Notes under the pieces: model-generated | Told to the model about the DNA's origin: nothing | The model's database searches: none | What the model saw: only the letters and a program-made list of their open reading frames with translations | Made by a program: the position numbers and the translations under genes | Virus record (IMG/VR): IMGVR_UViG_3300042558_004148 | Coordinates: 1-64,000 of that record | DNA length: 64,000 bases | Direction: 5' to 3' (one strand) | DNA from: a virus | Shown: positions 1-64,000 of the stretch, piece by piece | How positions within the stretch are numbered: the first letter of the stretch is position 1 | How the letters are laid out: each line of letters opens with the position of its first letter

Positions 1-842
1 CTTCAGGTACTGATGGAACTTCAGGTACCGATGGAACAAGCGGAACAAGTGGTACCGATGGAACTTCTGGAACAAGTGGTACTGATGGAACTTCTGGAAC
101 AAGTGGTACTGATGGAACTTCAGGTACTGATGGAACAAGCGGAACTTCAGGTACTGATGGAACTTCTGGAACAAGTGGTACTGACGGAACAAGCGGAACA
201 AGTGGTACCGATGGAACTTCTGGAACAAGTGGTACTGATGGAACAAGTGGTACTGATGGAACAAGTGGTACTGATGGAACAAGCGGAACAAGTGGTACCG
301 ATGGAACTTCTGGAACAAGTGGTACTGATGGAACAAGTGGTACCAATGGAACTTCTGGAACATCAGGTACTGATGGAACAAGCGGAACAAGTGGTACTGA
401 TGGAACTTCTGGAACAAGTGGTACTGATGGAACTTCTGGAACAAGTGGTACTGATGGAACTTCAGGTACCGATGGAACAAGTGGTACCGATGGAACTTCT
501 GGAACAAGTGGTACTAATGGAACTTCTGGAACAAGTGGTACTGATGGAACCTCAGGAACTGATGGAACATCTGGAACCTCAGGAACTGATGGAACCTCAG
601 GAACTGATGGAACAAGTGGTACTGATGGAACAAGTGGTACTGATGGAACAAGTGGTACTGATGGAACAAGTGGTACTGATGGAACAAGTGGTACTGATGG
701 AACAAGTGGTACCGATGGAACAAGTGGTACCGATGGAACAAGTGGTACTAACGGTACATCGGGAACTGATGGAACTAATGGAACATCAGGTACTAACGGA
801 TCTTCAGGTACTAACGGAACATCAGGAACAGCTGGAACTAGC
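1..842 (+). repeat. Collagen-like Gly-X-Y coding block 1 (Asp-rich)
   Basis: Nine-base units encode GTS and GTD triplets without a break from the window edge. Asp fills the third triplet position far more often than in the later blocks, where Asn dominates. The near-identical units make this stretch prone to recombination and assembly collapse. Confidence 0.9.
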
Positions 843-3800
843 GGCGTAGATGGAATATCATCAGGTCAAATATATTTTTTCAATGAAAGTATTAATTCGG
901 ACGTTTCAGGTTACAAAGAATTAAGTTTAAATCCAACATCTACGGGTCAAGTAACGGTAACTACAAATTTAACAGGTAGTCAAACTGGTGCTTTAGTTCA
1001 AGATTTTATGACACCTGAATTAGGATTTTCAATAATACCTGGTGGTGTACAAAGATTTAAGTTATATTATTTACTACCTGCGGTAAACGCTGATGTTGAA
1101 GGGTATGTTGAAATCCAATTGGCTGATTCATCGGGGTCTTTAATGGGACCTACAATAACTTCTAATGTTAGTGCATTGCCTTATGTTGACCCAACTAATC
1201 CGGGATTACTTGAGGTTGATATAGTATTACCTACAACATCAATATCCACAACTGATAGAATGGCGATAAGACTTTATCTTAATAATTTAGATTCGACAAG
1301 TCGTAGTGTTGTATTTTATACTGAAGGTAATGCTAACTATTCATATATAATAACATCAGTTGGTCAAATCGCTGGTACATCAGGAACTTCAGGTACTAAC
1401 GGATCATCGGGATCAAACGGAACTTCAGGTACTAACGGTACTGACGGAACATCGGGAACTAATGGAACTTCAGGTACTAACGGTACTAATGGAACATCAG
1501 GTACTAACGGAACTAATGGAACTTCAGGTACTAACGGAACTAGTGGAACGGATGGTACGTCAGGAACTAATGGTACGTCAGGTACAAACGGAACCAATGG
1601 AACATCAGGAACCAATGGAACATCAGGAACCAATGGAACATCAGGAACAAACGGAACCAATGGTACCTCAGGTACTGACGGAACTTCAGGGACTGATGGA
1701 GGTAATTTAACAGCATCTAATTACGTTGCTAAAGGAGTTAAAGGAGGTACCATTCAAACAATAACAAATGGAAGTGACCAAGTTGTAACATTTGTTGATG
1801 AGTTTGACCCTAATGGTTGGATAACATCCAATAAATTCCAACCAAACATTGAAGGGTATTATATTATTCAAGTTTCGGTATGGTGGTATCCTGCGTCAAC
1901 AGTATCAGGGCAAAATAATATCCAACTTAGAAAAAATGGTAGTACACAAGTTGCGATTCAACAATTTCCACTTGTTACTACTGAAGGGTACGGTCAAGAA
2001 ATTGATATTATAGTATATTTTAATGGTTCTACTGATTATATCGAGGTTACTGCTTACACCTCTAATCCAACATCGCAAGACATACACGGTGAGAGTTCAG
2101 GTACTTGGATTACCGGATCATTAGTTGTTGGTGGCGGAACTTCAGGTACTGATGGAACTTCAGGTACTAATGGAACCAACGGAACATCAGGAACCAATGG
2201 AACCAATGGAACCAATGGTACTTCAGGTACTGACGGAACTTCAGGAACCAATGGAACATCAGGTACTAACGGAACATCAGGTACTAATGGATCCTCAGGA
2301 ACCAATGGAACATCAGGTACTAACGGTACTAACGGAACCTCAGGTACTAATGGATCCTCAGGAACCAATGGAACATCGGGTACTAACGGTACTGACGGAA
2401 CATCAGGTACTAACGGAACCTCAGGTACTAATGGATCCTCAGGTACTAACGGTACTGACGGAACATCAGGAGCCAATGGAACTTCAGGTACTAACGGTAC
2501 TAACGGAACCTCAGGTACTAACGGAACATCAGGTACTAACGGAACATCAGGAACTAACGGAACATCGGGTACTAACGGTACCAATGGAACATCAGGTACT
2601 AATGGATCCTCAGGTACTAACGGAACATCAGGAACCAATGGAACATCAGGTACTAACGGTACTAATGGAACATCAGGTACTAATGGAACATCAGGAACCA
2701 ATGGAACATCAGGAACCAATGGTACTGACGGAACATCAGGAACCAATGGAACATCAGGTACTAATGGATCCTCAGGTACTAACGGTACTAATGGAACATC
2801 AGGTACTAATGGAACATCAGGAACTAATGGAACCAACGGAACATCAGGTACTAATGGATCCTCAGGAACCAATGGAACATCAGGTACTAACGGTACTAAT
2901 GGAACATCTGGTACTAATGGATCCTCAGGAACCAATGGAACATCAGGTACTAACGGTACTAATGGAACATCTGGTACTAATGGATCCTCAGGAACCAATG
3001 GATCCTCAGGAACCAATGGAACATCAGGTACTAATGGAACCAACGGAACATCGGGTACTAATGGATCCTCAGGAACTAATGGAACATCAGGTACTAATGG
3101 AACCAACGGAACATCGGGTACTAATGGATCCTCAGGAACTAATGGAACATCAGGTACTAACGGTACTAATGGAACATCAGGAACCAACGGAACTAATGGA
3201 ACTTCAGGTACTAATGGAACTTCAGGTACTAATGGAACTTCAGGAACCAATGGAACTTCAGGAACTAACGGAACCAATGGAACTTCAGGAACCAATGGAA
3301 CATCAGGTACTAATGGAACTTCAGGAACCAATGGAACCAATGGAACTTCAGGTACTAACGGAACTTCAGGAACTAATGGAACCTCAGGAACCAACGGAAC
3401 TAATGGAACTTCAGGAACCAACGGAACTAATGGAACTTCAGGAACCAATGGAACTTCAGGAACCAATGGAACTAATGGAACCTCGGGTACTAACGGAACT
3501 TCGGGAACCAATGGAACCAATGGAACTTCAGGTACTAACGGAACTTCGGGAACCAATGGAACCAATGGAACTTCAGGTACTAACGGAACTTCAGGAACTA
3601 ATGGAACCTCAGGAACCAACGGAACTAATGGAACTTCAGGAACCAACGGAACCAATGGAACTTCAGGTGCTAACGGAACTTCAGGTACTAACGGTACTAA
3701 TGGATCTTCAGGTACTAATGGAACATCGGGTGTAAGCGGATTAAACGGTACTAATGGAACATCAGGTACTAATGGTACTAACGGAACATCGGGTACTAAC

Positions 3801-5582
3801 GGAACATCGGGTACTAACGGAACATCGGGTACTAACGGAACTAATGGAACTTCAGGAACTAATGGGACATCAGGTACTAACGGTACTAATGGAACTTCAG
3901 GAACTAATGGGACATCAGGTACTAACGGTACTAATGGAACTTCAGGAACCAATGGGACATCAGGTACTAATGGAACTTCAGGTACTAATGGAACTTCAGG
4001 TACTAATGGAACTTCAGGTACTAATGGAACATCAGGTATCAATGGTGTAGATGGTGCATCTGGAACATCGGGAACTAATGGAACTAATGGAACTTCAGGT
4101 ACTAACGGTAGTCCAGGTAGTCCAGGTAGCCCAGGAACATCTGGTACTAACGGTACTAACGGAACCTCAGGTACTAATGGAACTTCAGGTACTAACGGTA
4201 GTCCAGGTAGTCCAGGTAGCCCAGGAACATCAGGTACTAATGGTACTTCAGGTACTAGTAGTGGTGGTGCAGCTGCAGTTATTGTATTAGGTGGCGGTAT
4301 TTGTTCATCAATTAGATGTGGTGCGAATAACCAGGCAACTGCAAATTACAGTGCAGCCCTAAGCGGTAGATGCAATTCTTCAGGAGCTGCTTTTTCAGTA
4401 ATCAGTGGAGGTTGCTATAATCGAACAACTAACCTATCCTGTAATTCAGTAATCGGTGGAGGCCTTGTTAACTATATTAGCTCCTGTTATTCAACAATTG
4501 GTGGTGGTTGTCTTAACAGAGTTTGTATTCCAAGAGCTACCATTTCGGGAGGGTTATGTAACCTTATAACTGGTGCTTGCTCAACTATTGGTGGTGGATT
4601 TGATAATTCCATAGCTAGTCGTAGGGCAACTATCGGTGGAGGTAATACCAATAGTGCTGCAGGTGATTCAGATCTTGCAACAATTGGTGGTGGATGTGGA
4701 AATGAGATAGGTAGTTGTGGTATAGCTGCTGTGATTTCAGGAGGATATCAAAATTCCGTGGACGCTGGTTATTCAGCAATCGGAGGGGGAGCTTCAAATC
4801 AGATTGGTTCTGCTAGCCATAAATTTATCGGAGGAGGAAAGGGCAACTTTGTAACTAAAAACACAGGATGCTCCTCAGTTGTTGGAGGACAGGATAATGC
4901 CATTGATGGTGATGCCATAAGATCATTTATTGGAGGTGGATATGGAAATATTATCACTGGTTATGCTTGTCTTAGTTCGATCGCTGGTGGAAGGCAGAAT
5001 GCAATATATCAGGGTGCTTGCCATTCTTTTATCGGGGGCGGAAGATATCATAAAATTCGAAGTGGTTCATGTTATAGCTCCATAGGAGGTGGTTTTAATA
5101 ATGATACAGCAGGTTGCTATAATGTGCATATGTTAGGAAGTAATCTTACTGCTAATCAAAATAACGCAACATTTGTCCAATATATTGTTAAAACTGGTGG
5201 TGGTACTTTTAGTATTGACCACCCAAACCCTAAATTAAGTGATGAATTGAGATTAAATCACTCTTTTGTTGAATCACCAACAGCAGGGGATAATATTTAT
5301 AGATTTAATATTGTAGTTGTTAACGGGGAAGCAATAATTGACTTACCAGATTATTTCAAATATCTAAATAAAGACGCTCAAGTTTGGATAACACCTAAAA
5401 ATGGATTTGGAATTGCTTATGGTGTTATAGACGACACGTATTCAAAGATAACAATTAAGGCAAATCTTGATATAGAATATGATGTACTTGTTATAGGTAC
5501 AAGGAAAGATAAGAATACTAAATTCTGGAAAGGCGCTGAAACACCACAACCCAAAAGAACTGAAACCCCGCAATCAGAATAA
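1..5582 (+). CDS. Giant collagen-like tail fibre / adhesin with YadA-type head repeats (5' end outside window)
   Basis: The frame that ends at the stop 5580-5582 is open without interruption back to base 3, so the gene starts upstream of the window and at least 1859 codons are present; the ATG at 1008 is internal. Order of parts (residues from base 3): collagen-like Gly-X-Y block rich in GTS/GTD (1-280); a beta-rich globular domain (about 281-457); a second Gly-X-Y block (458-567); a C1q/jelly-roll-like domain (568-711); a long GTN/GTS Gly-X-Y block ending in GSP triplets (712-1422); about 17 'IGGGxxN' beta-roll repeats with many cysteines (1423-1707); and a C-terminal domain with 'FSIDHP', 'HSFVESP' and 'LPDYF' motifs known from bacterial surface proteins. 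Probably a trimeric host-binding fibre. It directly precedes the sulfation and glycosylation genes, which may modify it. Confidence 0.88.
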   Translation, partial: SGTDGTSGTDGTSGTSGTDGTSGTSGTDGTSGTSGTDGTSGTDGTSGTSGTDGTSGTSGTDGTSGTSGTDGTSGTSGTDGTSGTDGTSGTDGTSGTSGTDGTSGTSGTDGTSGTNGTSGTSGTDGTSGTSGTDGTSGTSGTDGTSGTSGTDGTSGTDGTSGTDGTSGTSGTNGTSGTSGTDGTSGTDGTSGTSGTDGTSGTDGTSGTDGTSGTDGTSGTDGTSGTDGTSGTDGTSGTDGTSGTDGTSGTNGTSGTDGTNGTSGTNGSSGTNGTSGTAGTSGVDGISSGQIYFFNESINSDVSGYKELSLNPTSTGQVTVTTNLTGSQTGALVQDFMTPELGFSIIPGGVQRFKLYYLLPAVNADVEGYVEIQLADSSGSLMGPTITSNVSALPYVDPTNPGLLEVDIVLPTTSISTTDRMAIRLYLNNLDSTSRSVVFYTEGNANYSYIITSVGQIAGTSGTSGTNGSSGSNGTSGTNGTDGTSGTNGTSGTNGTNGTSGTNGTNGTSGTNGTSGTDGTSGTNGTSGTNGTNGTSGTNGTSGTNGTSGTNGTNGTSGTDGTSGTDGGNLTASNYVAKGVKGGTIQTITNGSDQVVTFVDEFDPNGWITSNKFQPNIEGYYIIQVSVWWYPASTVSGQNNIQLRKNGSTQVAIQQFPLVTTEGYGQEIDIIVYFNGSTDYIEVTAYTSNPTSQDIHGESSGTWITGSLVVGGGTSGTDGTSGTNGTNGTSGTNGTNGTNGTSGTDGTSGTNGTSGTNGTSGTNGSSGTNGTSGTNGTNGTSGTNGSSGTNGTSGTNGTDGTSGTNGTSGTNGSSGTNGTDGTSGANGTSGTNGTNGTSGTNGTSGTNGTSGTNGTSGTNGTNGTSGTNGSSGTNGTSGTNGTSGTNGTNGTSGTNGTSGTNGTSGTNGTDGTSGTNGTSGTNGSSGTNGTNGTSGTNGTSGTNGTNGTSGTNGSSGTNGTSGTNGTNGTSGTNGSSGTNGTSGTNGTNGTSGTNGSSGTNGSSGTNGTSGTNGTNGTSGTNGSSGTNGTSGTNGTNGTSGTNGSSGTNGTSGTNGTNGTSGTNGTNGTSGTNGTSGTNGTSGTNGTSGTNGTNGTSGTNGTSGTNGTSGTNGTNGTSGTNGTSGTNGTSGTNGTNGTSGTNGTNGTSGTNGTSGTNGTNGTSGTNGTSGTNGTNGTSGTNGTSGTNGTNGTSGTNGTSGTNGTSGTNGTNGTSGTNGTNGTSGANGTSGTNGTNGSSGTNGTSGVSGLNGTNGTSGTNGTNGTSGTNGTSGTNGTSGTNGTNGTSGTNGTSGTNGTNGTSGTNGTSGTNGTNGTSGTNGTSGTNGTSGTNGTSGTNGTSGTNGTSGINGVDGASGTSGTNGTNGTSGTNGSPGSPGSPGTSGTNGTNGTSGTNGTSGTNGSPGSPGSPGTSGTNGTSGTSSGGAAAVIVLGGGICSSIRCGANNQATANYSAALSGRCNSSGAAFSVISGGCYNRTTNLSCNSVIGGGLVNYISSCYSTIGGGCLNRVCIPRATISGGLCNLITGACSTIGGGFDNSIASRRATIGGGNTNSAAGDSDLATIGGGCGNEIGSCGIAAVISGGYQNSVDAGYSAIGGGASNQIGSASHKFIGGGKGNFVTKNTGCSSVVGGQDNAIDGDAIRSFIGGGYGNIITGYACLSSIAGGRQNAIYQGACHSFIGGGRYHKIRSGSCYSSIGGGFNNDTAGCYNVHMLGSNLTANQNNATFVQYIVKTGGGTFSIDHPNPKLSDELRLNHSFVESPTAGDNIYRFNIVVVNGEAIIDLPDYFKYLNKDAQVWITPKNGFGIAYGVIDDTYSKITIKANLDIEYDVLVIGTRKDKNTKFWKGAETPQPKRTETPQSE
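1374..1703 (+). repeat. Collagen-like Gly-X-Y coding block 2
   Basis: About 110 residues of GTS/GTN/GTD triplets join the first globular domain to the C1q-like domain of the fibre. Triplet register is kept throughout. Confidence 0.88.
2136..4268 (+). repeat. Collagen-like Gly-X-Y coding block 3 (Asn-rich)
   Basis: About 710 residues of nearly uninterrupted Gly-Thr-Ser and Gly-Thr-Asn triplets. A single short interruption (GVSGLNG) lies near 3730. Two copies of a GSPGSPGSPG element lie near 4110 and 4200, the only prolines in the stalk. Almost every Asn is in an N-G-T or N-G-S context. Confidence 0.9.
4290..5120 (+). repeat. YadA-head-like beta-roll repeats with a cysteine ladder
   Basis: Tandem units of 14-18 residues with the core S-x-I-G-G-G-x-x-N-x-I, as in the left-handed beta-roll of YadA-type trimeric adhesin heads. 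Seventeen cysteines lie in about 270 residues, mostly just before the S-x-I core or at the x-x-N position. Confidence 0.8.
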
Positions 5583-5593
5583 ATAATTTGAAA

Positions 5594-5647
5594 TTTTTTT
5601 CATCAATCGCAGTATAATAATAAAAACATCTCGATTGATGAAAAAAA
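5594..5647. promoter_or_regulatory. 16-bp perfect inverted repeat enclosing a TATAAT box and the sulfotransferase start codon
   Basis: Arms TTTTTTTCATCAATCG (5594-5609) and its exact reverse complement (5632-5647) enclose a 22-base loop holding TATAAT (5613-5618). A TTGAAA lies at 5588-5593, 19 bases upstream of it. The ATG at 5638 is in the right arm, so the folded RNA would hide the start codon. It could end the fibre transcript, control translation of the next gene, or carry a host-type promoter; the sequence alone does not decide. Confidence 0.6.
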
Positions 5648-6456
5648 TAATATTCAACTCATCATTACCTAGATCTGGATCAACACTTTGGCAAAATATA
5701 ATTGCACAAAATCCTGATTTCTATTGCACTCCCACTTCGGGACTTGCTGACATGGTGCTTTCCTCCAAGAACGCTTATAATAATTCGCAAGCTGTTTTAG
5801 CTCAGGATCCGGAGGTCATGAAGAAAGCTTTCATAGGATATTGTATGGCAGGAATTCAGGGATATTTTAATGACATAACGGACAAACCATTTGTACTCGA
5901 AAAAAGTAGGGAATGGGGAGTAAATTACGGACTTCTTAATATGCTCCAGCACGAACCCAAGGTTGTCTGTATGGTTAGGGATCTTAGATCCGTATATTCA
6001 TCAATGGAGAAGAATTTTAGAAAAAACCCACATCGCGAGAATCATGTGCAGAATGTTCCGGAATTGGTCGGTACAACTCTCAGAAAAAGAATAGATATTT
6101 GGGCTGATGGTGTACCTGTTGGTGTTTCTGTTGATAGATTGAGAGATATAATAGATCAGGGAATAGATAAAAATATACTTTTTATTAGATACGAGGACCT
6201 TATGAGCGATCCAGAATCAGAGGTTAAAAGATTCTACGACTATATAGGGATTGACTATTATCCAGGACATAATTTTAAAACAATCGAGCAGGTAACACAT
6301 GAAAATGATTTAATTCATGGAATATACGGTGATCATAAATTAAGAACCGAATTTAAAAGACTACCTGATGATTATGAGGAGATATTAGGATTTGAGCTTT
6401 CTCAGGCAATCAAGAATACCTATGGATGGTTCTATGATTATTTTGAATATGTGTAA
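5638..6456 (+). CDS. PAPS-dependent sulfotransferase
   Basis: Predicted to move a sulfuryl group from PAPS to a hydroxyl or amine of a sugar or protein. The 5'-phosphosulfate loop is LPRSGSTLW near the N-terminus and the 3'-phosphate-binding strand is VCMVRDLRSVYSSM around residue 117. A late 'FIRYEDLMSDPE' stretch also fits the family. At 272 residues it is normal for a cytosolic bacterial or phage sulfotransferase. I chose ATG 5638 over the TTG directly before it. The next gene encodes an APS kinase that would make its donor. The acceptor is not visible; the giant fibre just upstream and the glycans built by the downstream glycosyltransferases are the obvious candidates. The start codon lies in a hairpin arm. 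Confidence 0.85.
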   Translation: MKKIIFNSSLPRSGSTLWQNIIAQNPDFYCTPTSGLADMVLSSKNAYNNSQAVLAQDPEVMKKAFIGYCMAGIQGYFNDITDKPFVLEKSREWGVNYGLLNMLQHEPKVVCMVRDLRSVYSSMEKNFRKNPHRENHVQNVPELVGTTLRKRIDIWADGVPVGVSVDRLRDIIDQGIDKNILFIRYEDLMSDPESEVKRFYDYIGIDYYPGHNFKTIEQVTHENDLIHGIYGDHKLRTEFKRLPDDYEEILGFELSQAIKNTYGWFYDYFEYV

Positions 6457-6485
6457 TAAATAATCGATAATTAATTTTTATAATA

Positions 6486-6935
6486 ATGGCAATTTATATA
6501 CTAACCGGTCAACCTCATTCAGGAAAAACAACCCTCGCTAATCATTTAAAAAATTCTTTGGATAAATCTTTCGTTATAGATGGTGACGATCTGAGGGAAA
6601 TACTGAATAATAAGGATTATTCTGAAGCGGGAAGAAGAAAGAACATAGAGACAGCTCATTCGATAGCTAAATACTTATCTAGGCAGGACGTTAATAACAA
6701 TATAATAATATCATTGGTTAGCCCGTATAAAGATCTTAGAGACAGTCTAAAATGCGAAAATGGAGCTGTCGAATTTTATATACATACTTCTGAAATAAGG
6801 GGAAGAGAATCTTTTCATGTAGCAGAATATCAAAAACCTACTGAAGATTTTACTGATATTGACACTACTGGAATATCAGAAACTGAATCACTAAAACAAA
6901 TATTATGGAAAATTGGTCAAAAAAAGTCCATGTAA
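6486..6935 (+). CDS. cysC: Adenylylsulfate (APS) kinase
   Basis: Phosphorylates APS to PAPS, the sulfate donor of sulfotransferases. P-loop GQPHSGKT lies at residues 8-15, and DGDDLR near 33 matches the DGDxxR signature. An 'AGRRKNIETAH' helix matches the family's D/R-x-x-N-I region, and 'SLVSPY' matches the ISPY strand. At 149 residues it is shorter than the usual 170-200, with a reduced C-terminal lid that keeps 'DFTDIDTT'. It follows the sulfotransferase by 29 bases and overlaps the next gene by 31 bases, so the three are probably translated together. Confidence 0.82.
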   Translation: MAIYILTGQPHSGKTTLANHLKNSLDKSFVIDGDDLREILNNKDYSEAGRRKNIETAHSIAKYLSRQDVNNNIIISLVSPYKDLRDSLKCENGAVEFYIHTSEIRGRESFHVAEYQKPTEDFTDIDTTGISETESLKQILWKIGQKKSM

Positions 6936-7309
6936 AATCATCACTGCAGCCTAAAGATAGTCAATATGCTATGTTTATTGGTAGATGGCAACCACTTCAT
7001 CCAGGTCACAAAGCTATGTTTCAACAAGCTATAAACGATGGTAAGAAGGTATTAATTGCAATCAGAGATATTGAGCCAGATGAAAAAAATCCTTGGACTC
7101 CCAACGAAGTTATGCTTAATATACATTCCGAGATTAGAGATCTAGTTAGTGAAAGGCTAGCAAAGATCATAATAATTCCAGATATATGCTCAGTTGAATT
7201 TGGTAGAGGTGTTGGTTACGATATAATCGAACATATCCCACCAACTGAAATAGCCAATATATCAGCAACTGCGGTTAGAGAGGAATTAAGGAAAGAAGGA
7301 AAATTATAA
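6905..7309 (+). CDS. Small HxGH-type nucleotidyltransferase
   Basis: Member of the cytidylyltransferase-like / NMNAT / ATP-sulfurylase superfamily: 'FIGRWQPLHPGHKAMF' holds the HxGH signature and 'ISATAVREEL' near the C-terminus is the ISxTxxR motif. It would transfer AMP or CMP from a nucleoside triphosphate to a phosphate or sulfate acceptor. Its place between APS kinase and DUF2061 makes a role in sulfate activation attractive, but it is far shorter (134 aa) than known ATP sulfurylases. NMN adenylyltransferase or nucleotide-sugar synthesis are equally open. The ATG at 6905 overlaps cysC; an alternative ATG at 6974 would start just before the HxGH strand. Confidence 0.7.
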   Translation: MENWSKKVHVKSSLQPKDSQYAMFIGRWQPLHPGHKAMFQQAINDGKKVLIAIRDIEPDEKNPWTPNEVMLNIHSEIRDLVSERLAKIIIIPDICSVEFGRGVGYDIIEHIPPTEIANISATAVREELRKEGKL

Positions 7310-7563
7310 TGGAAACTAATCAGGAAATTCTAAAAAAGTCAGATAGAAAAGAAAATAGATCTAATATGATAAGACACATATTAAAAACACTTTCTTATAG
7401 AATATTAGGCACGATGACAACTGTAATTACTGCATATATGTTAGGAGCTTCGGTAGAATTAGCATCATTACTAGGTATGGGAGAGATTGTTTTCAAGCCT
7501 ATTATATATTTTTTGCATGAGAGAATTTGGTATAAATTCATCAGGATAGGATCAAAAAAATAA
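7309..7563 (+). CDS. DUF2061 small membrane protein
   Basis: Eighty-four residues with two hydrophobic segments and the DUF2061 pattern: 'KTLSYRILGT' near residue 25, then an 'FKPIIYFLHERIWYKF' C-terminal part with the HER-x-W signature. From general knowledge of the family, DUF2061 genes in bacteria often sit beside cysC and cysDN sulfate-activation genes, which agrees with the location here. The molecular function is unknown; it may be a membrane partner of sulfate activation. Its start overlaps the stop of the preceding gene by one base. Confidence 0.75.
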   Translation: METNQEILKKSDRKENRSNMIRHILKTLSYRILGTMTTVITAYMLGASVELASLLGMGEIVFKPIIYFLHERIWYKFIRIGSKK

Positions 7564-7567
7564 GCAC

Positions 7568-8443
7568 ATGAATATAATATTGGAGGTTTCTGGTGGATTG
7601 GGTAAAAGCTTTATGTCCACCGCTGTAGTAAAAGCTTTACGTAAACAGTATACTAGAGATAACATAATAGTGGTAACATCATATCCCGATGTTTTTAAAG
7701 GTAATAATAATGTTAATAGAATTATTACCCACGCAAATGCGGGTCCAATTTATAGGGATTTTATTAACAACAAGGAAGCTAAAGTATTTATTACCGATCC
7801 ATACACAACCTCCGATTTTATAACGGAAAAAAAACATCTTATCGAGATATGGTGCGATTTGTGTGGTGTCCCTTATGATGGGGAACTGCCTGAATTATTT
7901 ATAAGTAAATCTGAAAGACAATATTATGAGCAGTTTTATAAATTAGATAAGCCTATAATGGCTATACATCCGAATGGTGGAAGCATAGAGCAACCTCTAA
8001 AATATAGCTGGACCCGAGATATTCCGCAACCAATAATTGAGAATATTATAGAGCACTATAAAGATGATTATTCCGTGGTACATATAAGAAGGGAAGATCA
8101 ATTTCAATATGATAACACAATTTCTGCATTGGATAATTTTAGAAGCATTGCAATTATGCTGACCCTTTCAGAAAAAAGACTTCTTATAGACTCATCTGCG
8201 ATGCATATAGCATCTTCCCTGGGTTTACCGTCAACAGTTGCCTGGATCGGAACAAATCCCAAAGTTTTTGGCTATAATATACATGATAATATAATTGCTA
8301 ATCCACATACGGAAAAGCACGATATATCGAATAATTACTATCAGAAATATATGTTATTTGAGGATATCAGTAGAATACCATATTCCGATATGAATGACAT
8401 TTTTAATATTAGCGATATTATAGATAGCATAAATAAACAATAA
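7568..8443 (+). CDS. GT9-like (heptosyltransferase-type) glycosyltransferase
   Basis: The N-terminal 'EVSGGLGKSFMSTAVVKAL' is the phage/bacterial GT9 Rossmann start (G-G-x-G-K/D). The C-terminal half has the donor-binding pattern 'LLIDSSAMHIASSLGLPSTVAW' near residue 208. GT-B enzymes of this family mostly use ADP-heptose. At 291 residues it is slightly short. It lies four bases after the DUF2061 gene and starts a run of sugar-transfer genes. The acceptor is unknown. A heptose kinase homologue encoded at 39127 makes ADP-heptose a plausible donor. Confidence 0.65.
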   Translation: MNIILEVSGGLGKSFMSTAVVKALRKQYTRDNIIVVTSYPDVFKGNNNVNRIITHANAGPIYRDFINNKEAKVFITDPYTTSDFITEKKHLIEIWCDLCGVPYDGELPELFISKSERQYYEQFYKLDKPIMAIHPNGGSIEQPLKYSWTRDIPQPIIENIIEHYKDDYSVVHIRREDQFQYDNTISALDNFRSIAIMLTLSEKRLLIDSSAMHIASSLGLPSTVAWIGTNPKVFGYNIHDNIIANPHTEKHDISNNYYQKYMLFEDISRIPYSDMNDIFNISDIIDSINKQ

Positions 8444-8454
8444 AAATAAAAAAT

Positions 8455-8730
8455 ATGGAAAATGAATTAAAATTACCTGAAGATCTAATTTTAGAAATTC
8501 AAAATCTGAAAGAGGTTTTGATGGATAATATAATTAAAGTGGGTAGATTAAGTGTACAGAAATCCTTTTACGAGAAGGACCTTTCCGCTATAAACAACGA
8601 ATTAGAATCCTTACATAACGAAGCTTCTGACATATATGCTAGGGAGGAAGCTTTGCAGGAGAAGGTAGTCGGTAAATACGGTAAAGGTAAACTCGATTTT
8701 GAGACTGGATTATTTACGAAGGATATGTAA
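8455..8730 (+). CDS. Small coiled-coil protein, unknown function
   Basis: Ninety-one charged residues predicted to be almost entirely helical with heptad-like leucines ('NLKEVLMDNIIKV', 'ELESLHNEASDIY'). No catalytic motif, signal peptide or membrane segment. It sits between two GT9-like genes, 11 bases after the first and 6 before the second, and is certainly co-transcribed with them. A scaffold or chaperone role for the enzymes is possible but not shown. Confidence 0.6.
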   Translation: MENELKLPEDLILEIQNLKEVLMDNIIKVGRLSVQKSFYEKDLSAINNELESLHNEASDIYAREEALQEKVVGKYGKGKLDFETGLFTKDM

Positions 8731-8736
8731 TTCCTT

Positions 8737-9669
8737 ATGAAGAAACTCTGTATAGATATAAGCGAGGCTAGAGCTATTGGCGATACATTATGTGTATCGC
8801 CAGTTTTGCGTAAACTATATTACTCATATGGTAGAAAAATATCTATAATAACTCATCATACAGATATATTTAGAAATAATCCATATGTTGATTCTCTATA
8901 TCTTCCTGGTGATCTTGATTTGGATGATGATTTCGAAATATTTAGAACTTTCGATGTAAACTATAAATCCGATGGCATATGCAATAAGCATAATACTATT
9001 GACATTAGGCAGTTCCATGCAATTAGCCTTGGATTCATGTTAAATCAGGAGGAACTTACTTTGGATTTTTTCCCTTCTGATTTTGAAGAAATACAGGGAC
9101 TTCCCGATAGATACGTTCTTATACATCCCGTACAAAACTGGGAATCCAGAACATGGGATAGAGAAAAATGGATTCTATTAGTCAGAGCTTTGAATGCGGG
9201 CGGAATAAGTGTGGTTTCTGTCGGAAAGGAGTCATCCGAAATGGGTGGATCCAATGTTCAAAAGCCAACCTTTAATTTTGATATTGAATTGGGTATGAAT
9301 TTACAGAACAAAACATCATTATCTCAGACGTGGTGGCTGATTGAAAAAAGTGAATGCTTCGTTACTATGGATTCTGGTCTTCTACATTTAGCAGGTACTA
9401 CCGATTCTGAAATAATTCAATTAGGCAGTTCAATAGATAATAAGTTTAGAGCACCATATAGAAAGGGATCTCAGGAATATAAATACCATTATGTTTCTGG
9501 TGGATGTAATTTGAAATGTGCGTCTGATATAAAATATGGTGTAAGAGAATGGAACACGATACAGGGAATACCTTCGTTGGTCGGATGTCTGGAGGGAAAG
9601 AAAACTTTCGAATGCCATCCAAGCGTAATGAGTGTTTATAATAAAATAATGTCCACTGTTAATAAATAA
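8737..9669 (+). CDS. GT9-like glycosyltransferase
   Basis: A GT-B fold protein of 310 residues. 'SEARAIGDTLCVSPVLRKLY' near residue 9 is the GT9 nucleotide-sugar loop (G-D-x-x-x-x-x-P). 'HPVQNWESRTWDREKW' near residue 130 resembles the central HP...W...K/R-W motif of heptosyltransferase-like proteins. 'FVTMDSGLLHLAGTT' near residue 209 is the C-terminal donor site. The last 60 residues hold several cysteines. It probably adds one sugar to the same glycan as its neighbours; donor and acceptor are unknown. Confidence 0.68.
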   Translation: MKKLCIDISEARAIGDTLCVSPVLRKLYYSYGRKISIITHHTDIFRNNPYVDSLYLPGDLDLDDDFEIFRTFDVNYKSDGICNKHNTIDIRQFHAISLGFMLNQEELTLDFFPSDFEEIQGLPDRYVLIHPVQNWESRTWDREKWILLVRALNAGGISVVSVGKESSEMGGSNVQKPTFNFDIELGMNLQNKTSLSQTWWLIEKSECFVTMDSGLLHLAGTTDSEIIQLGSSIDNKFRAPYRKGSQEYKYHYVSGGCNLKCASDIKYGVREWNTIQGIPSLVGCLEGKKTFECHPSVMSVYNKIMSTVNK

Positions 9670-9677
9670 GTATCCGG

Positions 9678-10607
9678 ATGGGTAATAAAATAATATTGAT
9701 TAGTTCATATTGCGATAATGAGGAAAAGATTAGTGTATTAGAATCTAATATAAGAACACTAAAAAATCTCGGTCTGGATGTTATGCTTAATAGTCCTATT
9801 GATATACCAAATAGGGTCTCCTCATTATGCGATTATTATATAAGAACTAAAGATAATCCGATTATCGACTGGCCAATTAAATCGGTATCGGTTTGGTCTG
9901 AATATCGATGTAAAGGGAAGAAAATAATTATGAATAGATGTCTACCTGATTACGGATGGGCAAATATCCATCAGGTAAAAAAATTATCAGAATATGCATT
10001 AACGTATGATTATGAATATTTCTACCATATAATATATGATATAAAAATTGACGATACCGTTTTGAGTGGTATACTATCCGATGCGGAATGTAATTTCTAT
10101 CATTTCCATGAGCATTGGGTAAGTCTACATTTTATGCTATTTGATAGGAAAAACTTAGTATCATTTATATCTGGATTAAATATAAATGAATATATTGAAT
10201 TTTGTGGAATTGCTGAAACCTGGCTAAAAAACTACCTGGAGAATTCAGATTTGCCGTATAAAGTGGATGATTGTTATGTTGATGACCATATACTTTTTCA
10301 TAATGGAGTAGATCTTTTTAATTATTCGGGATTTTCTGAATTTAGGTATTTCATAGCTAAAAATGCTATGGAAAATAATTCTATTAAAATTTATTTCTAT
10401 GGTGTTAAAAATCATATTGATTTAAAAATCCACCTTAATTCAACCACAAAAATATACGAAATAGCTGATAGAGATATAATAGATCTTGAATTATCTCGCG
10501 ATGACATGATATCTGTCATAATTGAATATAACGGATTAACCGAAGATATAACTGAAAAAATAAGATCCATAACACACAATAATATTAATTTATATGAAGA
10601 GAATTAA
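9678..10607 (+). CDS. Probable phage glycosyltransferase-like protein
   Basis: The N-terminus 'IILISSYCDNEEKISVLESN' followed by 'NLGLDVMLNSPIDIP' and a 'DYYIRTKDNP' stretch matches a phage/bacterial sugar-transfer family in which a strand, 'eK...L...i..L...g', is followed by 'SH.p.P'. I recognise this from general pattern memory, not from a catalytic motif. A 'DDHILFHNG' stretch in the second half may be the metal/acceptor site. It overlaps the following fusion gene by 14 bases, which fits joint translation and function. Confidence 0.5.
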   Translation: MGNKIILISSYCDNEEKISVLESNIRTLKNLGLDVMLNSPIDIPNRVSSLCDYYIRTKDNPIIDWPIKSVSVWSEYRCKGKKIIMNRCLPDYGWANIHQVKKLSEYALTYDYEYFYHIIYDIKIDDTVLSGILSDAECNFYHFHEHWVSLHFMLFDRKNLVSFISGLNINEYIEFCGIAETWLKNYLENSDLPYKVDDCYVDDHILFHNGVDLFNYSGFSEFRYFIAKNAMENNSIKIYFYGVKNHIDLKIHLNSTTKIYEIADRDIIDLELSRDDMISVIIEYNGLTEDITEKIRSITHNNINLYEEN

Positions 10608-13473
10608 ACTATTATATTTAACCCCACATCTATCAACCGGTGGAATGCCTCAGTTCGCACTGAAGAGAATACAGAAACTTAATGAATATAGTGATGAGAT
10701 AGAAATCTTTGTTGTCGAGTACTCCAAATTTAGTGATACCTATGTTGTCCAAAGAAATTCAATACTTGAAATGATTGACAGTGATCATTTCTTTACACTG
10801 GGGGATACATCCGATACTAGAAGAAAATATGAGATAATTCAGATAATTAAGGATAATGATATAGATTTAGTTCATTCAGAGGAAATATTAGAGGGATTTG
10901 AAAGTTTTAATAAGATCCCTGCTGATTTAATTAACATGTTATATTCCGATGATAGAAGCTGGAGAATGATTGAAACCTGTCATAATATTTGGTTTGATCC
11001 GAAAGAATTTAAAAAATTAAAACCTGATGCATATTCATTAATTTCACCACATCATACGGAAAAAACATTCGCATCTGAGTCCTCATATAAGGAGCTTCAT
11101 CTATATCCATATGAGAATAAAACAGATATAAGAATAAAAAATAGGAAGAATTCTATCAAAAAACTGGGATTTGATAGAAATAAGAAAAACGTTCTCAATG
11201 TTGGATTATGGACTAGTGGAAAGAATCAGGGAGAGGGAATAGAAATTGCTAGATTCATAGAATCATCTAGTCCTGATGTATTTTTTCATTTTGTAGGTAA
11301 TTTAGCTCCAAATTTCGAAAATTACTGGGGAGATATAACAAAGAATCTACCAAGCAATGTTAAGATATGGGGGGAGCGTGACGATGTTGATGAATTCATG
11401 ATAGCATGTGACGCCATGATGTTTAATTCTACCTGGGAATGCAATCCTTTAGTTATAAGAGAAGCCATAGGATATGGCATGAAGATATTAGCCAGAAATC
11501 TACCGCAATATTATAACATGTATGATGGATACATCACTCCGATAGAGGGTGATATAAAAGAAATATCGGGACGACTTATTGATATGCTTGAATCTGATAT
11601 TGAATATCAGGTACCTGATGATTCTAATTTTGGTAGGACATTATTGGATTTCTATAGGAAGGTAATGGAGATAGAAATAACACCACAGCCTAAAATAGAA
11701 AATGACTACGAGTTTATACAACATTTTGTTGGTCAGCCCTATTTCGAATTAAGAGGCAGTAGTAGTAATAAATTTAAGGTGGAATTCTCTGATGGTGGAA
11801 AAATTATACATTCGGATCTCCTAAATTTTAATAGCTGGTCGAAATTAAACAGAAAATATTATACCAAATGGGACACAACGGTATATGAAAATGGTGAAAT
11901 AATATATAAGAATTCATTAGATCTTAGGGACAGAAGAGTTTATATTGCATTTGGATCTAAATCTCTAGGTGATACTCTTGCGTGGATACCTTACATGGAG
12001 GAATTTAGAAAAATTCATAATTGCGAATTGATAGTTTCTACGTTCATTAATCACTTATTCATTGAACAGTATCCCAATATTACTTTTGTCAATCCAGGGG
12101 AAACTGTAAATAATTTATATGCCCAATATAATATTGGATGGTATTATGACAGTAACGGAAATATTGATTATAATAAGGTTCCAAACGACTTTAGAAAACA
12201 ACCTTTACAGAAGACAGCCACTGATATACTCGGTCTCGAATATAAGGAAATAAAGCCTCGTTTAAATTTACCTAACGTGAAAAAAAAGAAAAAAGTTGGG
12301 ATAGGATTTCATTCAACTGCTCAGGCCAAATACTGGAACAATCCTAACGGATGGCAAGAGGTAATTGATCATCTTAATTCGATTGGTTATGAATGCATGA
12401 TATATTCCAGAGAGGGAGACGGATATATGAATAATGCATATCCAAAAAATGTTGATGTGTTTAAAGGCGGAAATCTACAGGATGTAATAAATGATCTGTG
12501 TGAGTGTGAATTTTTCATTGGCTTGGGCTCTGGATTAAGTTGGCTAGCTTGGTCATGTAAATTACCAATCATTTTGATTTCTGGATTTAGTGAAAGATTT
12601 TCTGAAACTTCATCCGACACATATAGAATTATTAACGAGGATGTTTGCCACGGATGCTTTAATTCGGAAATGCTAGATGCTGGAGATTGGAATTGGTGTC
12701 CATTACATAAAAATTCGGAGAGAATGTTTGAGTGTACAAAACAAATTAATTCTAATATGGTTACCAAGGAAATAGATAGATTAATTGGGGAAAATCACAT
12801 ACCAAATTTTGATTGGGGTTGGATGAACGATGGTAGTTCTAATGGTAATTATCACAAGAAACTTATGTATAATGAGATATTTGAGCAAAAAATATATGAG
12901 AGATTCTTTGAAGTTGATCATTCCGATATTGTATTGGATGTTGGTTCTAGCGTCGGCCCATTCACATATTCGATATTAAAGAAAAATCCTAAACATGTAT
13001 TTTGTATAGAACCTAGTGAGAGTGAATTTACTACACTAGTTAAAAATACATTAGGTAATCCGGTTACTCATATAAATAAGGGATTATCAGATATAAATGG
13101 AGTTATCGAATATGATCAATTATTTGGAGGAGAAACACATATGGAATCCATTACCTTTGATAAGCTCGTTAAATTATACGGTCTGAATAGGATAGATTTC
13201 ATGAAAACTGATTGTGAGGGCGGTGAATATGAGATTTTTAAGAAAGATAATCTTGACTTTATTAAAAAAAATATAAAGAAGATTGCCGGCGAATGGCATT
13301 TAATGAGTAAAGAAAATAAAGAAAAATTCAGGGATTTCCGGGATAATATATTAATAGAGTTCGATCGATATGAGGTATTATCATTAGATGGTATTGATAT
13401 AAAATGGGATCTATGGAACGAACATTTTATAGAGTATTATAATGAGGTCCTTATATACATAGATAATAGATAG
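10594..13473 (+). CDS. Three-domain fusion: GT4 glycosyltransferase, BAHT/TibC-like heptosyltransferase, FkbM methyltransferase
   Basis: A 959-residue fusion. Residues 1-370 form a GT4-type GT-B enzyme: 'STGGMPQF' near 11, 'NVGLWTSGKNQGEG' near 203, and the E-x-x-G donor motif in 'NPLVIREAIGYG'. Residues about 375-735 match bacterial autotransporter heptosyltransferases such as TibC: 'STAQAKYWNNPNGWQEV', then a four-cysteine finger C685-x2-C688-x13-C702-x11-C714 with 'DWNWCP' and 'FECT'. TibC uses such a finger to bind iron, and the enzyme heptosylates adhesin repeats. Residues about 760-955 are an FkbM SAM-dependent methyltransferase: 'LDVGSSVGPFT' near 780 and 'DFMKTDCEGGEYE'. Inference: it adds two sugars and caps or methylates the glycan, plausibly on virion fibres. 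Confidence 0.82.
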   Translation: MKRIKLLYLTPHLSTGGMPQFALKRIQKLNEYSDEIEIFVVEYSKFSDTYVVQRNSILEMIDSDHFFTLGDTSDTRRKYEIIQIIKDNDIDLVHSEEILEGFESFNKIPADLINMLYSDDRSWRMIETCHNIWFDPKEFKKLKPDAYSLISPHHTEKTFASESSYKELHLYPYENKTDIRIKNRKNSIKKLGFDRNKKNVLNVGLWTSGKNQGEGIEIARFIESSSPDVFFHFVGNLAPNFENYWGDITKNLPSNVKIWGERDDVDEFMIACDAMMFNSTWECNPLVIREAIGYGMKILARNLPQYYNMYDGYITPIEGDIKEISGRLIDMLESDIEYQVPDDSNFGRTLLDFYRKVMEIEITPQPKIENDYEFIQHFVGQPYFELRGSSSNKFKVEFSDGGKIIHSDLLNFNSWSKLNRKYYTKWDTTVYENGEIIYKNSLDLRDRRVYIAFGSKSLGDTLAWIPYMEEFRKIHNCELIVSTFINHLFIEQYPNITFVNPGETVNNLYAQYNIGWYYDSNGNIDYNKVPNDFRKQPLQKTATDILGLEYKEIKPRLNLPNVKKKKKVGIGFHSTAQAKYWNNPNGWQEVIDHLNSIGYECMIYSREGDGYMNNAYPKNVDVFKGGNLQDVINDLCECEFFIGLGSGLSWLAWSCKLPIILISGFSERFSETSSDTYRIINEDVCHGCFNSEMLDAGDWNWCPLHKNSERMFECTKQINSNMVTKEIDRLIGENHIPNFDWGWMNDGSSNGNYHKKLMYNEIFEQKIYERFFEVDHSDIVLDVGSSVGPFTYSILKKNPKHVFCIEPSESEFTTLVKNTLGNPVTHINKGLSDINGVIEYDQLFGGETHMESITFDKLVKLYGLNRIDFMKTDCEGGEYEIFKKDNLDFIKKNIKKIAGEWHLMSKENKEKFRDFRDNILIEFDRYEVLSLDGIDIKWDLWNEHFIEYYNEVLIYIDNR

Positions 13474-13510
13474 TATTAAAAATATGATAAATAGAAAAAC
13501 TTTTTAATTT

Positions 13511-13882
13511 ATGCGAATAGACGTTTCTGTGGGAGAAATTGTTGATAAGTTATCAATATTAGAAATTAAGAAAAATAATATATCGGATAGGGATAAACTT
13601 GTTAATATAAACAGTGAGTTTGAATACCTCTATTCGATTGTATTTAACGATCTTTTGATTGATTACGAAGATTTTTCCGGACTTGTTTTAATCAACGAGG
13701 AATTATGGAAGATAGAGGATAGGATAAGAATAAAGGAAAGAAGAAAAATATTTGACTCGGAATTTATATCTTTGGCTAGATCAGTTTATATAACTAATGA
13801 CAAAAGGTCAGAAATTAAAAAGTATATAAATTTAAAATATGGTTCTATTTTTACCGAGGAAAAATCATACGAAAAATACTAA
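13511..13882 (+). CDS. DUF6165-type small protein associated with glycosyltransferases
   Basis: One hundred twenty-three residues beginning 'RIDVSVGEIVDKLSILEIK', the hallmark of a short family (DUF6165-like) that in bacteria occurs next to, or fused to, glycosyltransferases and glycan operons. No catalytic motif is visible and the function is unknown. It is the last gene of the decoration island, 38 bases after the fusion enzyme and directly before a strong terminator, so it belongs to that transcript. Confidence 0.65.
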   Translation: MRIDVSVGEIVDKLSILEIKKNNISDRDKLVNINSEFEYLYSIVFNDLLIDYEDFSGLVLINEELWKIEDRIRIKERRKIFDSEFISLARSVYITNDKRSEIKKYINLKYGSIFTEEKSYEKY

Positions 13883-13896
13883 GTATTAGAAATTGA

Positions 13897-13932
13897 GAAA
13901 ATGCTGGATCATAAGTCCAGCATTTTCTTTTT
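13897..13932 (+). terminator. Intrinsic terminator ending the decoration island
   Basis: Perfect 12-bp stem (GAAAATGCTGGA, 13897-13908, pairing with 13916-13927), 7-base loop and a run of five T. A late promoter box starts two bases later. Confidence 0.9.
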
Positions 13933-13933
13933 A

Positions 13934-13941
13934 GATATATA
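13934..13941 (+). promoter_or_regulatory. Putative late promoter GATATATA before the neck gene
   Basis: GATATATA directly after the terminator and 17 bases before the ATG at 13959. Same octamer and position as before other structural operons. Confidence 0.7.
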
Positions 13942-13958
13942 CATAAATAATTAAAAAG

Positions 13959-16448
13959 ATGAGTTTCGTACCAGAAGATAAGTTTCCAAAGCCAACCACT
14001 CCTGTATACAATACCAGTGGTGAGCAATATAATCTATCGGATCAGAGATTTAATTATCATGATGGACTACAGAATACAGACAAAGTAAAAAGCTCATCAA
14101 CTGATAATATATTCTCTACCCCCGAGGGTGCAATGGCTAGATCACAGCAGATAGGCTGTGGTGGATATCATCAGGTAACAATAAACGGGGAAACCTTTTA
14201 CAAACCGTGCGAGGATTCATCTTACTATGATCTAAGAATAGAACAATTAGATAGTGCATTAAACTTCACCTATATAGGTAATTATAGGGTGTTATCATGG
14301 GATAAACCTTTCGAGAATGTTACTAAATTTAATGGATGGATAATAGATGCATCGAATAGTAATAACTCAGGATCTATATTAGATGCGAATGACATATCAA
14401 TAGATTTTAGATATAGTATAGATGGTAAAAGCTGGTCTTTATGGACAAACGTAGGTACTGCTTTAGGTGGACTAACTAATGAATTTTCCTCTCTCTTTGA
14501 TATAGCATTAGATCCCAATAACAAATTCTATCCCGAATTTAGATTTACCTCGGTTCTAATTAATGATGACGGGACTATAATCTATAATACCGAGGAACCC
14601 ATAGATCCTACTATAGTTATAGTTTCTTTTGAATTGGACCTAGATTATGGGCCAACCCCGGAGGTTGTTATTTATAAACCAGCACCAGTTTGCACAAATG
14701 AGGTTTCATCTAGGCCGGTTGTATTTTCAAACTGTAATTTTACTTTTAATCCATATGCTGTTAATCGTGCTCTAAATTTATATCAGGATCTTAGTTTAAT
14801 GGTTAATAATGTTTTTGGACTGGAAGCAAACTATTATTCAATACAACCGCAAGCCCGAGGGAAAGATGTTATACTTAGGGAATATACTTTATTCAATGTA
14901 GTTGACGAGAAATGTGTTAAGATAGTGGTTCCGCAAAATCAGTTTCCTGACAATAAAATGAACTTTGACCCATTCGGTCTTCAGTTTGAAGAACCTTTTG
15001 AAATACAGATTGACAAAAGATATTTCGAGAGTATATTTGGTAAGGGATCGCAACCAAGGAAGAGAGATATTCTTTATTTTCCTATTGCAAATAGAATATA
15101 TGAAATAAATTCTACATATCTTTTTAGAGATTTTATGAATTCCCCTGTTTACTTTAAGGTTGAGCTTAAAAAATACACACCTAAAAGTAATACGTATTTT
15201 CAGGACCCAGCTTATAAAGAGGAGCTGGAGGGAATATCTTTAACAACAAGCGATCTATTTGGAGCTGAAACTAGAGACGAGGAAACTAAAGCTACCAAAC
15301 CACAGCAATACGCAACCACAATAACACAATTGTCTCAAGATCCTATAAGATCATATATCTATAAGGAGCTTCAAACAATTGAATATGACCTAAATAATAA
15401 CTGGACCATAGTTGCTAATAATTATTATGATTTATCTGCATCATTTAATGATGATTCTGAATTCGGGTATGACCCGGACAGATATAGAAATGCAATTAGA
15501 TATAAATTCTTACCAAAATCCGATTCGTCCACAGAATTAGCATTTACTACATGGTTTAATATAAGAAATTACTATGACAATCAGCAATTATTAAGAAGAC
15601 CATATCCTGTAATAAACTTGACCCTAGAGAATTCTACCGATGATTTATTATACTTTAATTCATTCCCTAAAAGACATAGACTTGAGAGCTGGCAATCATA
15701 CGCATCAAATCCTAATGGATATGTAGCTATTAAAGGTGACAAACATCATTCGGGTGGATATCAGGTAGTCTCAGTTTTGGATGAATATAGATTCACTGTT
15801 GTTAATAACACCACAGTTTTTTCCGAAGGCACCATAATATGGAGAATGCAAAAAGCACAAAGTCGAAATTTGATTAGTGGTTTATATCAGGATATGGATG
15901 ATTCGATAAAAGGATTCAGAGTGGATATAGTTCATTCCGGAGTAATGGATGATACAGGTAACCAGTTTTTAGAGACTGGTAGTTTAGTGATAAGATTGAA
16001 TGATACAATAATAAACTCACCTCTCCAATTTACACCAGTTTACGGTGATTGGTATTCAATCGTTGTAAACTTCTCCAATGTTTATAAGCAGATTTCTGCA
16101 AATGTATGGGAAATGTCATATGATCCGGTAAATCCTAATGAGCAGACTAGTAAACTTAACAAGGTTCACGAGGTTGTAAGAATGTTTACCGATCCTATAT
16201 TATTCAATGCTCCATCTGTAATAAATAACGATACAGCTAGTCCGTTCTATGGTACCGATGATAATTCATATAAAATATTTACTGGTCCGATATTCTTAAC
16301 TAATATTAGATTATTTAAGAATATGATAGATATAGATACACAATCTACAGTTCTGAATCAGAATGTAGTTAGAGATGCACAATTAGCACATATAATAGAT
16401 AACGCAAAACCATTATTAAAAGCACCTAAGTTTGCTAGAAATAGATAA
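13959..16448 (+). CDS. Large neck/structural protein with a T4 gp14-like module
   Basis: An 829-residue protein. Residues about 285-430 match the T4-like gp14 neck domain: 'LEANYYSIQPQARGKDVI', then 'GSQPRKRDILYFPIANRIYEIN' as the family's R-P-x-x-G-D-L-I-Y-F-P...FEI stretch, followed by 'VYFKVELKKYTP'. T4 gp14 has only about 256 residues, so this is a neck module in a larger shell. The N-terminal 280 residues are beta-rich. The C-terminal 350 look like a LamG/concanavalin-type sandwich ('AFTTWFNIRNYY', 'GDWYSIVVNFSN'). It is first in a late operon and lies four bases before the small terminase gene. Neck assignment is good; the flanking domains may be collar or whisker decoration. Confidence 0.65.
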   Translation: MSFVPEDKFPKPTTPVYNTSGEQYNLSDQRFNYHDGLQNTDKVKSSSTDNIFSTPEGAMARSQQIGCGGYHQVTINGETFYKPCEDSSYYDLRIEQLDSALNFTYIGNYRVLSWDKPFENVTKFNGWIIDASNSNNSGSILDANDISIDFRYSIDGKSWSLWTNVGTALGGLTNEFSSLFDIALDPNNKFYPEFRFTSVLINDDGTIIYNTEEPIDPTIVIVSFELDLDYGPTPEVVIYKPAPVCTNEVSSRPVVFSNCNFTFNPYAVNRALNLYQDLSLMVNNVFGLEANYYSIQPQARGKDVILREYTLFNVVDEKCVKIVVPQNQFPDNKMNFDPFGLQFEEPFEIQIDKRYFESIFGKGSQPRKRDILYFPIANRIYEINSTYLFRDFMNSPVYFKVELKKYTPKSNTYFQDPAYKEELEGISLTTSDLFGAETRDEETKATKPQQYATTITQLSQDPIRSYIYKELQTIEYDLNNNWTIVANNYYDLSASFNDDSEFGYDPDRYRNAIRYKFLPKSDSSTELAFTTWFNIRNYYDNQQLLRRPYPVINLTLENSTDDLLYFNSFPKRHRLESWQSYASNPNGYVAIKGDKHHSGGYQVVSVLDEYRFTVVNNTTVFSEGTIIWRMQKAQSRNLISGLYQDMDDSIKGFRVDIVHSGVMDDTGNQFLETGSLVIRLNDTIINSPLQFTPVYGDWYSIVVNFSNVYKQISANVWEMSYDPVNPNEQTSKLNKVHEVVRMFTDPILFNAPSVINNDTASPFYGTDDNSYKIFTGPIFLTNIRLFKNMIDIDTQSTVLNQNVVRDAQLAHIIDNAKPLLKAPKFARNR

Positions 16449-16451
16449 ATT

Positions 16452-17240
16452 ATGCCAAGAAGAAAACCAAAACCGGAAAAAGTTCTGGAAGAAAAAATTA
16501 AAGAAAGCTTAGATTCCATTATAATGGAGGAAGCATTGGATAATATAGCAGCTGATACTGAAGATCTGCCAAGATTAAAAAGTACGGAAGTTATGGATTT
16601 TGCAACAGAAAAATCCACTGCATTATCGGAGGCAAAGGCTCTTTTAGATTCAATATCCAATTTTTATTTAGATAATTTATCTAAGAACGATGCTACCCAT
16701 GTTGAGTTTAAAAAAAAGATGGACACCATGAATATATCAGCGATGATGTTTCAGCTAAAGTCATCTCAACATGCAATTACCAAATTACTAGAGGAAATAG
16801 ATCTTGGTAACATGCACCCTAGACTGTTCGAAGTTCTTGCACAATTACAATCCCAAATCATGCAGATGCCCAAGGATTACCAGGGATATCTCGAGAAGAT
16901 GGAACAAAATTACAAGAAAACTAGGATTGAGTCGGACGAAAAAAGACATTCTAGTGGTGTTGTGATGGACCAAGAATATACCTCGGATGGATCTTATGCT
17001 CCAGCTATGAATAATGGCGATGGTATTAGATCCAGAGGAACTAGAGGTATAATGGAGGGTTTAAGAGATATTATAAATAGCTCTGAGGTTGTTGATTTAA
17101 CTCCCGAGATAGTCGATCCTAATTCGGTGGTAAATGCTAGACAGAAAAAGATAATAGATATTAATAATCCTAGAAGTATACAGGAAGATTTAGATTCTGG
17201 TATGGAGGATTATTCAGTTGAGGACGATATATTAGAATAA
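16452..17240 (+). CDS. Terminase small subunit (gp16-like)
   Basis: A 262-residue, mostly helical protein directly before the large terminase. The central segment 'PRLFEVLAQLQSQIM' followed by 'YLEKMEQNYK' lines up with the T4 gp16 region 'HMEVFATLMGQM...LHKDMKDI', the oligomerising helical hairpin. N-terminal basic residues (RRKPKPEK) could bind DNA. T4 gp16 is shorter (164 aa); the extra length is in the acidic C-terminal tail. It would recognise phage DNA and regulate the gp17 motor. Assigned from position and local similarity. Confidence 0.7.
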   Translation: MPRRKPKPEKVLEEKIKESLDSIIMEEALDNIAADTEDLPRLKSTEVMDFATEKSTALSEAKALLDSISNFYLDNLSKNDATHVEFKKKMDTMNISAMMFQLKSSQHAITKLLEEIDLGNMHPRLFEVLAQLQSQIMQMPKDYQGYLEKMEQNYKKTRIESDEKRHSSGVVMDQEYTSDGSYAPAMNNGDGIRSRGTRGIMEGLRDIINSSEVVDLTPEIVDPNSVVNARQKKIIDINNPRSIQEDLDSGMEDYSVEDDILE

Positions 17241-17248
17241 TTGGATCA

Positions 17249-19069
17249 ATGAGTAATTTACCCGCAGCAGAGCAACAAGAAACATCCTACTGGACAACAG
17301 CCAGAGTTGATGAATTATTAAGAAGAGTCGATGAGGATGGATTGGATTATAAAGAGGTTGACAATCCCTTTCATGACCAGGATCCTGAACTGAAGAGATC
17401 TAATATTCTTTGGGAATATACCGGTGATGAAATATTAGAGATGAAAAAATGTGCGGAGGACGTTAGTTATTTTGCTAAGTATTGTAAAGTAATGACTGAC
17501 ACCGGATTGGATTATATACGTCTTAGAGATTACCAATCATCAGTTCTTAGAGAATACCAGAATAATAGATTTAATATATTCTTAGCACCCCGACAGGTTG
17601 GTAAATCTATAACTTCCTCGATTATATTAGTTTGGTATCTACTTTTCAATCACGATAAAAATGCGATGATTCTTGCTAACGTCGGTGACACTGCGGAGGA
17701 ATTAATGGATAAGATAAAATCAATTATAAAGGGACTTCCCTTTTACATGAAACCCGGTATGGTTGTCAATAATGTTATGACAATGAGATTTGATAATGGG
17801 TGTAGGGTATTAGCTAAAACCACAACTAAAACTTCAGGTATTGGTTTTACCATACATTTTCTATACATGGATGAGTTTGCCCATATTAATCCTAATTTTA
17901 TGGAGGCTTTCTTTAGATCGACTTACCCGACCGTATCATCATCCAAGGTTTCCCGAATAATAATAACATCGACCCCAAATGGAATGAATAAGTTCTATGA
18001 CATTTATCAGGGTGCAATAACGGGGGAAAATAGTTTTAATCCGATCAGAGTTGACTGGTGGCAAGTTCCAGGCAGGGATGATGAATGGAAAAAGAGGGAG
18101 ATTGGTAACCTTGGAAGCGAGGAATTATTTAATCAGGAGTACGGTAATCAATTTTTAAGCTCTTCGAGTTTACTTTTAGGTTCAGATGAATTAAAAAAGA
18201 TTAGAAGAAACGAGGTTGAGTATGAATGGAGGGAATTAAGTGCTCTTCATTATGGTGATGTAAATTACGAGAATCTATTATGGCATCCAAAGTTTGATAT
18301 AGATAAATGTAATCAGCCGGGGAAAAAATTTGTTATATCAATAGATCTAAGCGGTGGCGGTAGCGGTGACTTTACTGTTATAAATATATTTAAAGTAACG
18401 CCTCTTCCTAAGTTTATAATAGAAAAAATAGAAGAGTTTGAAGATGAAGCTGATTTTTTCGGCCTTGTCCAGGTTGGTGTGTTTAGGGATAATGAGATAA
18501 AATTAGAAGAGGTAACGAAGCTTCTTCAATTATTATGTAGCGAAATCCTTACTGTGGATAGAGTTAAAATAGCTCTCGAGATGAATTATAAAGGTGAATT
18601 GCTTTATGAGAAATTGATGGCGAGGGAGGATTTTTTCGATGAGATGTTTTTATTTACCAAGCACACAGAAGCTGCTAGAGTCATGAAAGTTGGTATAAAG
18701 TACAACGAGAAAAATAAAATGAAATATTGCGAGGTACTAAGAGGATTGATAAAAAGCGATAGAATACTGGTAAATGATAAAAAATGGACGGTACCTGAAC
18801 TTTTCACCTTTGGTCTAAATAACAGAGGCACATATTCTAGCCAGAGTGGACACGATGACGTTGCAATGACACTGGTTAATCTTCCCGGATTATTCGAGGG
18901 ATATGACTTTAACCAATTGGTCGGGGAGGTATTTGACGAACTTGAAGATAATTCATATAAGGATCTCATAATAAAAAAACTTGAGGATGGACAAACTGGA
19001 GAAGAAGACGGAAGAGGTCCAAGTACGAAGGACGGTAAAATGTTTGGAGACTTTAATAGCATGATGTAA
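17249..19069 (+). CDS. Terminase large subunit, packaging ATPase-nuclease (gp17-like)
   Basis: A 606-residue protein, as T4 gp17 (610). Walker A APRQVGKS at residues 113-120; Walker B 'FLYMDE' at 204-209 followed by 'FAHI'; coupling motif region 'IIITSTPNG' near 236. The C-terminal RNase H-fold nuclease begins 'VISIDLSGGGSGDF' near 362 with the first metal-binding Asp, and further acidic residues lie at 'ALEMNYKG' and 'GHDDVAMTL'. It pumps DNA through the portal into the prohead and cuts headful ends. No intein or intron is visible. Confidence 0.95.
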   Translation: MSNLPAAEQQETSYWTTARVDELLRRVDEDGLDYKEVDNPFHDQDPELKRSNILWEYTGDEILEMKKCAEDVSYFAKYCKVMTDTGLDYIRLRDYQSSVLREYQNNRFNIFLAPRQVGKSITSSIILVWYLLFNHDKNAMILANVGDTAEELMDKIKSIIKGLPFYMKPGMVVNNVMTMRFDNGCRVLAKTTTKTSGIGFTIHFLYMDEFAHINPNFMEAFFRSTYPTVSSSKVSRIIITSTPNGMNKFYDIYQGAITGENSFNPIRVDWWQVPGRDDEWKKREIGNLGSEELFNQEYGNQFLSSSSLLLGSDELKKIRRNEVEYEWRELSALHYGDVNYENLLWHPKFDIDKCNQPGKKFVISIDLSGGGSGDFTVINIFKVTPLPKFIIEKIEEFEDEADFFGLVQVGVFRDNEIKLEEVTKLLQLLCSEILTVDRVKIALEMNYKGELLYEKLMAREDFFDEMFLFTKHTEAARVMKVGIKYNEKNKMKYCEVLRGLIKSDRILVNDKKWTVPELFTFGLNNRGTYSSQSGHDDVAMTLVNLPGLFEGYDFNQLVGEVFDELEDNSYKDLIIKKLEDGQTGEEDGRGPSTKDGKMFGDFNSMM

Positions 19070-19100
19070 TAGTATAACACATAATTCCCATTTTGTTTTT

Positions 19101-19108
19101 GATATATA
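19101..19108 (+). promoter_or_regulatory. Putative late promoter GATATATA before the sheath gene
   Basis: GATATATA preceded by a T-run, 30 bases before ATG 19139, in the 69-base gap after the terminase gene. Confidence 0.68.
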
Positions 19109-19138
19109 GTCTAGAAGCAAAAATATCTTTAATAAATA

Positions 19139-22100
19139 ATGGCAAATAAGGTAAAAATAGACTATTCTCAATTCAGAGCATCTGGAGTCTACACACTTGA
19201 GTTTGACGCATCTCAGAATGTTATATTAACATCACAAACGATAAGACTGGTTGTTGGATTTTCTAACAAAGGTCCTTTTAATACTCCGGTTTATATACCG
19301 GATGTTACTACAATGATATCGATCTTTGGAGATGTTGATAGATCATTAGAAAACAAAGGATCTTTTTTCCAAAGATCCATACTAACATGTTTAAATACAG
19401 GTCCTGTTTTCGCGTTAAATCTTTTAAGATTAAATGATGATGAGGAGACTGCAAATCCTGATGAAGTTACGTATCAGTCATATTCACTTGATACCGAAGA
19501 ATATAACGGTGAAGTAACCAGTAGGTTATATTCATCATACTATAACAAGGAGAGATTTTGGTTCGCTGATCCAAATTATTTTCTTGCTACATTAAGTGTT
19601 GCTGATCAGGGTAAACTATTCAATCTAACAAATCTTGGTAAGTCACCTATGAGTATAATTACTAGAAAATCTACGGATTCGTCTAGACCACTTAGAGGAT
19701 ATGATATTTTTGCTATTGATTGGTATGGTGCAGATAACGTTCCTAGTTTTATGCATCCATATGACTATATGGCTGATTATTTCATAGACGTTATCGCAAT
19801 ATATGGTGATTGGACAAATTATCAAGCATTAGCTCTAGATCCTAAATGGAGCACGTACTTTACTGATAATGGATTTATAAAAAGTAGAATTGATAATTTC
19901 CTATCTGAACCTGATGTATCTATAGTTACTTCAGTTACTGGATGTATCATACCTGATTTCGTTGATCTTAATGGTGTTACTCAATACATTCAGGTATTAA
20001 TAAATAACAGTACTCCTTCAACAGGGTTATTTTGTGCAATAGATGAACAAGCTTTCGATGACATATGTGCTAATGGATCTAAAATAGATTTAGTAGGTAA
20101 TCACCTTATCGATGAATTAACCGGTGATAGTGATCTAGCTACTCCAAGAATAAATTTCTTAAGTTATGATCAGGTTCTTGTTTCTGACTACCTTTATACA
20201 CAGAACGTAATAGGAGTAACAGGAGCTACTGGATTTAATAGTGCTACTGGAGCAACTGTTTATACTACTGGATCTAAAGTGGGTACGCTATATACACTAA
20301 CCGGAAATTCTGGAGCAACAGCTGGTATCGTTCAGCAATCATTCTTACCTTATGATGCTAATGCATATGATGGTGGATTACACTATCTACAAACTAGTGG
20401 AACGTACGGAACAACAGCGGGATATTTACAGAATGCAGCTAATGTTAATTCACTTAAGACTTTCTTAACTGTAACATCGTCTAATGACGAGAAATTCATA
20501 TTGGGTGTTGTTTCTGGATATACTGGAGGTTTAACTGGCGCATTACTTAACCAATTTGCAGAGGCAGATTTAGTTAAACTTAAAGTTACTGGTACCAGAG
20601 ATATCTCGGGGGCACTTAGAATTTTCTGGACTCATCCATTAGATACATCATTCTATAGAGGACAGGGTATAACGGTTACACCTACTTTTAATTTAACGTC
20701 ATATAATACGGGAGCTTCTGGAAGTAATCCTTCATTCTATACTAATGCTTACCAATTTGGTAATTCCGATTATCTTGATATTATCAACGTAGCTACACCT
20801 AGTGGGGTTACAGGACCGGGAGCACCTACTGGAACATCAAATGTGCTTGTCGGATATAATGCTTCTGCTCTTTTCCAGGATAACAAATATGCTGAAATAA
20901 CTGATGGAGATATCGCTTGGACCAGCTCGGACGGAACTTCACTTAGATACTTAGGTTTTGAATCAACAGTTGATAAGGACCAGTTTAATATGGTTTATAC
21001 CAGAGCATTTAGTAATGTATCAAGAGCTAACGAAACAATTACAAACATACCGGCATTTGCTAGCACATATGCTTCAAATAATATAGGTCTTCCAGTAGGA
21101 ACACAAGATTTTGATATAATTTCTCAGGAAGGTTCAATTAACCAATTTGTAGATTGTACTAAAATAGACGTTACCACATTCTTGGTTACACTGGATAGTA
21201 ATAGTAACGTTCCATTCTCGGTAGGAGATTTGGTAGTTTCTACTGATCTTGATATATGTGAACCTGCTACGGGTAACAGACAAAGCAGATTAGCAAAGAT
21301 AACATCTGTTGCTATGACAACAACATTAGGAACTTATAGAGTTACCTCAGCTAGACCTGTACTTTATTATACATCAGGAACAGGAATTAGAGTTCAGAAA
21401 TTCAAATCAATTGCACAGTTTACAAGATCTTTTGATTTTAGTTATCTAAGCGGATTTACTATGAACGAATCTCATAGACCAAACGGAAGCGACGCTAGAA
21501 TTTCTGAAATATTGGATGTTATGTATGACACTAATATAGCTAAAACACTGGCTGCTAAGGACGTTATATCATTCAGATACATCGTGGATACTTTCTCTGG
21601 TCAAATATTACCTAACTCTAAATACCAATTAAGTAGATTGGCTAAGCTTAGACAACAGGCATTAGCATTAATAAACGCTCCTTCAATGGCTCAATTTAGA
21701 GCAAGTACGGATCCTAGATTTACTGATGCACCTACAGCGGCTAACCCATATCCAAGATTAAATACTGCTTATATTGTAGATGGTGGTAATTTATCTTTGA
21801 ATCCATCTTATACATTTAGTTTACCTAGTGAGGACGAAGGAGCTAAGTATGCTGCTTTCTATTCTCCTTATATCACAGTAAGAGAAAATAATAGAAACGT
21901 GGAGGTTCCACCTTCTGCTTACGTTTCTAATAACTTCCTAAGAAAATTTGCAAACGGTGAACCTTATGCAATTATAGCAGGACAGAAAAGAGGGGTTATC
22001 AGTGGAGGTAATATAGTTGGTGTTGAATATGATTTTACCGACGAGGATAGAGGAAATCTTGAACCATTCGGTATTAACCCAATTATAAAAAGAAGAGGTA

Positions 22101-22492
22101 TTGGAGTAGTTATTTTCGGTAACCAAACTGCATATCAGCAAGTTAATTCCGCATTTAACCTTGTTCACGTTAGAGATTTGCTAATCAGCGTAGAAAATGA
22201 CGTACAGGAAATATTAGCAAATTATCTATTTGACTTCAATGACGATTCTATCAGACTTGAAATAAAAACATTAGTGGATAACTACCTAGATGGAGTTAGA
22301 GCAGGTGGAGGTATTTATGCTTATCAGACTGTTATGGATGCTTCGAATAATACCCCTGCAATCATCGATATGAATATGGGAATAATCGACATCATAATCG
22401 AACCAGCTAGAGGTATACAGAAATTCATTAATAGAATCACTGTTACTAGAACTGGCGGAATCGCATCAGGAGGATTTATACAATTTGCATAA
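19139..22492 (+). CDS. Contractile tail sheath protein (gp18-like), enlarged
   Basis: The N-terminal signature 'VGFSNKGPFNTPVYIPDVTTM', with 'FGDVD' and a 'NTGPVFALNLLR' strand, is typical of T4-like sheath. The C-terminal part has the conserved 'FVNRITVTR'-type stretch ('KFINRITVTRTGGIASGGF') that forms the sheath mesh. At 1117 residues it is much larger than T4 gp18 (659). The extra length is in the middle (residues about 250-750) and includes a Gly/Thr-rich 'GVTGATGFNSATGATVY' segment, probably surface domains. First gene of a sheath-tube operon behind a late promoter. Confidence 0.92.
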   Translation: MANKVKIDYSQFRASGVYTLEFDASQNVILTSQTIRLVVGFSNKGPFNTPVYIPDVTTMISIFGDVDRSLENKGSFFQRSILTCLNTGPVFALNLLRLNDDEETANPDEVTYQSYSLDTEEYNGEVTSRLYSSYYNKERFWFADPNYFLATLSVADQGKLFNLTNLGKSPMSIITRKSTDSSRPLRGYDIFAIDWYGADNVPSFMHPYDYMADYFIDVIAIYGDWTNYQALALDPKWSTYFTDNGFIKSRIDNFLSEPDVSIVTSVTGCIIPDFVDLNGVTQYIQVLINNSTPSTGLFCAIDEQAFDDICANGSKIDLVGNHLIDELTGDSDLATPRINFLSYDQVLVSDYLYTQNVIGVTGATGFNSATGATVYTTGSKVGTLYTLTGNSGATAGIVQQSFLPYDANAYDGGLHYLQTSGTYGTTAGYLQNAANVNSLKTFLTVTSSNDEKFILGVVSGYTGGLTGALLNQFAEADLVKLKVTGTRDISGALRIFWTHPLDTSFYRGQGITVTPTFNLTSYNTGASGSNPSFYTNAYQFGNSDYLDIINVATPSGVTGPGAPTGTSNVLVGYNASALFQDNKYAEITDGDIAWTSSDGTSLRYLGFESTVDKDQFNMVYTRAFSNVSRANETITNIPAFASTYASNNIGLPVGTQDFDIISQEGSINQFVDCTKIDVTTFLVTLDSNSNVPFSVGDLVVSTDLDICEPATGNRQSRLAKITSVAMTTTLGTYRVTSARPVLYYTSGTGIRVQKFKSIAQFTRSFDFSYLSGFTMNESHRPNGSDARISEILDVMYDTNIAKTLAAKDVISFRYIVDTFSGQILPNSKYQLSRLAKLRQQALALINAPSMAQFRASTDPRFTDAPTAANPYPRLNTAYIVDGGNLSLNPSYTFSLPSEDEGAKYAAFYSPYITVRENNRNVEVPPSAYVSNNFLRKFANGEPYAIIAGQKRGVISGGNIVGVEYDFTDEDRGNLEPFGINPIIKRRGIGVVIFGNQTAYQQVNSAFNLVHVRDLLISVENDVQEILANYLFDFNDDSIRLEIKTLVDNYLDGVRAGGGIYAYQTVMDASNNTPAIIDMNMGIIDIIIEPARGIQKFINRITVTRTGGIASGGFIQFA

Positions 22493-22522
22493 TATCCCAA
22501 CCAAAGATAAATATTAATAACT

Positions 22523-23077
22523 ATGGCAGGATTACCACATTTTCAAAATTCACTTTCAGGAACAAACAGATTTGAACCTGTTTACCTGAATCAATTTGAA
22601 GTTACTATAATCCCACCAGCTGCAGTAGCTGGTGGTGATCTTTTATTGCAACATGTAACTAAAGTTAGTGGTTTATCTTTAGATAAACACCCTGGATTGG
22701 CTACTCAGAAATATAAGTTTGCTAAAAGAAATTATGCTGGTGCTAAACCAGACCAAACATACCTTGATTTAAGTTTAAGCTTCAATGTCAATCTTAATGA
22801 TGACAATTCGATGTATGTATTTAAGACTTTAAGACAATGGTCAGACCTTATATACAACCCATTAACTGGAGCTATGGGTCTTAAAAATGATTATGTTGGA
22901 ACCATAGTAATATCAATTTTCAATAAGCAAGGTGACGTTTACAGAAGAATCACATGTAAGGATGCTTTTATAACTAAACCAATAAGTCCGATGAATCTTA
23001 ACTATACCTCAACGGATCTTTATAAAATAGACGATCTTCAGTGGGCGGTTGATTATTGGGAAGATTTATTCCTATAA
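22523..23077 (+). CDS. Tail tube protein (gp19-like), copy 1
   Basis: A 184-residue protein with the gp19 family pattern: 'MAGLPHF' start, 'NQFEVTIIPP' strand, 'VNLNDDNSMYVFKTLRQWSDL' and 'YNPLTGAMGLKNDYVG'. T4 gp19 has 163 residues. It stacks as hexameric rings inside the sheath and guides DNA. It shares its N-terminus, the central 'LRQWSDLIYNPLTGAMGLK' stretch and the C-terminal 'YWEDLFL' with the next gene, so the two are tandem duplicates. Confidence 0.9.
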   Translation: MAGLPHFQNSLSGTNRFEPVYLNQFEVTIIPPAAVAGGDLLLQHVTKVSGLSLDKHPGLATQKYKFAKRNYAGAKPDQTYLDLSLSFNVNLNDDNSMYVFKTLRQWSDLIYNPLTGAMGLKNDYVGTIVISIFNKQGDVYRRITCKDAFITKPISPMNLNYTSTDLYKIDDLQWAVDYWEDLFL

Positions 23078-23093
23078 AAATTAAAAAATATAA

Positions 23094-23669
23094 ATGGCAG
23101 GATTACCACATTTTACGAACTCTAGAGCAGCGATAAACAATTTTGAACCTGTTTATCTTAACCAGTTTGAGGTTATTATTAACCCACCTGCTGGTATAAT
23201 CGATGCATCAACTACATTCAATGGTGAGGGTATATTAGCTCAGCAAGTTAAATCTATCACAGGTTTAGCTGTTGATATAACTGCTAATGACCCAATACAG
23301 CAAAATTATAAATTTGCTACCAGAAGATATGCTGGCGGTGAACCATCAACAACAGATATGACATTATCAATGGAATTTGAGGTCAATCTAAATGATGCTA
23401 ATTCAATGACCGTATATAAGATACTTAGACAGTGGTCGGATTTAATATACAATCCATTAACTGGAGCAATGGGACTTAAATCTGATTATGTTGGATCCAT
23501 GAGTATATCAATATTTAATAAAAGAGGTGATGTATTCAGAAGAATTAGAATACCTTCTTGCTTTTTAAGTGAGGCAATAAACCCGATGGAGCTTGATTAT
23601 GAAACACCAGCAATATACACAATTAATGCTAGCTGGATATGTGATTACTGGGAAGATTTATTCCTATAA
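23094..23669 (+). CDS. Tail tube protein (gp19-like), copy 2
   Basis: A 191-residue paralogue of the preceding gene, starting 16 bases after it. 'MAGLPHF', 'NQFEVIINPP', 'LRQWSDLIYNPLTGAMGLK' and the C-terminal 'YWEDLFL' are shared. Differences lie in the loop after residue 30 (a seven-residue insertion with 'STTFNGEG') and in the 'TKVSG' versus 'KSITG' strand. One copy may form the tube while the other forms a terminal ring such as a tube initiator or completion protein, or both may mix in the tube. A terminator follows. Confidence 0.88.
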   Translation: MAGLPHFTNSRAAINNFEPVYLNQFEVIINPPAGIIDASTTFNGEGILAQQVKSITGLAVDITANDPIQQNYKFATRRYAGGEPSTTDMTLSMEFEVNLNDANSMTVYKILRQWSDLIYNPLTGAMGLKSDYVGSMSISIFNKRGDVFRRIRIPSCFLSEAINPMELDYETPAIYTINASWICDYWEDLFL

Positions 23670-23690
23670 TACTTTTTTTTATAATATTTT

Positions 23691-23721
23691 AAAAAAAGAG
23701 GTCAAATTTTGGCCTCTTTTT
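23691..23721 (+). terminator. Intrinsic terminator after the tail tube genes
   Basis: AAAAAGAGGTCAAA pairs with TTTTGGCCTCTTTTT (one G-T wobble) and ends in a T run. Confidence 0.85.
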
Positions 23722-23730
23722 CTGTGTTTG

Positions 23731-23738
23731 GTTATATA
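23731..23738 (+). promoter_or_regulatory. Possible late promoter variant GTTATATA
   Basis: Differs from GATATATA in one base. It follows a terminator and lies 21 bases before the ATG at 23760, the same geometry as the exact boxes. Confidence 0.45.
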
Positions 23739-23759
23739 ATAAATAAAATTATATAAAAT

Positions 23760-24821
23760 ATGGACAACATATCGCCGGAACAAATATTAAAGGAAAAAGA
23801 ATTATCTAGTGGATTCGTTTACGATGATCCAGTGGAGGATGACAACAAGAGTGATGAATCTGTAAATAGAACATTACAGCAGCCAATTACTGAGGAATTC
23901 AATAAAGCTAGCGAACCTATTAAAACTGAGAAAATTGAAAATCCGGTTACATCTATGGGTAAGGCACAGTCGGTCGGTCCTTCATTCGATAGCGGATGGA
24001 AAAACGTACCAGTTACCATATTACCTTCAAGCGGTTTATTTTATCCAGATGGAACTAGAATAGCTATCCGTGCTGCTGAAGTAAGAGAGATAAGACACTT
24101 TTCTACCATCGACGAAGATGATAGATTGGATATAGAAGAAAAGTTAAGCTACGTGCTCGAAAGATGCCTTAGAATGGATTTCCCTGGTGAGGGAGTGGTT
24201 AGCTATTTGGACATCAAGCAGGAGGATAGGTTTTTTCTGATATTGGCCATAAGAGATTTAACCTTTGTGAAGGGGGAGAATTCAATAATATTAAGGACGA
24301 ATAAAAAATGTAAGGAAACCCCGGAATGTCCTTTTAATGACGGGATAGAATTAAGAACTGGTGTTCTTAATTCATATGACATAGATCCCAAGATAATGTC
24401 ATATTATAATTCAGAAACTAGAAGCTTTGTATTTGATGTAAAGAAAATAAATAAGGTAATAGAAATGACTGTCCCTAGTATAGGGGTTTCTAATAAGATC
24501 AGTGAATTTGTAATAAACTCAGGAATAAAAGGATTAGATATAGACGAAGGATTTTTAAAAATTGCTCCATTTATATTTAAGGAATGGAGGGATCTAACAA
24601 TTGATTCAATCAAGATAAAAATGAGGGAATCTGATTATTGGACAAAGGAGGAATACAGCTTATATTATGAACTTTCCGATAAAATTAGAATAGGCACTAA
24701 TTTGGAGGTTAAACAAAAATGCCCAGTATGCGGTGATGAGGAGGTCACCGCTGATATCAACTTTCCCAGCGGGCTCAGATCTCTTTTCGTTATTTCAGAT
24801 ATCTTTGGAGAACTTCTTTGA
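23760..24821 (+). CDS. Baseplate hub protein, T4 gp26-like
   Basis: A 353-residue protein. After a disordered acidic N-terminal 85 residues, 'VTILPSSGLFYPDGTRIAIR' and 'AAEVREIRHFSTIDEDD' match the T4 baseplate hub gp26 family, as does the order hub protein - small protein - tape measure. Two cysteine pairs ('CKETPECPF' and 'CPVCG' near the C-terminus) suggest a zinc-binding knob. T4 gp26 has 208 residues. The last 89 bases overlap the next gene in another frame. Confidence 0.68.
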   Translation: MDNISPEQILKEKELSSGFVYDDPVEDDNKSDESVNRTLQQPITEEFNKASEPIKTEKIENPVTSMGKAQSVGPSFDSGWKNVPVTILPSSGLFYPDGTRIAIRAAEVREIRHFSTIDEDDRLDIEEKLSYVLERCLRMDFPGEGVVSYLDIKQEDRFFLILAIRDLTFVKGENSIILRTNKKCKETPECPFNDGIELRTGVLNSYDIDPKIMSYYNSETRSFVFDVKKINKVIEMTVPSIGVSNKISEFVINSGIKGLDIDEGFLKIAPFIFKEWRDLTIDSIKIKMRESDYWTKEEYSLYYELSDKIRIGTNLEVKQKCPVCGDEEVTADINFPSGLRSLFVISDIFGELL

Positions 24822-24993
24822 TATTAAATTTAGATTATGGAAAGAACATGGATTAGATCCTGAATGGGTAGAATCCATACCATATTATGAATATCAGATA
24901 TGGATCGATAAGCTTAATTCGGCTATAGATCTGGAAAATGCGGAAAATCAAGCAGCCGGAGGACTTACTCAATTATTTAGCTTTACTAAATAA
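24733..24993 (+). CDS. Small baseplate hub / tail assembly protein (gp51 position)
   Basis: An 86-residue reading frame that overlaps the gp26-like gene by 89 bases in the +1 frame. Its non-overlapping part, 'KFRLWKEHGLDPEWVESIPYYEYQIW' (given in part: conserved W, P-Y-Y-E and W), resembles the small helical protein that follows gp26 in T4-like phages, where gene 51 lies. The listed start is a GTG directly followed by an ATG at 24736. Because the useful similarity begins only near 24800, the protein may start later or be made as a frameshifted extension of the upstream gene. Confidence 0.55.
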   Translation: MMRRSPLISTFPAGSDLFSLFQISLENFFDIKFRLWKEHGLDPEWVESIPYYEYQIWIDKLNSAIDLENAENQAAGGLTQLFSFTK

Positions 24994-25000
24994 AAAATTG

Positions 25001-25008
25001 AATATATA
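25001..25008 (+). promoter_or_regulatory. Possible late promoter variant AATATATA
   Basis: One-base variant of GATATATA, preceded by TTG and 12 bases before ATG 25021. The spacing is shorter than for the exact boxes, so this is weak. Confidence 0.35.
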
Positions 25009-25020
25009 CATTAATAAATT

Positions 25021-26595
25021 ATGGCAGACCAGAAATTAATATCGAGCATATTTGATCTCACTAAAAATGTGGATAAACTTTCTGGCGACATTAAAAAGAA
25101 TGCTGCTAGTACTTCCGAATTGGTAGCAGCTCAAGAAAAAAGCGCAGAGAGCACCAAGGATCTTGGTAAAGTTGCAGAGAGCATAAAGGGATTGGATCTG
25201 AAGAGTCTGAAGGGTGAATTTTCAGAGCTTACTAAAAGCATCGGAGGACTTGATTTTAAGGGTCTTTCCGGTGATCTTAAAGCACTTGATTTTAAAGGAC
25301 TTACCAAGGATCTAAAATCATTGGACTTTAAAGGATTAACTCAGGGATTAAAAGGACTTGATTTAAAGGGAATTGTAGGTGGAGCTAAAGGATTAGATCT
25401 TAAGGGCATTTCCGGGTCATTAGGAGACATCGGATCTCTTAAGGATACAATATCAGGATCACTTGGTGGATTATTAAAAGGCGGAGGAAAGGGAATATTA
25501 GGTGCTTTTGCAGAGGGTGGTGATGTTAAAAAGACTGGTAATTATCTTGTTGGAGAAAAAGGACCCGAAGTAGTTAAAATAAAGGCTGGAGCTGCTGTTA
25601 TACCTAATAACATTTTAAAGGAAAGACAGGATATTTTAAAAAAACTAGGATCTGATGCTCCTAGCGAAAAAGAAATATCCAGAAAAAGAAATGAACTTAT
25701 TGCTGAGGATCCCTCATATTATGAGGATGAGCCAGGCTGGCTAGAGGAGGACCTTAATTCGTATCTAGCGGGACTTCAGGGAAAAGCAACATCTGAATTT
25801 ACGCAAGAGGATTTAAAGAAATTATCTAAGCCCGTAGATAATAAGGCTGAAGAATTGGTGAACCCTTCAGCAGCTCCAGTAAAAACCGACAAAAAGGGAA
25901 AAAGTGAGGAAGATAAAGCCAAACTGAAGGAAAAAAAGGATGGATTATTTTCTAAGATTTTTGGAAAGAAAGATAAGGATGAAGCTGAGAGTGGTGATAA
26001 GAAATCAAAGTTCTCCGATCTAATATCTAAGGGTGGTGATCTACTAAAGGAAAATAAGGATGCACTTAAAGGAAAGGCTTCTGAATTAGGATTAGGTGGA
26101 ATAACAGATATTTTTAAATCCAAAAAAGATGGCGGTGGTCCGGGTGGAATGTTAAATTCTCTTAAAGGTTTAAATAAAAAATCTGGTGAAGACGGAGCTG
26201 GTGGATTATTAAGTTCTATTAAGGGACTGGGTAAAAAATCTGGTGATGGCGAATCAGGTGGCATTAAGAGTGATATAGTGAAGCTATCAAAAAAAGAGAA
26301 TAAATCTGGAACACCTGGTGATTCTCCTTCCGCACCAACAAATCAAGCTACTGATAATAAAAAATCAACAACAGTTTCATCAGCCACTCCATCCACTGAA
26401 TCTTCTAGCCCAACTACAGGAAAAGAAAAATCAGATGCATCCGCTGCAGCATCTTCCATGGACGGAGGTCAATTAACAGCAGCAGACGGAGCTGAAATAA
26501 AGATACTTTTAGCAAGAATGGCATCTGCACTGGAAGGTACGTTAACCGTTTCCTCACTAGAATCACCATTTAGACCGGATTCTAGAAAATTCTAA
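25021..26595 (+). CDS. Tape-measure-like tail protein
   Basis: A 524-residue helical, charged and low-complexity protein. Near residues 160-195 it has the tape-measure hallmark 'FAEGGDVKKTGNYLVGEKG' followed by PEVV...GAAVIPNN. The N-terminal 125 residues contain about seven repeats of a 12-residue unit 'LDFKGLTKDLKS'. The middle and C-terminal parts are Lys/Glu- and Ser/Pro-rich. Its place after the hub genes and at the end of the tail operon fits a tape measure (gp29 role). It is short for a tape measure, and a longer one may lie elsewhere. Confidence 0.6.
   Translation: MADQKLISSIFDLTKNVDKLSGDIKKNAASTSELVAAQEKSAESTKDLGKVAESIKGLDLKSLKGEFSELTKSIGGLDFKGLSGDLKALDFKGLTKDLKSLDFKGLTQGLKGLDLKGIVGGAKGLDLKGISGSLGDIGSLKDTISGSLGGLLKGGGKGILGAFAEGGDVKKTGNYLVGEKGPEVVKIKAGAAVIPNNILKERQDILKKLGSDAPSEKEISRKRNELIAEDPSYYEDEPGWLEEDLNSYLAGLQGKATSEFTQEDLKKLSKPVDNKAEELVNPSAAPVKTDKKGKSEEDKAKLKEKKDGLFSKIFGKKDKDEAESGDKKSKFSDLISKGGDLLKENKDALKGKASELGLGGITDIFKSKKDGGGPGGMLNSLKGLNKKSGEDGAGGLLSSIKGLGKKSGDGESGGIKSDIVKLSKKENKSGTPGDSPSAPTNQATDNKKSTTVSSATPSTESSSPTTGKEKSDASAAASSMDGGQLTAADGAEIKILLARMASALEGTLTVSSLESPFRPDSRKF
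25192..25430 (+). repeat. LD(F/L)KGL protein repeats in the tape-measure-like gene
   Basis: About seven degenerate copies of a 36-base unit encode 'LDFKGLTKDLKS'-like dodecapeptides in frame. Length variation here could change the ruler length. Confidence 0.7.
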
Positions 26596-26637
26596 AAATA
26601 AACATCATTTTTATTTTTTTTTATCGATTTAGTTTCT

Positions 26638-26645
26638 TATATTTG
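26638..26645 (+). promoter_or_regulatory. Bacteroidota-type promoter box TATATTTG before the deaminase gene
   Basis: TATATTTG matches the -7 consensus TAnnTTTG used by the housekeeping sigma of Bacteroidota. It lies 22 bases before the TTG start at 26668. No clear TTTG -33 box is seen. An A/T-only hairpin-like stretch at 26590-26620 may weakly end the upstream transcript. Confidence 0.6.
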
Positions 26646-26667
26646 TAAGAAATTAATATACCAGAAA

Positions 26668-27237
26668 TTGATACCAAGTAAAGATCCATATAATTACCAA
26701 CAATATTACAAAAGTGACCTGGATTTTTTGGATCAGGATTTTTTAAATATCCCGAATTGGAGGATAAGAAAAAATGTAGATGGACAGGAATCATACGAGA
26801 TCACTGTGGGTAAAATATCAGATATAATTAGTCATAGAAGTGACGAGATATATTTAGAGATGTCCGGAGTCTGGTCAAAAAATTCACATTGTAAAAGAAT
26901 GCAGGTTGGATGCCTGATTGTTAAAAATAAATCAATTATTTCTGATGGCTATAATGGATCGCCATCAGGGTTTCCGAATGTATGTGAATCCGATACGAAT
27001 GATACCTTACCATATGTTTTACACGCTGAGGCAAATGCAATAACAAAGTTAGCTAGAGGAACACAGAGTTCCAATAATTCAACACTATATGTTACATTAT
27101 CACCATGTTTTGAATGCTCCAAACTAATAATACAATCCGGAATAAAACGGGTTTTATTTTCCGAAGTATATAGGAAACCCGAATCAATTGCTTTTTTAGC
27201 AGAGGCTGGAATAGAAATAATCAAATTGACCAAATAA
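26668..27237 (+). CDS. Deoxycytidylate (dCMP) deaminase
   Basis: A zinc-dependent cytidine/deoxycytidylate deaminase that makes dUMP for dTMP synthesis. 'RMQVGCLIVKNKSIISDGYNG' with 'PSGFPNVCE' is the dCMP deaminase signature. 'HAEANAI' carries the zinc His and catalytic Glu, and 'SPCFECSK' the two zinc cysteines. The ORF opens with a TTG at 26668, giving a 50-residue N-terminal extension. The first in-frame ATG lies inside the fold, so TTG or another non-ATG start upstream is likely. A host-type promoter precedes it, as expected for an early or middle metabolism gene. Confidence 0.9.
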   Translation: MIPSKDPYNYQQYYKSDLDFLDQDFLNIPNWRIRKNVDGQESYEITVGKISDIISHRSDEIYLEMSGVWSKNSHCKRMQVGCLIVKNKSIISDGYNGSPSGFPNVCESDTNDTLPYVLHAEANAITKLARGTQSSNNSTLYVTLSPCFECSKLIIQSGIKRVLFSEVYRKPESIAFLAEAGIEIIKLTK

Positions 27238-27241
27238 AAAC

Positions 27242-27874
27242 ATGCAAAAGAAAGAGAAAAACATCCAAAAATTAGCAGAAGATTTCATAGTAGCTAGAAC
27301 TGATTCGTCATTTAGCCTATTATTCGAAAGACTTAGACCAGGAATACTCAATCACTGTTTCCTTATTGTAAAAGAGCAAGAATTGGCACAGGATGCTTTT
27401 CTAAACACCATGACAAAGATATGGACAAAAATTGAACAGTATAACGGTGAGCGTGGAAATTTTTCGACATGGTGCTATAATATAGCTAGAAATGAATCAT
27501 TACTTCTGATGAAATCTAGAAAAAGATATTATAATCACAGTGACAGCGAACTTGAATTTCTATCTTCCAAAAATACAATAGGTGATCTTGGAGGAATTTA
27601 TATGATAGAAGATGATCCAACAAATACCTTTTTTAATGACGGTGAAAGCTTGGATGTAATATACGAATCTGTTTTGGATGAGATTAGAGCACTACCCGAA
27701 TTATATAGGGACATAATGATAGATCGTGAGATAAATAATATGAAGTATAAGGACATAGCTGAAAAATACGACATAAAGAAAAGATCTATAGCTACCAGAA
27801 TAAGAAGGGCTAGATGTAAAATTAGAAAAAGTATAGACGGAAACATTACGCTTATGAGCGGATATAAAAAATAA
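27242..27874 (+). CDS. ECF-like RNA polymerase sigma factor
   Basis: A 210-residue two-domain sigma. Region 2 lies at about 20-95 ('LAQDAFLNTMTKIWTKIEQY', 'GNFSTWCYNIARNESLLLMK'). Region 4, at about 145-200, has a helix-turn-helix: 'LPELYRDIMIDREINNMKYKDIAEKYDI' (in parts) then 'KKRSIATRIRRARCKIRK'. It would redirect host RNA polymerase to a phage promoter class. It starts four bases after the deaminase gene, in the same early/middle unit. A separate gp55-type late sigma is encoded at 34388, so this phage has two sigma-like proteins. Confidence 0.85.
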   Translation: MQKKEKNIQKLAEDFIVARTDSSFSLLFERLRPGILNHCFLIVKEQELAQDAFLNTMTKIWTKIEQYNGERGNFSTWCYNIARNESLLLMKSRKRYYNHSDSELEFLSSKNTIGDLGGIYMIEDDPTNTFFNDGESLDVIYESVLDEIRALPELYRDIMIDREINNMKYKDIAEKYDIKKRSIATRIRRARCKIRKSIDGNITLMSGYKK

Positions 27875-27881
27875 AGCTTTT

Positions 27882-28316
27882 ATGTTAAGATTAATTAAAG
27901 TAATTAAGGAGATAATTCTCTATAGGGAATATTCCAGAATAATTAAGAAGGAATCAGAGAATGCACAGCTTTGGAGCAGAAGAAAATTAAGACTTGATTT
28001 TTTTAATAGAATATACACGGTTATAAATTTACCTCCTGAGGTTTTATATGCTACTGATTTACCCAAGGAATCAAGACCTTCCTTTGTTATAAGTGAAACT
28101 AAGGATATTAACGACTACCTTAAGGCCTTAAATCTCGAGGAATTACTTACAATGTGGATCGAACCAGTAAAGGATACTGATGAGGAGTCATATCTTGTTG
28201 TTTATCAGTTTTTATTTAGATATTTGAGCTGGCTTTGGTTAATCAGGTTTATACTTGAGATAGCTATAGTGGTAACGATACTTTGTAATCTAAATTGGAT
28301 AATATCACTATTTTAA
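27882..28316 (+). CDS. Hypothetical protein with a C-terminal membrane anchor
   Basis: A 144-residue protein with a basic helical N-terminus ('LIKVIKEIILYREYSRIIKK') and one hydrophobic C-terminal segment from about residue 108 to the end. No family recognised. It lies 7 bases after the sigma gene, and its stop directly abuts the ATG of the nuclease gene. It may tether a partner to the inner membrane. Confidence 0.6.
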   Translation: MLRLIKVIKEIILYREYSRIIKKESENAQLWSRRKLRLDFFNRIYTVINLPPEVLYATDLPKESRPSFVISETKDINDYLKALNLEELLTMWIEPVKDTDEESYLVVYQFLFRYLSWLWLIRFILEIAIVVTILCNLNWIISLF

Positions 28317-29123
28317 ATGGTTACCGATAAATTCAAGGAGGATCTTGAAAAAAAATTAGAATTTTTCAATGATCCCAAATTTATATTCAATGAGGATATC
28401 CATGTTTATAGATATGATGGGATAAAGTTTGATTCAGTCACCACATTTTTAAAGAATTTCAAAACTGCTTTTGATAAAACATATTGGTCGAAAAGAAAAG
28501 CTCAGGAAAGAGGTGTAGACGTATCGGTAGTTCTTAATGAGTGGCAAAATAAGGCTGATGTTGCTAATGACCTAGGTACAAGAGTTCATAAGTTTATAGA
28601 AGATTTTTGGAGCGGTTTAAATCCAATAAATCCTAATGATGGTAGCGAATACGCTAAAAGAATAGATAAATTTATGGTTGCCTATGATAAGGTACTAAAG
28701 CATATGGTACCTCTCAAATCGGAACTTAGAGTATTTTCTAAAAAATGGAGAATAGCTGGTACAATAGACCAACCATTTCTTTTCTACGATAAGAAGAGAG
28801 ACAAAATATTTCTTATTATAGGTGATTGGAAAACTAATGGTGAATTTAAGGATGATAACCACCCTAAGGGGAGATATCAGAAATTACTAAGACCTTTTAC
28901 TAATCTATATGCAAACCACCATAATGAGTATTCCATACAAATAAGCATGTATAGATTAATTCTTGAGGAGGAATTGGGGATAGAAACCGAGAGTGGATTC
29001 CTTTGTCATATTGGACCTGATGATGCTCCCAGAATATTCCCAGCAAAGGATTTAAGAGAACCCTTAAGAGCTTATTTAAACCAAAATAGAGAAAATAATT
29101 TAGATATTTTTGATCTAAATTAG
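28317..29123 (+). CDS. PD-(D/E)XK (RecB/Cas4-like) nuclease
   Basis: A 268-residue protein with the motif order of RecB-family nucleases: 'LGTRVHKFIEDFW' (GxxxH motif) near 85, 'RIAGTIDQPF' (catalytic GxxD) near 145, 'IIGDWKTNGEF' (D-W-K-T, the DxK lysine) near 168, and 'SIQISMYRLIL' (Q-x-x-x-Y) near 207. No cysteine cluster, so not Cas4 with an Fe-S cluster. It probably acts in recombination, DNA degradation or processing of replication intermediates. Confidence 0.8.
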   Translation: MVTDKFKEDLEKKLEFFNDPKFIFNEDIHVYRYDGIKFDSVTTFLKNFKTAFDKTYWSKRKAQERGVDVSVVLNEWQNKADVANDLGTRVHKFIEDFWSGLNPINPNDGSEYAKRIDKFMVAYDKVLKHMVPLKSELRVFSKKWRIAGTIDQPFLFYDKKRDKIFLIIGDWKTNGEFKDDNHPKGRYQKLLRPFTNLYANHHNEYSIQISMYRLILEEELGIETESGFLCHIGPDDAPRIFPAKDLREPLRAYLNQNRENNLDIFDLN

Positions 29124-29167
29124 AAACAAATAGAGAATAATAACTAAAATAATAAAAATATAATATT

Positions 29168-29689
29168 ATGAACAAGAAAGAATCAGAAGCAATGGAAAAT
29201 CAATTCCCTGGAGGATCTACTGAGATCGATTTTAGTAACGATCCTATCATGAGCAGTCTTAATATCGACAATGAATTGGTAAAATCTTTGGAGAATTCTA
29301 TTTCTGAAAAAAAGGAGGAAATAAAAAATAAAGTTTATGCAGTTTCTTTTGACGATAAACTTTTTGCTGAGTATGATAAATTTATTGCTGATTATGCAGA
29401 ATGGACTTCTACTGAGGCATTAGGAATTGTACAAGTTAATAAAACTATCCAGAAAATTAAAAAAGAGGGAATCAAAGACGGTGTAATCTATCTAGGTGCT
29501 TTACCTCTTGAGGCAAGTCACTATTTTCTTTCTAAATCTAAAGGAACAGGAAAGGAAAGTGCAGAATCTTTCATAAGACTTTATAAACCTTTAGATATGG
29601 CATTATCAGATGCTAAATCTGATGTAGCTGAGGTTAAAGATCTAGAAAAACAACTAGCTGCAGCAATGCAGGGTGTTACATTGGGATAA
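29168..29689 (+). CDS. Hypothetical protein
   Basis: A 173-residue soluble, mainly helical protein with an acidic disordered N-terminal 35 residues, a compact centre ('FIADYAEWTSTEALGIVQVN', 'GVIYLGALPLEASHYFL') and a helical tail ending in a Gly. No motif recognised. A terminator follows directly, and no late box precedes it, so it probably belongs to the nuclease unit. Confidence 0.6.
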   Translation: MNKKESEAMENQFPGGSTEIDFSNDPIMSSLNIDNELVKSLENSISEKKEEIKNKVYAVSFDDKLFAEYDKFIADYAEWTSTEALGIVQVNKTIQKIKKEGIKDGVIYLGALPLEASHYFLSKSKGTGKESAESFIRLYKPLDMALSDAKSDVAEVKDLEKQLAAAMQGVTLG

Positions 29690-29712
29690 TCCAGAATTTA
29701 TATATAGATTTT

Positions 29713-29739
29713 AAAAGCTAGCATTTGCTAGCTTTTTTT
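29713..29739 (+). terminator. Intrinsic terminator
   Basis: AAAGCTAGCA (29714-29723) pairs with 29726-29735 and is followed by a seven-T run. A late promoter box lies six bases downstream. Confidence 0.88.
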
Positions 29740-29744
29740 ATGTG

Positions 29745-29752
29745 GATATATA
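29745..29752 (+). promoter_or_regulatory. Putative late promoter GATATATA before the membrane-protein pair
   Basis: GATATATA between a terminator and the ATG at 29778 (25-base spacing). Confidence 0.7.
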
Positions 29753-29777
29753 ATGAATAAATTAAAATAAATTAGTT

Positions 29778-30062
29778 ATGTTAGAAAAAATTAAAAACAA
29801 TTCTTGGTCAATAAACATGGTTTTACTACTATTAGTATTATTGAGACAATGTGGTGTTAATAGCGACATTGATAGACTTGAGAAAAATTCAAAATCTACA
29901 AAGGCTGTAGTTGATTCGTTACTTATTATTACTCCTTCTAATACGGAGATAAAAGAGGAAATGAATCAGACAATGTTTAATTTCCTGATATATGAAGATG
30001 ATTTTGATAAAGGAAAAACTTCACTATCCGAAATAAAATCAAAGATAAATGAATCAAAATAA
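29778..30062 (+). CDS. Small membrane-anchored coiled-coil protein
   Basis: Ninety-four residues: a hydrophobic segment at about 12-26 ('SINMVLLLLVLLRQCG') followed by a charged helical domain. The cysteine at the end of the hydrophobic stretch could be a relaxed Bacteroidota lipobox, which would make this an outer lipoprotein, possibly spanin-like. It overlaps by 14 bases a gene for a four-helix membrane protein. Neither spanin nor other function is shown. Confidence 0.55.
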   Translation: MLEKIKNNSWSINMVLLLLVLLRQCGVNSDIDRLEKNSKSTKAVVDSLLIITPSNTEIKEEMNQTMFNFLIYEDDFDKGKTSLSEIKSKINESK

Positions 30063-30699
30063 AAGAGAATCCACCATAAAGTGGTTTATCATTGGTACCT
30101 TCGTTACATTATATCTAATAGTTTCGATCATATCAACTATCCACGTTATTGATTTTTTTAGATTATCCAATCCCGAATGGTTAGCTATATCTCTGGCGTT
30201 AGCATTTGAGATAGGTGCTGCTGCATCTTTGGCATCGCTAATAGCTCTGGATAAAATGAATAAAACTATAGTTTGGATGCTATTTATTATTCTTACTTTA
30301 ATGCAAGCTATGGGTAATACTTATTATGCATATACGAATCTCTCAGATTTTTCTAAATGGAGCGAGCTATTTGGCTTAGTCGAGGAAGAAATAATATATC
30401 AAAAAAGAATTTTGTCACTGATAAGCGGTGCTATACTTCCTTTAGTTTCTTTAGGATTCATAAAATCACTGGTTGATTATATAAGACCAGAAGCTAAAGA
30501 AACAACTAATTATACTCATGTAGATTCAGACGAACCGGATTCCGTACAGATTAAAGAGGCTGATGAGATCATGGAAACACCCATTGTCGATAGTTCTAAT
30601 GAAATAGATTTAAAGTCAATTGACGCTGGAGGGAGCGGATCTGAATTAAAGGACCTAATATATAAGGATGGTCATGTGGATCCAACCAGTCTTAGATAA
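30049..30699 (+). CDS. Polytopic membrane protein with cytoplasmic tail
   Basis: A 216-residue protein with four likely membrane helices (about residues 11-33, 45-67, 72-90 and 118-140) and a 70-residue acidic, disordered C-terminal tail. It is expressed from the late promoter at 29745 together with the preceding small membrane protein. A role in lysis, host membrane remodelling or superinfection exclusion is possible; no family recognised. Confidence 0.6.
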   Translation: MNQNKRESTIKWFIIGTFVTLYLIVSIISTIHVIDFFRLSNPEWLAISLALAFEIGAAASLASLIALDKMNKTIVWMLFIILTLMQAMGNTYYAYTNLSDFSKWSELFGLVEEEIIYQKRILSLISGAILPLVSLGFIKSLVDYIRPEAKETTNYTHVDSDEPDSVQIKEADEIMETPIVDSSNEIDLKSIDAGGSGSELKDLIYKDGHVDPTSLR

Positions 30700-30722
30700 A
30701 TATGTAAAAAAATTATAAAGAT

Positions 30723-31400
30723 TTGTCAAATACAGAAACCCAAAACATAGATAATTTCGACGGAGGATCTGCAGCATCTTCCGGACCAATCGAATTTATA
30801 GGTGGTTCATCAGAATTTGCTACCGATCCTCTAGGTGGTGCTACTGCAGGATTCGATACATTATATACTAATATTGCTCTTACTTACTCTGATATTGATA
30901 GGGTAAAAGCAACATTTGAGAGATTTAATGATCCTAGTGAGATTAGATTTATAAAAGAAGCTCTCACAGTAACAAAGCAGTCACAAACATTAAATAAACT
31001 TGATTTGGTTGATTTTTTTCACCCATTGCAGGATTTTTCTGAATATCAGAAACAGAGTATGATAATAGGTCCAAGATCATCAGTCAATATAGATGCTGGA
31101 TCTTTTTATGGCACTACAGGTGAGGTTTCAATGTTTATCGCTAAGGCAAATTATCTGCCGGAGGCTGAAGATAACGATAGAATTTTATTCTGGGATTATA
31201 AGGCTAATGTCAGAAATATTATGGGAAGTATAATGATCCTAACCGGTGCGGTAAAAGATGGTTCTCAATGGAGAGGGTGGGACATTGATCCATTTTCAAC
31301 ATATGGACATACTGGGAATGCTAATAGTTCCCAAGGAGGTTTTATATTCACTAATCCAACGGATTATAGTGTTAACCTAACAGTAATAGCAGCTAATTAA
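30723..31400 (+). CDS. Structural-type protein, paralogue A
   Basis: A 225-residue protein starting at a TTG. The last 90 residues ('ILFWDYKANVRNIMGSIMIL', 'RGWDIDPF', 'GGFIFTNPTDYSVNLTV') line up with the C-terminal part of the next gene. The N-terminal part is Gly/Ser-rich then helical. Beta-rich and without catalytic motif; it lies in a late transcript, so a virion decoration or fibre-attachment protein is likely. Confidence 0.55.
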   Translation: MSNTETQNIDNFDGGSAASSGPIEFIGGSSEFATDPLGGATAGFDTLYTNIALTYSDIDRVKATFERFNDPSEIRFIKEALTVTKQSQTLNKLDLVDFFHPLQDFSEYQKQSMIIGPRSSVNIDAGSFYGTTGEVSMFIAKANYLPEAEDNDRILFWDYKANVRNIMGSIMILTGAVKDGSQWRGWDIDPFSTYGHTGNANSSQGGFIFTNPTDYSVNLTVIAAN

Positions 31401-31401
31401 T

Positions 31402-31887
31402 ATGGCAACACAACCAATAACTTGCCCATATCTGGTAGACGAAGGATTTAGATTCTATAACGGTAATCTAGTATTAGATAACGGGCAGACCAATAATCCA
31501 CCAGTATATTTACCTATGAATGACCTCGAATTAAAAGTAGATACATTTGCAAGGAATAGAGCGATACTAAGAGTATCCAGCTGTTTTCTTTTAAGTCAAG
31601 GTGATATTGCTAATTCCGATGGCTATGTTGATCTTATAGCAGTAAAAGCGATATTCCCAGCTAATATAGTGGAATCTAAGAAATATATAACGTGGGAATA
31701 TCAAGGTGTCACCAATTATATGGGTGAATTAATGGTTCTTAGTGGAAAGATGCTTTCGTCGACAGATTCAACTTACGAGGGGTGGAATTTAGCTAAACCT
31801 GGCACTGCTTTTAATAACGGCGGTATAACTTTCTGTAATCCACATACCGATATAGAGATAAGATTAGAAATATTAATAGGATCCTAA
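31402..31887 (+). CDS. Structural-type protein, paralogue B
   Basis: A 161-residue protein that starts one base after the previous stop. 'YITWEYQGVTNYMGELMVLSG', 'EGWNLAKPG' and 'GGITFCNPHTDIEIRLEI' (given as short pieces) repeat the C-terminal pattern of paralogue A. It probably forms the same beta-sandwich and may assemble with paralogue A. Function unknown. Confidence 0.55.
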   Translation: MATQPITCPYLVDEGFRFYNGNLVLDNGQTNNPPVYLPMNDLELKVDTFARNRAILRVSSCFLLSQGDIANSDGYVDLIAVKAIFPANIVESKKYITWEYQGVTNYMGELMVLSGKMLSSTDSTYEGWNLAKPGTAFNNGGITFCNPHTDIEIRLEILIGS

Positions 31888-31939
31888 AAATCGCTATTAA
31901 AATGAAATATATAATGTAAAAGTTTCTTGTCCCTTGATG

Positions 31940-31947
31940 GATATATA
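31940..31947 (+). promoter_or_regulatory. Putative late promoter GATATATA before the 723-residue protein
   Basis: GATATATA 22 bases before ATG 31970. A weaker A/T-rich AATATATA-like stretch lies near 31907. Confidence 0.68.
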
Positions 31948-31969
31948 AACTGTAAAAAAAAATTTAACC

Positions 31970-34141
31970 ATGGACTTCATAAACCAAGTAAAAAAATTAA
32001 AAGAAGTAACTAAATCACCTGAGGTTAGAACTCTATGTGAAAGTTTTCTTAACGGGGGATCAGTTTCGGAGAGCGATCTAGTTAAATCTATTAATGAACA
32101 TAATATAACTCCAGACTTCGTATCAAATACGCAAAACCATTTAGATATGATAAGAAAAGAGGAAGCAGAACTTTCTAAAAAGAATGCTGCAGCTCTTATG
32201 GAATCTTGGGGAGGTTTGAAAAATGCATCTTTAAATAATGCAGGATCATACATCTCTAGGAAAGAAGAAAAAGAAGACGTATCACTTTTAGAGAGCTTAT
32301 CGCAATTAGAAGGAAGTGATTTGGATTCTACCGCTAAGTCATTTATTAAATCGCAAGAAGTAAATAATCTAGGAATAAGATTAGCATTAAATTCTATTAA
32401 GGAATCTTCAATTTATAGCTATCCGAAAGCTAAGATTATGGTTGAACAATACAGTAATCTTTTGGAAAATAAAGGAGTTCCTGAATTTTCATTAGTTCAT
32501 AATTTCCTAAATGATATTAAATCTTTATCATGGGATAAAGACGTAGCACAAGTTGCTGAATCTGTTAAGGAGAAATGTGAATCATTGAGCAGAGAAATAG
32601 AGGTAGCTAAAGTTTTGGAAGCTCTAAAGAATAGTGGTAACTCTTCATTCTATTCTGAATTGAACGAAACGTTGAATGCTTGGTTAGTATCGGAAAAAAA
32701 ATCTAATGGTCTACTTGTTAAGAATATTTCAAAATGGAATTTTAATCCAATGGTTAGAGGATTAATAAATTATCTTAATGTTAATGAAACTGAGGATAAA
32801 AGAAAACTTGAAATACCTGAAACTATACAGGGTGAATCTAGCGTATCAAGGGTATATTCTCCAGTTTTATTAGAAAATGGTAGATCACTATTTTACCTTG
32901 GTGGATTTATATTCGAGGCTAATGAGGAAGGTTTAAGAAAAATATCTGATAAAGAAATATCAGCATTGCCACAAGAATATCTTTCATTAGTTTATACATA
33001 CGGTAAAAAACATGTTAGAGTTAACGAAAACGGTATCTTTATTAAATTAGGAAAAAGCATAGTTAGATTGGTTGAAGAAAATGACGAGGTAACTGCTTAT
33101 ATGGGAAAAACTAGATTGAAATTTAGTGATCCTAGTGGTCTTGCTAAGATTGTTGGATTGGAATCCGGATCTTATTTCGGAGTTAATGAATCCGATGTGG
33201 TTAATGACATAATGAATCTTTATACTAATTATAGTAACATCGTAGAATTAGACTTTGCTAAAAGTTTAACTTCAAATGTATATGAAGGTGTTGGTGTTAA
33301 TTTATTCAAATGGATGGATCAAATTTATCTTCAGAAGATAAATGATTCAATGAATGAGAATTCAATACACAAAGTAACTGGAACACAAGCAGTTTCGGTT
33401 GTTAAAAATTATCTTAGATACGATATCTCAGAAGGTTTAACAGAATTCTTGGAAGGTGAGAGCAAGGTTAAATCCGTTATGATTAACGATAGAGAGAAAG
33501 TCATTTCAAACATATCTAAAGTTGATGAGGAATTAAATAAAATAAATACCCTAATAGGATCAAGTCCATTGTACGGAGAATCAGATCAGATCAAAACAGC
33601 TAAAAGAATGCTTGAGTCTGAACTTGTTATGCTAAGAGAAAAATGGAACCAAATAAATCTTGAAATTGAAAAAATAGAGCTTGATATTAATATGAGCGGA
33701 AGCTTAGATCTATTCGAGGATGAAAAATTCAATATCGGTTCTTATATAAAAGTTAAAGAGTCTGGTGAGACTGGAAAAATTATATCTATGGATGGTACAT
33801 CAGGAAGATATACAGTATTATTAGACAATGGCAAAACCTCAGACTTCCTAATAAATGAAATTAGTGACCTTGAGGAAGCATTATCTCAGGCAGCTGAAAA
33901 GAATGCTGAATCATCTGATGAGGACGGTGAGGAAGAAGTTAAAGAATCTAACAATCTTAATAAATCTGACCTTTCAATAGAGGAGCAAAAAAATATACTA
34001 AAGAATTTTGCTGATATGCACGGATTTACTAAAGCTCCTAAAGGTGAAACAGAAGAAAAAATAGAATTAGGTCTAGATAGCTTACATGGTTACAATATAT
34101 CAATGAACGAAGAATCTAGTGAAGATTTAAAAAAAAAGTAA
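31970..34141 (+). CDS. Large late structural protein, ending at a candidate -1 frameshift site
   Basis: A 723-residue helical protein. Residues about 300-400 are a beta-rich core ('LENGRSLFYLGGFIFEANEE'). Residues 505-580 are coiled coil. Residues about 585-640 form an SH3/KOW-like barrel ('FNIGSYIKVKESGETGKIIS', 'YTVLLDNGKTSDF'). The tail is acidic. A run of nine A directly before the stop gives the slippery heptamer A-AAA-AAG. The -1 frame stays open for 52 more codons, to the stop at 34294-34296, and repeats the 'APKGE' theme of the last in-frame residues. Behind a late promoter and followed by a terminator; an internal virion protein is likely. Confidence 0.65.
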   Translation: MDFINQVKKLKEVTKSPEVRTLCESFLNGGSVSESDLVKSINEHNITPDFVSNTQNHLDMIRKEEAELSKKNAAALMESWGGLKNASLNNAGSYISRKEEKEDVSLLESLSQLEGSDLDSTAKSFIKSQEVNNLGIRLALNSIKESSIYSYPKAKIMVEQYSNLLENKGVPEFSLVHNFLNDIKSLSWDKDVAQVAESVKEKCESLSREIEVAKVLEALKNSGNSSFYSELNETLNAWLVSEKKSNGLLVKNISKWNFNPMVRGLINYLNVNETEDKRKLEIPETIQGESSVSRVYSPVLLENGRSLFYLGGFIFEANEEGLRKISDKEISALPQEYLSLVYTYGKKHVRVNENGIFIKLGKSIVRLVEENDEVTAYMGKTRLKFSDPSGLAKIVGLESGSYFGVNESDVVNDIMNLYTNYSNIVELDFAKSLTSNVYEGVGVNLFKWMDQIYLQKINDSMNENSIHKVTGTQAVSVVKNYLRYDISEGLTEFLEGESKVKSVMINDREKVISNISKVDEELNKINTLIGSSPLYGESDQIKTAKRMLESELVMLREKWNQINLEIEKIELDINMSGSLDLFEDEKFNIGSYIKVKESGETGKIISMDGTSGRYTVLLDNGKTSDFLINEISDLEEALSQAAEKNAESSDEDGEEEVKESNNLNKSDLSIEEQKNILKNFADMHGFTKAPKGETEEKIELGLDSLHGYNISMNEESSEDLKKK
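34132..34138 (+). other. Candidate -1 ribosomal frameshift heptamer A-AAA-AAG
   Basis: In the zero frame the codons are TTA AAA AAA AAG TAA (34127-34141), so A-AAA-AAG has exactly the phase needed for -1 slippage, as in E. coli dnaX. A possible hairpin (TTTTGCTCC at 34155-34163 with GGGGAAAA at 34168-34175) begins 16 bases downstream, longer than the usual spacer. A homopolymer sequencing or assembly error is the alternative. Confidence 0.5.
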
Positions 34142-34296
34142 GTCGTAACTTTTATTTTGCTCCTAAAGGGGAAAATCAAAATAAACCAGGCGAGACTTTC
34201 GTTCAATCTTCGGATGGTAAATTAAGTAAAGCTCCTGACGGTAAAGAAATTGAATCCTCTGATGAAAACGAGGAGGATGAAGAAGATAAAGAATAA
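34138..34296 (+). CDS. 52-codon -1-frame extension of the 723-residue protein
   Basis: Open frame from the slippery site to the TAA at 34294-34296, with no own start codon. It encodes 'VSRNFYFAPKGENQNKPG', an 'SDGKLSKAPDGKEIE' stretch and an acidic tail. Composition and the APKG/APDG motifs match the end of the upstream frame ('TKAPKGETEEK'). It is therefore coding sequence of the same protein, reached by frameshifting or by correcting the A-run. Confidence 0.6.
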   Translation, partial: VSRNFYFAPKGENQNKPGETFVQSSDGKLSKAPDGKEIESSDENEEDEEDKE

Positions 34297-34300
34297 TTAA

Positions 34301-34332
34301 AGAATGTAGCTCATAAGCTACATTCTTTTTTT
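34301..34332 (+). terminator. Intrinsic terminator
   Basis: AGAATGTAGCT (34301-34311) pairs perfectly with 34316-34326 around a CATA loop and is followed by seven T. Confidence 0.9.
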
Positions 34333-34387
34333 ATGAAATCATTTATCTATTTTATACTAAAACTATAAACCAACCAAATAACAAACA

Positions 34388-34747
34388 ATGGCTAAAGAAT
34401 ATGTTAAAAACAGCGAGCTTTTAGCAGCTGTAATAGAATCTAAAAGTAAGGGTCAACTTACACCCGATACAATAGATATGTTTATGTTAATGATAAACGG
34501 AATATCTAAAAAAATGTCATATAAGGATCCGGAAGATAAGGAGGATTGTATGGCATTTGCAATGGAGGATCTTTGTAAATATTGGAATAGATTTAACCCA
34601 GAGAAATCAAATAATCCATTTGCTTATTATACACAGATAGCTAAAAATGGATTTGCTAAGGGATGGAAAAAAATACATCCGCCAAAAAATCCTAAAACAA
34701 TACCTTTCAGCTATATAACTGGTGAGGATAATTCGTATAACGTTTAA
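34388..34747 (+). CDS. Late-transcription sigma factor, T4 gp55-like
   Basis: A 119-residue protein. 'LTPDTIDMFMLMINGISKK' then 'YKDPEDKEDCMAFAMEDLCK', 'WNRFNPEKSNNPFAYYTQIA' and 'NGFAKGWKK' match the gp55 family, whose region-2-like helices bind the core polymerase and the late -10 element. T4 gp55 is longer (185 aa). In T4 it needs the sliding clamp and gp33 and reads TATAAATA; here the recurrent GATATATA boxes are the natural target. It lies six bases before the gp4 gene. Confidence 0.82.
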   Translation: MAKEYVKNSELLAAVIESKSKGQLTPDTIDMFMLMINGISKKMSYKDPEDKEDCMAFAMEDLCKYWNRFNPEKSNNPFAYYTQIAKNGFAKGWKKIHPPKNPKTIPFSYITGEDNSYNV

Positions 34748-34753
34748 TCTATT

Positions 34754-35239
34754 ATGGTAGATATAAAGAAAGTAAAACCTAACGGAGATCATAAATCTGG
34801 AAAATATGCACCAAGAAATCCGGATAAGTATATAGGAGATATACACAATATCATCTATAGATCTTCGTGGGAATATAGATTCTGTATCTACTGTGATACT
34901 AATGATTCTATATTAAAGTGGAGCTCAGAACCAGTTGCTATAGATTATTATAACCCTCTTGATAAAAAAGATCACAAGTATAATGTTGATTTTTATATAA
35001 AGGTGCAAAGGGAAGATCAAACCGAACAGGACTGGATAATAGAAATAAAACCAGAAAATCAAACGAAGAAACCCATATATGAGGGGGTTAATACATTAGC
35101 AAAACTTAAATCATATAATAGAAATATGCAGATTTGGATAACAAATCAGGCAAAATTCAAATCTGCCAAAGTATGGGCGGAGAAGAGAGGATATAAATTT
35201 GGTGTTGTTGATGAGAATTTTTTATTTAAAAGTAAATAA
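34754..35239 (+). CDS. Head completion nuclease, T4 gp4-like
   Basis: A 161-residue protein. 'GKYAPRNPDKYIGDIHNIIY' then 'RSSWEYRFCIYCDTN', 'ILKWSSEPVAIDYYNP', 'KYNVDFYI' and 'WIIEIKPENQTKKP' match the gp4/gp50 head completion family. That family has a PD-(D/E)XK-like core (E in R-S-S-W-E, then D-F and E-I-K). It would act on packaged heads before tail joining. T4 gp4 has 150 residues. The stop overlaps the next start by one base. Confidence 0.85.
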   Translation: MVDIKKVKPNGDHKSGKYAPRNPDKYIGDIHNIIYRSSWEYRFCIYCDTNDSILKWSSEPVAIDYYNPLDKKDHKYNVDFYIKVQREDQTEQDWIIEIKPENQTKKPIYEGVNTLAKLKSYNRNMQIWITNQAKFKSAKVWAEKRGYKFGVVDENFLFKSK

Positions 35240-35841
35240 TGTATTCTAATCTTGTTTTGGAATATAGAGATTCCATTGAAATTGGTAAAAACGTATTTAC
35301 CGAGACCGATTTATATTTTTCTGACAATTACTTCTTTTCTAATAAGGAAATAATACAATTTAAACCACCGTTTATACCGGGTACAATATATAATTTTAAT
35401 TACTTAACTGATACCAGGTTAAGTGAGACCAGAAAATTCATAGATAGAAGACCATTGATATTATGTACAAATGTATACCAGAATCCAAGTTCAGGCACGA
35501 TTATAGAAGGAATAGATATTATAACAGTTCCACCCCGCATAAGAATAGATATAATAGGAAATTTTTATGACCAATTCTATTCTCAGGTAGAATCCAATTA
35601 TCTATCATTTCAGACAGGAGGTGCAATTACCCCTGTTAATTTAAAAAAGCCAATATTAGAAAATCTACTAAGGAATACCGGATATAATTTCTCACTGTTC
35701 GGTTTTAAATATAAATTTATAAGAAATCCAAGAATAATATCCAATAAAGATTGGGCTAAAATTCCATATCTTACTGATAGTAACATAGAGGGGTTAAGCT
35801 TACAAACGATATATAAGGAATATCAATCGAAATTAATTTAA
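35239..35841 (+). CDS. Hypothetical virion protein between gp4 and portal
   Basis: A 200-residue beta-rich protein with 'FIPGTIYNFNYLTDTRLS', 'FIDRRPLILC' and 'GIDIITVPPRIRIDI'. A pattern of P-G-x-x-Y-x-F-x-Y then R-x-P-L-I-L followed by G-x-(D/N) recurs in unnamed proteins near head and baseplate genes of T4-like phages. In T4, gene 53 (baseplate wedge) follows gene 4, but I see no convincing gp53 similarity. Structural role inferred from position only. Confidence 0.5.
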   Translation: MYSNLVLEYRDSIEIGKNVFTETDLYFSDNYFFSNKEIIQFKPPFIPGTIYNFNYLTDTRLSETRKFIDRRPLILCTNVYQNPSSGTIIEGIDIITVPPRIRIDIIGNFYDQFYSQVESNYLSFQTGGAITPVNLKKPILENLLRNTGYNFSLFGFKYKFIRNPRIISNKDWAKIPYLTDSNIEGLSLQTIYKEYQSKLI

Positions 35842-35878
35842 TCTTTTGACTAGAATAAAACATATACTTTATAAATAA

Positions 35879-37477
35879 ATGGCAGGTTTTGTAGATAATA
35901 ATGATCCTTCTCAAACTCCGGTAATACAGAGAATTAGAGATTCTGTAAGAAAAATTAGTTCATTTGGTATGAAATACGATGACATGGTCATCCGTAATTC
36001 ACAGGCTGTCGGTGTTACTGAGGCTGCTTTTCTTAATAAGAATAAGTCCAACGTTGAGGATGAAAGCATGCTATGGACTTTAGCGAAGCAGGATATATCA
36101 TCCAGACAATTCATAGGATATTTTGACAAGGATTATAAAGGAAAAAGAGACTATCTTAGAAAATTCTCATTAAACCCTGAAGTTGAATGGGTTCTTGATA
36201 CCATATGTGACGAAGCAATATCTTACGATCCATCAAATTTCTTTGCATATCCTGATTTCATAGATCTTAGCGACGTTAATGAAAAAATCAAGGATGATTT
36301 ATATGACTCGTATAAAAAACTTTACGATGTTTGGGGATTTTCTGATGACATAACAGCTTGGCAATATTTTAGACAATTTATAGTAGATGGATTTCTCTCA
36401 TTTGAAATAATATATGATAATAAAGGTGAAAATATAATCGGATTTAAGGAACTAGATCCAATTACACTTATACCTAGTGTTGAGAAACAAATAGACGGTA
36501 GCTATCTTAGTACATGGACGCAATATCCTCAGGATCCCAAAAGAAAAAGAGTATTATATGATCCGCAGATTATATACATTTCATATGCAAAGGGAAATAG
36601 CATATCAAGAGTTAGCTACATAGAGAGATTAATAAGACCTTATAATATTCTAAGAATTATAGAATATACTAGGGTTATATGGTCAGTCATGAATGCATCG
36701 TTTAAACTTAAGATGACCATTCCAATAGGAAGCAAATCTCAGCAGAAGGGTATGCAAACTCTGGGTGAACTGATGAGCATCTATAAGGAGGATATCCAAT
36801 TGAATGATGATAGTGGCGAGCTTACAGTCGACGGTAGACCTAAAATACAGTTTTATAAAAACTATTTGATGCCTTCCGGTGTTAACGGAACTCCAACCAT
36901 AGAGCCTATAAACACTGAGGGACCAAATCTTAATGATCCACAACCTTTATCATATTTCTTTGACAAATATATTTTAGAATCTAAAGTTCCTCCCTCCAGA
37001 TTTCATAATCCAGACGGCGGAACAACTTCACCATATTCGAATGGTGCGGAAGGGCTTGATAAGGAAGAAATTAGATTTGCCAAATTTATAGATAGACTTA
37101 GATCAGTATTCCAGGAGATATTATTAAAACCTTTATGGATACAAATGGTTAAAAAGCATAAATCACTTGACGATGATTTTATGTTTAAGAGTCAGCTTGG
37201 ATTGGATTATGTTTCCGATAACCCATTCAAGTTAAATCAGGAGATGGATTTAATAAATAAAAGGAAGGAAGCAGTTGTCGCAATGACTGGATTAATGGGT
37301 GATGAGGAAAAACCATATTTTTCTAGTGCATTTCTTATAGAGACTTTTCTTGGAATATCCAAACAGGATATTGATGCAAATAAAGAAGCATTGGAAAGAA
37401 AAGAAAAAGAGAAGAAAAAAGAGGAAGGTAAAAAAGAAGAGGGCGGAGAAGAGGAAGCTCCGGAAGTAACACTATAA
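35879..37477 (+). CDS. Portal protein (gp20-like), copy 1
   Basis: A 532-residue protein, as T4 gp20 (524). Typical segments: 'RDYLRKFSLNPEVEWVLDTI' with 'CDEAI', 'FIVDGFLSFEIIYD', 'GFKELDPITL', 'RVSYIERLIRPYNILRIIEY', and the clip/crown part 'RFAKFIDRLRSVFQEILLKP'. It should form the dodecameric packaging vertex. The C-terminal tail is Lys/Glu-rich and ends in 'EEAPEVTL', identical to the end of the next gene. No exact late box precedes it. Confidence 0.9.
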   Translation: MAGFVDNNDPSQTPVIQRIRDSVRKISSFGMKYDDMVIRNSQAVGVTEAAFLNKNKSNVEDESMLWTLAKQDISSRQFIGYFDKDYKGKRDYLRKFSLNPEVEWVLDTICDEAISYDPSNFFAYPDFIDLSDVNEKIKDDLYDSYKKLYDVWGFSDDITAWQYFRQFIVDGFLSFEIIYDNKGENIIGFKELDPITLIPSVEKQIDGSYLSTWTQYPQDPKRKRVLYDPQIIYISYAKGNSISRVSYIERLIRPYNILRIIEYTRVIWSVMNASFKLKMTIPIGSKSQQKGMQTLGELMSIYKEDIQLNDDSGELTVDGRPKIQFYKNYLMPSGVNGTPTIEPINTEGPNLNDPQPLSYFFDKYILESKVPPSRFHNPDGGTTSPYSNGAEGLDKEEIRFAKFIDRLRSVFQEILLKPLWIQMVKKHKSLDDDFMFKSQLGLDYVSDNPFKLNQEMDLINKRKEAVVAMTGLMGDEEKPYFSSAFLIETFLGISKQDIDANKEALERKEKEKKKEEGKKEEGGEEEAPEVTL

Positions 37478-37481
37478 TAAG

Positions 37482-39098
37482 ATGGCAGGATTTTTAGACT
37501 TTTTAAAACCGAATCAATCAGCTTTAGGTAATATACTAAAGAATCTTGGAAACATATCAAAATTTGGTATGGAGTACGATGATATGGTTGTAAAAAATTC
37601 TCAGGCTATTGGTAAGACTGAGGGATTTTTCTATAATCAGGATGGTAATGGATTTACAGAAAATGATGCTTTCTATTGGACATCATCTTATCAGGACACT
37701 AAGGTAAGAAAATATATTGCATATTTTGACCGTGATTATATTGAGAAAAGAAATTATCTTAGAAAATTTTCACTTAATGGCGAAATAGAGTTCATATTAG
37801 ATACAATAACTGATGAAGCCATAGTATATGATGATAGAAATTATTTTGCTCAGCCTTCGTTCGTAAATCTGGATCTTAAGGATAAAGTAAAGGATAAGAT
37901 ATCAGAACATTATAATAAGATTTATAATGTATTTGGGTTTCAGAACACAATACTAGGATGGCAATATTTTAAGCAGTTTTTAATTGATGGATTTCTTGCA
38001 TTTGAAATAATATATGACAGTAAGGGAAAAAATGTGATAGGATTTAAAGAATTGGATCCAACTTCACTTCAGCCCATAGTCGAAAAGGTAGGGGAAGAGG
38101 AACATAAACAATTTTGGATACAATATCCAAAGAATCCTCAGATGACCAGGAAGTTGACCAACGAGCAGGTAATTTATATTTCTTATGCTAAAGGAAATAT
38201 GATAACTAGAGTTAGCTATGTTGAGAGATTAGTTAGATCATATAATATTCTTAGAATAATGGAAAATTCCAGAATTATATGGAACGTAATGAACTCGTCA
38301 TATAGATTAAAATTCATTATACCTATAGGTACCCAATCACAGCAAAAAGCAATGCAGAATCTTGGTCAATTAATGTCAAACTACAAGGAGGACATTAATA
38401 TCAATGATTCATCTGGTGAATTAACAATAAACGGTAAACCTAAAATTCAATTCTACAAGAATTATTTATTTCCCGAAAAGGATGGACAAAGTCCACAAAT
38501 AGAATCCCTTAATCCTAGTGGTCCTGATTTCAACGTAATGGAAAATGTGGTTTATTTTTTCAATAAGCTTAAAATGGATTCTAAGATACCCTACGCTAGA
38601 TTTGCGTCTAGAAACAGCACTCCTGGGAATTATCAGACAAGCATAGATCAATTGGAGAGAGATGAAATTAGATTCGAGAAGTTTCTGAGAAGACTTAGAT
38701 CAATTTTTCAGGAAATATTAACGAAGCCACTCTATATCCAGATGTGTCTGGATAATCCTGAATTGTCCAGAGATAAGAACTTTAAAGCAAATATAGGACT
38801 TAATTATAATAGGGATAGCGAATTTGAGGAAATGGTCGAGATGACCAATTACACAAAAAGAACCGAATTTATAAATGGTCTTGGCGAGCTCAAAGTTAAG
38901 ATAGGCGAGGAGGAGAAAGGATATTTTGATAAGAACTTTTTAATACAAAGATTCCTTGGTATGAATCCGGATCAAATAAGAATGAACGAGAAGTATAAGG
39001 AAGCTGAAGAAAAATTAGCTGAAAAAGCGGGAGGTGAAAAACCTGCTGAGGGTGAAGCCCCTGCTGAGGGAGAAGAAGCACCGGAAGTAACACTATAA
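37482..39098 (+). CDS. Portal protein (gp20-like), copy 2
   Basis: A 538-residue paralogue starting four bases after copy 1. It keeps 'FGMEYDDMVVKNSQAIG', 'RNYLRKFSLNGEIEFILDTI', 'RVSYVERLVRSYNILRIMEN', 'RFEKFLRRLRSIFQEILTKP' and the final 'EEAPEVTL', and is full length without disruption. The two differ throughout, so the duplication is old and both are probably used. Possible arrangements are a mixed ring, alternative rings, or one copy specialised for initiation of the prohead. Confidence 0.9.
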   Translation: MAGFLDFLKPNQSALGNILKNLGNISKFGMEYDDMVVKNSQAIGKTEGFFYNQDGNGFTENDAFYWTSSYQDTKVRKYIAYFDRDYIEKRNYLRKFSLNGEIEFILDTITDEAIVYDDRNYFAQPSFVNLDLKDKVKDKISEHYNKIYNVFGFQNTILGWQYFKQFLIDGFLAFEIIYDSKGKNVIGFKELDPTSLQPIVEKVGEEEHKQFWIQYPKNPQMTRKLTNEQVIYISYAKGNMITRVSYVERLVRSYNILRIMENSRIIWNVMNSSYRLKFIIPIGTQSQQKAMQNLGQLMSNYKEDININDSSGELTINGKPKIQFYKNYLFPEKDGQSPQIESLNPSGPDFNVMENVVYFFNKLKMDSKIPYARFASRNSTPGNYQTSIDQLERDEIRFEKFLRRLRSIFQEILTKPLYIQMCLDNPELSRDKNFKANIGLNYNRDSEFEEMVEMTNYTKRTEFINGLGELKVKIGEEEKGYFDKNFLIQRFLGMNPDQIRMNEKYKEAEEKLAEKAGGEKPAEGEAPAEGEEAPEVTL

Positions 39099-39126
39099 AT
39101 TATTAATCTTTAATCTTCATTAAATT

Positions 39127-40095
39127 TTGGATTTATTAGATAAATTTAGATCTGTTAGAATATTGATTGTTGGCGATGTGATGCTGGATCATTATGTCCA
39201 TGGTAGCGTTACAAGAATCTCACCGGAGGCACCTGTCCCTATATTGGATGTAATACGCTCTGAATATTATTTGGGCGGATCTGGTAATATTTTACGTAAT
39301 ATAAAATCGATGGGAGGTAATGCTGATATAATTACTACGGTTGGCGATGATATTCACGGAAATACTATAAAAAATCTAGTAGCTGAATACAGCGACAATT
39401 CATTTATTTTTGAAGATTCTACCAGAAGAACAACACTAAAATCAAGATACATTTCAGGATCAAATCATCAATTATTTAGAGTCGATGACGAAAACCGTAA
39501 TTATATTGACTCGTTAACAGAAGAAATTATAATTTCTAGATTTAACGAGATGTACATTAATTATGATTGCGTTTTAATTGAGGATTATAATAAAGGTCTT
39601 TTGACACCAGCTATGATATCTAATATAATATCAAAATGTAATATTTCTGGTATTCCAGCTATAGCAGACCCCAAGATTTTAAATATTCCTAGTTATTCAG
39701 GTTGTAGCTTACTCAAGCCAAATCTATCTGAATTTTCTAACATGACTGGATTTAATGGTTCTAATTTGGATCTAATTAGTATAGAGCAGCATGCTAGGAA
39801 ATTTATATCCGATAATGATATTGATTCAATATTGGTAACCTTATCAGAAAGAGGATTAATCTATATCAACAAGGATGAATCCGTTTATGATCCTGGATAT
39901 CCAATGGATGTATATGATGTTTCGGGAGCGGGAGACACTGTTATATCGATTTTATCATTATGCATGGTAAGTAATATAGGGATCAGGGAATCATTATCGA
40001 TTTGTAATATAGCTGCTTCCATAGCTTGTTCTAAATCAGGAACTGTTGCTGTCGATATTAATGATATTTTAAATTCAAAATTTTATACATTCTAA
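39127..40095 (+). CDS. PfkB-family heptose 7-phosphate kinase (HldA/HldE-N-like)
   Basis: A 322-residue protein. 'RILIVGDVMLDHYVHGSVTR' followed by 'ISPEAPVPIL' and 'YYLGGSGNILRNIKSMGG' is the signature of D-glycero-beta-D-manno-heptose-7-phosphate kinases. 'DVSGAGDT' holds the catalytic Asp270. In bacteria the enzyme makes heptose-1,7-bisphosphate on the way to ADP-heptose, the donor of GT9 and BAHT heptosyltransferases. This matches the heptosyltransferase-type genes at 7568-13473. The C-terminal nucleotidyltransferase domain of HldE is absent. The TTG at 39127 gives the usual short N-terminus; no ATG lies before the GDVMLD strand. Confidence 0.85.
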   Translation: MDLLDKFRSVRILIVGDVMLDHYVHGSVTRISPEAPVPILDVIRSEYYLGGSGNILRNIKSMGGNADIITTVGDDIHGNTIKNLVAEYSDNSFIFEDSTRRTTLKSRYISGSNHQLFRVDDENRNYIDSLTEEIIISRFNEMYINYDCVLIEDYNKGLLTPAMISNIISKCNISGIPAIADPKILNIPSYSGCSLLKPNLSEFSNMTGFNGSNLDLISIEQHARKFISDNDIDSILVTLSERGLIYINKDESVYDPGYPMDVYDVSGAGDTVISILSLCMVSNIGIRESLSICNIAASIACSKSGTVAVDINDILNSKFYTF

Positions 40096-40099
40096 TTTT

Positions 40100-40127
40100 T
40101 TTGATTCGTATATTTTTTCTATATTTG
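40100..40127 (+). promoter_or_regulatory. Bacteroidota-type promoter before the DNA ligase gene
   Basis: TTTG at 40100-40103 and TATATTTG at 40120-40127 (16-base spacer) match the -33 TTTG / -7 TAnnTTTG consensus. The ATG follows at 40144. Confidence 0.62.
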
Positions 40128-40143
40128 TGAAAAAATAAATAAG

Positions 40144-41475
40144 ATGATAAAGGAAATTAGAATTTTTTGTAGTTTAGAAAAAATGACCGGCAACGGATCT
40201 CAAAAATCTAAGCAAGATCTCATAAGGGAATCAATGAATGATAGAATGGAATACATTCTTGATGTTTGCTTCAACCCATTTGTTACTACAAAGCTACATA
40301 GGATAGGATTTAACGCTGTATTATCCGAACCTAATGAAAATCTATGGAACGATTTTAAAAGCCTTGTAGAGGACTTAAAAAAAGCTCCAGCTGCTAACGA
40401 TCTTTTAAGGGAGAGAGCTCAATTATTAATATCTACCAGGATTTCGGATAATCAGGAGGAGGATCTGGAACTTAGAACGATATTGATGAAGATCATTACC
40501 AAAAGAATGAATATTGGGATTGGAGCAAAATTAATCAATAAAGCTGTGGGGAAGGAATTAGTACCTGATCCTTCATTAATGCTAGCAACCGACGATGAGA
40601 AGGTAATGGCTTCTTGGGATTCTGTTTACTGTGAAGAAAAATATGACGGAGTCCGTGTTATAGCTCTATATAAGGATGGCGAATTTTCATATTTCACTAG
40701 AGCATTTAACGAACTGGATTCCTGTTATTTCCCTGCTATAACATTCGCATTAAAAACAGCTATTATAAATAGCGGAATAATGGGTGATTGGTTTTTTGAT
40801 GGTGAGTTAACTGATCTTAATAGAAAATCAGTTAGCGGAAAAGTTACTCAAATACTTAGAGGCACCGCTAATAGTAATATTGAGGAGGGATTCCTATTCA
40901 ATGTTTTTGATTTTGAAGAGCACTCAACTCTTTCCCATGGTTCTGGTGTAATTGATTACCTAACCAGAAGAGATACGCTGGAGAAAATATTATCATATGT
41001 TCCGGAAGATTCCCCTGTAAAATTAGCACAATTATGGAAACTAGATTCTGTTTCCGAAGTTACTAAAATCTATAATGATATAGTAGCACTTGGCGGGGAA
41101 GGCGTTATATGTAAATCAAATTCGGTCTATGAATGTAAGAGATCCAAGACATGGATTAAGATAAAGGAAGTTAATGAATGTGATCTTGAGATTTGTGGAT
41201 GGTATCCTGGTGAAGGAAAAAGAGAGGGTCTTATAGGAGGATTTATATGCACAGATAAATCCAAGACATTAAATGTTAAAGTTGGTTCAGGATTTAGCGA
41301 CGATGATCTTAAATTATTTAGCACCAATCCAGATTCTTATATAGGGAAAATAATTGCTGTTCAATACAATGTTGTTATAACGGATAAGCATGATAATAGA
41401 TCATTATTCCTTCCTAGACTTGTTGAAGTTAGATATGATAAAAATGAATCTGACGATCTTTCCTCGAAATTTTAA
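40144..41475 (+). CDS. ATP-dependent DNA ligase (gp30-like)
   Basis: A 443-residue protein with the nucleotidyltransferase motifs of ATP-dependent ligases: motif I 'CEEKYDGVRV' with the adenylated Lys166, motif III 'WFFDGELTD', motif IV 'GGEGVICK', motif V 'SKTWIKIK', followed by an OB-fold part ('RLVEVRYD'). The helical N-terminal 130 residues resemble the DNA-binding domain of T4 ligase (487 aa). It seals nicks in replication and repair. First gene of a replication cluster behind a host-type promoter. Confidence 0.93.
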   Translation: MIKEIRIFCSLEKMTGNGSQKSKQDLIRESMNDRMEYILDVCFNPFVTTKLHRIGFNAVLSEPNENLWNDFKSLVEDLKKAPAANDLLRERAQLLISTRISDNQEEDLELRTILMKIITKRMNIGIGAKLINKAVGKELVPDPSLMLATDDEKVMASWDSVYCEEKYDGVRVIALYKDGEFSYFTRAFNELDSCYFPAITFALKTAIINSGIMGDWFFDGELTDLNRKSVSGKVTQILRGTANSNIEEGFLFNVFDFEEHSTLSHGSGVIDYLTRRDTLEKILSYVPEDSPVKLAQLWKLDSVSEVTKIYNDIVALGGEGVICKSNSVYECKRSKTWIKIKEVNECDLEICGWYPGEGKREGLIGGFICTDKSKTLNVKVGSGFSDDDLKLFSTNPDSYIGKIIAVQYNVVITDKHDNRSLFLPRLVEVRYDKNESDDLSSKF

Positions 41476-41508
41476 GAAACAACTTACCCAATTAGCGATA
41501 AAAATAGT

Positions 41509-42453
41509 ATGATAAAAGAATTATTGACAGAAAAACTTAGACCGAAAGAACTAAGACATATGATTCTGCCTTCCAGAATCTCTAAGATATTTGAGAATGG
41601 CCTTGGACATAATGTATTATTAAGCGGACCTCCCGGCTGTGGAAAAACAACATTAGCTAAAATATTAGCTTCACCGTATCCTAGCCTATTTATAAATGTT
41701 TCGGATGAGAGCTCAGTTGAAACTATTAGAGTTAAGATAACTGATTTTTGCTCAACCATCTCGGTAATGGACGGTAAATCATCTAAGAAAATAGTAATCT
41801 TAGATGAGTTCGATGGTGCATCGGACCAATTCTATAAAGCACTTAGAGGAACTATAGAAAAGTTTGCTACAAATACAAGATTTGTTGCTACCTGTAACTA
41901 TATAAATAAGGTTCCCGATGCTATACAGAGTAGATTTGAAGTAATTGATTTCAACCCGGTAACTACTGAGGAGGATGATGCATTAAAGCAAGAATGGAGA
42001 AAAAGAGTTAATCTTATATTATCCAAGCTTAATATATCAATTGACGAAGATTCAATATTGGAATTTCAGAAAAATTATTATCCTGACTTTAGATCAGCAT
42101 TAAACAAAATACAAACATGGACTCTGGAAGGTGTTACTGTTGTAGATTCTGCAAAGATAAAAGAATTTGGATGGTCTTATGAGGAATTATATTCTCTTAT
42201 TGTTACTTCAAAGGATCCAGTTAAGAATTATCAGGCTATAGTGGGAGAATATCAAGGCAAGGTTGACGAGGTTATGTCAGCCTTAGGTGAGGAGTTTATT
42301 GATTGGATAATAAACAATAAGCCGGATCTTATTAAGATAATTCCCGCGGTGGTGGTATTGGTTGCTGAGCATCAGGCTCAAAGAATACAAGTCATAGATC
42401 CTATGGTATCCCTTCTTTCACTAGTATTTCAGATACAAAAATTAGTTGCGTAA
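41509..42453 (+). CDS. Sliding clamp loader large subunit (gp44-like)
   Basis: A 314-residue AAA+ ATPase, as T4 gp44 (319). Walker A GPPGCGKT at residues 40-47, Walker B 'VILDEFD' with D99-E100, sensor 1 'ATCNY', and the arginine-finger-type 'SRF' in 'IQSRFEVIDF'. With a small subunit it loads the sliding clamp for DNA polymerase, and for late transcription in T4. It directly abuts the guanylate kinase gene (stop 42453, start 42454). Confidence 0.92.
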   Translation: MIKELLTEKLRPKELRHMILPSRISKIFENGLGHNVLLSGPPGCGKTTLAKILASPYPSLFINVSDESSVETIRVKITDFCSTISVMDGKSSKKIVILDEFDGASDQFYKALRGTIEKFATNTRFVATCNYINKVPDAIQSRFEVIDFNPVTTEEDDALKQEWRKRVNLILSKLNISIDEDSILEFQKNYYPDFRSALNKIQTWTLEGVTVVDSAKIKEFGWSYEELYSLIVTSKDPVKNYQAIVGEYQGKVDEVMSALGEEFIDWIINNKPDLIKIIPAVVVLVAEHQAQRIQVIDPMVSLLSLVFQIQKLVA

Positions 42454-42999
42454 ATGGAGAAGAAAAGAGTTATATTGGTAGGAAAGGGTGGATCTGGTAA
42501 GGATCATGCTAGAAAAGTATTGGAAGATATGGGATTTAGATATTGTGTATCACACACCACGAGACCTCCAAGAGATGGTGAGGTTGATGGGAAGGATTAC
42601 CATTTCATATCAAGAGATTCTGCTGCACATCAATTCGCAGCTAAGGGTCTTTTTTATGAGTATGTGATATTCAATGGATGGGTGTATGGAACTTCACGGG
42701 ATGAATTTGATACTGCTGATCTTTTCATAATGACCCCTTCAGGTATATCGAAGATAGAACCGGAGGACAGGAAAGAATCATTCATAATCTACCTTGATAT
42801 TCAGGAGGATGTAAGGAAAGAAAGATTATCCGGAAGAAGAGATGCTGATGATGTCTCAAGGAGATTGGATGCCGATGACCTGGATTTTGCTGAGTTTAAT
42901 GATTTCGATTTTAGAGTTATAGACCCATTGTTTGATATAAAATCAACTTGGGAGAAAATAAAGGTGGAGTATTCCATTAAAATAAAGGATAAGCTATGA
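42454..42999 (+). CDS. Guanylate kinase-like (d)NMP kinase
   Basis: A 181-residue protein. The P-loop is 'GKGGSGKDHA' near residue 9, and 'SHTTRPPRDGEVDGKDYHFI' is the guanylate kinase GMP-binding signature. 'EYVIFNGWVYGT' matches the family's E-(Y/H)-x-x-x-G-x-x-Y-G-T segment. It would phosphorylate (d)GMP, the role of the unrelated T4 gp1 dNMP kinase. It overlaps the next gene by four bases (ATGA type). Confidence 0.87.
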   Translation: MEKKRVILVGKGGSGKDHARKVLEDMGFRYCVSHTTRPPRDGEVDGKDYHFISRDSAAHQFAAKGLFYEYVIFNGWVYGTSRDEFDTADLFIMTPSGISKIEPEDRKESFIIYLDIQEDVRKERLSGRRDADDVSRRLDADDLDFAEFNDFDFRVIDPLFDIKSTWEKIKVEYSIKIKDKL

Positions 43000-44135
43000 T
43001 TAATATATTGGTTGACGGGAATTACATATTCCATAAGACGTTTGGCGTTTTTGGAGGATACGGGAAAGCTGATCCTGGTAAGATATTAAAATCTAAAAGC
43101 GAGCAAGGTGCTTTTATCAGGAAAGTTTCTACTGATTTGTGTTCCTCTCTTAAACTTTTGCCAACTGGTGGGAGAATGATATTTACTACTGATAGTAGGA
43201 GCTGGAGAAAAGACGTTGAGATAGAAGATGGTGGATATAAATCAGGTAGGGTCAGAGATGATGAAACTGATTGGACTATATTTTTTGAACTCATGAAATC
43301 TTTTGGAGATCATATGGAGAAGATGGGATTTATTTTTTCCAGAGTTGATGGTGCAGAGGGTGACGATCTTTTAATGTATTGGAGTAATTATTTCAATGGT
43401 AATGGTGAAAATTGTATTATTATAACAGGTGATAAAGATTTACATCAGTTATCTAGAAATACTGACAGCTCATGGACAGCAGTATGGAATAACAATTCTA
43501 AGAAAAATGTTCTATCGGTTCCCCAGGGATGGAAAGAATCTTGGCTAAATAGGGACGAGAGTGTTAGTATATTTAACATGGCTTCTGCTATTTCGCCTGA
43601 AAAAGAATCATTTAAGGTTTTTCTGAAGAAGGTTGAAATAGAGGAAATTGATAGTGACTTCTTCATATTGAATAAAGTGCTGGTTGGTGATAAGGGGGAT
43701 TCAGTACCTAGTGTCTGGGAAACTCTTAGCGGTACAAGAACTATGGGATTTACTCCTAAGAAAGCTGAATCGGTTCATGAGGCATTCAAATCCTCTGAAT
43801 GGAAATCTTTGGATTTTAAACAGATGCTAGATTCTGCAGATTTTCTGGATTGGCTAGCTGGAATGGTTCTAAGATCATCGAAATCTGTCGATAGCTCGGA
43901 TAATAGGAAAAAAGTAAAAGCAAACATTGAGAGAAATTTTAAACTTATGTGGCTTAATCAGTTAATGATACCTGATTTTGTTGCCTCTGGTTGTAATTTG
44001 GAAATAGAAAGAGGTATATCCCTACTTAGAAAACCAATAACACTAGACAGGATAAAGATATTAGAGGGAACCGAGTGGATTACCTCTGGTTACCAACCTA
44101 AAGGTTTTGATCCATTTGAACATATACTGGACTAA
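42996..44135 (+). CDS. 5'-3' exonuclease / flap endonuclease (T4 RNase H-like)
   Basis: A 379-residue FEN-family protein. 'INILVDGNYIFHKTF' (first metal Asp), 'DDETDWTIF', 'DGAEGDDLLMYW' and 'ITGDKDLHQL' are the acidic metal-binding motifs, and 'LVGDKGDSVPSV' is the helix-hairpin-helix entry. T4 RNase H has 305 residues. It removes RNA primers and flaps of lagging-strand fragments. Its place beside ligase and clamp loader agrees. Confidence 0.88.
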   Translation: MINILVDGNYIFHKTFGVFGGYGKADPGKILKSKSEQGAFIRKVSTDLCSSLKLLPTGGRMIFTTDSRSWRKDVEIEDGGYKSGRVRDDETDWTIFFELMKSFGDHMEKMGFIFSRVDGAEGDDLLMYWSNYFNGNGENCIIITGDKDLHQLSRNTDSSWTAVWNNNSKKNVLSVPQGWKESWLNRDESVSIFNMASAISPEKESFKVFLKKVEIEEIDSDFFILNKVLVGDKGDSVPSVWETLSGTRTMGFTPKKAESVHEAFKSSEWKSLDFKQMLDSADFLDWLAGMVLRSSKSVDSSDNRKKVKANIERNFKLMWLNQLMIPDFVASGCNLEIERGISLLRKPITLDRIKILEGTEWITSGYQPKGFDPFEHILD

Positions 44136-44137
44136 CT

Positions 44138-44560
44138 ATGCAGCTTTTTGATATAATAAAGAATATATTTTCCACCAATAATAAAACGTGGGATCAAGTG
44201 GGTAGAATAGATAAGTCTAGAAATTTTTTCATGATTAATCGGATTATGGCTATTCAATTTCCGGTACAGGCAAACCAATTTAATAGAATGCGTATAGTAC
44301 CTGGTCCTGTAGTAGATTGGTGGAGAAGTACATTGTCTGGCAGATATTCGAAACCACCTAATTGGATATACACAAAAACAAAAAAGATATCATCTGAAGA
44401 TAAAATAAAGGAAACTAAGAATTTTGACCAGGTAGAGATCTTTATAAGGGAAAAATATTCTGTTTCAAAGAGGGAACTTTCCGATATAAAAAACTTTTAC
44501 CCTGATAGATATAATAAATGGATATCCGATGTTGCTGATCAGCTAGGTATTCAAAAATAA
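44138..44560 (+). CDS. Possible clamp loader small subunit (gp62-like) or unknown replication protein
   Basis: A 140-residue helical protein. 'NFFMINRIMAIQFPVQANQF' then 'RIVPGPVVDWWRSTL' and a C-terminal helical stretch 'FDQVEIFIREKYSVSKRELS'. The last stretch faintly resembles the T4 gp62 C-terminal part ('STEVLIIKLLAKRYQV'). Context (two genes from gp44, two bases after the flap nuclease) supports a replication role. Assignment to gp62 is tentative. Confidence 0.5.
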   Translation: MQLFDIIKNIFSTNNKTWDQVGRIDKSRNFFMINRIMAIQFPVQANQFNRMRIVPGPVVDWWRSTLSGRYSKPPNWIYTKTKKISSEDKIKETKNFDQVEIFIREKYSVSKRELSDIKNFYPDRYNKWISDVADQLGIQK

Positions 44561-44572
44561 GATATATAAGAG

Positions 44573-45109
44573 ATGAAGGGTAAAAACAGTAAGTTAATAG
44601 ACAAAGTTATTCTGAGTCTGGACTGGGATACAATTTTTGAGGTTAATAAATGCTTTAAAATAGGTGTCGGAGAGGGAATTTCAGGAATCCCTGGGCTTAA
44701 AAGGAAACCCTTTCTGACTGGGGTAACCAAAAATGATATAAAAAACGAGCTTAAAAATTTACTTAAGCACGTAATCGATAACGATATATCTGAATTTATA
44801 TACAGTCACTGGATGATTTTTTGGAATAATGCTGAATGGTCACTAGAGGAACTAAATAAGATAAAGGATGAGATGGATGATCCTGAAGATTATTACGATG
44901 ATCATTTGATAATAGATTCCACATTAGAGGTTATATATTCCCCACAGAGAGTATTAGCTATGGAACCAGTTTCCATAACCAGTATATCGGGTGAGGATTC
45001 AGATGAAAGTAAGCTAGAAGAAATGCTAAAGAAAGCTCTGGAAAATGAGCACTATGAATTGGCTTCAAAAATTAGGGATGTACTGAAGGTGCAGAAAAAC
45101 CAGCAATAA
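44573..45109 (+). CDS. Hypothetical protein with a C-terminal UVR-like helical motif
   Basis: A 178-residue acidic protein. Its last 35 residues ('SKLEEMLKKALENEHYELAS' then 'KIRDVL') match the UVR motif found in UvrB, UvrC and ClpC-type adaptors, a helical hairpin for protein contact. The N-terminal 130 residues are not recognised. A GATATATA octamer five bases before the ATG is too close to act as its promoter. Regulatory or repair-adaptor role possible. Confidence 0.55.
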   Translation: MKGKNSKLIDKVILSLDWDTIFEVNKCFKIGVGEGISGIPGLKRKPFLTGVTKNDIKNELKNLLKHVIDNDISEFIYSHWMIFWNNAEWSLEELNKIKDEMDDPEDYYDDHLIIDSTLEVIYSPQRVLAMEPVSITSISGEDSDESKLEEMLKKALENEHYELASKIRDVLKVQKNQQ

Positions 45110-45127
45110 CAAAGGATACATACTCTA

Positions 45128-45610
45128 ATGAAACACTTAAAATCTATATACGAATTTGATTCTGCCTTTGGTGATAGCTACGGGTATGGAGGTGCTAATG
45201 GGGTTCTTAAAATAAACTATAAACCATTTAGCGATTTATCGGTATCTGTAGGACAGGATCCTAATATCGAAACAACTGTGAAGGGTTCACAATTTACTAT
45301 AGGTGATATAGTTATTGCTAGCCCTATAGATTCTGATTCTAAGAAGAAAGTAATTGGTGTGATAGTTAGATCATTTAGAAATCCTGATAATAAACAATAT
45401 AGGTATTTTATACAAGTTTATAATAAGGGTAAAGAAACTGAGAGAGTAATAGAGGTAAAATCAGATTCTATAAAATTTGCTCCAGGCGGGGAACATGGAA
45501 ACATGGAAACTGTATCTAAAATGAAGGCAAGCGATGTACCTGCTTCAGCATATAATTCAAAAACGGTATATAGTGCGAGTGAACTCGGGCTTGAAACTAC
45601 CGGTGGATAA
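45128..45610 (+). CDS. Hypothetical protein with a capsid-targeting-like N-terminus
   Basis: A 160-residue protein. 'MKHLKSIYEF' resembles the short N-terminal peptides of T4 internal head proteins and of several genes near the capsid gene here. The middle is an SH3-like barrel ('FTIGDIVIASPIDSDSKKKV', 'YRYFIQVYNKG'), like the one in the 723-residue late protein. The C-terminus is disordered and Ser/Gly-rich. Probably virion-associated. Confidence 0.5.
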   Translation: MKHLKSIYEFDSAFGDSYGYGGANGVLKINYKPFSDLSVSVGQDPNIETTVKGSQFTIGDIVIASPIDSDSKKKVIGVIVRSFRNPDNKQYRYFIQVYNKGKETERVIEVKSDSIKFAPGGEHGNMETVSKMKASDVPASAYNSKTVYSASELGLETTGG

Positions 45611-45651
45611 GGAACCAAAACAGCTTTATACGGTACAATAATAAAAAGATT

Positions 45652-46551
45652 ATGGTATCAGGAAGCAATCCAAATATTTCATATTTAGGTTTACCTAAGG
45701 CTCTAGCACTAGGAAGTTTTTATATTAGATCCCACGAGGAAATATTAACCCTTATATTAGACCTTGCAAATACAAACTTTTCTATAGGATCCAATATGAT
45801 TTGTTTGGATCTTAATGAGATGGATTTCCACGAGGATTTTTTTAATACGGTCAGCGACGAGGAAAATCCTAAATTGTCCTCCATAATAGATTCCATAAAT
45901 TTAATATTAAATAAGAATTCAATTAGGGTATCCTTTTTCATAGGAAAAGAATATTTTATGGGCAGTCAATTAGAAGGTGTTAAGGAATCAACGATAAGAG
46001 TGATAAATTCAATCTCTGCACTGCTGGACTTAATTGGTGTGGATTATCCTTCGATAATAATTAGAATTGGATCAGCATATGGTAACAGGAAGCAAACAAT
46101 GTCTAATTTCTGTAATAGAATAAAATTACTAGATAAAAATGCAGTAAATAAATTATGCGTTACTAATGACGAAAAACCAAGTTTATTTTCTGTGACCGAT
46201 TTACTTACTGGAATATATTATGAAACTAAAATACCTATATGTTTTAGAACATTAGCTCATCATTTTAATAATGGTGGATTAAGTATAAGGGAAGCAATGT
46301 TTTTGAGTTCTTCCACATGGAAAGATGAACACGTTCCATTTTTTATACACTCTGAATCCGTTGATATTAATGAAGATGGCGTATCATTGTCACCTAATCC
46401 ATCAGCGTATTTAAAAAATAGAATACCCACTTTCGGTCTTTCCTGCGATATTATAATAGAATCTCCAGAAAGAGAAAATAGCTATATTCATTATATCAAA
46501 AATCAAAAATCCTTACCTCCCGTTGTAATTAATAAAATATCAGGAAAATAA
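45652..46551 (+). CDS. UV damage endonuclease (UvdE/UvsE)-like protein
   Basis: A 299-residue TIM-barrel-like protein. 'ISYLGLPKA' at the N-terminus fits the family's 'NLGY' strand. 'IIIRIGSAYGNRKQTMSNF' fits 'IHxGGxYGDKxxAxxRF', 'LCVTNDEKPSLFSVTDLL' fits 'LENDD...y...dLL', and 'FRTLAHHFNNGGLSIREAM' fits the metal-binding 'D..HH'. Changes at 'TND' and 'RTLAHH' mean full metal coordination cannot be assumed. It would nick DNA beside UV photoproducts, an alternative to T4 DenV. Confidence 0.68.
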   Translation: MVSGSNPNISYLGLPKALALGSFYIRSHEEILTLILDLANTNFSIGSNMICLDLNEMDFHEDFFNTVSDEENPKLSSIIDSINLILNKNSIRVSFFIGKEYFMGSQLEGVKESTIRVINSISALLDLIGVDYPSIIIRIGSAYGNRKQTMSNFCNRIKLLDKNAVNKLCVTNDEKPSLFSVTDLLTGIYYETKIPICFRTLAHHFNNGGLSIREAMFLSSSTWKDEHVPFFIHSESVDINEDGVSLSPNPSAYLKNRIPTFGLSCDIIIESPERENSYIHYIKNQKSLPPVVINKISGK

Positions 46552-46601
46552 TTTTTTAATTCCGTTATAATATATTAAATTTACAGCTTAATGTAAATAA
46601 G

Positions 46602-47303
46602 ATGTTAAGAAAAGAAGCAATACACAATCTCCTATATTTTGATGTTGAAACTGCAGCATTGTATCCAAATATAGAAACCCTACATGACGAAAATCCAAGA
46701 CTTTATCATCTCTGGAGAAAGAGAGATGAATATTATAGAGGAGCTTATCCTGCATTAGCCAATGAGTCTGACGAATCGGTGTATAAACAGAAAGCAGGCT
46801 TGGAGCCGGAATTTTCAAGAGTTGTCTGTGTTTCATTTGGTTCTTTTACTGAGGACGGAGATCAAAAATATGTTTCCTTCTCTGGTAATGACGAAAGGGA
46901 AATATTAAATAAAGCAAACAAGGTTTTTAATAACGCTATGGCCAAGGGATGGAAACTTTGCGGACATAACATAAAAGGTTTCGACGTGCCTTGTTTGGGC
47001 AAGAGAATGATCTATAATGGTATAAATCCTTCCGGTAATCTTCAGATATGGGATAAGAAACCATGGGAAGTTCCTTATATGGACACATCGGATATATTTG
47101 CATTCGGAAGCTGGACACACCAGAAATACTTGAGTCTGGACCTTTTAACTTGTTCACTTGGTATAGATTCACCAAAGGGTGATATGGACGGATCTAAGGT
47201 TAATGATGTTTTCTGGATCGATAAGGATTTCGAAAAAATAGAATCATACTGTGAAGCTGATGTTAGAGCAGTTATGACAGTAATGGAAAAAATTTGTTTC
47301 TAG
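46602..47303 (+). CDS. DEDDy-type 3'-5' exonuclease (DnaQ-like)
   Basis: A 233-residue RNase H-fold exonuclease. Exo I 'LLYFDVETAA' near residue 10, Exo II 'LCGHNIKGFDVPCL' near 117, and Exo III 'YCEADVRAVMTV' near 216 (Y-x-x-x-D form). It resembles the predicted 3'-5' exonuclease family related to DNA polymerase B proofreading domains (PF10108-like). Stand-alone proofreading, repair or DNA turnover are possible. Confidence 0.83.
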   Translation: MLRKEAIHNLLYFDVETAALYPNIETLHDENPRLYHLWRKRDEYYRGAYPALANESDESVYKQKAGLEPEFSRVVCVSFGSFTEDGDQKYVSFSGNDEREILNKANKVFNNAMAKGWKLCGHNIKGFDVPCLGKRMIYNGINPSGNLQIWDKKPWEVPYMDTSDIFAFGSWTHQKYLSLDLLTCSLGIDSPKGDMDGSKVNDVFWIDKDFEKIESYCEADVRAVMTVMEKICF

Positions 47304-47363
47304 ACAAACGATAATTTAAAATAATATGCTTGCGTAATATAATATAAAATAGCTAATACATTT

Positions 47364-47400
47364 AAAAGCTTTCCTTGATATATAGAGGAAAGCTTTTTTC
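47364..47400 (+). terminator. Intrinsic terminator whose loop is a late promoter box
   Basis: Stem AAAAGCTTTCCT (47364-47375) pairs perfectly over 12 bp with 47386-47397 and ends in a T run (47394-47399). The ten-base loop is TGATATATAG. Confidence 0.85.
47377..47384 (+). promoter_or_regulatory. Putative late promoter GATATATA inside the terminator loop
   Basis: GATATATA fills the loop of the hairpin at 47364-47397, 16 bases before the GTG at 47401. A transcript starting about six bases downstream would lack the left arm and escape the terminator. Confidence 0.65.
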
Positions 47401-48216
47401 GTGAATACAGTATTAGATTTTAATGATTTTTTAAATAATAATGGGATTGCTCTTAATGAAAGGGAGAATAGTCCATATTACCATGATGTGCTAAATCCAG
47501 TTTTTTGGACTCAGAAAAAAACAAAATCTGGTGAGATATCCTGGGTTTTTGACCAGAGAGTCAGAAGAAAACTTATTAGGATAGCGGAAGATTTTTATAC
47601 AAAATTTGAAGATATTCTGGGAGATAGAGCAATAAGGGACATTCAATTAACTGGATCATTAGCAAATTTTAACTACACTGATTTTTCTGATCTTGATGTT
47701 CATGTTCTTATTAACATGGATGGCATAGACGATGATAATCCAAAAATACTAAAATCCGCAATCGACGGTATTAAATTCGTATGGAATCTTAGACATAACA
47801 TAACAATAAGAGGTTATGATGTTGAACTATATCTGCAGGATCAGCATGAACCACATACGGCATCCGCATTGTTTTCTTTAAAAAATAATGATTGGATAAG
47901 AAAGCCTGTTTATAATTTTCCCGAGGTTGACGATATGGACGTGGAGAAAAAATATTCAGCCATAGTTTCGGATATAGAGGAATTACAGACAAGACTTATA
48001 ACCACGGACATTTTGCCATCAAATGCTAAGTCTTTATATAACAGAGCATCTAAACTAAAATCAAAAATTCAGAAAATGAGAAAAGAAGAGCTTGCTAAGG
48101 GCGGAGAAATGGCAATCGGTAATCTTGTTTTTAAAAAGCTTAGAAATTCTGGATATATAGAAAAATTAATAGATTTGATTTCCAAATCTTATGATAAAAT
48201 TTACACTGAAAAATAA
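47401..48216 (+). CDS. Nucleotidyltransferase-fold protein with a capsid-targeting-like N-terminus
   Basis: A 271-residue protein starting at GTG. Residues 1-20 ('MNTVLDFNDFLNNNGIALNE') have the F-x-D-F core and a terminal L-N-E that fits a T4-type prohead protease site. The main domain has the Pol-beta nucleotidyltransferase signature: G85-S86 followed by D97 and D99 in 'SDLDVHVLI'. The C-terminal 90 residues are helical. Inference: a packaged enzyme that could be ejected with the DNA and modify a host target, as T4 Alt is, though by different chemistry. First gene of the head operon. Confidence 0.65.
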   Translation: MNTVLDFNDFLNNNGIALNERENSPYYHDVLNPVFWTQKKTKSGEISWVFDQRVRRKLIRIAEDFYTKFEDILGDRAIRDIQLTGSLANFNYTDFSDLDVHVLINMDGIDDDNPKILKSAIDGIKFVWNLRHNITIRGYDVELYLQDQHEPHTASALFSLKNNDWIRKPVYNFPEVDDMDVEKKYSAIVSDIEELQTRLITTDILPSNAKSLYNRASKLKSKIQKMRKEELAKGGEMAIGNLVFKKLRNSGYIEKLIDLISKSYDKIYTEK

Positions 48217-48223
48217 TTAGATT

Positions 48224-50815
48224 ATGATAATATTATTACCAGCAGGAACTAGATATAAAATAGGAAATAATTTTCCTCTTATGACAATCCCGTTAGATAT
48301 GCCAAATGCTCAAAGTACTTCATTCGAAGATTTTCAGTGGTGGGCATTATCTTCAGATTTTCAAAAATGGTTAAAAAAGAATCCTAGAAAATGGGTGGCT
48401 GAATCTAACGATCTTGGTAAATATGAGGGATCTGTTTCGGAATATTTGAAAGAAAACTACAGCTTCTTAGAACCACTATACAATGATATTAATGAATCTG
48501 ATGTTCTGTCATTCGAAGATTTTTCTAGAGAAAAAATGGTTTTCGAAGATGAGCAGGGTGATGCTGATAGTGCGGAGTATAAAGAAGCTATAAAATTTCA
48601 CTTTGCATATAATAGTTTAAAAAGTAAAGGTAAGATAGTTGATTCAATGACCGCATCGGATATCAAGAAGGGTGACGATAAAGCGGTTTTCTTATTATTA
48701 GAGGATCCTGCTAACGGTGAAAACATGATGGAAACAATGAAAGCCTATAGAATGACGGGCTATATTGATGTTGACGGTAAATCTAAGATAAGACTCATTG
48801 ATGTTAGTGAAATGCTACCAGGCGGACCAATAAAGGACGACGAGAAAACTGAGGATGTTATAGGTAAGGTTGTACAGGATGCTGCAGTAATAGCTGCTGC
48901 TGGTGGAGTAGGACTTGTTCTTTATAGCGCTTTGAAAATTGCTGGAGGCGGATTAGCTGCTAGAGCTTTACTTAAAACGATACAAGGATTTTCTCCTAAT
49001 GCAGCTAGCGCAGGAGCTTCCGCTGCTCCTTCTCTTCTGGGTAAAATAAGAGCAGGTGGAGTTAAAGGTATTAAAAGTCTATGGGGAGGCGTTAAAGATA
49101 TCGCTACATTAAAAAATACAAGAGCTTTGGTAACCAGAGGGTTTAAAGGTGCTAAGGCAGCTTATACTTTAGGTAAAGTTGGAGTTGGTGGTGCTATTAA
49201 GGCTTTTGCTAAAGGAGTAACGAGAGGAGGTAGCAAACTAGGAAGTAGAGCAATACCTTTTGTTGGCGAGGTACTTATGATTATAGATGCTGTTGGATCT
49301 ACATGGAATTGGTACAGTGATAACCAGGCACCAAGATATGGTGAAGTTGAATCTTTTGCAAAAAATGAAATGAATCCAGCCAATCTTCCGGTTGGTGTTC
49401 CTATTACTGTATGTTGGTCACAACCAGCTGGTGGAGCTTTAGGTACAGGTATAAGTTTCCTATTCAGTAACGAAACTAGAACAACTGCGGAACTTATTAA
49501 GATAGGAGATAAAAATGGCGAGTCAATATTCATAATGACCCAGATTAACTCTAAGGAAGTCCAAAAGGAACTTGCAAGTCATGATTTAACTTTGATATCA
49601 TTGGATAATAGCAATGTAGTTAATGACCAGGCATCATCTAAGGAAGGTGTACTTGCTCAAATAGGTACAGCTATACAAAGAACTTTTGATAACGAGGATC
49701 TTGATTTTAAGATATCTCACGTAGACGGAATAAATGATATTGCTGCTATGTTTAATTTTCAAGGTATCTGTGACTGGAGCGAATTTGAAACTGCTTACCA
49801 GTCAGCTGGAGATCAGTTAATAGTAGTTGATCCGAATGCACCTGAAACTTATGAATTTTACTACAAGGATAATGAAGAAAATGTAGTAAACGTATCAGGT
49901 AGAATAGTATCAAATGATGAACTTAAAAATTCAAATCCGGAGGAACTTCAAAAAATATTCTATTCTGAGGAAATAGAAGGATCAGCAGAAAAAAAGAATG
50001 AAGAACATGACAATTCTGCTATTCTGGGTGAACTAATTAATGAATCCACAGTGATAACTAGTTTTGATGATTTCAGTGGTAGATTAGCGGGAATATACGA
50101 GAATAAGGATATTGATTCTAAAAAAGAAAAAACAACTCTTGAATTAAGTCGTGAGCAATCAAGTACTCCAGCAGAGGTTGCTGTATATGTAGTTACCGAG
50201 AGAGAATATGCAGATCCCGAACTTAGAAAATACAAAGTTGGTGTATTTAGAAACTTTATGATAAATGCAGATGATTATAAGGCTAAGGTTAATTCACCGA
50301 TTGATGTTGAGACGAATACAGTTAACGAAGATATAGATGAACCTAAAAGAGGAGTTTATGTATTTAAGAAAGAAGCAGATAAAGTTAAACCTAAGCCTAG
50401 CGAGGAAGAAGAAATTAAAAGAAATACCCAACCTTTAACTGATGAGGATCCTAAGCAGGATGATCAGAAAGTAAAGGATGATTATTACATAACCGTTGAT
50501 CCGAAGGACGTTATCATAAAGGATAAGAAGAATTCAACTGTAATAAGGGATAATAGTTTTGCTGGTGGTATTAATCTGGTTGATACCTTCCTTACTGATA
50601 AGGATAAGGAGATTATGAACATAGCAAATTGGAAAGCGGTATCATATGCTAAGGCATCATTGGATACAAGAGGAGATATAATAGAGGTTAAGATAAAAAA
50701 TAAATTTGCACCATTTGGTGATAAGGTAAGAAAGTTTAAAGTATCTGATGGTGAAGCATTCGAGATAGCTAAAAAATTTGCTACTGAAGTTGAAAGTAGA
50801 ATAAAATATCAATAA
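48224..50815 (+). CDS. Large putative internal virion protein
   Basis: An 863-residue protein. The N-terminal 110 residues contain 'TSFEDFQWW' and 'VLSFEDFSREKMVFED' with I-N-E before the second, and 'STVITSFDDFSGRLAGIYEN' recurs near residue 610 after L-I-N-E, which look like internal targeting or processing sites. Residues about 210-360 are Gly/Ala-rich and amphipathic or membrane-active ('AAGGVGLVLYSALKIAGGGL'). The rest is alpha/beta with an acidic linker near 710. Position between two capsid-region genes suggests a head-internal, possibly ejected protein. No catalytic motif recognised. Confidence 0.55.
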   Translation: MIILLPAGTRYKIGNNFPLMTIPLDMPNAQSTSFEDFQWWALSSDFQKWLKKNPRKWVAESNDLGKYEGSVSEYLKENYSFLEPLYNDINESDVLSFEDFSREKMVFEDEQGDADSAEYKEAIKFHFAYNSLKSKGKIVDSMTASDIKKGDDKAVFLLLEDPANGENMMETMKAYRMTGYIDVDGKSKIRLIDVSEMLPGGPIKDDEKTEDVIGKVVQDAAVIAAAGGVGLVLYSALKIAGGGLAARALLKTIQGFSPNAASAGASAAPSLLGKIRAGGVKGIKSLWGGVKDIATLKNTRALVTRGFKGAKAAYTLGKVGVGGAIKAFAKGVTRGGSKLGSRAIPFVGEVLMIIDAVGSTWNWYSDNQAPRYGEVESFAKNEMNPANLPVGVPITVCWSQPAGGALGTGISFLFSNETRTTAELIKIGDKNGESIFIMTQINSKEVQKELASHDLTLISLDNSNVVNDQASSKEGVLAQIGTAIQRTFDNEDLDFKISHVDGINDIAAMFNFQGICDWSEFETAYQSAGDQLIVVDPNAPETYEFYYKDNEENVVNVSGRIVSNDELKNSNPEELQKIFYSEEIEGSAEKKNEEHDNSAILGELINESTVITSFDDFSGRLAGIYENKDIDSKKEKTTLELSREQSSTPAEVAVYVVTEREYADPELRKYKVGVFRNFMINADDYKAKVNSPIDVETNTVNEDIDEPKRGVYVFKKEADKVKPKPSEEEEIKRNTQPLTDEDPKQDDQKVKDDYYITVDPKDVIIKDKKNSTVIRDNSFAGGINLVDTFLTDKDKEIMNIANWKAVSYAKASLDTRGDIIEVKIKNKFAPFGDKVRKFKVSDGEAFEIAKKFATEVESRIKYQ

Positions 50816-50849
50816 TTGAGAAAGTATTAAAATTATTCGAATTTGAATT

Positions 50850-50857
50850 GATATATA
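50850..50857 (+). promoter_or_regulatory. Putative late promoter GATATATA before the protease-scaffold gene
   Basis: GATATATA 26 bases before the ATG at 50884, in the 68-base gap. Confidence 0.7.
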
Positions 50858-50883
50858 AATAACATAAAAAACACAATTAAGAA

Positions 50884-52854
50884 ATGCCAACAACCCAAAA
50901 GCTTAATGAAGATTTAGTTTTCATCCTTGAGAGACAGGAGAGAGTACTTGAATCTAAGAAGACAGATTCTGAGGATGATTATGTTCTGGAAGGTATAGCA
51001 GCTGTTTTCGGAAAGGAAAACAATAATAATAGAATATACGAGGAAAATGAATATTTACCTCATTTGGACTATCTTAAAGACAAAATTGCACAGAAGAGAT
51101 TAGTTGGTGAATTAGATCATCCTGAAAAATTCGACGTTTCTCTTAAGAACATTTCACATATCATCGAAGATCTTGCATACGATAAGGATAAGAGAGAACT
51201 TAAAATAAAAGTTAGACTTTTAGATACGCCAGCAGGTATTATAGCTAAAAAATTAGTTGATGCCGGAGTACCACTTTCAATATCATCAAGAGCAGCTGGT
51301 TCGGTTGGCAATGATAAGAAGGTTCAGATCAAGAAAATATTTACATATGATTTAGTTGCTGATCCTGGTTTTCAGGATGCACAATTGGAAAGAGTATACG
51401 AAAGTGCAGGATTTAGTTTCGAAGACGTTTATAAAATGAGAAATAATACAATTCTAAACGGATTAACTTGTGTTAATGAATCTTTCGGTCTTAAAAATGA
51501 ATCTTCAATGAAGATATATAAAGTTGAAAATAACGAAGAATTCAACAATCTCGTAACAAAAACAGAAAAAAATAAAGAAATCCTTATGGAGAATAAAGAA
51601 TTTGTTACTGCTGATGACCTAAATCAATATTCTATTTTCTTGAAGAAAGAAATGGATTCAATGAAATCGGCTATAGCAGAAATTAACGAAAAGAGAGACT
51701 CAATTCAAGAATCTGAAAAAACATCTAATGAGGATGTTGTTACAGCATTAGAAGAAAGAGTAGCTAAATTGGAAAAATATTCTGAGTACTTAGCTGAAAA
51801 CTTGGATAATGCAATTAAGTATGGAGAATACGTTGCTGAAAATCTAGATCAAAACATAACTTATTCTAAGTATTTAGCTGAGAATTTGGATAAAAATATT
51901 TCTTATTCTAAATATTTAGCTGAGAATGTTGACAAATCTATATCTTATTCTGAATATGTAGCAGAGAGTGTAGATAAGAACATAGAATATTCTAAATATT
52001 TAGCTGAAAAAGTAGATCAAAATATTTCTTATTCTGAATACTTAGCTGAGAATGTAGATAATAGTATTTCTTACAGTGAACATTTAGCAGAAAACCTAAA
52101 TAAAGGTATTGCTTATACTGAATACGTTGCAGAGAAACTAAATGATGGTATCGAATACGCAGAGTATTTAGGTGAGAACTTGAATAAGAATATACAATAT
52201 TCAGACTATTTAGCTGAAAATCTAAACAAAGGTTTAGATTATTCTGAATACTTAGCTGAAAAAGTTAAAAGATCTATATCTTACAGTGAATATATAGCAG
52301 AAAGTTTAAACAATTCTGATATGAAAGCAGTAGGACAAGATTTAATGGAAAGTGCATCAGTATCAGCATCAGCAGGTTTAAACGAATCTGGATTTGCAGG
52401 TAATTACGATAACCTTTCAGACAAAATTGATAGTTTGGTAGAATCAGTTAAAACACAAAAAACTGAATCAAATATAAACGAAGCTTCAAAATCATTTGAA
52501 GCGCCAGCCAACACACAAAAGGCACAAGAATCAGCTCTTAATGAAAACGAGAGCACAACAAAAACAGGTCTTAAGTTTATTGACGAAATGCCTGAAGAAT
52601 TTGCACAAGTTTGGGAATCACTTAATGAAGGACACAAGCAATCAATAGTTGCTCAGAGTAACTTCTATAGATTAGATTCTCCTTACCAAATCAAAAACTT
52701 CTGGTCTACAAGACAACTTGGAACTAAAACAGTTGGAGTTCAAAAATTGAACGAGAGCGAAGAAACAGTGCCAAGTGCAACAACTCAAGGTTATTCAAGC
52801 GATTATATGGCTTCAATAGCTGCTGCACTAGAGCAAAAATTTCCAAAAAGATAA
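50884..52854 (+). CDS. Prohead protease fused to a scaffold/core coiled coil (gp21 + core-like)
   Basis: A 656-residue fusion. Residues about 33-195 are the gp21-type serine protease: 'ENNNNRIY', 'LVGELDHPEKF' with His79, 'LKNISHII', 'LLDTPAGIIAK', 'SISSRAAGS' with the Ser134/135 nucleophile, and 'DLVADPGF'. Residues 299-480 are 13 tandem 14-residue repeats of the type 'YSEYLAENLDKNIS', an ideal two-heptad coiled coil expected of an inner core. The C-terminal 170 residues hold further L-N-E sites. T4 encodes protease (gp21) and scaffold (gp22) separately. The enzyme should cut the core and capsid after (L/I/V)-x-E sites and itself. Confidence 0.85.
   Translation: MPTTQKLNEDLVFILERQERVLESKKTDSEDDYVLEGIAAVFGKENNNNRIYEENEYLPHLDYLKDKIAQKRLVGELDHPEKFDVSLKNISHIIEDLAYDKDKRELKIKVRLLDTPAGIIAKKLVDAGVPLSISSRAAGSVGNDKKVQIKKIFTYDLVADPGFQDAQLERVYESAGFSFEDVYKMRNNTILNGLTCVNESFGLKNESSMKIYKVENNEEFNNLVTKTEKNKEILMENKEFVTADDLNQYSIFLKKEMDSMKSAIAEINEKRDSIQESEKTSNEDVVTALEERVAKLEKYSEYLAENLDNAIKYGEYVAENLDQNITYSKYLAENLDKNISYSKYLAENVDKSISYSEYVAESVDKNIEYSKYLAEKVDQNISYSEYLAENVDNSISYSEHLAENLNKGIAYTEYVAEKLNDGIEYAEYLGENLNKNIQYSDYLAENLNKGLDYSEYLAEKVKRSISYSEYIAESLNNSDMKAVGQDLMESASVSASAGLNESGFAGNYDNLSDKIDSLVESVKTQKTESNINEASKSFEAPANTQKAQESALNENESTTKTGLKFIDEMPEEFAQVWESLNEGHKQSIVAQSNFYRLDSPYQIKNFWSTRQLGTKTVGVQKLNESEETVPSATTQGYSSDYMASIAAALEQKFPKR
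51778..52323 (+). repeat. 13 tandem 42-base repeats encoding a 14-residue coiled-coil unit
   Basis: Units start with Y-(S/G/T/A)-(E/K/D)-(Y/H)-(L/V/I)-(A/G)-E and follow without spacers from 51778 to 52323. DNA copies have diverged, so the repeat is kept by protein selection. Confidence 0.9.
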
Positions 52855-52870
52855 AAAATAAAAACAAATC

Positions 52871-54574
52871 ATGAAATTGATCAACGAACAAGAAATCTAT
52901 GATACATGGTCTCCGATTATCGAGAGCAAAGCTGGTATCACAGAAGAAGGAAAAAAAGGATGGTTGACTAAATATTGTCATTATCATTCATTAAACGAGT
53001 CTGCAGGTGCTTATAACACTTTAGGAGTTGTTAACGGTATGGGTGCAGTTGCGCCTCCAACATACCCAGGAATGGGTTCATTCTCAGGTTCTAATGCTAA
53101 CGCTGGTTTCTATAACACAGCAAACCAAGGATCTGGTGACAAATTCCCATCATTATTACCATTAGCTATTCAGGTAGCTGCTAAGACTGTAGGTTTTGAT
53201 ATCGTTCCTGTTATCCCTATGTCAGGACCAACTGGTATCTTATCTTACTTAGATTACGTATACTCAGGTGGTAAACTTGCTGGTGCTACATCTGCTACTT
53301 CAGGAGATTCATTAGCTAAAGCTCCTACAATGATTAAATTCCCAGTTGCACAAGGATCTTCTGCAGGTCTTACAGGTGCTACTGCTGGTTCATTCCAAGT
53401 AGGTGCTTCTTATACAGTTACTAATGGAGGTGTATTAACACTTAAATTCGTAGGTTTATCAAGAATCGATGGTTTCCCAATCTACGAGATTGAAAACATT
53501 ACGGATGGTTACAACGTAGCTGGTATTATCACAGCTTCAGGAAGCTTCCAAGTTACTGGAGGTTCTCCAGCTTCAACTCTTTTTACTGCAGGTTCTGCAC
53601 AATTAGTTAAAGCTTTAGAAGATCATATCCAAGGTTTCTCTGGTGCTGGTTTCAACAACACTACAGATTGGCAAGGTCCTTACGTAGATGGTACTAAAAC
53701 TTACAACCCTATGTTAAGAGGAGTTGGTGAGTCTACTTACTACAACTCAATGGGTCTTTCTACTTTCACTAAATTCGTGGAGGCTGAAACTTTCCAAGTT
53801 GCTGCTTCAGTTACAACTGAGCAAATCCAAGATCTTAACAAACAATTCGGTATCGACGTTATCTCAATGATCGAGAACGCATTGGTTAATGAGGTTTCTC
53901 AAGCAATTAACAAACACATCTTATCAAGAGCATTCGCTTTAGGTTGGTCTAACCATAACCAATTCTTCAATGTTGAAAACCAAAACCTTAACTTGAACTT
54001 AGTTCTTGGTGGTGCTGCTGGTACAACTTCAGCTTATGTTAACAAATCGGATGCTACACAATCTATGCCTATCCCAGCTGGTCCAGCTACAGGAGGTTAC
54101 GAGAACTTATCAACTCTACAAAGAAGATTATTCTCAAGAATCCTTGCTGGTGCTAACGTGGTAGCTAATAGAGGTAGAAGAGGTCCTGCTAATTTCGTAG
54201 TAACGAATGCTGCAGTTGCAAGTGCACTTCAAGATATTTCTCAGTTCACTTTCGCTCCATTCTCTAATACACTTACTCAAAATAACGGTACTTTATACCC
54301 TGTAGGTTCTCTTGCTGGTATGACAGTTTACGTAGATCAGAACATGAACTACAGCGATACAAGAGTATTAATTGGTAGAAAAGGTGGTGATGATGAGCCA
54401 GGATTAAAATTCATGCCTTACATGATGGCAGAATCAATTCAGACTATCTCTGAAGGTACTATGTCACCTAAAATCGCAGTTAAATCTAGATATGCTTTAG
54501 TAGAAGCTGGTTTCTTACCTGAAACTATGTACTTAACATTATACGTTAACGTACCTGCTGGTGGTTTAGCATAA
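52871..54574 (+). CDS. Major capsid protein (gp23-like)
   Basis: A 567-residue protein directly after the protease-scaffold gene. The propeptide of about 43 residues ends in 'YHSLNE' before 'SAGAYNTLG', a likely protease site. The body has T4-like capsid features: 'PSLLPLAIQVAAKTVGFDIV', 'VEAETFQVAASVTTEQIQDL', 'ISMIENALVNEVSQAINKHI' and 'AESIQTISEGTMSPKIAVKS'. T4 gp23 has 521 residues. Codon use differs from its neighbours: ATC, TTC and AAC are frequent and ATA is avoided, as expected for the most abundant phage protein. A strong terminator follows. Confidence 0.93.
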   Translation: MKLINEQEIYDTWSPIIESKAGITEEGKKGWLTKYCHYHSLNESAGAYNTLGVVNGMGAVAPPTYPGMGSFSGSNANAGFYNTANQGSGDKFPSLLPLAIQVAAKTVGFDIVPVIPMSGPTGILSYLDYVYSGGKLAGATSATSGDSLAKAPTMIKFPVAQGSSAGLTGATAGSFQVGASYTVTNGGVLTLKFVGLSRIDGFPIYEIENITDGYNVAGIITASGSFQVTGGSPASTLFTAGSAQLVKALEDHIQGFSGAGFNNTTDWQGPYVDGTKTYNPMLRGVGESTYYNSMGLSTFTKFVEAETFQVAASVTTEQIQDLNKQFGIDVISMIENALVNEVSQAINKHILSRAFALGWSNHNQFFNVENQNLNLNLVLGGAAGTTSAYVNKSDATQSMPIPAGPATGGYENLSTLQRRLFSRILAGANVVANRGRRGPANFVVTNAAVASALQDISQFTFAPFSNTLTQNNGTLYPVGSLAGMTVYVDQNMNYSDTRVLIGRKGGDDEPGLKFMPYMMAESIQTISEGTMSPKIAVKSRYALVEAGFLPETMYLTLYVNVPAGGLA

Positions 54575-54594
54575 TCTTAACCAACTTAAATATT

Positions 54595-54626
54595 AAAACC
54601 CTAGGATTAGTCCTAGGGTTTTTTTT
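54595..54626 (+). terminator. Strong intrinsic terminator after the capsid gene
   Basis: AAAACCCTAGGA (54595-54606) pairs perfectly with 54611-54622 around TTAG and runs into eight T. Confidence 0.93.
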
Positions 54627-54634
54627 ATTGTTGG

Positions 54635-54642
54635 GATATATA
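54635..54642 (+). promoter_or_regulatory. Putative late promoter GATATATA downstream of the capsid terminator
   Basis: GATATATA 25 bases before ATG 54668, in the terminator-promoter arrangement seen at several other places. Confidence 0.7.
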
Positions 54643-54667
54643 GATTATAAAAATTAAAGAATTCAAT

Positions 54668-55810
54668 ATGAAAAATTTACCTTCATTCGAAGAATATAAA
54701 AAATACGATCATTTTCTGGAAAGAACCGAAAGTGATTTAGTTGCTGAACTTAGATCACTCGAAACTGCTGATCCATATCATTCTGTTAATGAGGGACAAA
54801 TTATGAATTCGCTAAAAAATACATTATCCAAGTTCTTTTTGGGTTCAGCTTCCAGAGTAAGTATGCTGGACGAGGCTAGAAAGATAATACTTGAGCTTGA
54901 GCTTGATTTAATAGAGAAAAGAAATGAATTCGAATTAGCTGTTGATAAAATAAATTCACAGATTGACGAATTAAGTAAAACCGAAGAGAATGATAAAGTC
55001 GTTGCACTTGGTAAAGAAAGAGAAGCTAAAGCTAAAGAAATGGAGGCTTATATAAAGGCTCAGAGACTTAAAATTAAAAAATCCAAAGAAGTTGCTAATA
55101 AATTAGTTGATGGTAATGCCAGAAGAAGAGAATATCTTATGGCAGGATATTCTGAGGATGAGATTGCTATTGCTGAATTGGAATATAAATTAGCTAAGGA
55201 AAGATCTGAAGAATCATCAGTTCTTAAAGATTATGAGGATAAGATAAAAACTGCCAAAGCTGAATATGAGGAAAAAAGTTCGGATCTTAAATCAAAAATG
55301 GAGGATGTAGAAAAGGAAAAAGCGGACGATGAATCAACCGGTAATTTAAGAGTGGATCCACGAGAGGAGAAAAAGAAAATCTCCAGCAGAAAAGGTAGAG
55401 ATATTATACAAAGAAAGAATGAATTGGAAAAAGATATAGCTGATATTAGATCGTCCATTGAGAGAAAGCTAAATAGATTATCTGATAAAATAAGCAAATC
55501 AAAAACACCAATTAGTGCTAGATCCGTGAATCCATATAAGATGGATCTTTTAGAATTGGCATCATCCCTTGATTCAAAAACAAATCTTCTAGCACTATTT
55601 AGAAATTTAGGTAAAACAGAGAATGAAATAACTAACAGTCTTAAAGGTGAATCAGATTTTACTAAGATGGCAAATCAGATAAATCAAGTTATAAGTGATG
55701 GTAACGATGCTAATTCTGGTACTAAGAAGATCATAAGTGAAGTATTTTCAGGGGGTAATACAGTTACTGTTGATATCATAAATTCAGCTAGGAAAAAACT
55801 AAATAAATAA
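54668..55810 (+). CDS. Coiled-coil internal head protein candidate
   Basis: A 380-residue, highly charged, almost wholly helical protein with long heptad stretches (about residues 70-150 and 175-290). The N-terminus 'MKNLPSFEEYKKYDHFLE' resembles a capsid-targeting peptide, and 'YHSVNE' near residue 44 could be a cleavage site. No catalytic motif. First of four similar genes behind one late promoter after the capsid gene; probably packaged in the head or part of the core. Confidence 0.55.
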   Translation: MKNLPSFEEYKKYDHFLERTESDLVAELRSLETADPYHSVNEGQIMNSLKNTLSKFFLGSASRVSMLDEARKIILELELDLIEKRNEFELAVDKINSQIDELSKTEENDKVVALGKEREAKAKEMEAYIKAQRLKIKKSKEVANKLVDGNARRREYLMAGYSEDEIAIAELEYKLAKERSEESSVLKDYEDKIKTAKAEYEEKSSDLKSKMEDVEKEKADDESTGNLRVDPREEKKKISSRKGRDIIQRKNELEKDIADIRSSIERKLNRLSDKISKSKTPISARSVNPYKMDLLELASSLDSKTNLLALFRNLGKTENEITNSLKGESDFTKMANQINQVISDGNDANSGTKKIISEVFSGGNTVTVDIINSARKKLNK

Positions 55811-55816
55811 TAAATA

Positions 55817-56707
55817 ATGACTCTTAAATTTAAAGAATGGAATGAGCTGAATGAAGCTAATATCTTTGATAAGGTTAAAGATTGGTTTAGTGTCAATTTC
55901 GGAGGTGCCCTAAATAAGATGGAGAATCTAATAACTGAATATAGATCTGCCGAGGAAGAGTATATTGATGAGTGGGAAAAGGTTAATATAGAATTGGATA
56001 AACTAGATCTACAAAAGGATCAGACCAAATCGGATCCTGCTGAATATAAGAAAATCGAAAGATACGTACAAAGAAATCAGGAATTGCTTTCTAATATGAA
56101 GAAATCACATGTTAAGAAGATAGATCACATAATGGTCAAGGTAAAATCCCTAATAAATGACAATGCTAAACTTAGAACATACTGGGAAGTTAATAAGACA
56201 CGAGTTGATTCGGAGATAGCTGAAGACATGTACAAAAGATCCAAAGATCTTGCTGACGAGACATTGTCTAGAGACCTTTATAATAAATACAAGGATTCTG
56301 TATTAAAAGCAAAGAAAAAGGATGATGAATTCAAGGAAAAGTATGGTGATCTATTAAAGGGTTCTTATAAAAAAACTCAGACCGCTCAACAAAAAACTAC
56401 CTCAAAATCTGGTATATCGGAGGCAACTCTAGATCTTTACATAGCCATGTCACTTAGTGAATTTACTAAGGAAATAGAATCTCTGGATCCTAAGGAGAGA
56501 AGAGAATTGACAAATCTTCTGATAAAGAACCGAAATGAGCTATATGTTCAGATGGATATGGAAAGAGAAAATATAAACTCTTTGATATCTAAGGGCCAAT
56601 TAACAAAAGAGGAGGCTTCCAAAGAACTAAAAGACATCAGAGAGAAGCACATGAGTGATATAAGAGAATTAAGATCTAAAATAACAATATCTAGAAAGAA
56701 TGCTTAA
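55817..56707 (+). CDS. Coiled-coil internal head protein candidate
   Basis: A 296-residue charged helical protein. 'MTLKFKEWNELNE' has the short amphipathic start and an L-N-E directly before 'ANIFDKV', ideal for protease cleavage at residue 13. The rest is coiled coil with Lys/Glu-rich heptads. The stop overlaps the next start by eight bases. Likely in the same functional group as its neighbours. Confidence 0.55.
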   Translation: MTLKFKEWNELNEANIFDKVKDWFSVNFGGALNKMENLITEYRSAEEEYIDEWEKVNIELDKLDLQKDQTKSDPAEYKKIERYVQRNQELLSNMKKSHVKKIDHIMVKVKSLINDNAKLRTYWEVNKTRVDSEIAEDMYKRSKDLADETLSRDLYNKYKDSVLKAKKKDDEFKEKYGDLLKGSYKKTQTAQQKTTSKSGISEATLDLYIAMSLSEFTKEIESLDPKERRELTNLLIKNRNELYVQMDMERENINSLISKGQLTKEEASKELKDIREKHMSDIRELRSKITISRKNA

Positions 56708-56954
56708 TTTCAAAGATTTTAAAATGAATGAAATCGAAGGAAAGGGTAGAGTTCAAGAAATTAAACTCGAAATAACAAAAAAATTCGATGATATAAAGGA
56801 AGCTAAAGCTTCTAAAAAAGAGGGGGATGTTAATTCTGAAGTTTCCAGTATAGATAAGCAAGCATTAATATATGCTGAGATTTCTGGACTTATGAAAGAA
56901 TTATCTGCAGAGATTAAAAAATTACCAAAGGATGAGTCCTCTAATATATACTAA
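56700..56954 (+). CDS. Small helical internal head protein candidate
   Basis: Eighty-four residues. 'MLNFKDFKMNE' is a compact F-x-D-F peptide ending in M-N-E, then a Lys/Glu-rich helix without motif. Size and composition are like T4 internal proteins IPI-IPIII. It overlaps the previous gene by eight bases and lies two bases before the next. Confidence 0.5.
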   Translation: MLNFKDFKMNEIEGKGRVQEIKLEITKKFDDIKEAKASKKEGDVNSEVSSIDKQALIYAEISGLMKELSAEIKKLPKDESSNIY

Positions 56955-56956
56955 AT

Positions 56957-59449
56957 ATGATGAATAAGAAGAACCCATATATTAATAATCCAGTAGCTTC
57001 AATGCTTTTTGAAAGCTATAATTCAGGCATATTGGAAAATGAAAAAGTTGATGCATTATTAAATAAAATAGCAGATAATGCTCTTAATACATTTAAAATA
57101 TTAACATTCGATCTAGCTCCTAAAAGAGATAGGAATCCTGATGTTATGAGAGTTAAATTATCGGACATATCTAATTCAACTAGTGTTAAAGAGCTTACCG
57201 CAAAACTTGTTGATTATTCCGATGATAATGAACTTTCAAATTCAAAATATGCTGAGGCTAAAAGACTCTATTTACAGTCATTAAATAAGTTTGCTGAAGC
57301 TTTAAATAGAGCTTCAGAGATTTCTAAGAGTAAGGACGAGGTCATTCTAAAAAGCTTTAAATTAGCTCCTATGAAGCTTCAAAGCAGTCTTGATAATATC
57401 GCTAAGCAGGCTGAGGATGAAGCAAAAATAAAAGCAACTAGTGAATCTTTCGAATATCTGGGTGATTCTATAAATGAATCTATATTTACTGGATATAGAG
57501 GAAGGATAGAGAAGCTAAAAAAATTGTTAACAAATCTTATTTCATCTGCTGAGGGAAAAAATCAAAAGAATGGATATGGTAGGGACTGGAAAAGAACTTT
57601 CATTGATCTTGACGAGAAAAGAAAGGTTCTTGATACAACCAGATCTGGATTTGGCGAGAAGGACAAAAAATCTTTGGATGAACTGGAGAAGCAAGTAAAT
57701 AAATTTCAGGACGAATTCAATAACGTTTTAGTTCAAACTGCTAATAGATCCCTACAAGCACTAGAGGATGATGAAGAAATTTATACCACATATAGTGATG
57801 TCGGAGAGTTAACAAATGTGGCATTAGATTTATTAACAAGAGCAAAAGCACAGTACACATTAGCTGATAAGGAAATTGTTGATGATTATGATGCTCAGGA
57901 GTCGACATTCAATAAAACTTTATTTCCTTTAAAGAGAGGTGATAGAGACTCTGATAAAAAAATGAAAGGCAGCGGACTTGTTTATGCTATACAGAATGCT
58001 ATATCAAACGGGATACCTTCGGCTGGAAAATTAATCAGATCTAAAGGTGGACCTAATGGAATATATGGTCCTGCTACAACGTCTGTTATCACAACCATAC
58101 AGAAGCTATCAGGAAATAAGAATGCTAATGGTGAGATAGATAAGAATTTATTAGAGGATATAATAGCATCTGACTGGGTTTCGGAAAAAGATAAAAAAGC
58201 AATACAGAAGTCGATAGATTCAGCTAGAATAAAGATGAACGAGTCAGCTTTTGGTAGTTTCGGATTTGTTGGTATAGATTCCTTTATGTCTCCAATAAAC
58301 GAAGGTAAGATAGTAATTAATAATTCTGAATTTGAGAAAGAATTAGGTAATCAATACAAGGAGGTCAAGGCAAAAACACCATCAGGAGATGGATCTGGAG
58401 TTAAAAAGTCCGCTAATTCTAGTGGTACTGTTAAGGAACTTGCTAAAGCTCTAAGGCAAAACTATAGTCTTAAGGTTGAGTCTGATGATTTTCTTAAAAC
58501 TGACGGTTCCCTTAAGGCATCATTCACACCTCAATTTATCGGTGCTTGGAATAAAGCTGTAAATAAGGTGGAAAAAACGAAGGATGATTATTCATATTTC
58601 TTTTTCTCTGGTGGTGTATATCCAATCAAATTATCATCTACTTCACTTAAAAATCCTGCCAACTGGAACAAATGGGCAGATTCAAGACAGCTAAAAGGAT
58701 TGGGTAATGATGATGCGGTTGATTTTCTTAGTGATTATCTTAGAAATTGGAAAACATTTGGTATGGTTAAACCCGATAGCAGATGGAATGGTATAAAATC
58801 TGTGATCAAAGTAAGAGAAAATTCGGATCTTGCTTCAGGCTATGAAATGATGGAGACATCAATACAGAATAAAGGAATCCCTTTTATTGATTTTGATAAT
58901 TTAAAGGGTGATATAACAAAGGCATTCAATATGGCTTTGCAAAAGTCTGAAAAATCACCGGATCTTGGTGTTGAAGATTTTACTGCAGTAAATGATTTCA
59001 TGGTAATGCTATCCAATGCCGTATCATTTGACGGAAAGAAATTCATAAGTTGTATAAAATGGATACATGACCATGTGCTTGGTGAAGCAACATCTAAAAG
59101 AATAGCTAAGGATTCCATCTATATGGAGAAAAGCTTATCTGAGGATGAAATATTAAGTTACGTTGGAAGCGATATTAAATTAGTTAAAAGATCTTCAATA
59201 GGTACGGGATGGGGAAAAAATTTAGCAGATAGTAAGAATAGTCCTAGTGAGGATCTTTCTGGATTTTCTCCGCTAATATATTTGAAAGATAGCGATTCGA
59301 AATATAAAAAAGTTCTTGGGGTAAACGTATTCTATATTGCAGCTGATATTTATCCTTCACTTAAATCACATATTAGAAGAATGAATGCTACTAACTTTGA
59401 ACAGGTTCCTCAATTTAAACCTTTTAAATGTGTGGACGTTAATCTATAA
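56957..59449 (+). CDS. Large internal virion protein candidate with a peptidoglycan-binding-like segment
   Basis: An 830-residue protein. The N-terminal half is helical. 'GGPNGIYGPATTSVITTIQK' near residue 365 resembles a PG_binding_1 repeat (D/N-G-x-Y-G-x-x-T). Possible processing sites are 'SINE' before 'SIFTGYRG', 'KMNE' before 'SAFGSFGF' and 'PINE' before 'GKIV', spread along the chain. The C-terminal 350 residues are alpha/beta without recognised motif. It might help DNA pass the cell wall; no lysozyme or peptidase active site is visible. Confidence 0.5.
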   Translation: MMNKKNPYINNPVASMLFESYNSGILENEKVDALLNKIADNALNTFKILTFDLAPKRDRNPDVMRVKLSDISNSTSVKELTAKLVDYSDDNELSNSKYAEAKRLYLQSLNKFAEALNRASEISKSKDEVILKSFKLAPMKLQSSLDNIAKQAEDEAKIKATSESFEYLGDSINESIFTGYRGRIEKLKKLLTNLISSAEGKNQKNGYGRDWKRTFIDLDEKRKVLDTTRSGFGEKDKKSLDELEKQVNKFQDEFNNVLVQTANRSLQALEDDEEIYTTYSDVGELTNVALDLLTRAKAQYTLADKEIVDDYDAQESTFNKTLFPLKRGDRDSDKKMKGSGLVYAIQNAISNGIPSAGKLIRSKGGPNGIYGPATTSVITTIQKLSGNKNANGEIDKNLLEDIIASDWVSEKDKKAIQKSIDSARIKMNESAFGSFGFVGIDSFMSPINEGKIVINNSEFEKELGNQYKEVKAKTPSGDGSGVKKSANSSGTVKELAKALRQNYSLKVESDDFLKTDGSLKASFTPQFIGAWNKAVNKVEKTKDDYSYFFFSGGVYPIKLSSTSLKNPANWNKWADSRQLKGLGNDDAVDFLSDYLRNWKTFGMVKPDSRWNGIKSVIKVRENSDLASGYEMMETSIQNKGIPFIDFDNLKGDITKAFNMALQKSEKSPDLGVEDFTAVNDFMVMLSNAVSFDGKKFISCIKWIHDHVLGEATSKRIAKDSIYMEKSLSEDEILSYVGSDIKLVKRSSIGTGWGKNLADSKNSPSEDLSGFSPLIYLKDSDSKYKKVLGVNVFYIAADIYPSLKSHIRRMNATNFEQVPQFKPFKCVDVNL

Positions 59450-59468
59450 CAATCCCATTAAATTTTAT

Positions 59469-59495
59469 AAAAACGGTCCAAATTGGGCCGTTTTT
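59469..59495 (+). terminator. Intrinsic terminator
   Basis: AAAAACGGTCCA and TGGGCCGTTTTT form a stem with one wobble pair and end in a T run. Confidence 0.83.
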
Positions 59496-59561
59496 AGTGT
59501 TTATAAGAAAAATATATGAAATCATATTGTTTTAATTGCATATAACTTCTAAACTTTAAGA

Positions 59562-60131
59562 ATGATTTATGTATTCGAAGGGGTCAGAAACTCCGGTAAA
59601 ACCTACCTGTCAAATCACATAGCCGATGAATTTGGAATAGAAAGATTCCAATTCAATTTCGGATCTTATTTTAATTTACTTGACTTGGAAAGCAAAAACA
59701 ATAGGGAAGCTCACTCGTTCTCTATGGGTAAGGAACTTATGCTAATGCAACTGTCTAAGGACCTATCCAACAAATCAATTGGTAATTTTATACATGACAG
59801 AGGTATACTTACGGTTTTATCCTGGGGATTATCAGAAAATAGAATAAGTAAGGATGATGTAATTAAACAGCTTGAATTTATAAGGGACAATGAACTACTT
59901 TCAGAAATAACAATAATCCACATATGTGGAAATAATCCAAATACTGGTGACAGAAATAAAGATCAGTGGGATTATGCTGATAGCAGCGATTCTGAATCAA
60001 TAGCATTCGATTATGTTAAGACAAAACTTATTGAAATATGTAATCCTGAGATTCATACATTTCAGAATGCATTCGATGTAGAATCAACATCTTCTCTTGA
60101 TCTTTTATTTAAAACCATAATACATAATTAA
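59562..60131 (+). CDS. P-loop (deoxy)nucleoside/nucleotide kinase-like protein
   Basis: A 189-residue protein. Walker A 'EGVRNSGKTYL' near residue 6 and 'FIHDRGILTVLSWG' near 83 (the D-R-x motif) resemble thymidylate or deoxynucleoside kinases. The lid lysines or arginines are not clear. It abuts the asparagine synthetase gene (one base between stop and ATG), so the two may act together. The substrate is not defined; nucleotide salvage is the default reading. Confidence 0.65.
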   Translation: MIYVFEGVRNSGKTYLSNHIADEFGIERFQFNFGSYFNLLDLESKNNREAHSFSMGKELMLMQLSKDLSNKSIGNFIHDRGILTVLSWGLSENRISKDDVIKQLEFIRDNELLSEITIIHICGNNPNTGDRNKDQWDYADSSDSESIAFDYVKTKLIEICNPEIHTFQNAFDVESTSSLDLLFKTIIHN

Positions 60132-60132
60132 T

Positions 60133-61542
60133 ATGTGCGGAATACTACTAACAACCGGAGCAAAGGCTAATCCAGAAATATTAGATTCAATAAGTCATAG
60201 AGGTATAGAGAAATCTATTGAGACTGTAGGTAACGTAACGATGTGCCATCATAGATTACCTATACAGACATTGGATGGTGATGACTGGAGTCAACCAATA
60301 GAAATGTCGGAGGGAGTATATCTCATGTTCAACGGTGAAATATTTAATTATGATTCTAGCCTATTTGAATCTGATACCGAATACCTCTGCAATTTATTTG
60401 GAAATTTTAAAAGTGGTGGTACGCTGGGATTTTTTATTGCAATGTATCTTCCGTATATAGTTAAATGGGATGGGTTTTGGGCCATTGTTATATACGATTC
60501 TAAGACAGGAAACATAATAACTTTTACCGATCCTCTTGGTAAGAAATGTTTATATAAAAATGAGCTTGGTGAGATTTGTTCAGAAATGAAGGGATTATAT
60601 ACGGACAATTCCGATATAGACGATAAATTTATAAGCTCCGTTAGAAAATGGGGATATAATAAAGATGATCGGACACCATATACGAATATAAAAAGATTGC
60701 TACCTAATAAGATATATTCGTATAATATCGGATCTCCGTTATTTGAAAATATCTATCATGAATATTATAGATCTTGGAATCTACCAATTCCAGAACTTAT
60801 CGATGCGGACTACGATACCCATATGGAATGGCTATGGTCGAAAATGATCGAAAGTGTTCAGAATAGATTGGTATCTAGAAATTATCCAATATCAATATTA
60901 GTTTCGGGTGGATTGGATTCTGCTATCATAGCCGGTATACTTAAGGAGATGAATGCTAATGTAACATGGTTTAGTATAGAGAATGGTGAGACACCATTTG
61001 TTAATGATTTAAGCAGCCATTTAAGCACTCCTGTTAATTTTCTGGACTATTCTATGGATAGCGATAAAAATGCTCTTATATACGCTAAATGGAATGAAAG
61101 TCCGATAGATTTAGGATCTGTTATCCCGCAGTATCATTTATTTGAGGCTATTAAGAAAAATACCGATTATAGAATTGTTATAAGCGGTGACGGATCGGAT
61201 GAATTATTTGGCGGATACTCAAGAATACATGAGTATGATTCACAAAAATCAGATATATTCGAGGAACTTAGCTTTTATCATTTACCAAGACTCGATAAAA
61301 TGTCAATGGCTCATACGCTGGAGCTCAGAAGTCCTTTCCTAAATCTAGATATAGTTAGATTCGCTATGCATCTTCCTTTGGAATGGAGGAAGGATAAAAA
61401 AATACTGAAGGATACGTTCGGTCCTCTTTTACCGACGTCCATCGTGGATAGAAAGAAGGAGGCACTTAAAAATCCTGAAATAAAGCAGGACAAAATAGCA
61501 TACAGATATAAGGCGGTGGATCTTTTCCTTTCCCTGGCTTAG
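60133..61542 (+). CDS. asnB: Glutamine-hydrolysing asparagine synthetase-like amidotransferase (AsnB)
   Basis: A 469-residue protein. The N-terminal Ntn glutaminase has the mature Cys2 (M-C-G-I), 'SHRGIE' and 'MFNGEIFNY'. The synthetase domain has PP-loop 'SGGLDSA' at residues 258-264 and 'ISGDGSDELFGGYSR'. It is shorter than cellular AsnB (about 550) because of a compact C-terminus. Such enzymes amidate aspartate; in glycan clusters related enzymes amidate sugar acids or other acceptors. It sits among head genes, apart from the decoration island, with a kinase. Whether it supplies Asn for the Asn-rich fibre or modifies something else is open. Confidence 0.85.
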   Translation: MCGILLTTGAKANPEILDSISHRGIEKSIETVGNVTMCHHRLPIQTLDGDDWSQPIEMSEGVYLMFNGEIFNYDSSLFESDTEYLCNLFGNFKSGGTLGFFIAMYLPYIVKWDGFWAIVIYDSKTGNIITFTDPLGKKCLYKNELGEICSEMKGLYTDNSDIDDKFISSVRKWGYNKDDRTPYTNIKRLLPNKIYSYNIGSPLFENIYHEYYRSWNLPIPELIDADYDTHMEWLWSKMIESVQNRLVSRNYPISILVSGGLDSAIIAGILKEMNANVTWFSIENGETPFVNDLSSHLSTPVNFLDYSMDSDKNALIYAKWNESPIDLGSVIPQYHLFEAIKKNTDYRIVISGDGSDELFGGYSRIHEYDSQKSDIFEELSFYHLPRLDKMSMAHTLELRSPFLNLDIVRFAMHLPLEWRKDKKILKDTFGPLLPTSIVDRKKEALKNPEIKQDKIAYRYKAVDLFLSLA

Positions 61543-61566
61543 TGAATGTTTATTATTTTCTGATTG

Positions 61567-61574
61567 GATATATA
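61567..61574 (+). promoter_or_regulatory. Putative late promoter GATATATA before the 220-residue protein
   Basis: GATATATA 19 bases before the ATG at 61594, directly after asnB. Confidence 0.7.
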
Positions 61575-61593
61575 GTTTAAATAAAAAAATAAG

Positions 61594-62256
61594 ATGCAGA
61601 GAATACTTAGACTAGATCAATTTAAGAGCAATGCTATATCTTTAGATGAGAATATAGATATTTCAGGAATACTTGGTAAGGTTATACCCTCATTAGGAAC
61701 TGGATTTATTAAAACACTTAAACAAAAATTAGCAGCAGTGCTAATGGAAAAAATAGGGGTTAAGGAAAATTCAAAATTTTCTATTATTATACAGGAATTA
61801 GTAGATTCAATAGAATTTAAAGAAATGCCAGGTTTAATAACTGGTGAAAATGCAAATGCAGAATTTCTAGCACCTAGACTAGCTCAGGCTGTTCAGGAAT
61901 ATATACAAAGGAAAGGTATGGATTCACTAATCGAGCCTTTTGGTTTGGAACCTAACGGATGGATGTACTCAACTATTAGAGAATCCCTACAAGGTGAATT
62001 AGGTAAAGAAAAATTAACAGCATTTTTCATGTCCGCATTTTCTGATGAACCTATAGGAGCAAAAACTATCTCATCATTAAGCGATAAAGAAAAAGAAGCA
62101 TTTAAGGGTGAATTTTTACAAAAAGCTTCTAAAGCTTATCCAACATCGGCTTCTGCAAGAAACATAACTTCTGATAAAAAAGAAAATGGTGGCGGTGGCG
62201 TATTGGATACGTTATCTGGAATTTGGGACGGTTTTGTGGCAGGAGCTAAAAAATAA
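61594..62256 (+). CDS. Internal head protein candidate
   Basis: A 220-residue protein. 'MQRILRLDQFKSNAISLDE' resembles a capsid-targeting peptide with a possible L-D-E cleavage at residue 19, followed by 'NIDISGILGKVI'. The centre is helical and hydrophobic in part ('GFIKTLKQKLAAVLMEKIGV'). The tail is Gly-rich ('KKENGGGGVL'). No catalytic motif. The stop codon is embedded in an AAATA repeat. Confidence 0.55.
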   Translation: MQRILRLDQFKSNAISLDENIDISGILGKVIPSLGTGFIKTLKQKLAAVLMEKIGVKENSKFSIIIQELVDSIEFKEMPGLITGENANAEFLAPRLAQAVQEYIQRKGMDSLIEPFGLEPNGWMYSTIRESLQGELGKEKLTAFFMSAFSDEPIGAKTISSLSDKEKEAFKGEFLQKASKAYPTSASARNITSDKKENGGGGVLDTLSGIWDGFVAGAKK

Positions 62257-62280
62257 AATAAAATAAAATAAAATAAAATA
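62251..62280 (+). repeat. AAATA pentanucleotide microsatellite (six perfect units)
   Basis: Six uninterrupted AAATA units span the stop codon of the upstream gene (62254-62256) and the gap before a 23-codon ORF. Such tracts vary by slippage; here it would alter the spacing to the small ORF. Confidence 0.92.
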
Positions 62281-62284
62281 AATT

Positions 62285-62356
62285 ATGAAAACTATTTGCA
62301 ATTTAATAACCAAAATGACCTTCGGTATTGTTTGTTTCGGTTTATGTAAAAAATAA
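62285..62356 (+). CDS. Tiny hydrophobic Cys-containing peptide ORF (23 aa)
   Basis: ATG 62285 to TAA 62356 encodes 23 residues: MKTICNLITKM followed by TFGIVCFGLCKK. Basic ends flank a short hydrophobic, Gly-containing middle with three cysteines, like a small membrane peptide. It lies between two late genes in the same transcript, in a gap that would otherwise be 111 bases. No family recognised; expression unproven. Confidence 0.4.
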   Translation: MKTICNLITKMTFGIVCFGLCKK

Positions 62357-62367
62357 AATTATAGAAT

Positions 62368-62715
62368 ATGAACGTACAGGACGTAGAAAAAAGAGAGGTT
62401 CTTGATTATAAACAATTTTTAGGTAAAGTACATGACGATACCTATAAACCTTTCGCAGCGGACAATCAAAAAGATTCCAGTGATAGAACGGGTCTTTCAG
62501 TAATAAAAAGAGAACCAGCTTTTGATTTTGTTGGATATGCAGATTCTGTATTTGGTAATAAATCCAAAATAGATGTACCTGCTTATAGAATAGATATGGA
62601 CGGAAAGCAAGGTGAAGTAGATGCTCAGCAATTTGGAAATGTTTTTAATATGGATACTAGTGAATCCGCTAACAATTCAGGCTATTCATTTATAAAAAAT
62701 CTTAGTGATTTTTAA
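62368..62715 (+). CDS. Small virion-associated protein candidate
   Basis: A 115-residue polar protein. 'REVLDYKQFLGKVHDD' near the N-terminus has the L-x-x-Y/F-x-x-F core seen in the putative capsid-targeting peptides of this region. The remainder is disordered, with 'FDFVGYADSVFG' and a 'SFIKNLSDF' C-terminus. Last gene of a late transcript, ending at a shared terminator. Confidence 0.5.
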   Translation: MNVQDVEKREVLDYKQFLGKVHDDTYKPFAADNQKDSSDRTGLSVIKREPAFDFVGYADSVFGNKSKIDVPAYRIDMDGKQGEVDAQQFGNVFNMDTSESANNSGYSFIKNLSDF

Positions 62716-62732
62716 ATCTAATATAAGTATAA

Positions 62733-62766
62733 AAAAAAGGCTTCGTTTTTAAACGAAGCCTTTTTT
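62733..62766. terminator. Bidirectional terminator between convergent genes
   Basis: Sixteen-base perfect arms (AAAAAAGGCTTCGTTT at 62733-62748 and 62751-62766) give A and T runs on both sides. It overlaps the stop codon of the minus-strand gene (62765-62767). Confidence 0.9.
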
Positions 62767-63490
62767 ATGATATTTTTTCTATGAATTTTTCTTTTGCTAA
62801 TCTATATATTTCTGAATTTTCCTCAAAATTTTCATATATCTGAATTACATATAGACTCGGAGATGATTTTTTTTCTAGATTAGCCTCAGCCAATATTTCA
62901 TGATAGATGTATTCATAATTTAGAGAAAATTTGGAATTCTTTAAATATATTCTTTTTAATATACATATTTCCTTGTCTCCATCATCGGTTTTCATCGTTA
63001 ATGATCCTTGCCAATGATAAGGTATGATTTTATCGTTTATCATGTTTCTAATTATAAGAATTCCTGAATTTGGTTTTTTGGTAGAATTCTTTTCTATTTC
63101 CGTTTCAACCTCAAATATTTTTATCTTTGATTCCTCATCCTTTAGTATATCCATACATATTTCTGAATATTCATATAATGTTTCCAATGAGCTATCTACT
63201 ATATTTAATATCTTCTCCTGAGTTGGTTCGTCAAGGGCATTAAATTTAAAATTGGCTATAATATCTCTATCCTCGGGTTTCCACCCATTGAATGATTTTA
63301 ATTCCACCGAATTTTTTGATTTAAAATTTGTTAATATTCTAAGTAATCTAGAAACCTCCCTTAGCGTGGAGTAGCAATTCCCAGAGTTTAAATTTTTACT
63401 GAGCTCTTTTAGATAATCCAGTAGGATATACTCTTTGTGCTCCTGATCGATCGGTTCTTTTATGAACCAAATTGGACTTATATTTTTCAT
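62765..63490 (-). CDS. Conserved phage hypothetical protein (only minus-strand gene)
   Basis: A 241-residue protein when started at the ATG complementary to 63488-63490: 'MKNISPIWFIKEPIDQEHKE' and 'YILLDYLKELSKNL' match a start I associate with unnamed proteins of T4-like phages of Bacteroidota. An upstream ATG (63574) would add 28 hydrophobic residues and run into the opposite promoter, so I prefer the shorter start. The body is helical then beta ('GSLTMKTDDGDKEICILKRI'). Orientation opposite to all late genes suggests early expression. Function unknown. Confidence 0.6.
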   Translation of the reverse strand: MKNISPIWFIKEPIDQEHKEYILLDYLKELSKNLNSGNCYSTLREVSRLLRILTNFKSKNSVELKSFNGWKPEDRDIIANFKFNALDEPTQEKILNIVDSSLETLYEYSEICMDILKDEESKIKIFEVETEIEKNSTKKPNSGILIIRNMINDKIIPYHWQGSLTMKTDDGDKEICILKRIYLKNSKFSLNYEYIYHEILAEANLEKKSSPSLYVIQIYENFEENSEIYRLAKEKFIEKIS

Positions 63491-63544
63491 TTCTTTTAAA
63501 TGGAATCTTATTTTATATATTTGACTAGATAAAAAGTTACGAAT

Positions 63545-63552
63545 GATATATA
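63545..63552 (+). promoter_or_regulatory. Putative late promoter GATATATA before the last, partial gene
   Basis: GATATATA 24 bases before ATG 63577, in the divergent intergenic region. Confidence 0.7.
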
Positions 63553-63576
63553 CAATAACTAAAATAAAATTCAAAT

Positions 63577-64000
63577 ATGGCTAAAATATATGATTATGCT
63601 GCATTCGCTGGTAGTTCTAAAGGTGCTAAATATAACGATTACTCATTCGGAGTTGAATTAAAGTATATTGACGTGGACATATATGATAGACCGGAGGAGT
63701 ATGCTGATATTTCTGATGCTAAAGTTTTTATTGATTATTCAGTTGATCTTGTTGTTAATAAATCTGGGATAGAGGGAATGAATTTTAGTGTTAGTTCGGT
63801 TGAGCTTGAGTTTATGGTTGACGATCACCCAAACGAAGACAAGGAGTTTGATATAGATCTAATACCTGGTAAAACTATAGACTTTAGTCAGCTTAAAATT
63901 GATGCCAAGGAAAATACAATACCGTCATATCCAACAAATGTATCTATCAATATGAGAAACTCGACGGATCCTAAGAATTTTGAAATAACCGTGGAGTTCG
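63577..64000 (+). CDS. Late beta-rich structural protein (3' end outside window)
   Basis: ATG 63577 opens a frame with no stop to the window edge (141 codons). It starts 'MAKIYDYAAFAGSSKGAKY' and continues with alternating strands such as 'FSVSSVELEFMVDD' and 'PSYPTNVSINMRN'. An acidic, beta-sandwich-like structural protein is likely, in line with its late promoter. No family recognised. Confidence 0.6.
   Translation, partial: MAKIYDYAAFAGSSKGAKYNDYSFGVELKYIDVDIYDRPEEYADISDAKVFIDYSVDLVVNKSGIEGMNFSVSSVELEFMVDDHPNEDKEFDIDLIPGKTIDFSQLKIDAKENTIPSYPTNVSINMRNSTDPKNFEITVEF

Follow-up and report, generated by a model that had tools for sequence, protein, structure and literature searches.

A conserved four-gene phage cassette for probable sulfation, with a putative compact ATP sulfurylase

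Two kinds of ATP sulfurylase are the described counterparts of the system analysed here: Sat, which belongs to the HxGH superfamily, and CysD/CysN, whose fold is unrelated to that of the nucleotidyltransferase discussed below. CysDN or Sat is common in free-living hosts. In PMC3779200, the HXXH and SGTxxR motifs of ATP sulfurylase are assigned to PPi binding and the GRD loop to the binding of the sulfate and ribose of APS. On the viral side, the function of phage sulfotransferases is described as unclear in PMC10580990. Sulfotransferases from cyanophages and marine viruses match that of the present locus with 23–31% identity over most of its length (10 phage records), but the annotated ones are listed as single genes only; in the one annotated region that was read, that of S-SCSM1, neither an APS kinase nor a nucleotidyltransferase is annotated alongside.

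Here, we describe a cassette of a giant phage, also borne by many other aquatic phages, in a window of 64,000 nucleotides, i.e., positions 1 to 64,000 of the 373-kb virus record IMGVR_UViG_3300042558_004148. It encodes a sulfotransferase (ST), an APS-kinase family protein (APSK), a nucleotidyltransferase (NT) and a small DUF2061 protein. A preceding sequence-only reading of the window had left the role of NT unexplained and had not given a source of APS for APSK. Gene identity, conserved order, fusions and neighbourhoods, and conserved residues are established directly; judging from sequence comparison, we think it likely that the four genes form a sulfation pathway complete in itself, with NT as a compact ATP sulfurylase that is neither Sat nor CysDN.

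The locus and its genes

The features of the locus are as follows:

1008..5582, plus strand: giant repeat-rich fibre-like protein of 1524 aa, upstream of the cassette (ORF and translation)
5638..6456, plus strand: ST, sulfotransferase, 272 aa, with SLPRSGSTLW nucleotide-binding motif; ATG at 5638
6486..6935, plus strand: APSK, APS-kinase family protein of the RGRE type, 149 aa (PF01583)
6905..7309, plus strand: NT, HxGH-superfamily nucleotidyltransferase, putative compact ATP sulfurylase, 134 aa (PF01467)
7309..7563, plus strand: DUF2061, small protein with two long helices in the model (PF09834)
7568..8443, plus strand: GT9-like protein, probable sugar transferase and frequent companion of the cassette (cluster membership, weak Pfam match)
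7568-13473: glycosyltransferase-like ORFs, downstream of the cassette

ORFs and Pfam cut-offs agree with the sequence-only reading of four tightly packed plus-strand genes at these coordinates, and its placement of the cassette between a giant fibre and glycosyltransferases is likewise borne out by the ORFs. ST and APSK are separated by 29 nt, APSK and NT overlap by 31 nt and NT and DUF2061 by 1 nt, and the first gene after DUF2061 begins at 7568. The ORF list starts the ST frame at a TTG at 5635, compared with the ATG at 5638. A near-DNA search of phage records with the 8.6-kb region found nothing.

ST matches PF13469 (3.7e-16; 60.5 bits versus a curated cut-off of 27) and PF00685 (2.8e-13). 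Its S.PR.GSTL motif is kept to at least 97% across 47 aligned homologues, and PRxGST is taken by us to be the 5' phosphosulfate-binding motif. APSK matches PF01583 (1.3e-12; 48.4 bits versus a curated cut-off of 21.1), with APS kinases as the best PDB matches of its profile (8a8h, 9.3e-19). Among 34 sequences, the P-loop residues G8, G13 and K14, the D32-G33-D34 stretch, and R37, R50, N53 and P80 are invariant; the Arg, Asn and Pro positions presumably are APS contacts, as judged by fungal APS kinase. The window's APSK stays below the NCBIfam TIGR00455 apsK equivalog cut-off (48 versus 138.7 bits) and lacks the KGLYKKAR-type C-terminal motif of canonical APS kinases. The DUF2061 protein matches PF09834 (1.2e-15; 58.1 bits versus a cut-off of 23.1), and its AF2 model (pLDDT 86) consists of helices 4-44 and 49-77.

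Conservation among viruses and cellular relatives

NT relatives are encoded in 476 viral stretches, the best 80 of which constitute the NT-found set. This set includes the contigs L014–L018, whose NT is identical to that of the window and which are near-copies of the same phage; they were retained among the 80 and excluded from a separate protein-cluster count over 77 loci. All four genes occur in 61 of these best 80 loci, and the search of other phages for the gene order, as suggested by the sequence-only reading, returned ST-APSK-NT-DUF2061 on one strand in each of the 61 complete loci. APSK is found in 75 of the 80, and in each of the five loci without it NT lies at most 312 bases from the contig end; NT, in turn, is present in 78 of 80 loci fetched with APSK, the two sets having contigs in common and not being independent. 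The APSK and NT genes overlap in 65 of 75 NT-found and 58 of 78 APSK-found pairs. The core of the cassette is APSK-NT.

The sulfotransferase is the more variable companion in the APSK-found set, where the family ST is absent near APSK in 54 of 80 loci. A whole-record search with PF13469 covered 33 of these 80 records, 5 of them already with ST in the locus; the 28 others contain a PF13469 gene elsewhere in 2 cases, ~46 kb distant, and none is present in the entire 212-kb and 119-kb records without a local ST. Among NT-bearing virus records, 40 of 45 contain PF13469. Sulfotransferase-like genes seen by eye in L117, L134 and L139 had no sulfotransferase match in Pfam or PHROGs and, hence, these loci were not counted as ST-bearing. 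The phage-record search yielded APSK relatives in 3 records and, for DUF2061, a single weak match (27% identity). LR756500 encodes a canonical-type APS kinase, with no NT among its ORFs of at least 70 aa.

The earlier proposal of a compact donor-plus-transferase operon beside a fibre is, thus, upheld for the operon by family profiles, key motifs and conservation, and divided for the fibre: a fibre-like protein cluster occurs in 55 of 77 viral loci—a count perhaps inflated because single linkage was applied to repetitive proteins—but many APSK-NT pairs lie elsewhere. The fibre-like protein at 1008..5582 is a candidate carrier of a sulfated glycan. The cluster of the GT9-like protein is present in 52 of 77 loci; its Pfam GT9 match is weak (E 0.12), one relative reaches E 0.0036, and two other relatives give none.

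Beyond separate genes, APSK and NT are united in single proteins. Nine haloarchaeal plasmids encode fusions with 40–43% identity to NT (tblastn), in which the APS kinase comes first and NT behind; in all eight regions read, the annotation places a sulfotransferase just ahead of the fusion. Haladaptatus salinisoli is one bearer of such a fusion. The kinase part was tested on one fusion, L214, where it matches PF01583 at 1.3e-44 and PDB APS kinases from 5.9e-35 and passes the NCBIfam apsK cut-off (158.3 versus 138.7 bits). PHROG 10255 likewise unites both domains in one phage protein (seen in L002, L003 and L213). A plasmid search with the APSK of L205 gave no match.

The sole cellular NT relative found among GTDB species, L094, was the one confirmed of 32 matches to search patterns that are exact short peptides and miss distant relatives. 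Its APSK-NT pair is followed by two sulfotransferases ~2.5 and 3.3 kb downstream, and its genome (G045) has no Sat and no CysD, the latter being weak evidence because G045 is a draft metagenome genome. No further NT was found in 399 genomes of its order, and an APSK search of 395 genomes of its phylum returned G045 only, with 10 candidates scored per genome and misses possible.

The tie of DUF2061 to sulfate activation in bacteria, mentioned in the sequence-only reading, holds: cysteine-pathway neighbours (CysD/CysH/CysC/CysQ) accompany bacterial DUF2061 in 29 of 30 loci, and elsewhere DUF2061 is fused to CysN and to an APS kinase. DUF2061 probably resides in the membrane and serves sulfate activation. 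CysC was found nearby in 5 of the 30 loci by regular expression and APSK in 8 by profile; L201, scored as lacking a cysteine-pathway neighbour, contains a CysQ-like sequence by eye. Six bacterial loci carry APSK (RGRE type)-DUF2061-CysD-CysN in this order on one strand. Since PF01507 cannot split CysD from CysH, CysD was called by motif and position, and the motif alone stands behind the CysD of L204 and the CysN in 5 of the 6 operons. No NT was found in the 30 bacterial DUF2061 loci. By this replacement argument, NT would occupy in the phage cassette the place of the missing CysDN.

The nucleotidyltransferase: proposed role and alternatives

NT is the most conserved member of the cassette, with 60–70% identity to the window's NT versus 37–66% for APSK. 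It matches PF01467 (4.5e-6; 27.3 bits versus a cut-off of 21), and its AF2 model (pLDDT 84.9) aligns to PPAT and NMNAT with VIA-align Z scores of 9.9 and 9.5. NMN and phosphopantetheine adenylyltransferases are closest to NT in sequence and fold; ATP sulfurylase does not appear among the matches listed, an absence that does not exclude a relationship, and Foldseek with the NT model found nothing at E <= 0.001. GRxQ..H.GH, R54, NP, GR-VGY and R125 are invariant across 21 chosen family members. A degenerate kinase-NT fusion from Microvirga, without R101 and R125, was left out of this alignment because of the degeneracy of its NT; upon its inclusion, both residues leave the invariant list. Because R27, H32 and H35 align with R11, H16 and H19 of archaeal NMN adenylyltransferase, and R125 with its R136 by range arithmetic on the alignment, the ATP-binding site appears to be kept. 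HxGH, GR[GDENA]VGY and S[AG]TxxR follow one another in the sulfurylase motif order, with GRG instead of GRD in the window's NT, and the invariant GR-VGY block may resemble the sulfurylase GRD loop. R54 and this block are missing from two compared phage NadM proteins.

The catalytic steps, the sulfate acceptor and the function of DUF2061 are inferred from these features. NT would form APS from ATP and sulfate, APSK would phosphorylate APS to PAPS, and ST would use PAPS to sulfate an acceptor. This acceptor is most likely a sugar on the phage fibre or the host surface, made by the adjoining glycosyltransferases, and may also be a small molecule. DUF2061 would take part in sulfate activation at the membrane, perhaps by admitting sulfate or by serving as a membrane anchor. 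With NT as an ATP sulfurylase, the cassette would make its own PAPS and the path from sulfate via PAPS to product would be complete. Profiles of known sulfurylases find nothing above cut-off in the records: Sat (PF01747) has no match in the window's record and none above cut-off in 45 NT-bearing records (sub-cut-off matches in 14), and CysD (TIGR02039) is found in 0 of 46 records, that of the window included.

The host could also provide APS through its own ATP sulfurylase, with APSK and ST acting as proposed and NT being another partner, e.g., a regulatory or acceptor-priming adenylyltransferase. In accord with this, the known enzymes nearest to NT are no sulfurylases, and 10 of 14 control genomes have a CysD match; nevertheless, we regard it as unlikely, since NT is as constant as APSK and since the archaeal fusion and the CysDN swap suggest that NT shares the metabolite of APSK.

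A role of NT as a NadM-like NMN adenylyltransferase in NAD making, linked to APSK via NAD or ADP-ribose chemistry, is improbable. The best PDB matches of NT and weak profile matches are of this family, and the genome of the window's phage includes a gene for a NadV-like NAPRTase, so that a second NMN adenylyltransferase is conceivable; furthermore, the kinase-NT fusion of Stenotrophomonas phage Bhz60 adjoins a gene annotated as NADAR. However, the NadM profile matches cover only residues ~21–94, and nothing in NadM corresponds to the second half of NT, which contains GR-VGY; the two phage NadM proteins align to the first half only. NT is far below the TIGR01527 equivalog cut-off (26.7 versus 181.2) and likewise below those of PRK05379 and PRK01153, NadV is seen in just 1 of 45 records with NT, versus 40 of 45 for PF13469, and another NMNAT-like domain is present elsewhere in the window's record.

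Even less probably, NT and APSK would make a PAPS analogue with another anion, and ST would transfer that group. APS-kinase relatives with altered substrates exist—the capsule phosphoramidate of Campylobacter, for example, is made with a CysC homologue that acts as a kinase on a cytidine donor—and the deviating C-terminus of the phage APSK would fit, but the kinase domain of the haloarchaeal fusion is of the canonical APS-kinase type, RGRE-type kinases and DUF2061 accompany CysD/CysN in bacteria, and no extra donor-synthesis gene was noticed upon reading the genes of the cassette. The least credible purpose is a contribution to the infected host's assimilatory sulfate reduction, the customary reading of phage cysC, under which PMC10914622 and PMC9529941 file phage cysC together with cysH: a PAPS consumer, the sulfotransferase, stands first in the cassette in 61 of the best 80 of 476 NT-found loci, and no reductase gene is seen within it.

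Comparison with known systems

We lean towards seeing NT as the founder of a third ATP sulfurylase class, a single domain of ~130 residues from the NMN/phosphopantetheine adenylyltransferase branch, which phages, haloarchaea and a few bacteria would use for sulfation and not for assimilation; the phage pathway would then comprise complete sulfate activation and transfer, and much of the phage cysC at present filed under assimilation would belong there. This would add a third, minimal enzyme for a textbook step of sulfate activation, and DUF2061 would acquire a pathway. Such NT proteins are currently annotated as cysC, kinase, cytidyltransferase or hypothetical. With a conserved cassette that takes sulfate all the way into a sulfated product, phage cysC and phage sulfotransferases would have a purpose in common.

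Compared with NadM, the archaeal NMN adenylyltransferase, NT shares the GRxQPxHxGH and NP(F/W)T motifs and the fold, but its second half is unalignable. Its HxGH, GR-VGY and S[GA]TxxR may correspond to the HxxH-type motif, the GRD loop and the SGTxxR of Sat (PF01747), which they match in order; NT is far smaller. CysD/CysN stand in six bacterial loci alongside the same type of APSK and DUF2061. Finally, the haloarchaeal fusion shares its logic and domain order with PAPSS, the animal PAPS synthetase composed of APS kinase and ATP sulfurylase; in contrast to PAPSS, the adenylyltransferase part of the phage and haloarchaeal proteins comprises ~120–130 aa and stays under the Sat cut-off, and APSK and NT of the window are separate, overlapping genes.

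The four-gene cassette and its conservation in phages

The virus record that begins with the window is 373,485 bases long (the window being its first 64 kb), and genes of a tailed phage are found in the window, namely those for a terminase large subunit, two consecutive portal-like proteins, a major head protein and a DNA ligase. The portal-protein genes lie in tandem (35879-37477 and 37482-39098) and both match phrog_213. The four genes of the compact sulfation cassette proposed in the sequence-only reading were confirmed:

5638-7563, + strand: sulfotransferase (ST), APS-kinase family protein (APSK), HxGH nucleotidyltransferase (NT) and DUF2061 protein; four genes, each above its Pfam cut-off

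The genes are spaced by a 29-nt gap, followed by overlaps of 31 nt and 1 nt. No near DNA match to the cassette region was present among 50,697 phage records. Upstream, a giant protein (1008-5582) carries (GTNGTSG)n-type repeats and, near its C-terminus, a region of IGGG-x-N type repeats; the open frame preceding it (13-849) is repetitive, too. A 959-aa protein (10594-13473) links a group-1 glycosyltransferase to an FkbM methyltransferase and also has a weak GT9 region.

With NT as bait, relatives were detected in 476 stretches of viral contigs, the best 80 of which were taken, while the APSK alignment yielded at least 402 confirmed stretches, 80 of them kept; in both sets, genes were called with profiles built from the family. 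All four genes were present in 61 of the 80 NT-found loci, invariably (61/61) on one strand in the order ST-APSK-NT-DUF2061, the order thus being conserved in other phages. The remaining loci contained APSK-NT-DUF2061 (11), NT-DUF2061 (5) or APSK-NT (3); in the five without APSK, NT lies, by its coordinates, at most 312 bases from the contig end. NT accompanied APSK in 78 of the 80 APSK-found loci, DUF2061 in 49 and ST in 26, the two sets not being independent, since they have contigs in common.

Among the neighbours in 77 loci (the window plus 76), a fibre-like cluster occurs in 55, a count possibly inflated by single linkage given its repetitive nature, a GT9-like cluster (a weak label) in 52, and a 575-aa cluster, tail sheath by eye, in 36. 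A cluster of small HAD-like proteins has members in 12 of the 77 loci, several times within the cassette (e.g., 3081-3428 in viral locus L066).

Kinase and probable membrane protein

The best PDB matches of the APSK profile are APS kinases (8a8h, 9.3e-19), although the window protein stays below the stricter NCBIfam apsK cut-off (48 versus 138.7 bits). The P-loop, DGD, R37, R50, N53 and P80 do not vary among 34 sequences; the residues matching the latter four are APS contacts in fungal APS kinase. Where canonical APS kinases have a KGLYKKAR-type stretch, the phage proteins have RGRE-x-[FY]-H.

DUF2061 was surveyed in 120 genomes from the order of the genome with the bacterial NT locus L094; it was present in 33, and 30 loci were fetched. 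Its suspected tie to bacterial sulfate activation held: CysD, CysH, CysC or CysQ motifs adjoin it in 29 of 30 loci, a Pfam check of ten neighbours from eight loci was consistent, and it is fused to CysN in Microvirga and to APS kinase in locus L189. APSK is present in eight of the 30 loci, six times as the phage RGRE type (E 1.1e-46 or better) and then in the order APSK-DUF2061-CysD-CysN, with CysN Pfam-confirmed in L205 only. None of the 30 contains NT; the RGRE-type kinase and DUF2061 are thus accompanied by CysDN in bacteria and by NT in phages. In L205 (651-1457), the RGRE-type kinase carries a fused HAD domain. The sole NT detected among GTDB species genomes is that of L094, a draft Crocinitomicaceae genome, in which an ABC transporter and two sulfotransferases lie downstream of APSK-NT, and a search of this draft for CysD and Sat gave no match. 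Absence of Sat or CysD from phage records is expected anyway.

Other settings and kinase-NT fusions

Speaking against the proposed sulfation pathway, the family ST is absent from 54 of the 80 APSK-found loci. When 28 such ST-less records were searched whole, many of them fragments, a PF13469 gene was found in two, about 46 kb distant, and none in the other 26, including records of 212 and 119 kb; around NT-found loci, 40 of 45 records have one. In a second setting, APSK-NT is followed by a DNA methyltransferase gene (L103, L105, L127, L145, L169, also L048, L050, L054), with neither family ST nor DUF2061 within these stretches. In a third (L134, L117), APSK-NT-DUF2061 lies near oxygenase-like, sugar-enzyme-like and carbamoyltransferase genes, the last identified by a PHROG match in L134 and by eye in L117.

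PHROG 10255 covers both kinase and NT parts, and three phages have the two joined in a single protein: DLP_6 and Bhz60 of Stenotrophomonas and AhaSv of Xanthomonas. Two genes ahead of the fusion, Bhz60 and AhaSv each have a Sulfotransfer_4 gene, which scores above cut-off in Bhz60 and below it in AhaSv. Among plasmids, NT matched ten records, nine haloarchaeal (40-43% identity over 81-91% of the query) and one from Microvirga. Eight of the nine haloarchaeal regions were examined, and each has an annotated sulfotransferase shortly before a cysC-annotated protein in which an APS kinase is joined to NT, the two genes being separated by no more than one small ORF; the kinase part in L214 is fully canonical (PF01583 1.3e-44; TIGR00455 above cut-off; PDB 5.9e-35). 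A YqcI/YcgG gene follows the fusion in seven regions (e.g., L214 10413-11156) and precedes it in the eighth. The Microvirga lotononidis plasmid locus L221 combines a degenerate kinase-NT fusion and a CysN-DUF2061 fusion (4617-5399 and 6797-8386) with a sulfotransferase nearby.

The proposed pathway and the identity of NT

We consider it fairly probable that the cassette encodes a pathway in which NT would be a minimal ATP sulfurylase, APSK would make PAPS, ST would act as the transferase and DUF2061 as a putative membrane partner. In favour of this role for NT are its fusions to APS kinases and its presence in phages in the place that CysDN takes in the bacterial loci. The sulfate acceptor is probably a sugar, because of the fibre and glycosyltransferase neighbours. 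No title listed by searches of the open-access literature, subscription journals being mostly outside their reach, concerned such a cassette or enzyme; the term DUF2061 occurs in four papers there. Passages on phage cysC interpret it as assimilatory (PMC10914622, PMC9529941), and one passage calls phage sulfotransferase function unclear (PMC10580990); a term search of a Halobacterium sulfotransferase paper (PMC11980604) found no mention of PAPS, APS kinase or sulfurylase.

By profile and by fold, NT belongs to the HxGH adenylyltransferase superfamily. Against a sulfurylase role, its closest known relatives are non-sulfurylases: in PDB sequence searches it matches NadM-type NMN adenylyltransferases, a similarity confined to residues 21-94 and unchanged with a wider alignment, and its AF2 model (pLDDT 84.9, pTM 0.74) resembles phosphopantetheine and NMN adenylyltransferases, tied at Z 9.9 to 9.5. 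Further points on this side are NADAR annotated beside the Bhz60 fusion, the degenerate NT part in Microvirga, two more HxGH genes in the window's phage, and a NadV-like gene, found in one of 45 NT-found records, that of the window's phage itself (at 237.2 kb). A 693-aa protein of this phage (L096 70-2151, near 126.7 kb) has an NMNAT-like HxGH domain in its later part and is RNA-ligase-like by eye in its first.

R27, H32 and H35 of NT align with R11, H16 and H19 of archaeal NMNAT, and the ATP site is therefore predicted to be kept. Invariant in 21 family members of our choosing are G26, R27, Q29, H32, G34, H35, R54, N62, P63, P92, G100, R101, V103, G104, Y105 and R125. In contrast, two phage NadM proteins compared lack R54 and the GR-VGY block, and an NMNAT-like domain elsewhere in the record lacks R54. 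In ATP sulfurylases, as described in passages of PMC3779200, HXXH and SGTxxR motifs serve pyrophosphate and a GRD loop lies at the APS sulfate and ribose; set against these motifs, NT has HxGH, GR[GDENA]VGY and S[AG]TxxR in matching order; the sequence reads GRD itself in most of the haloarchaeal proteins and in the fusions of the Stenotrophomonas and Xanthomonas phages, but GRG in the window protein.
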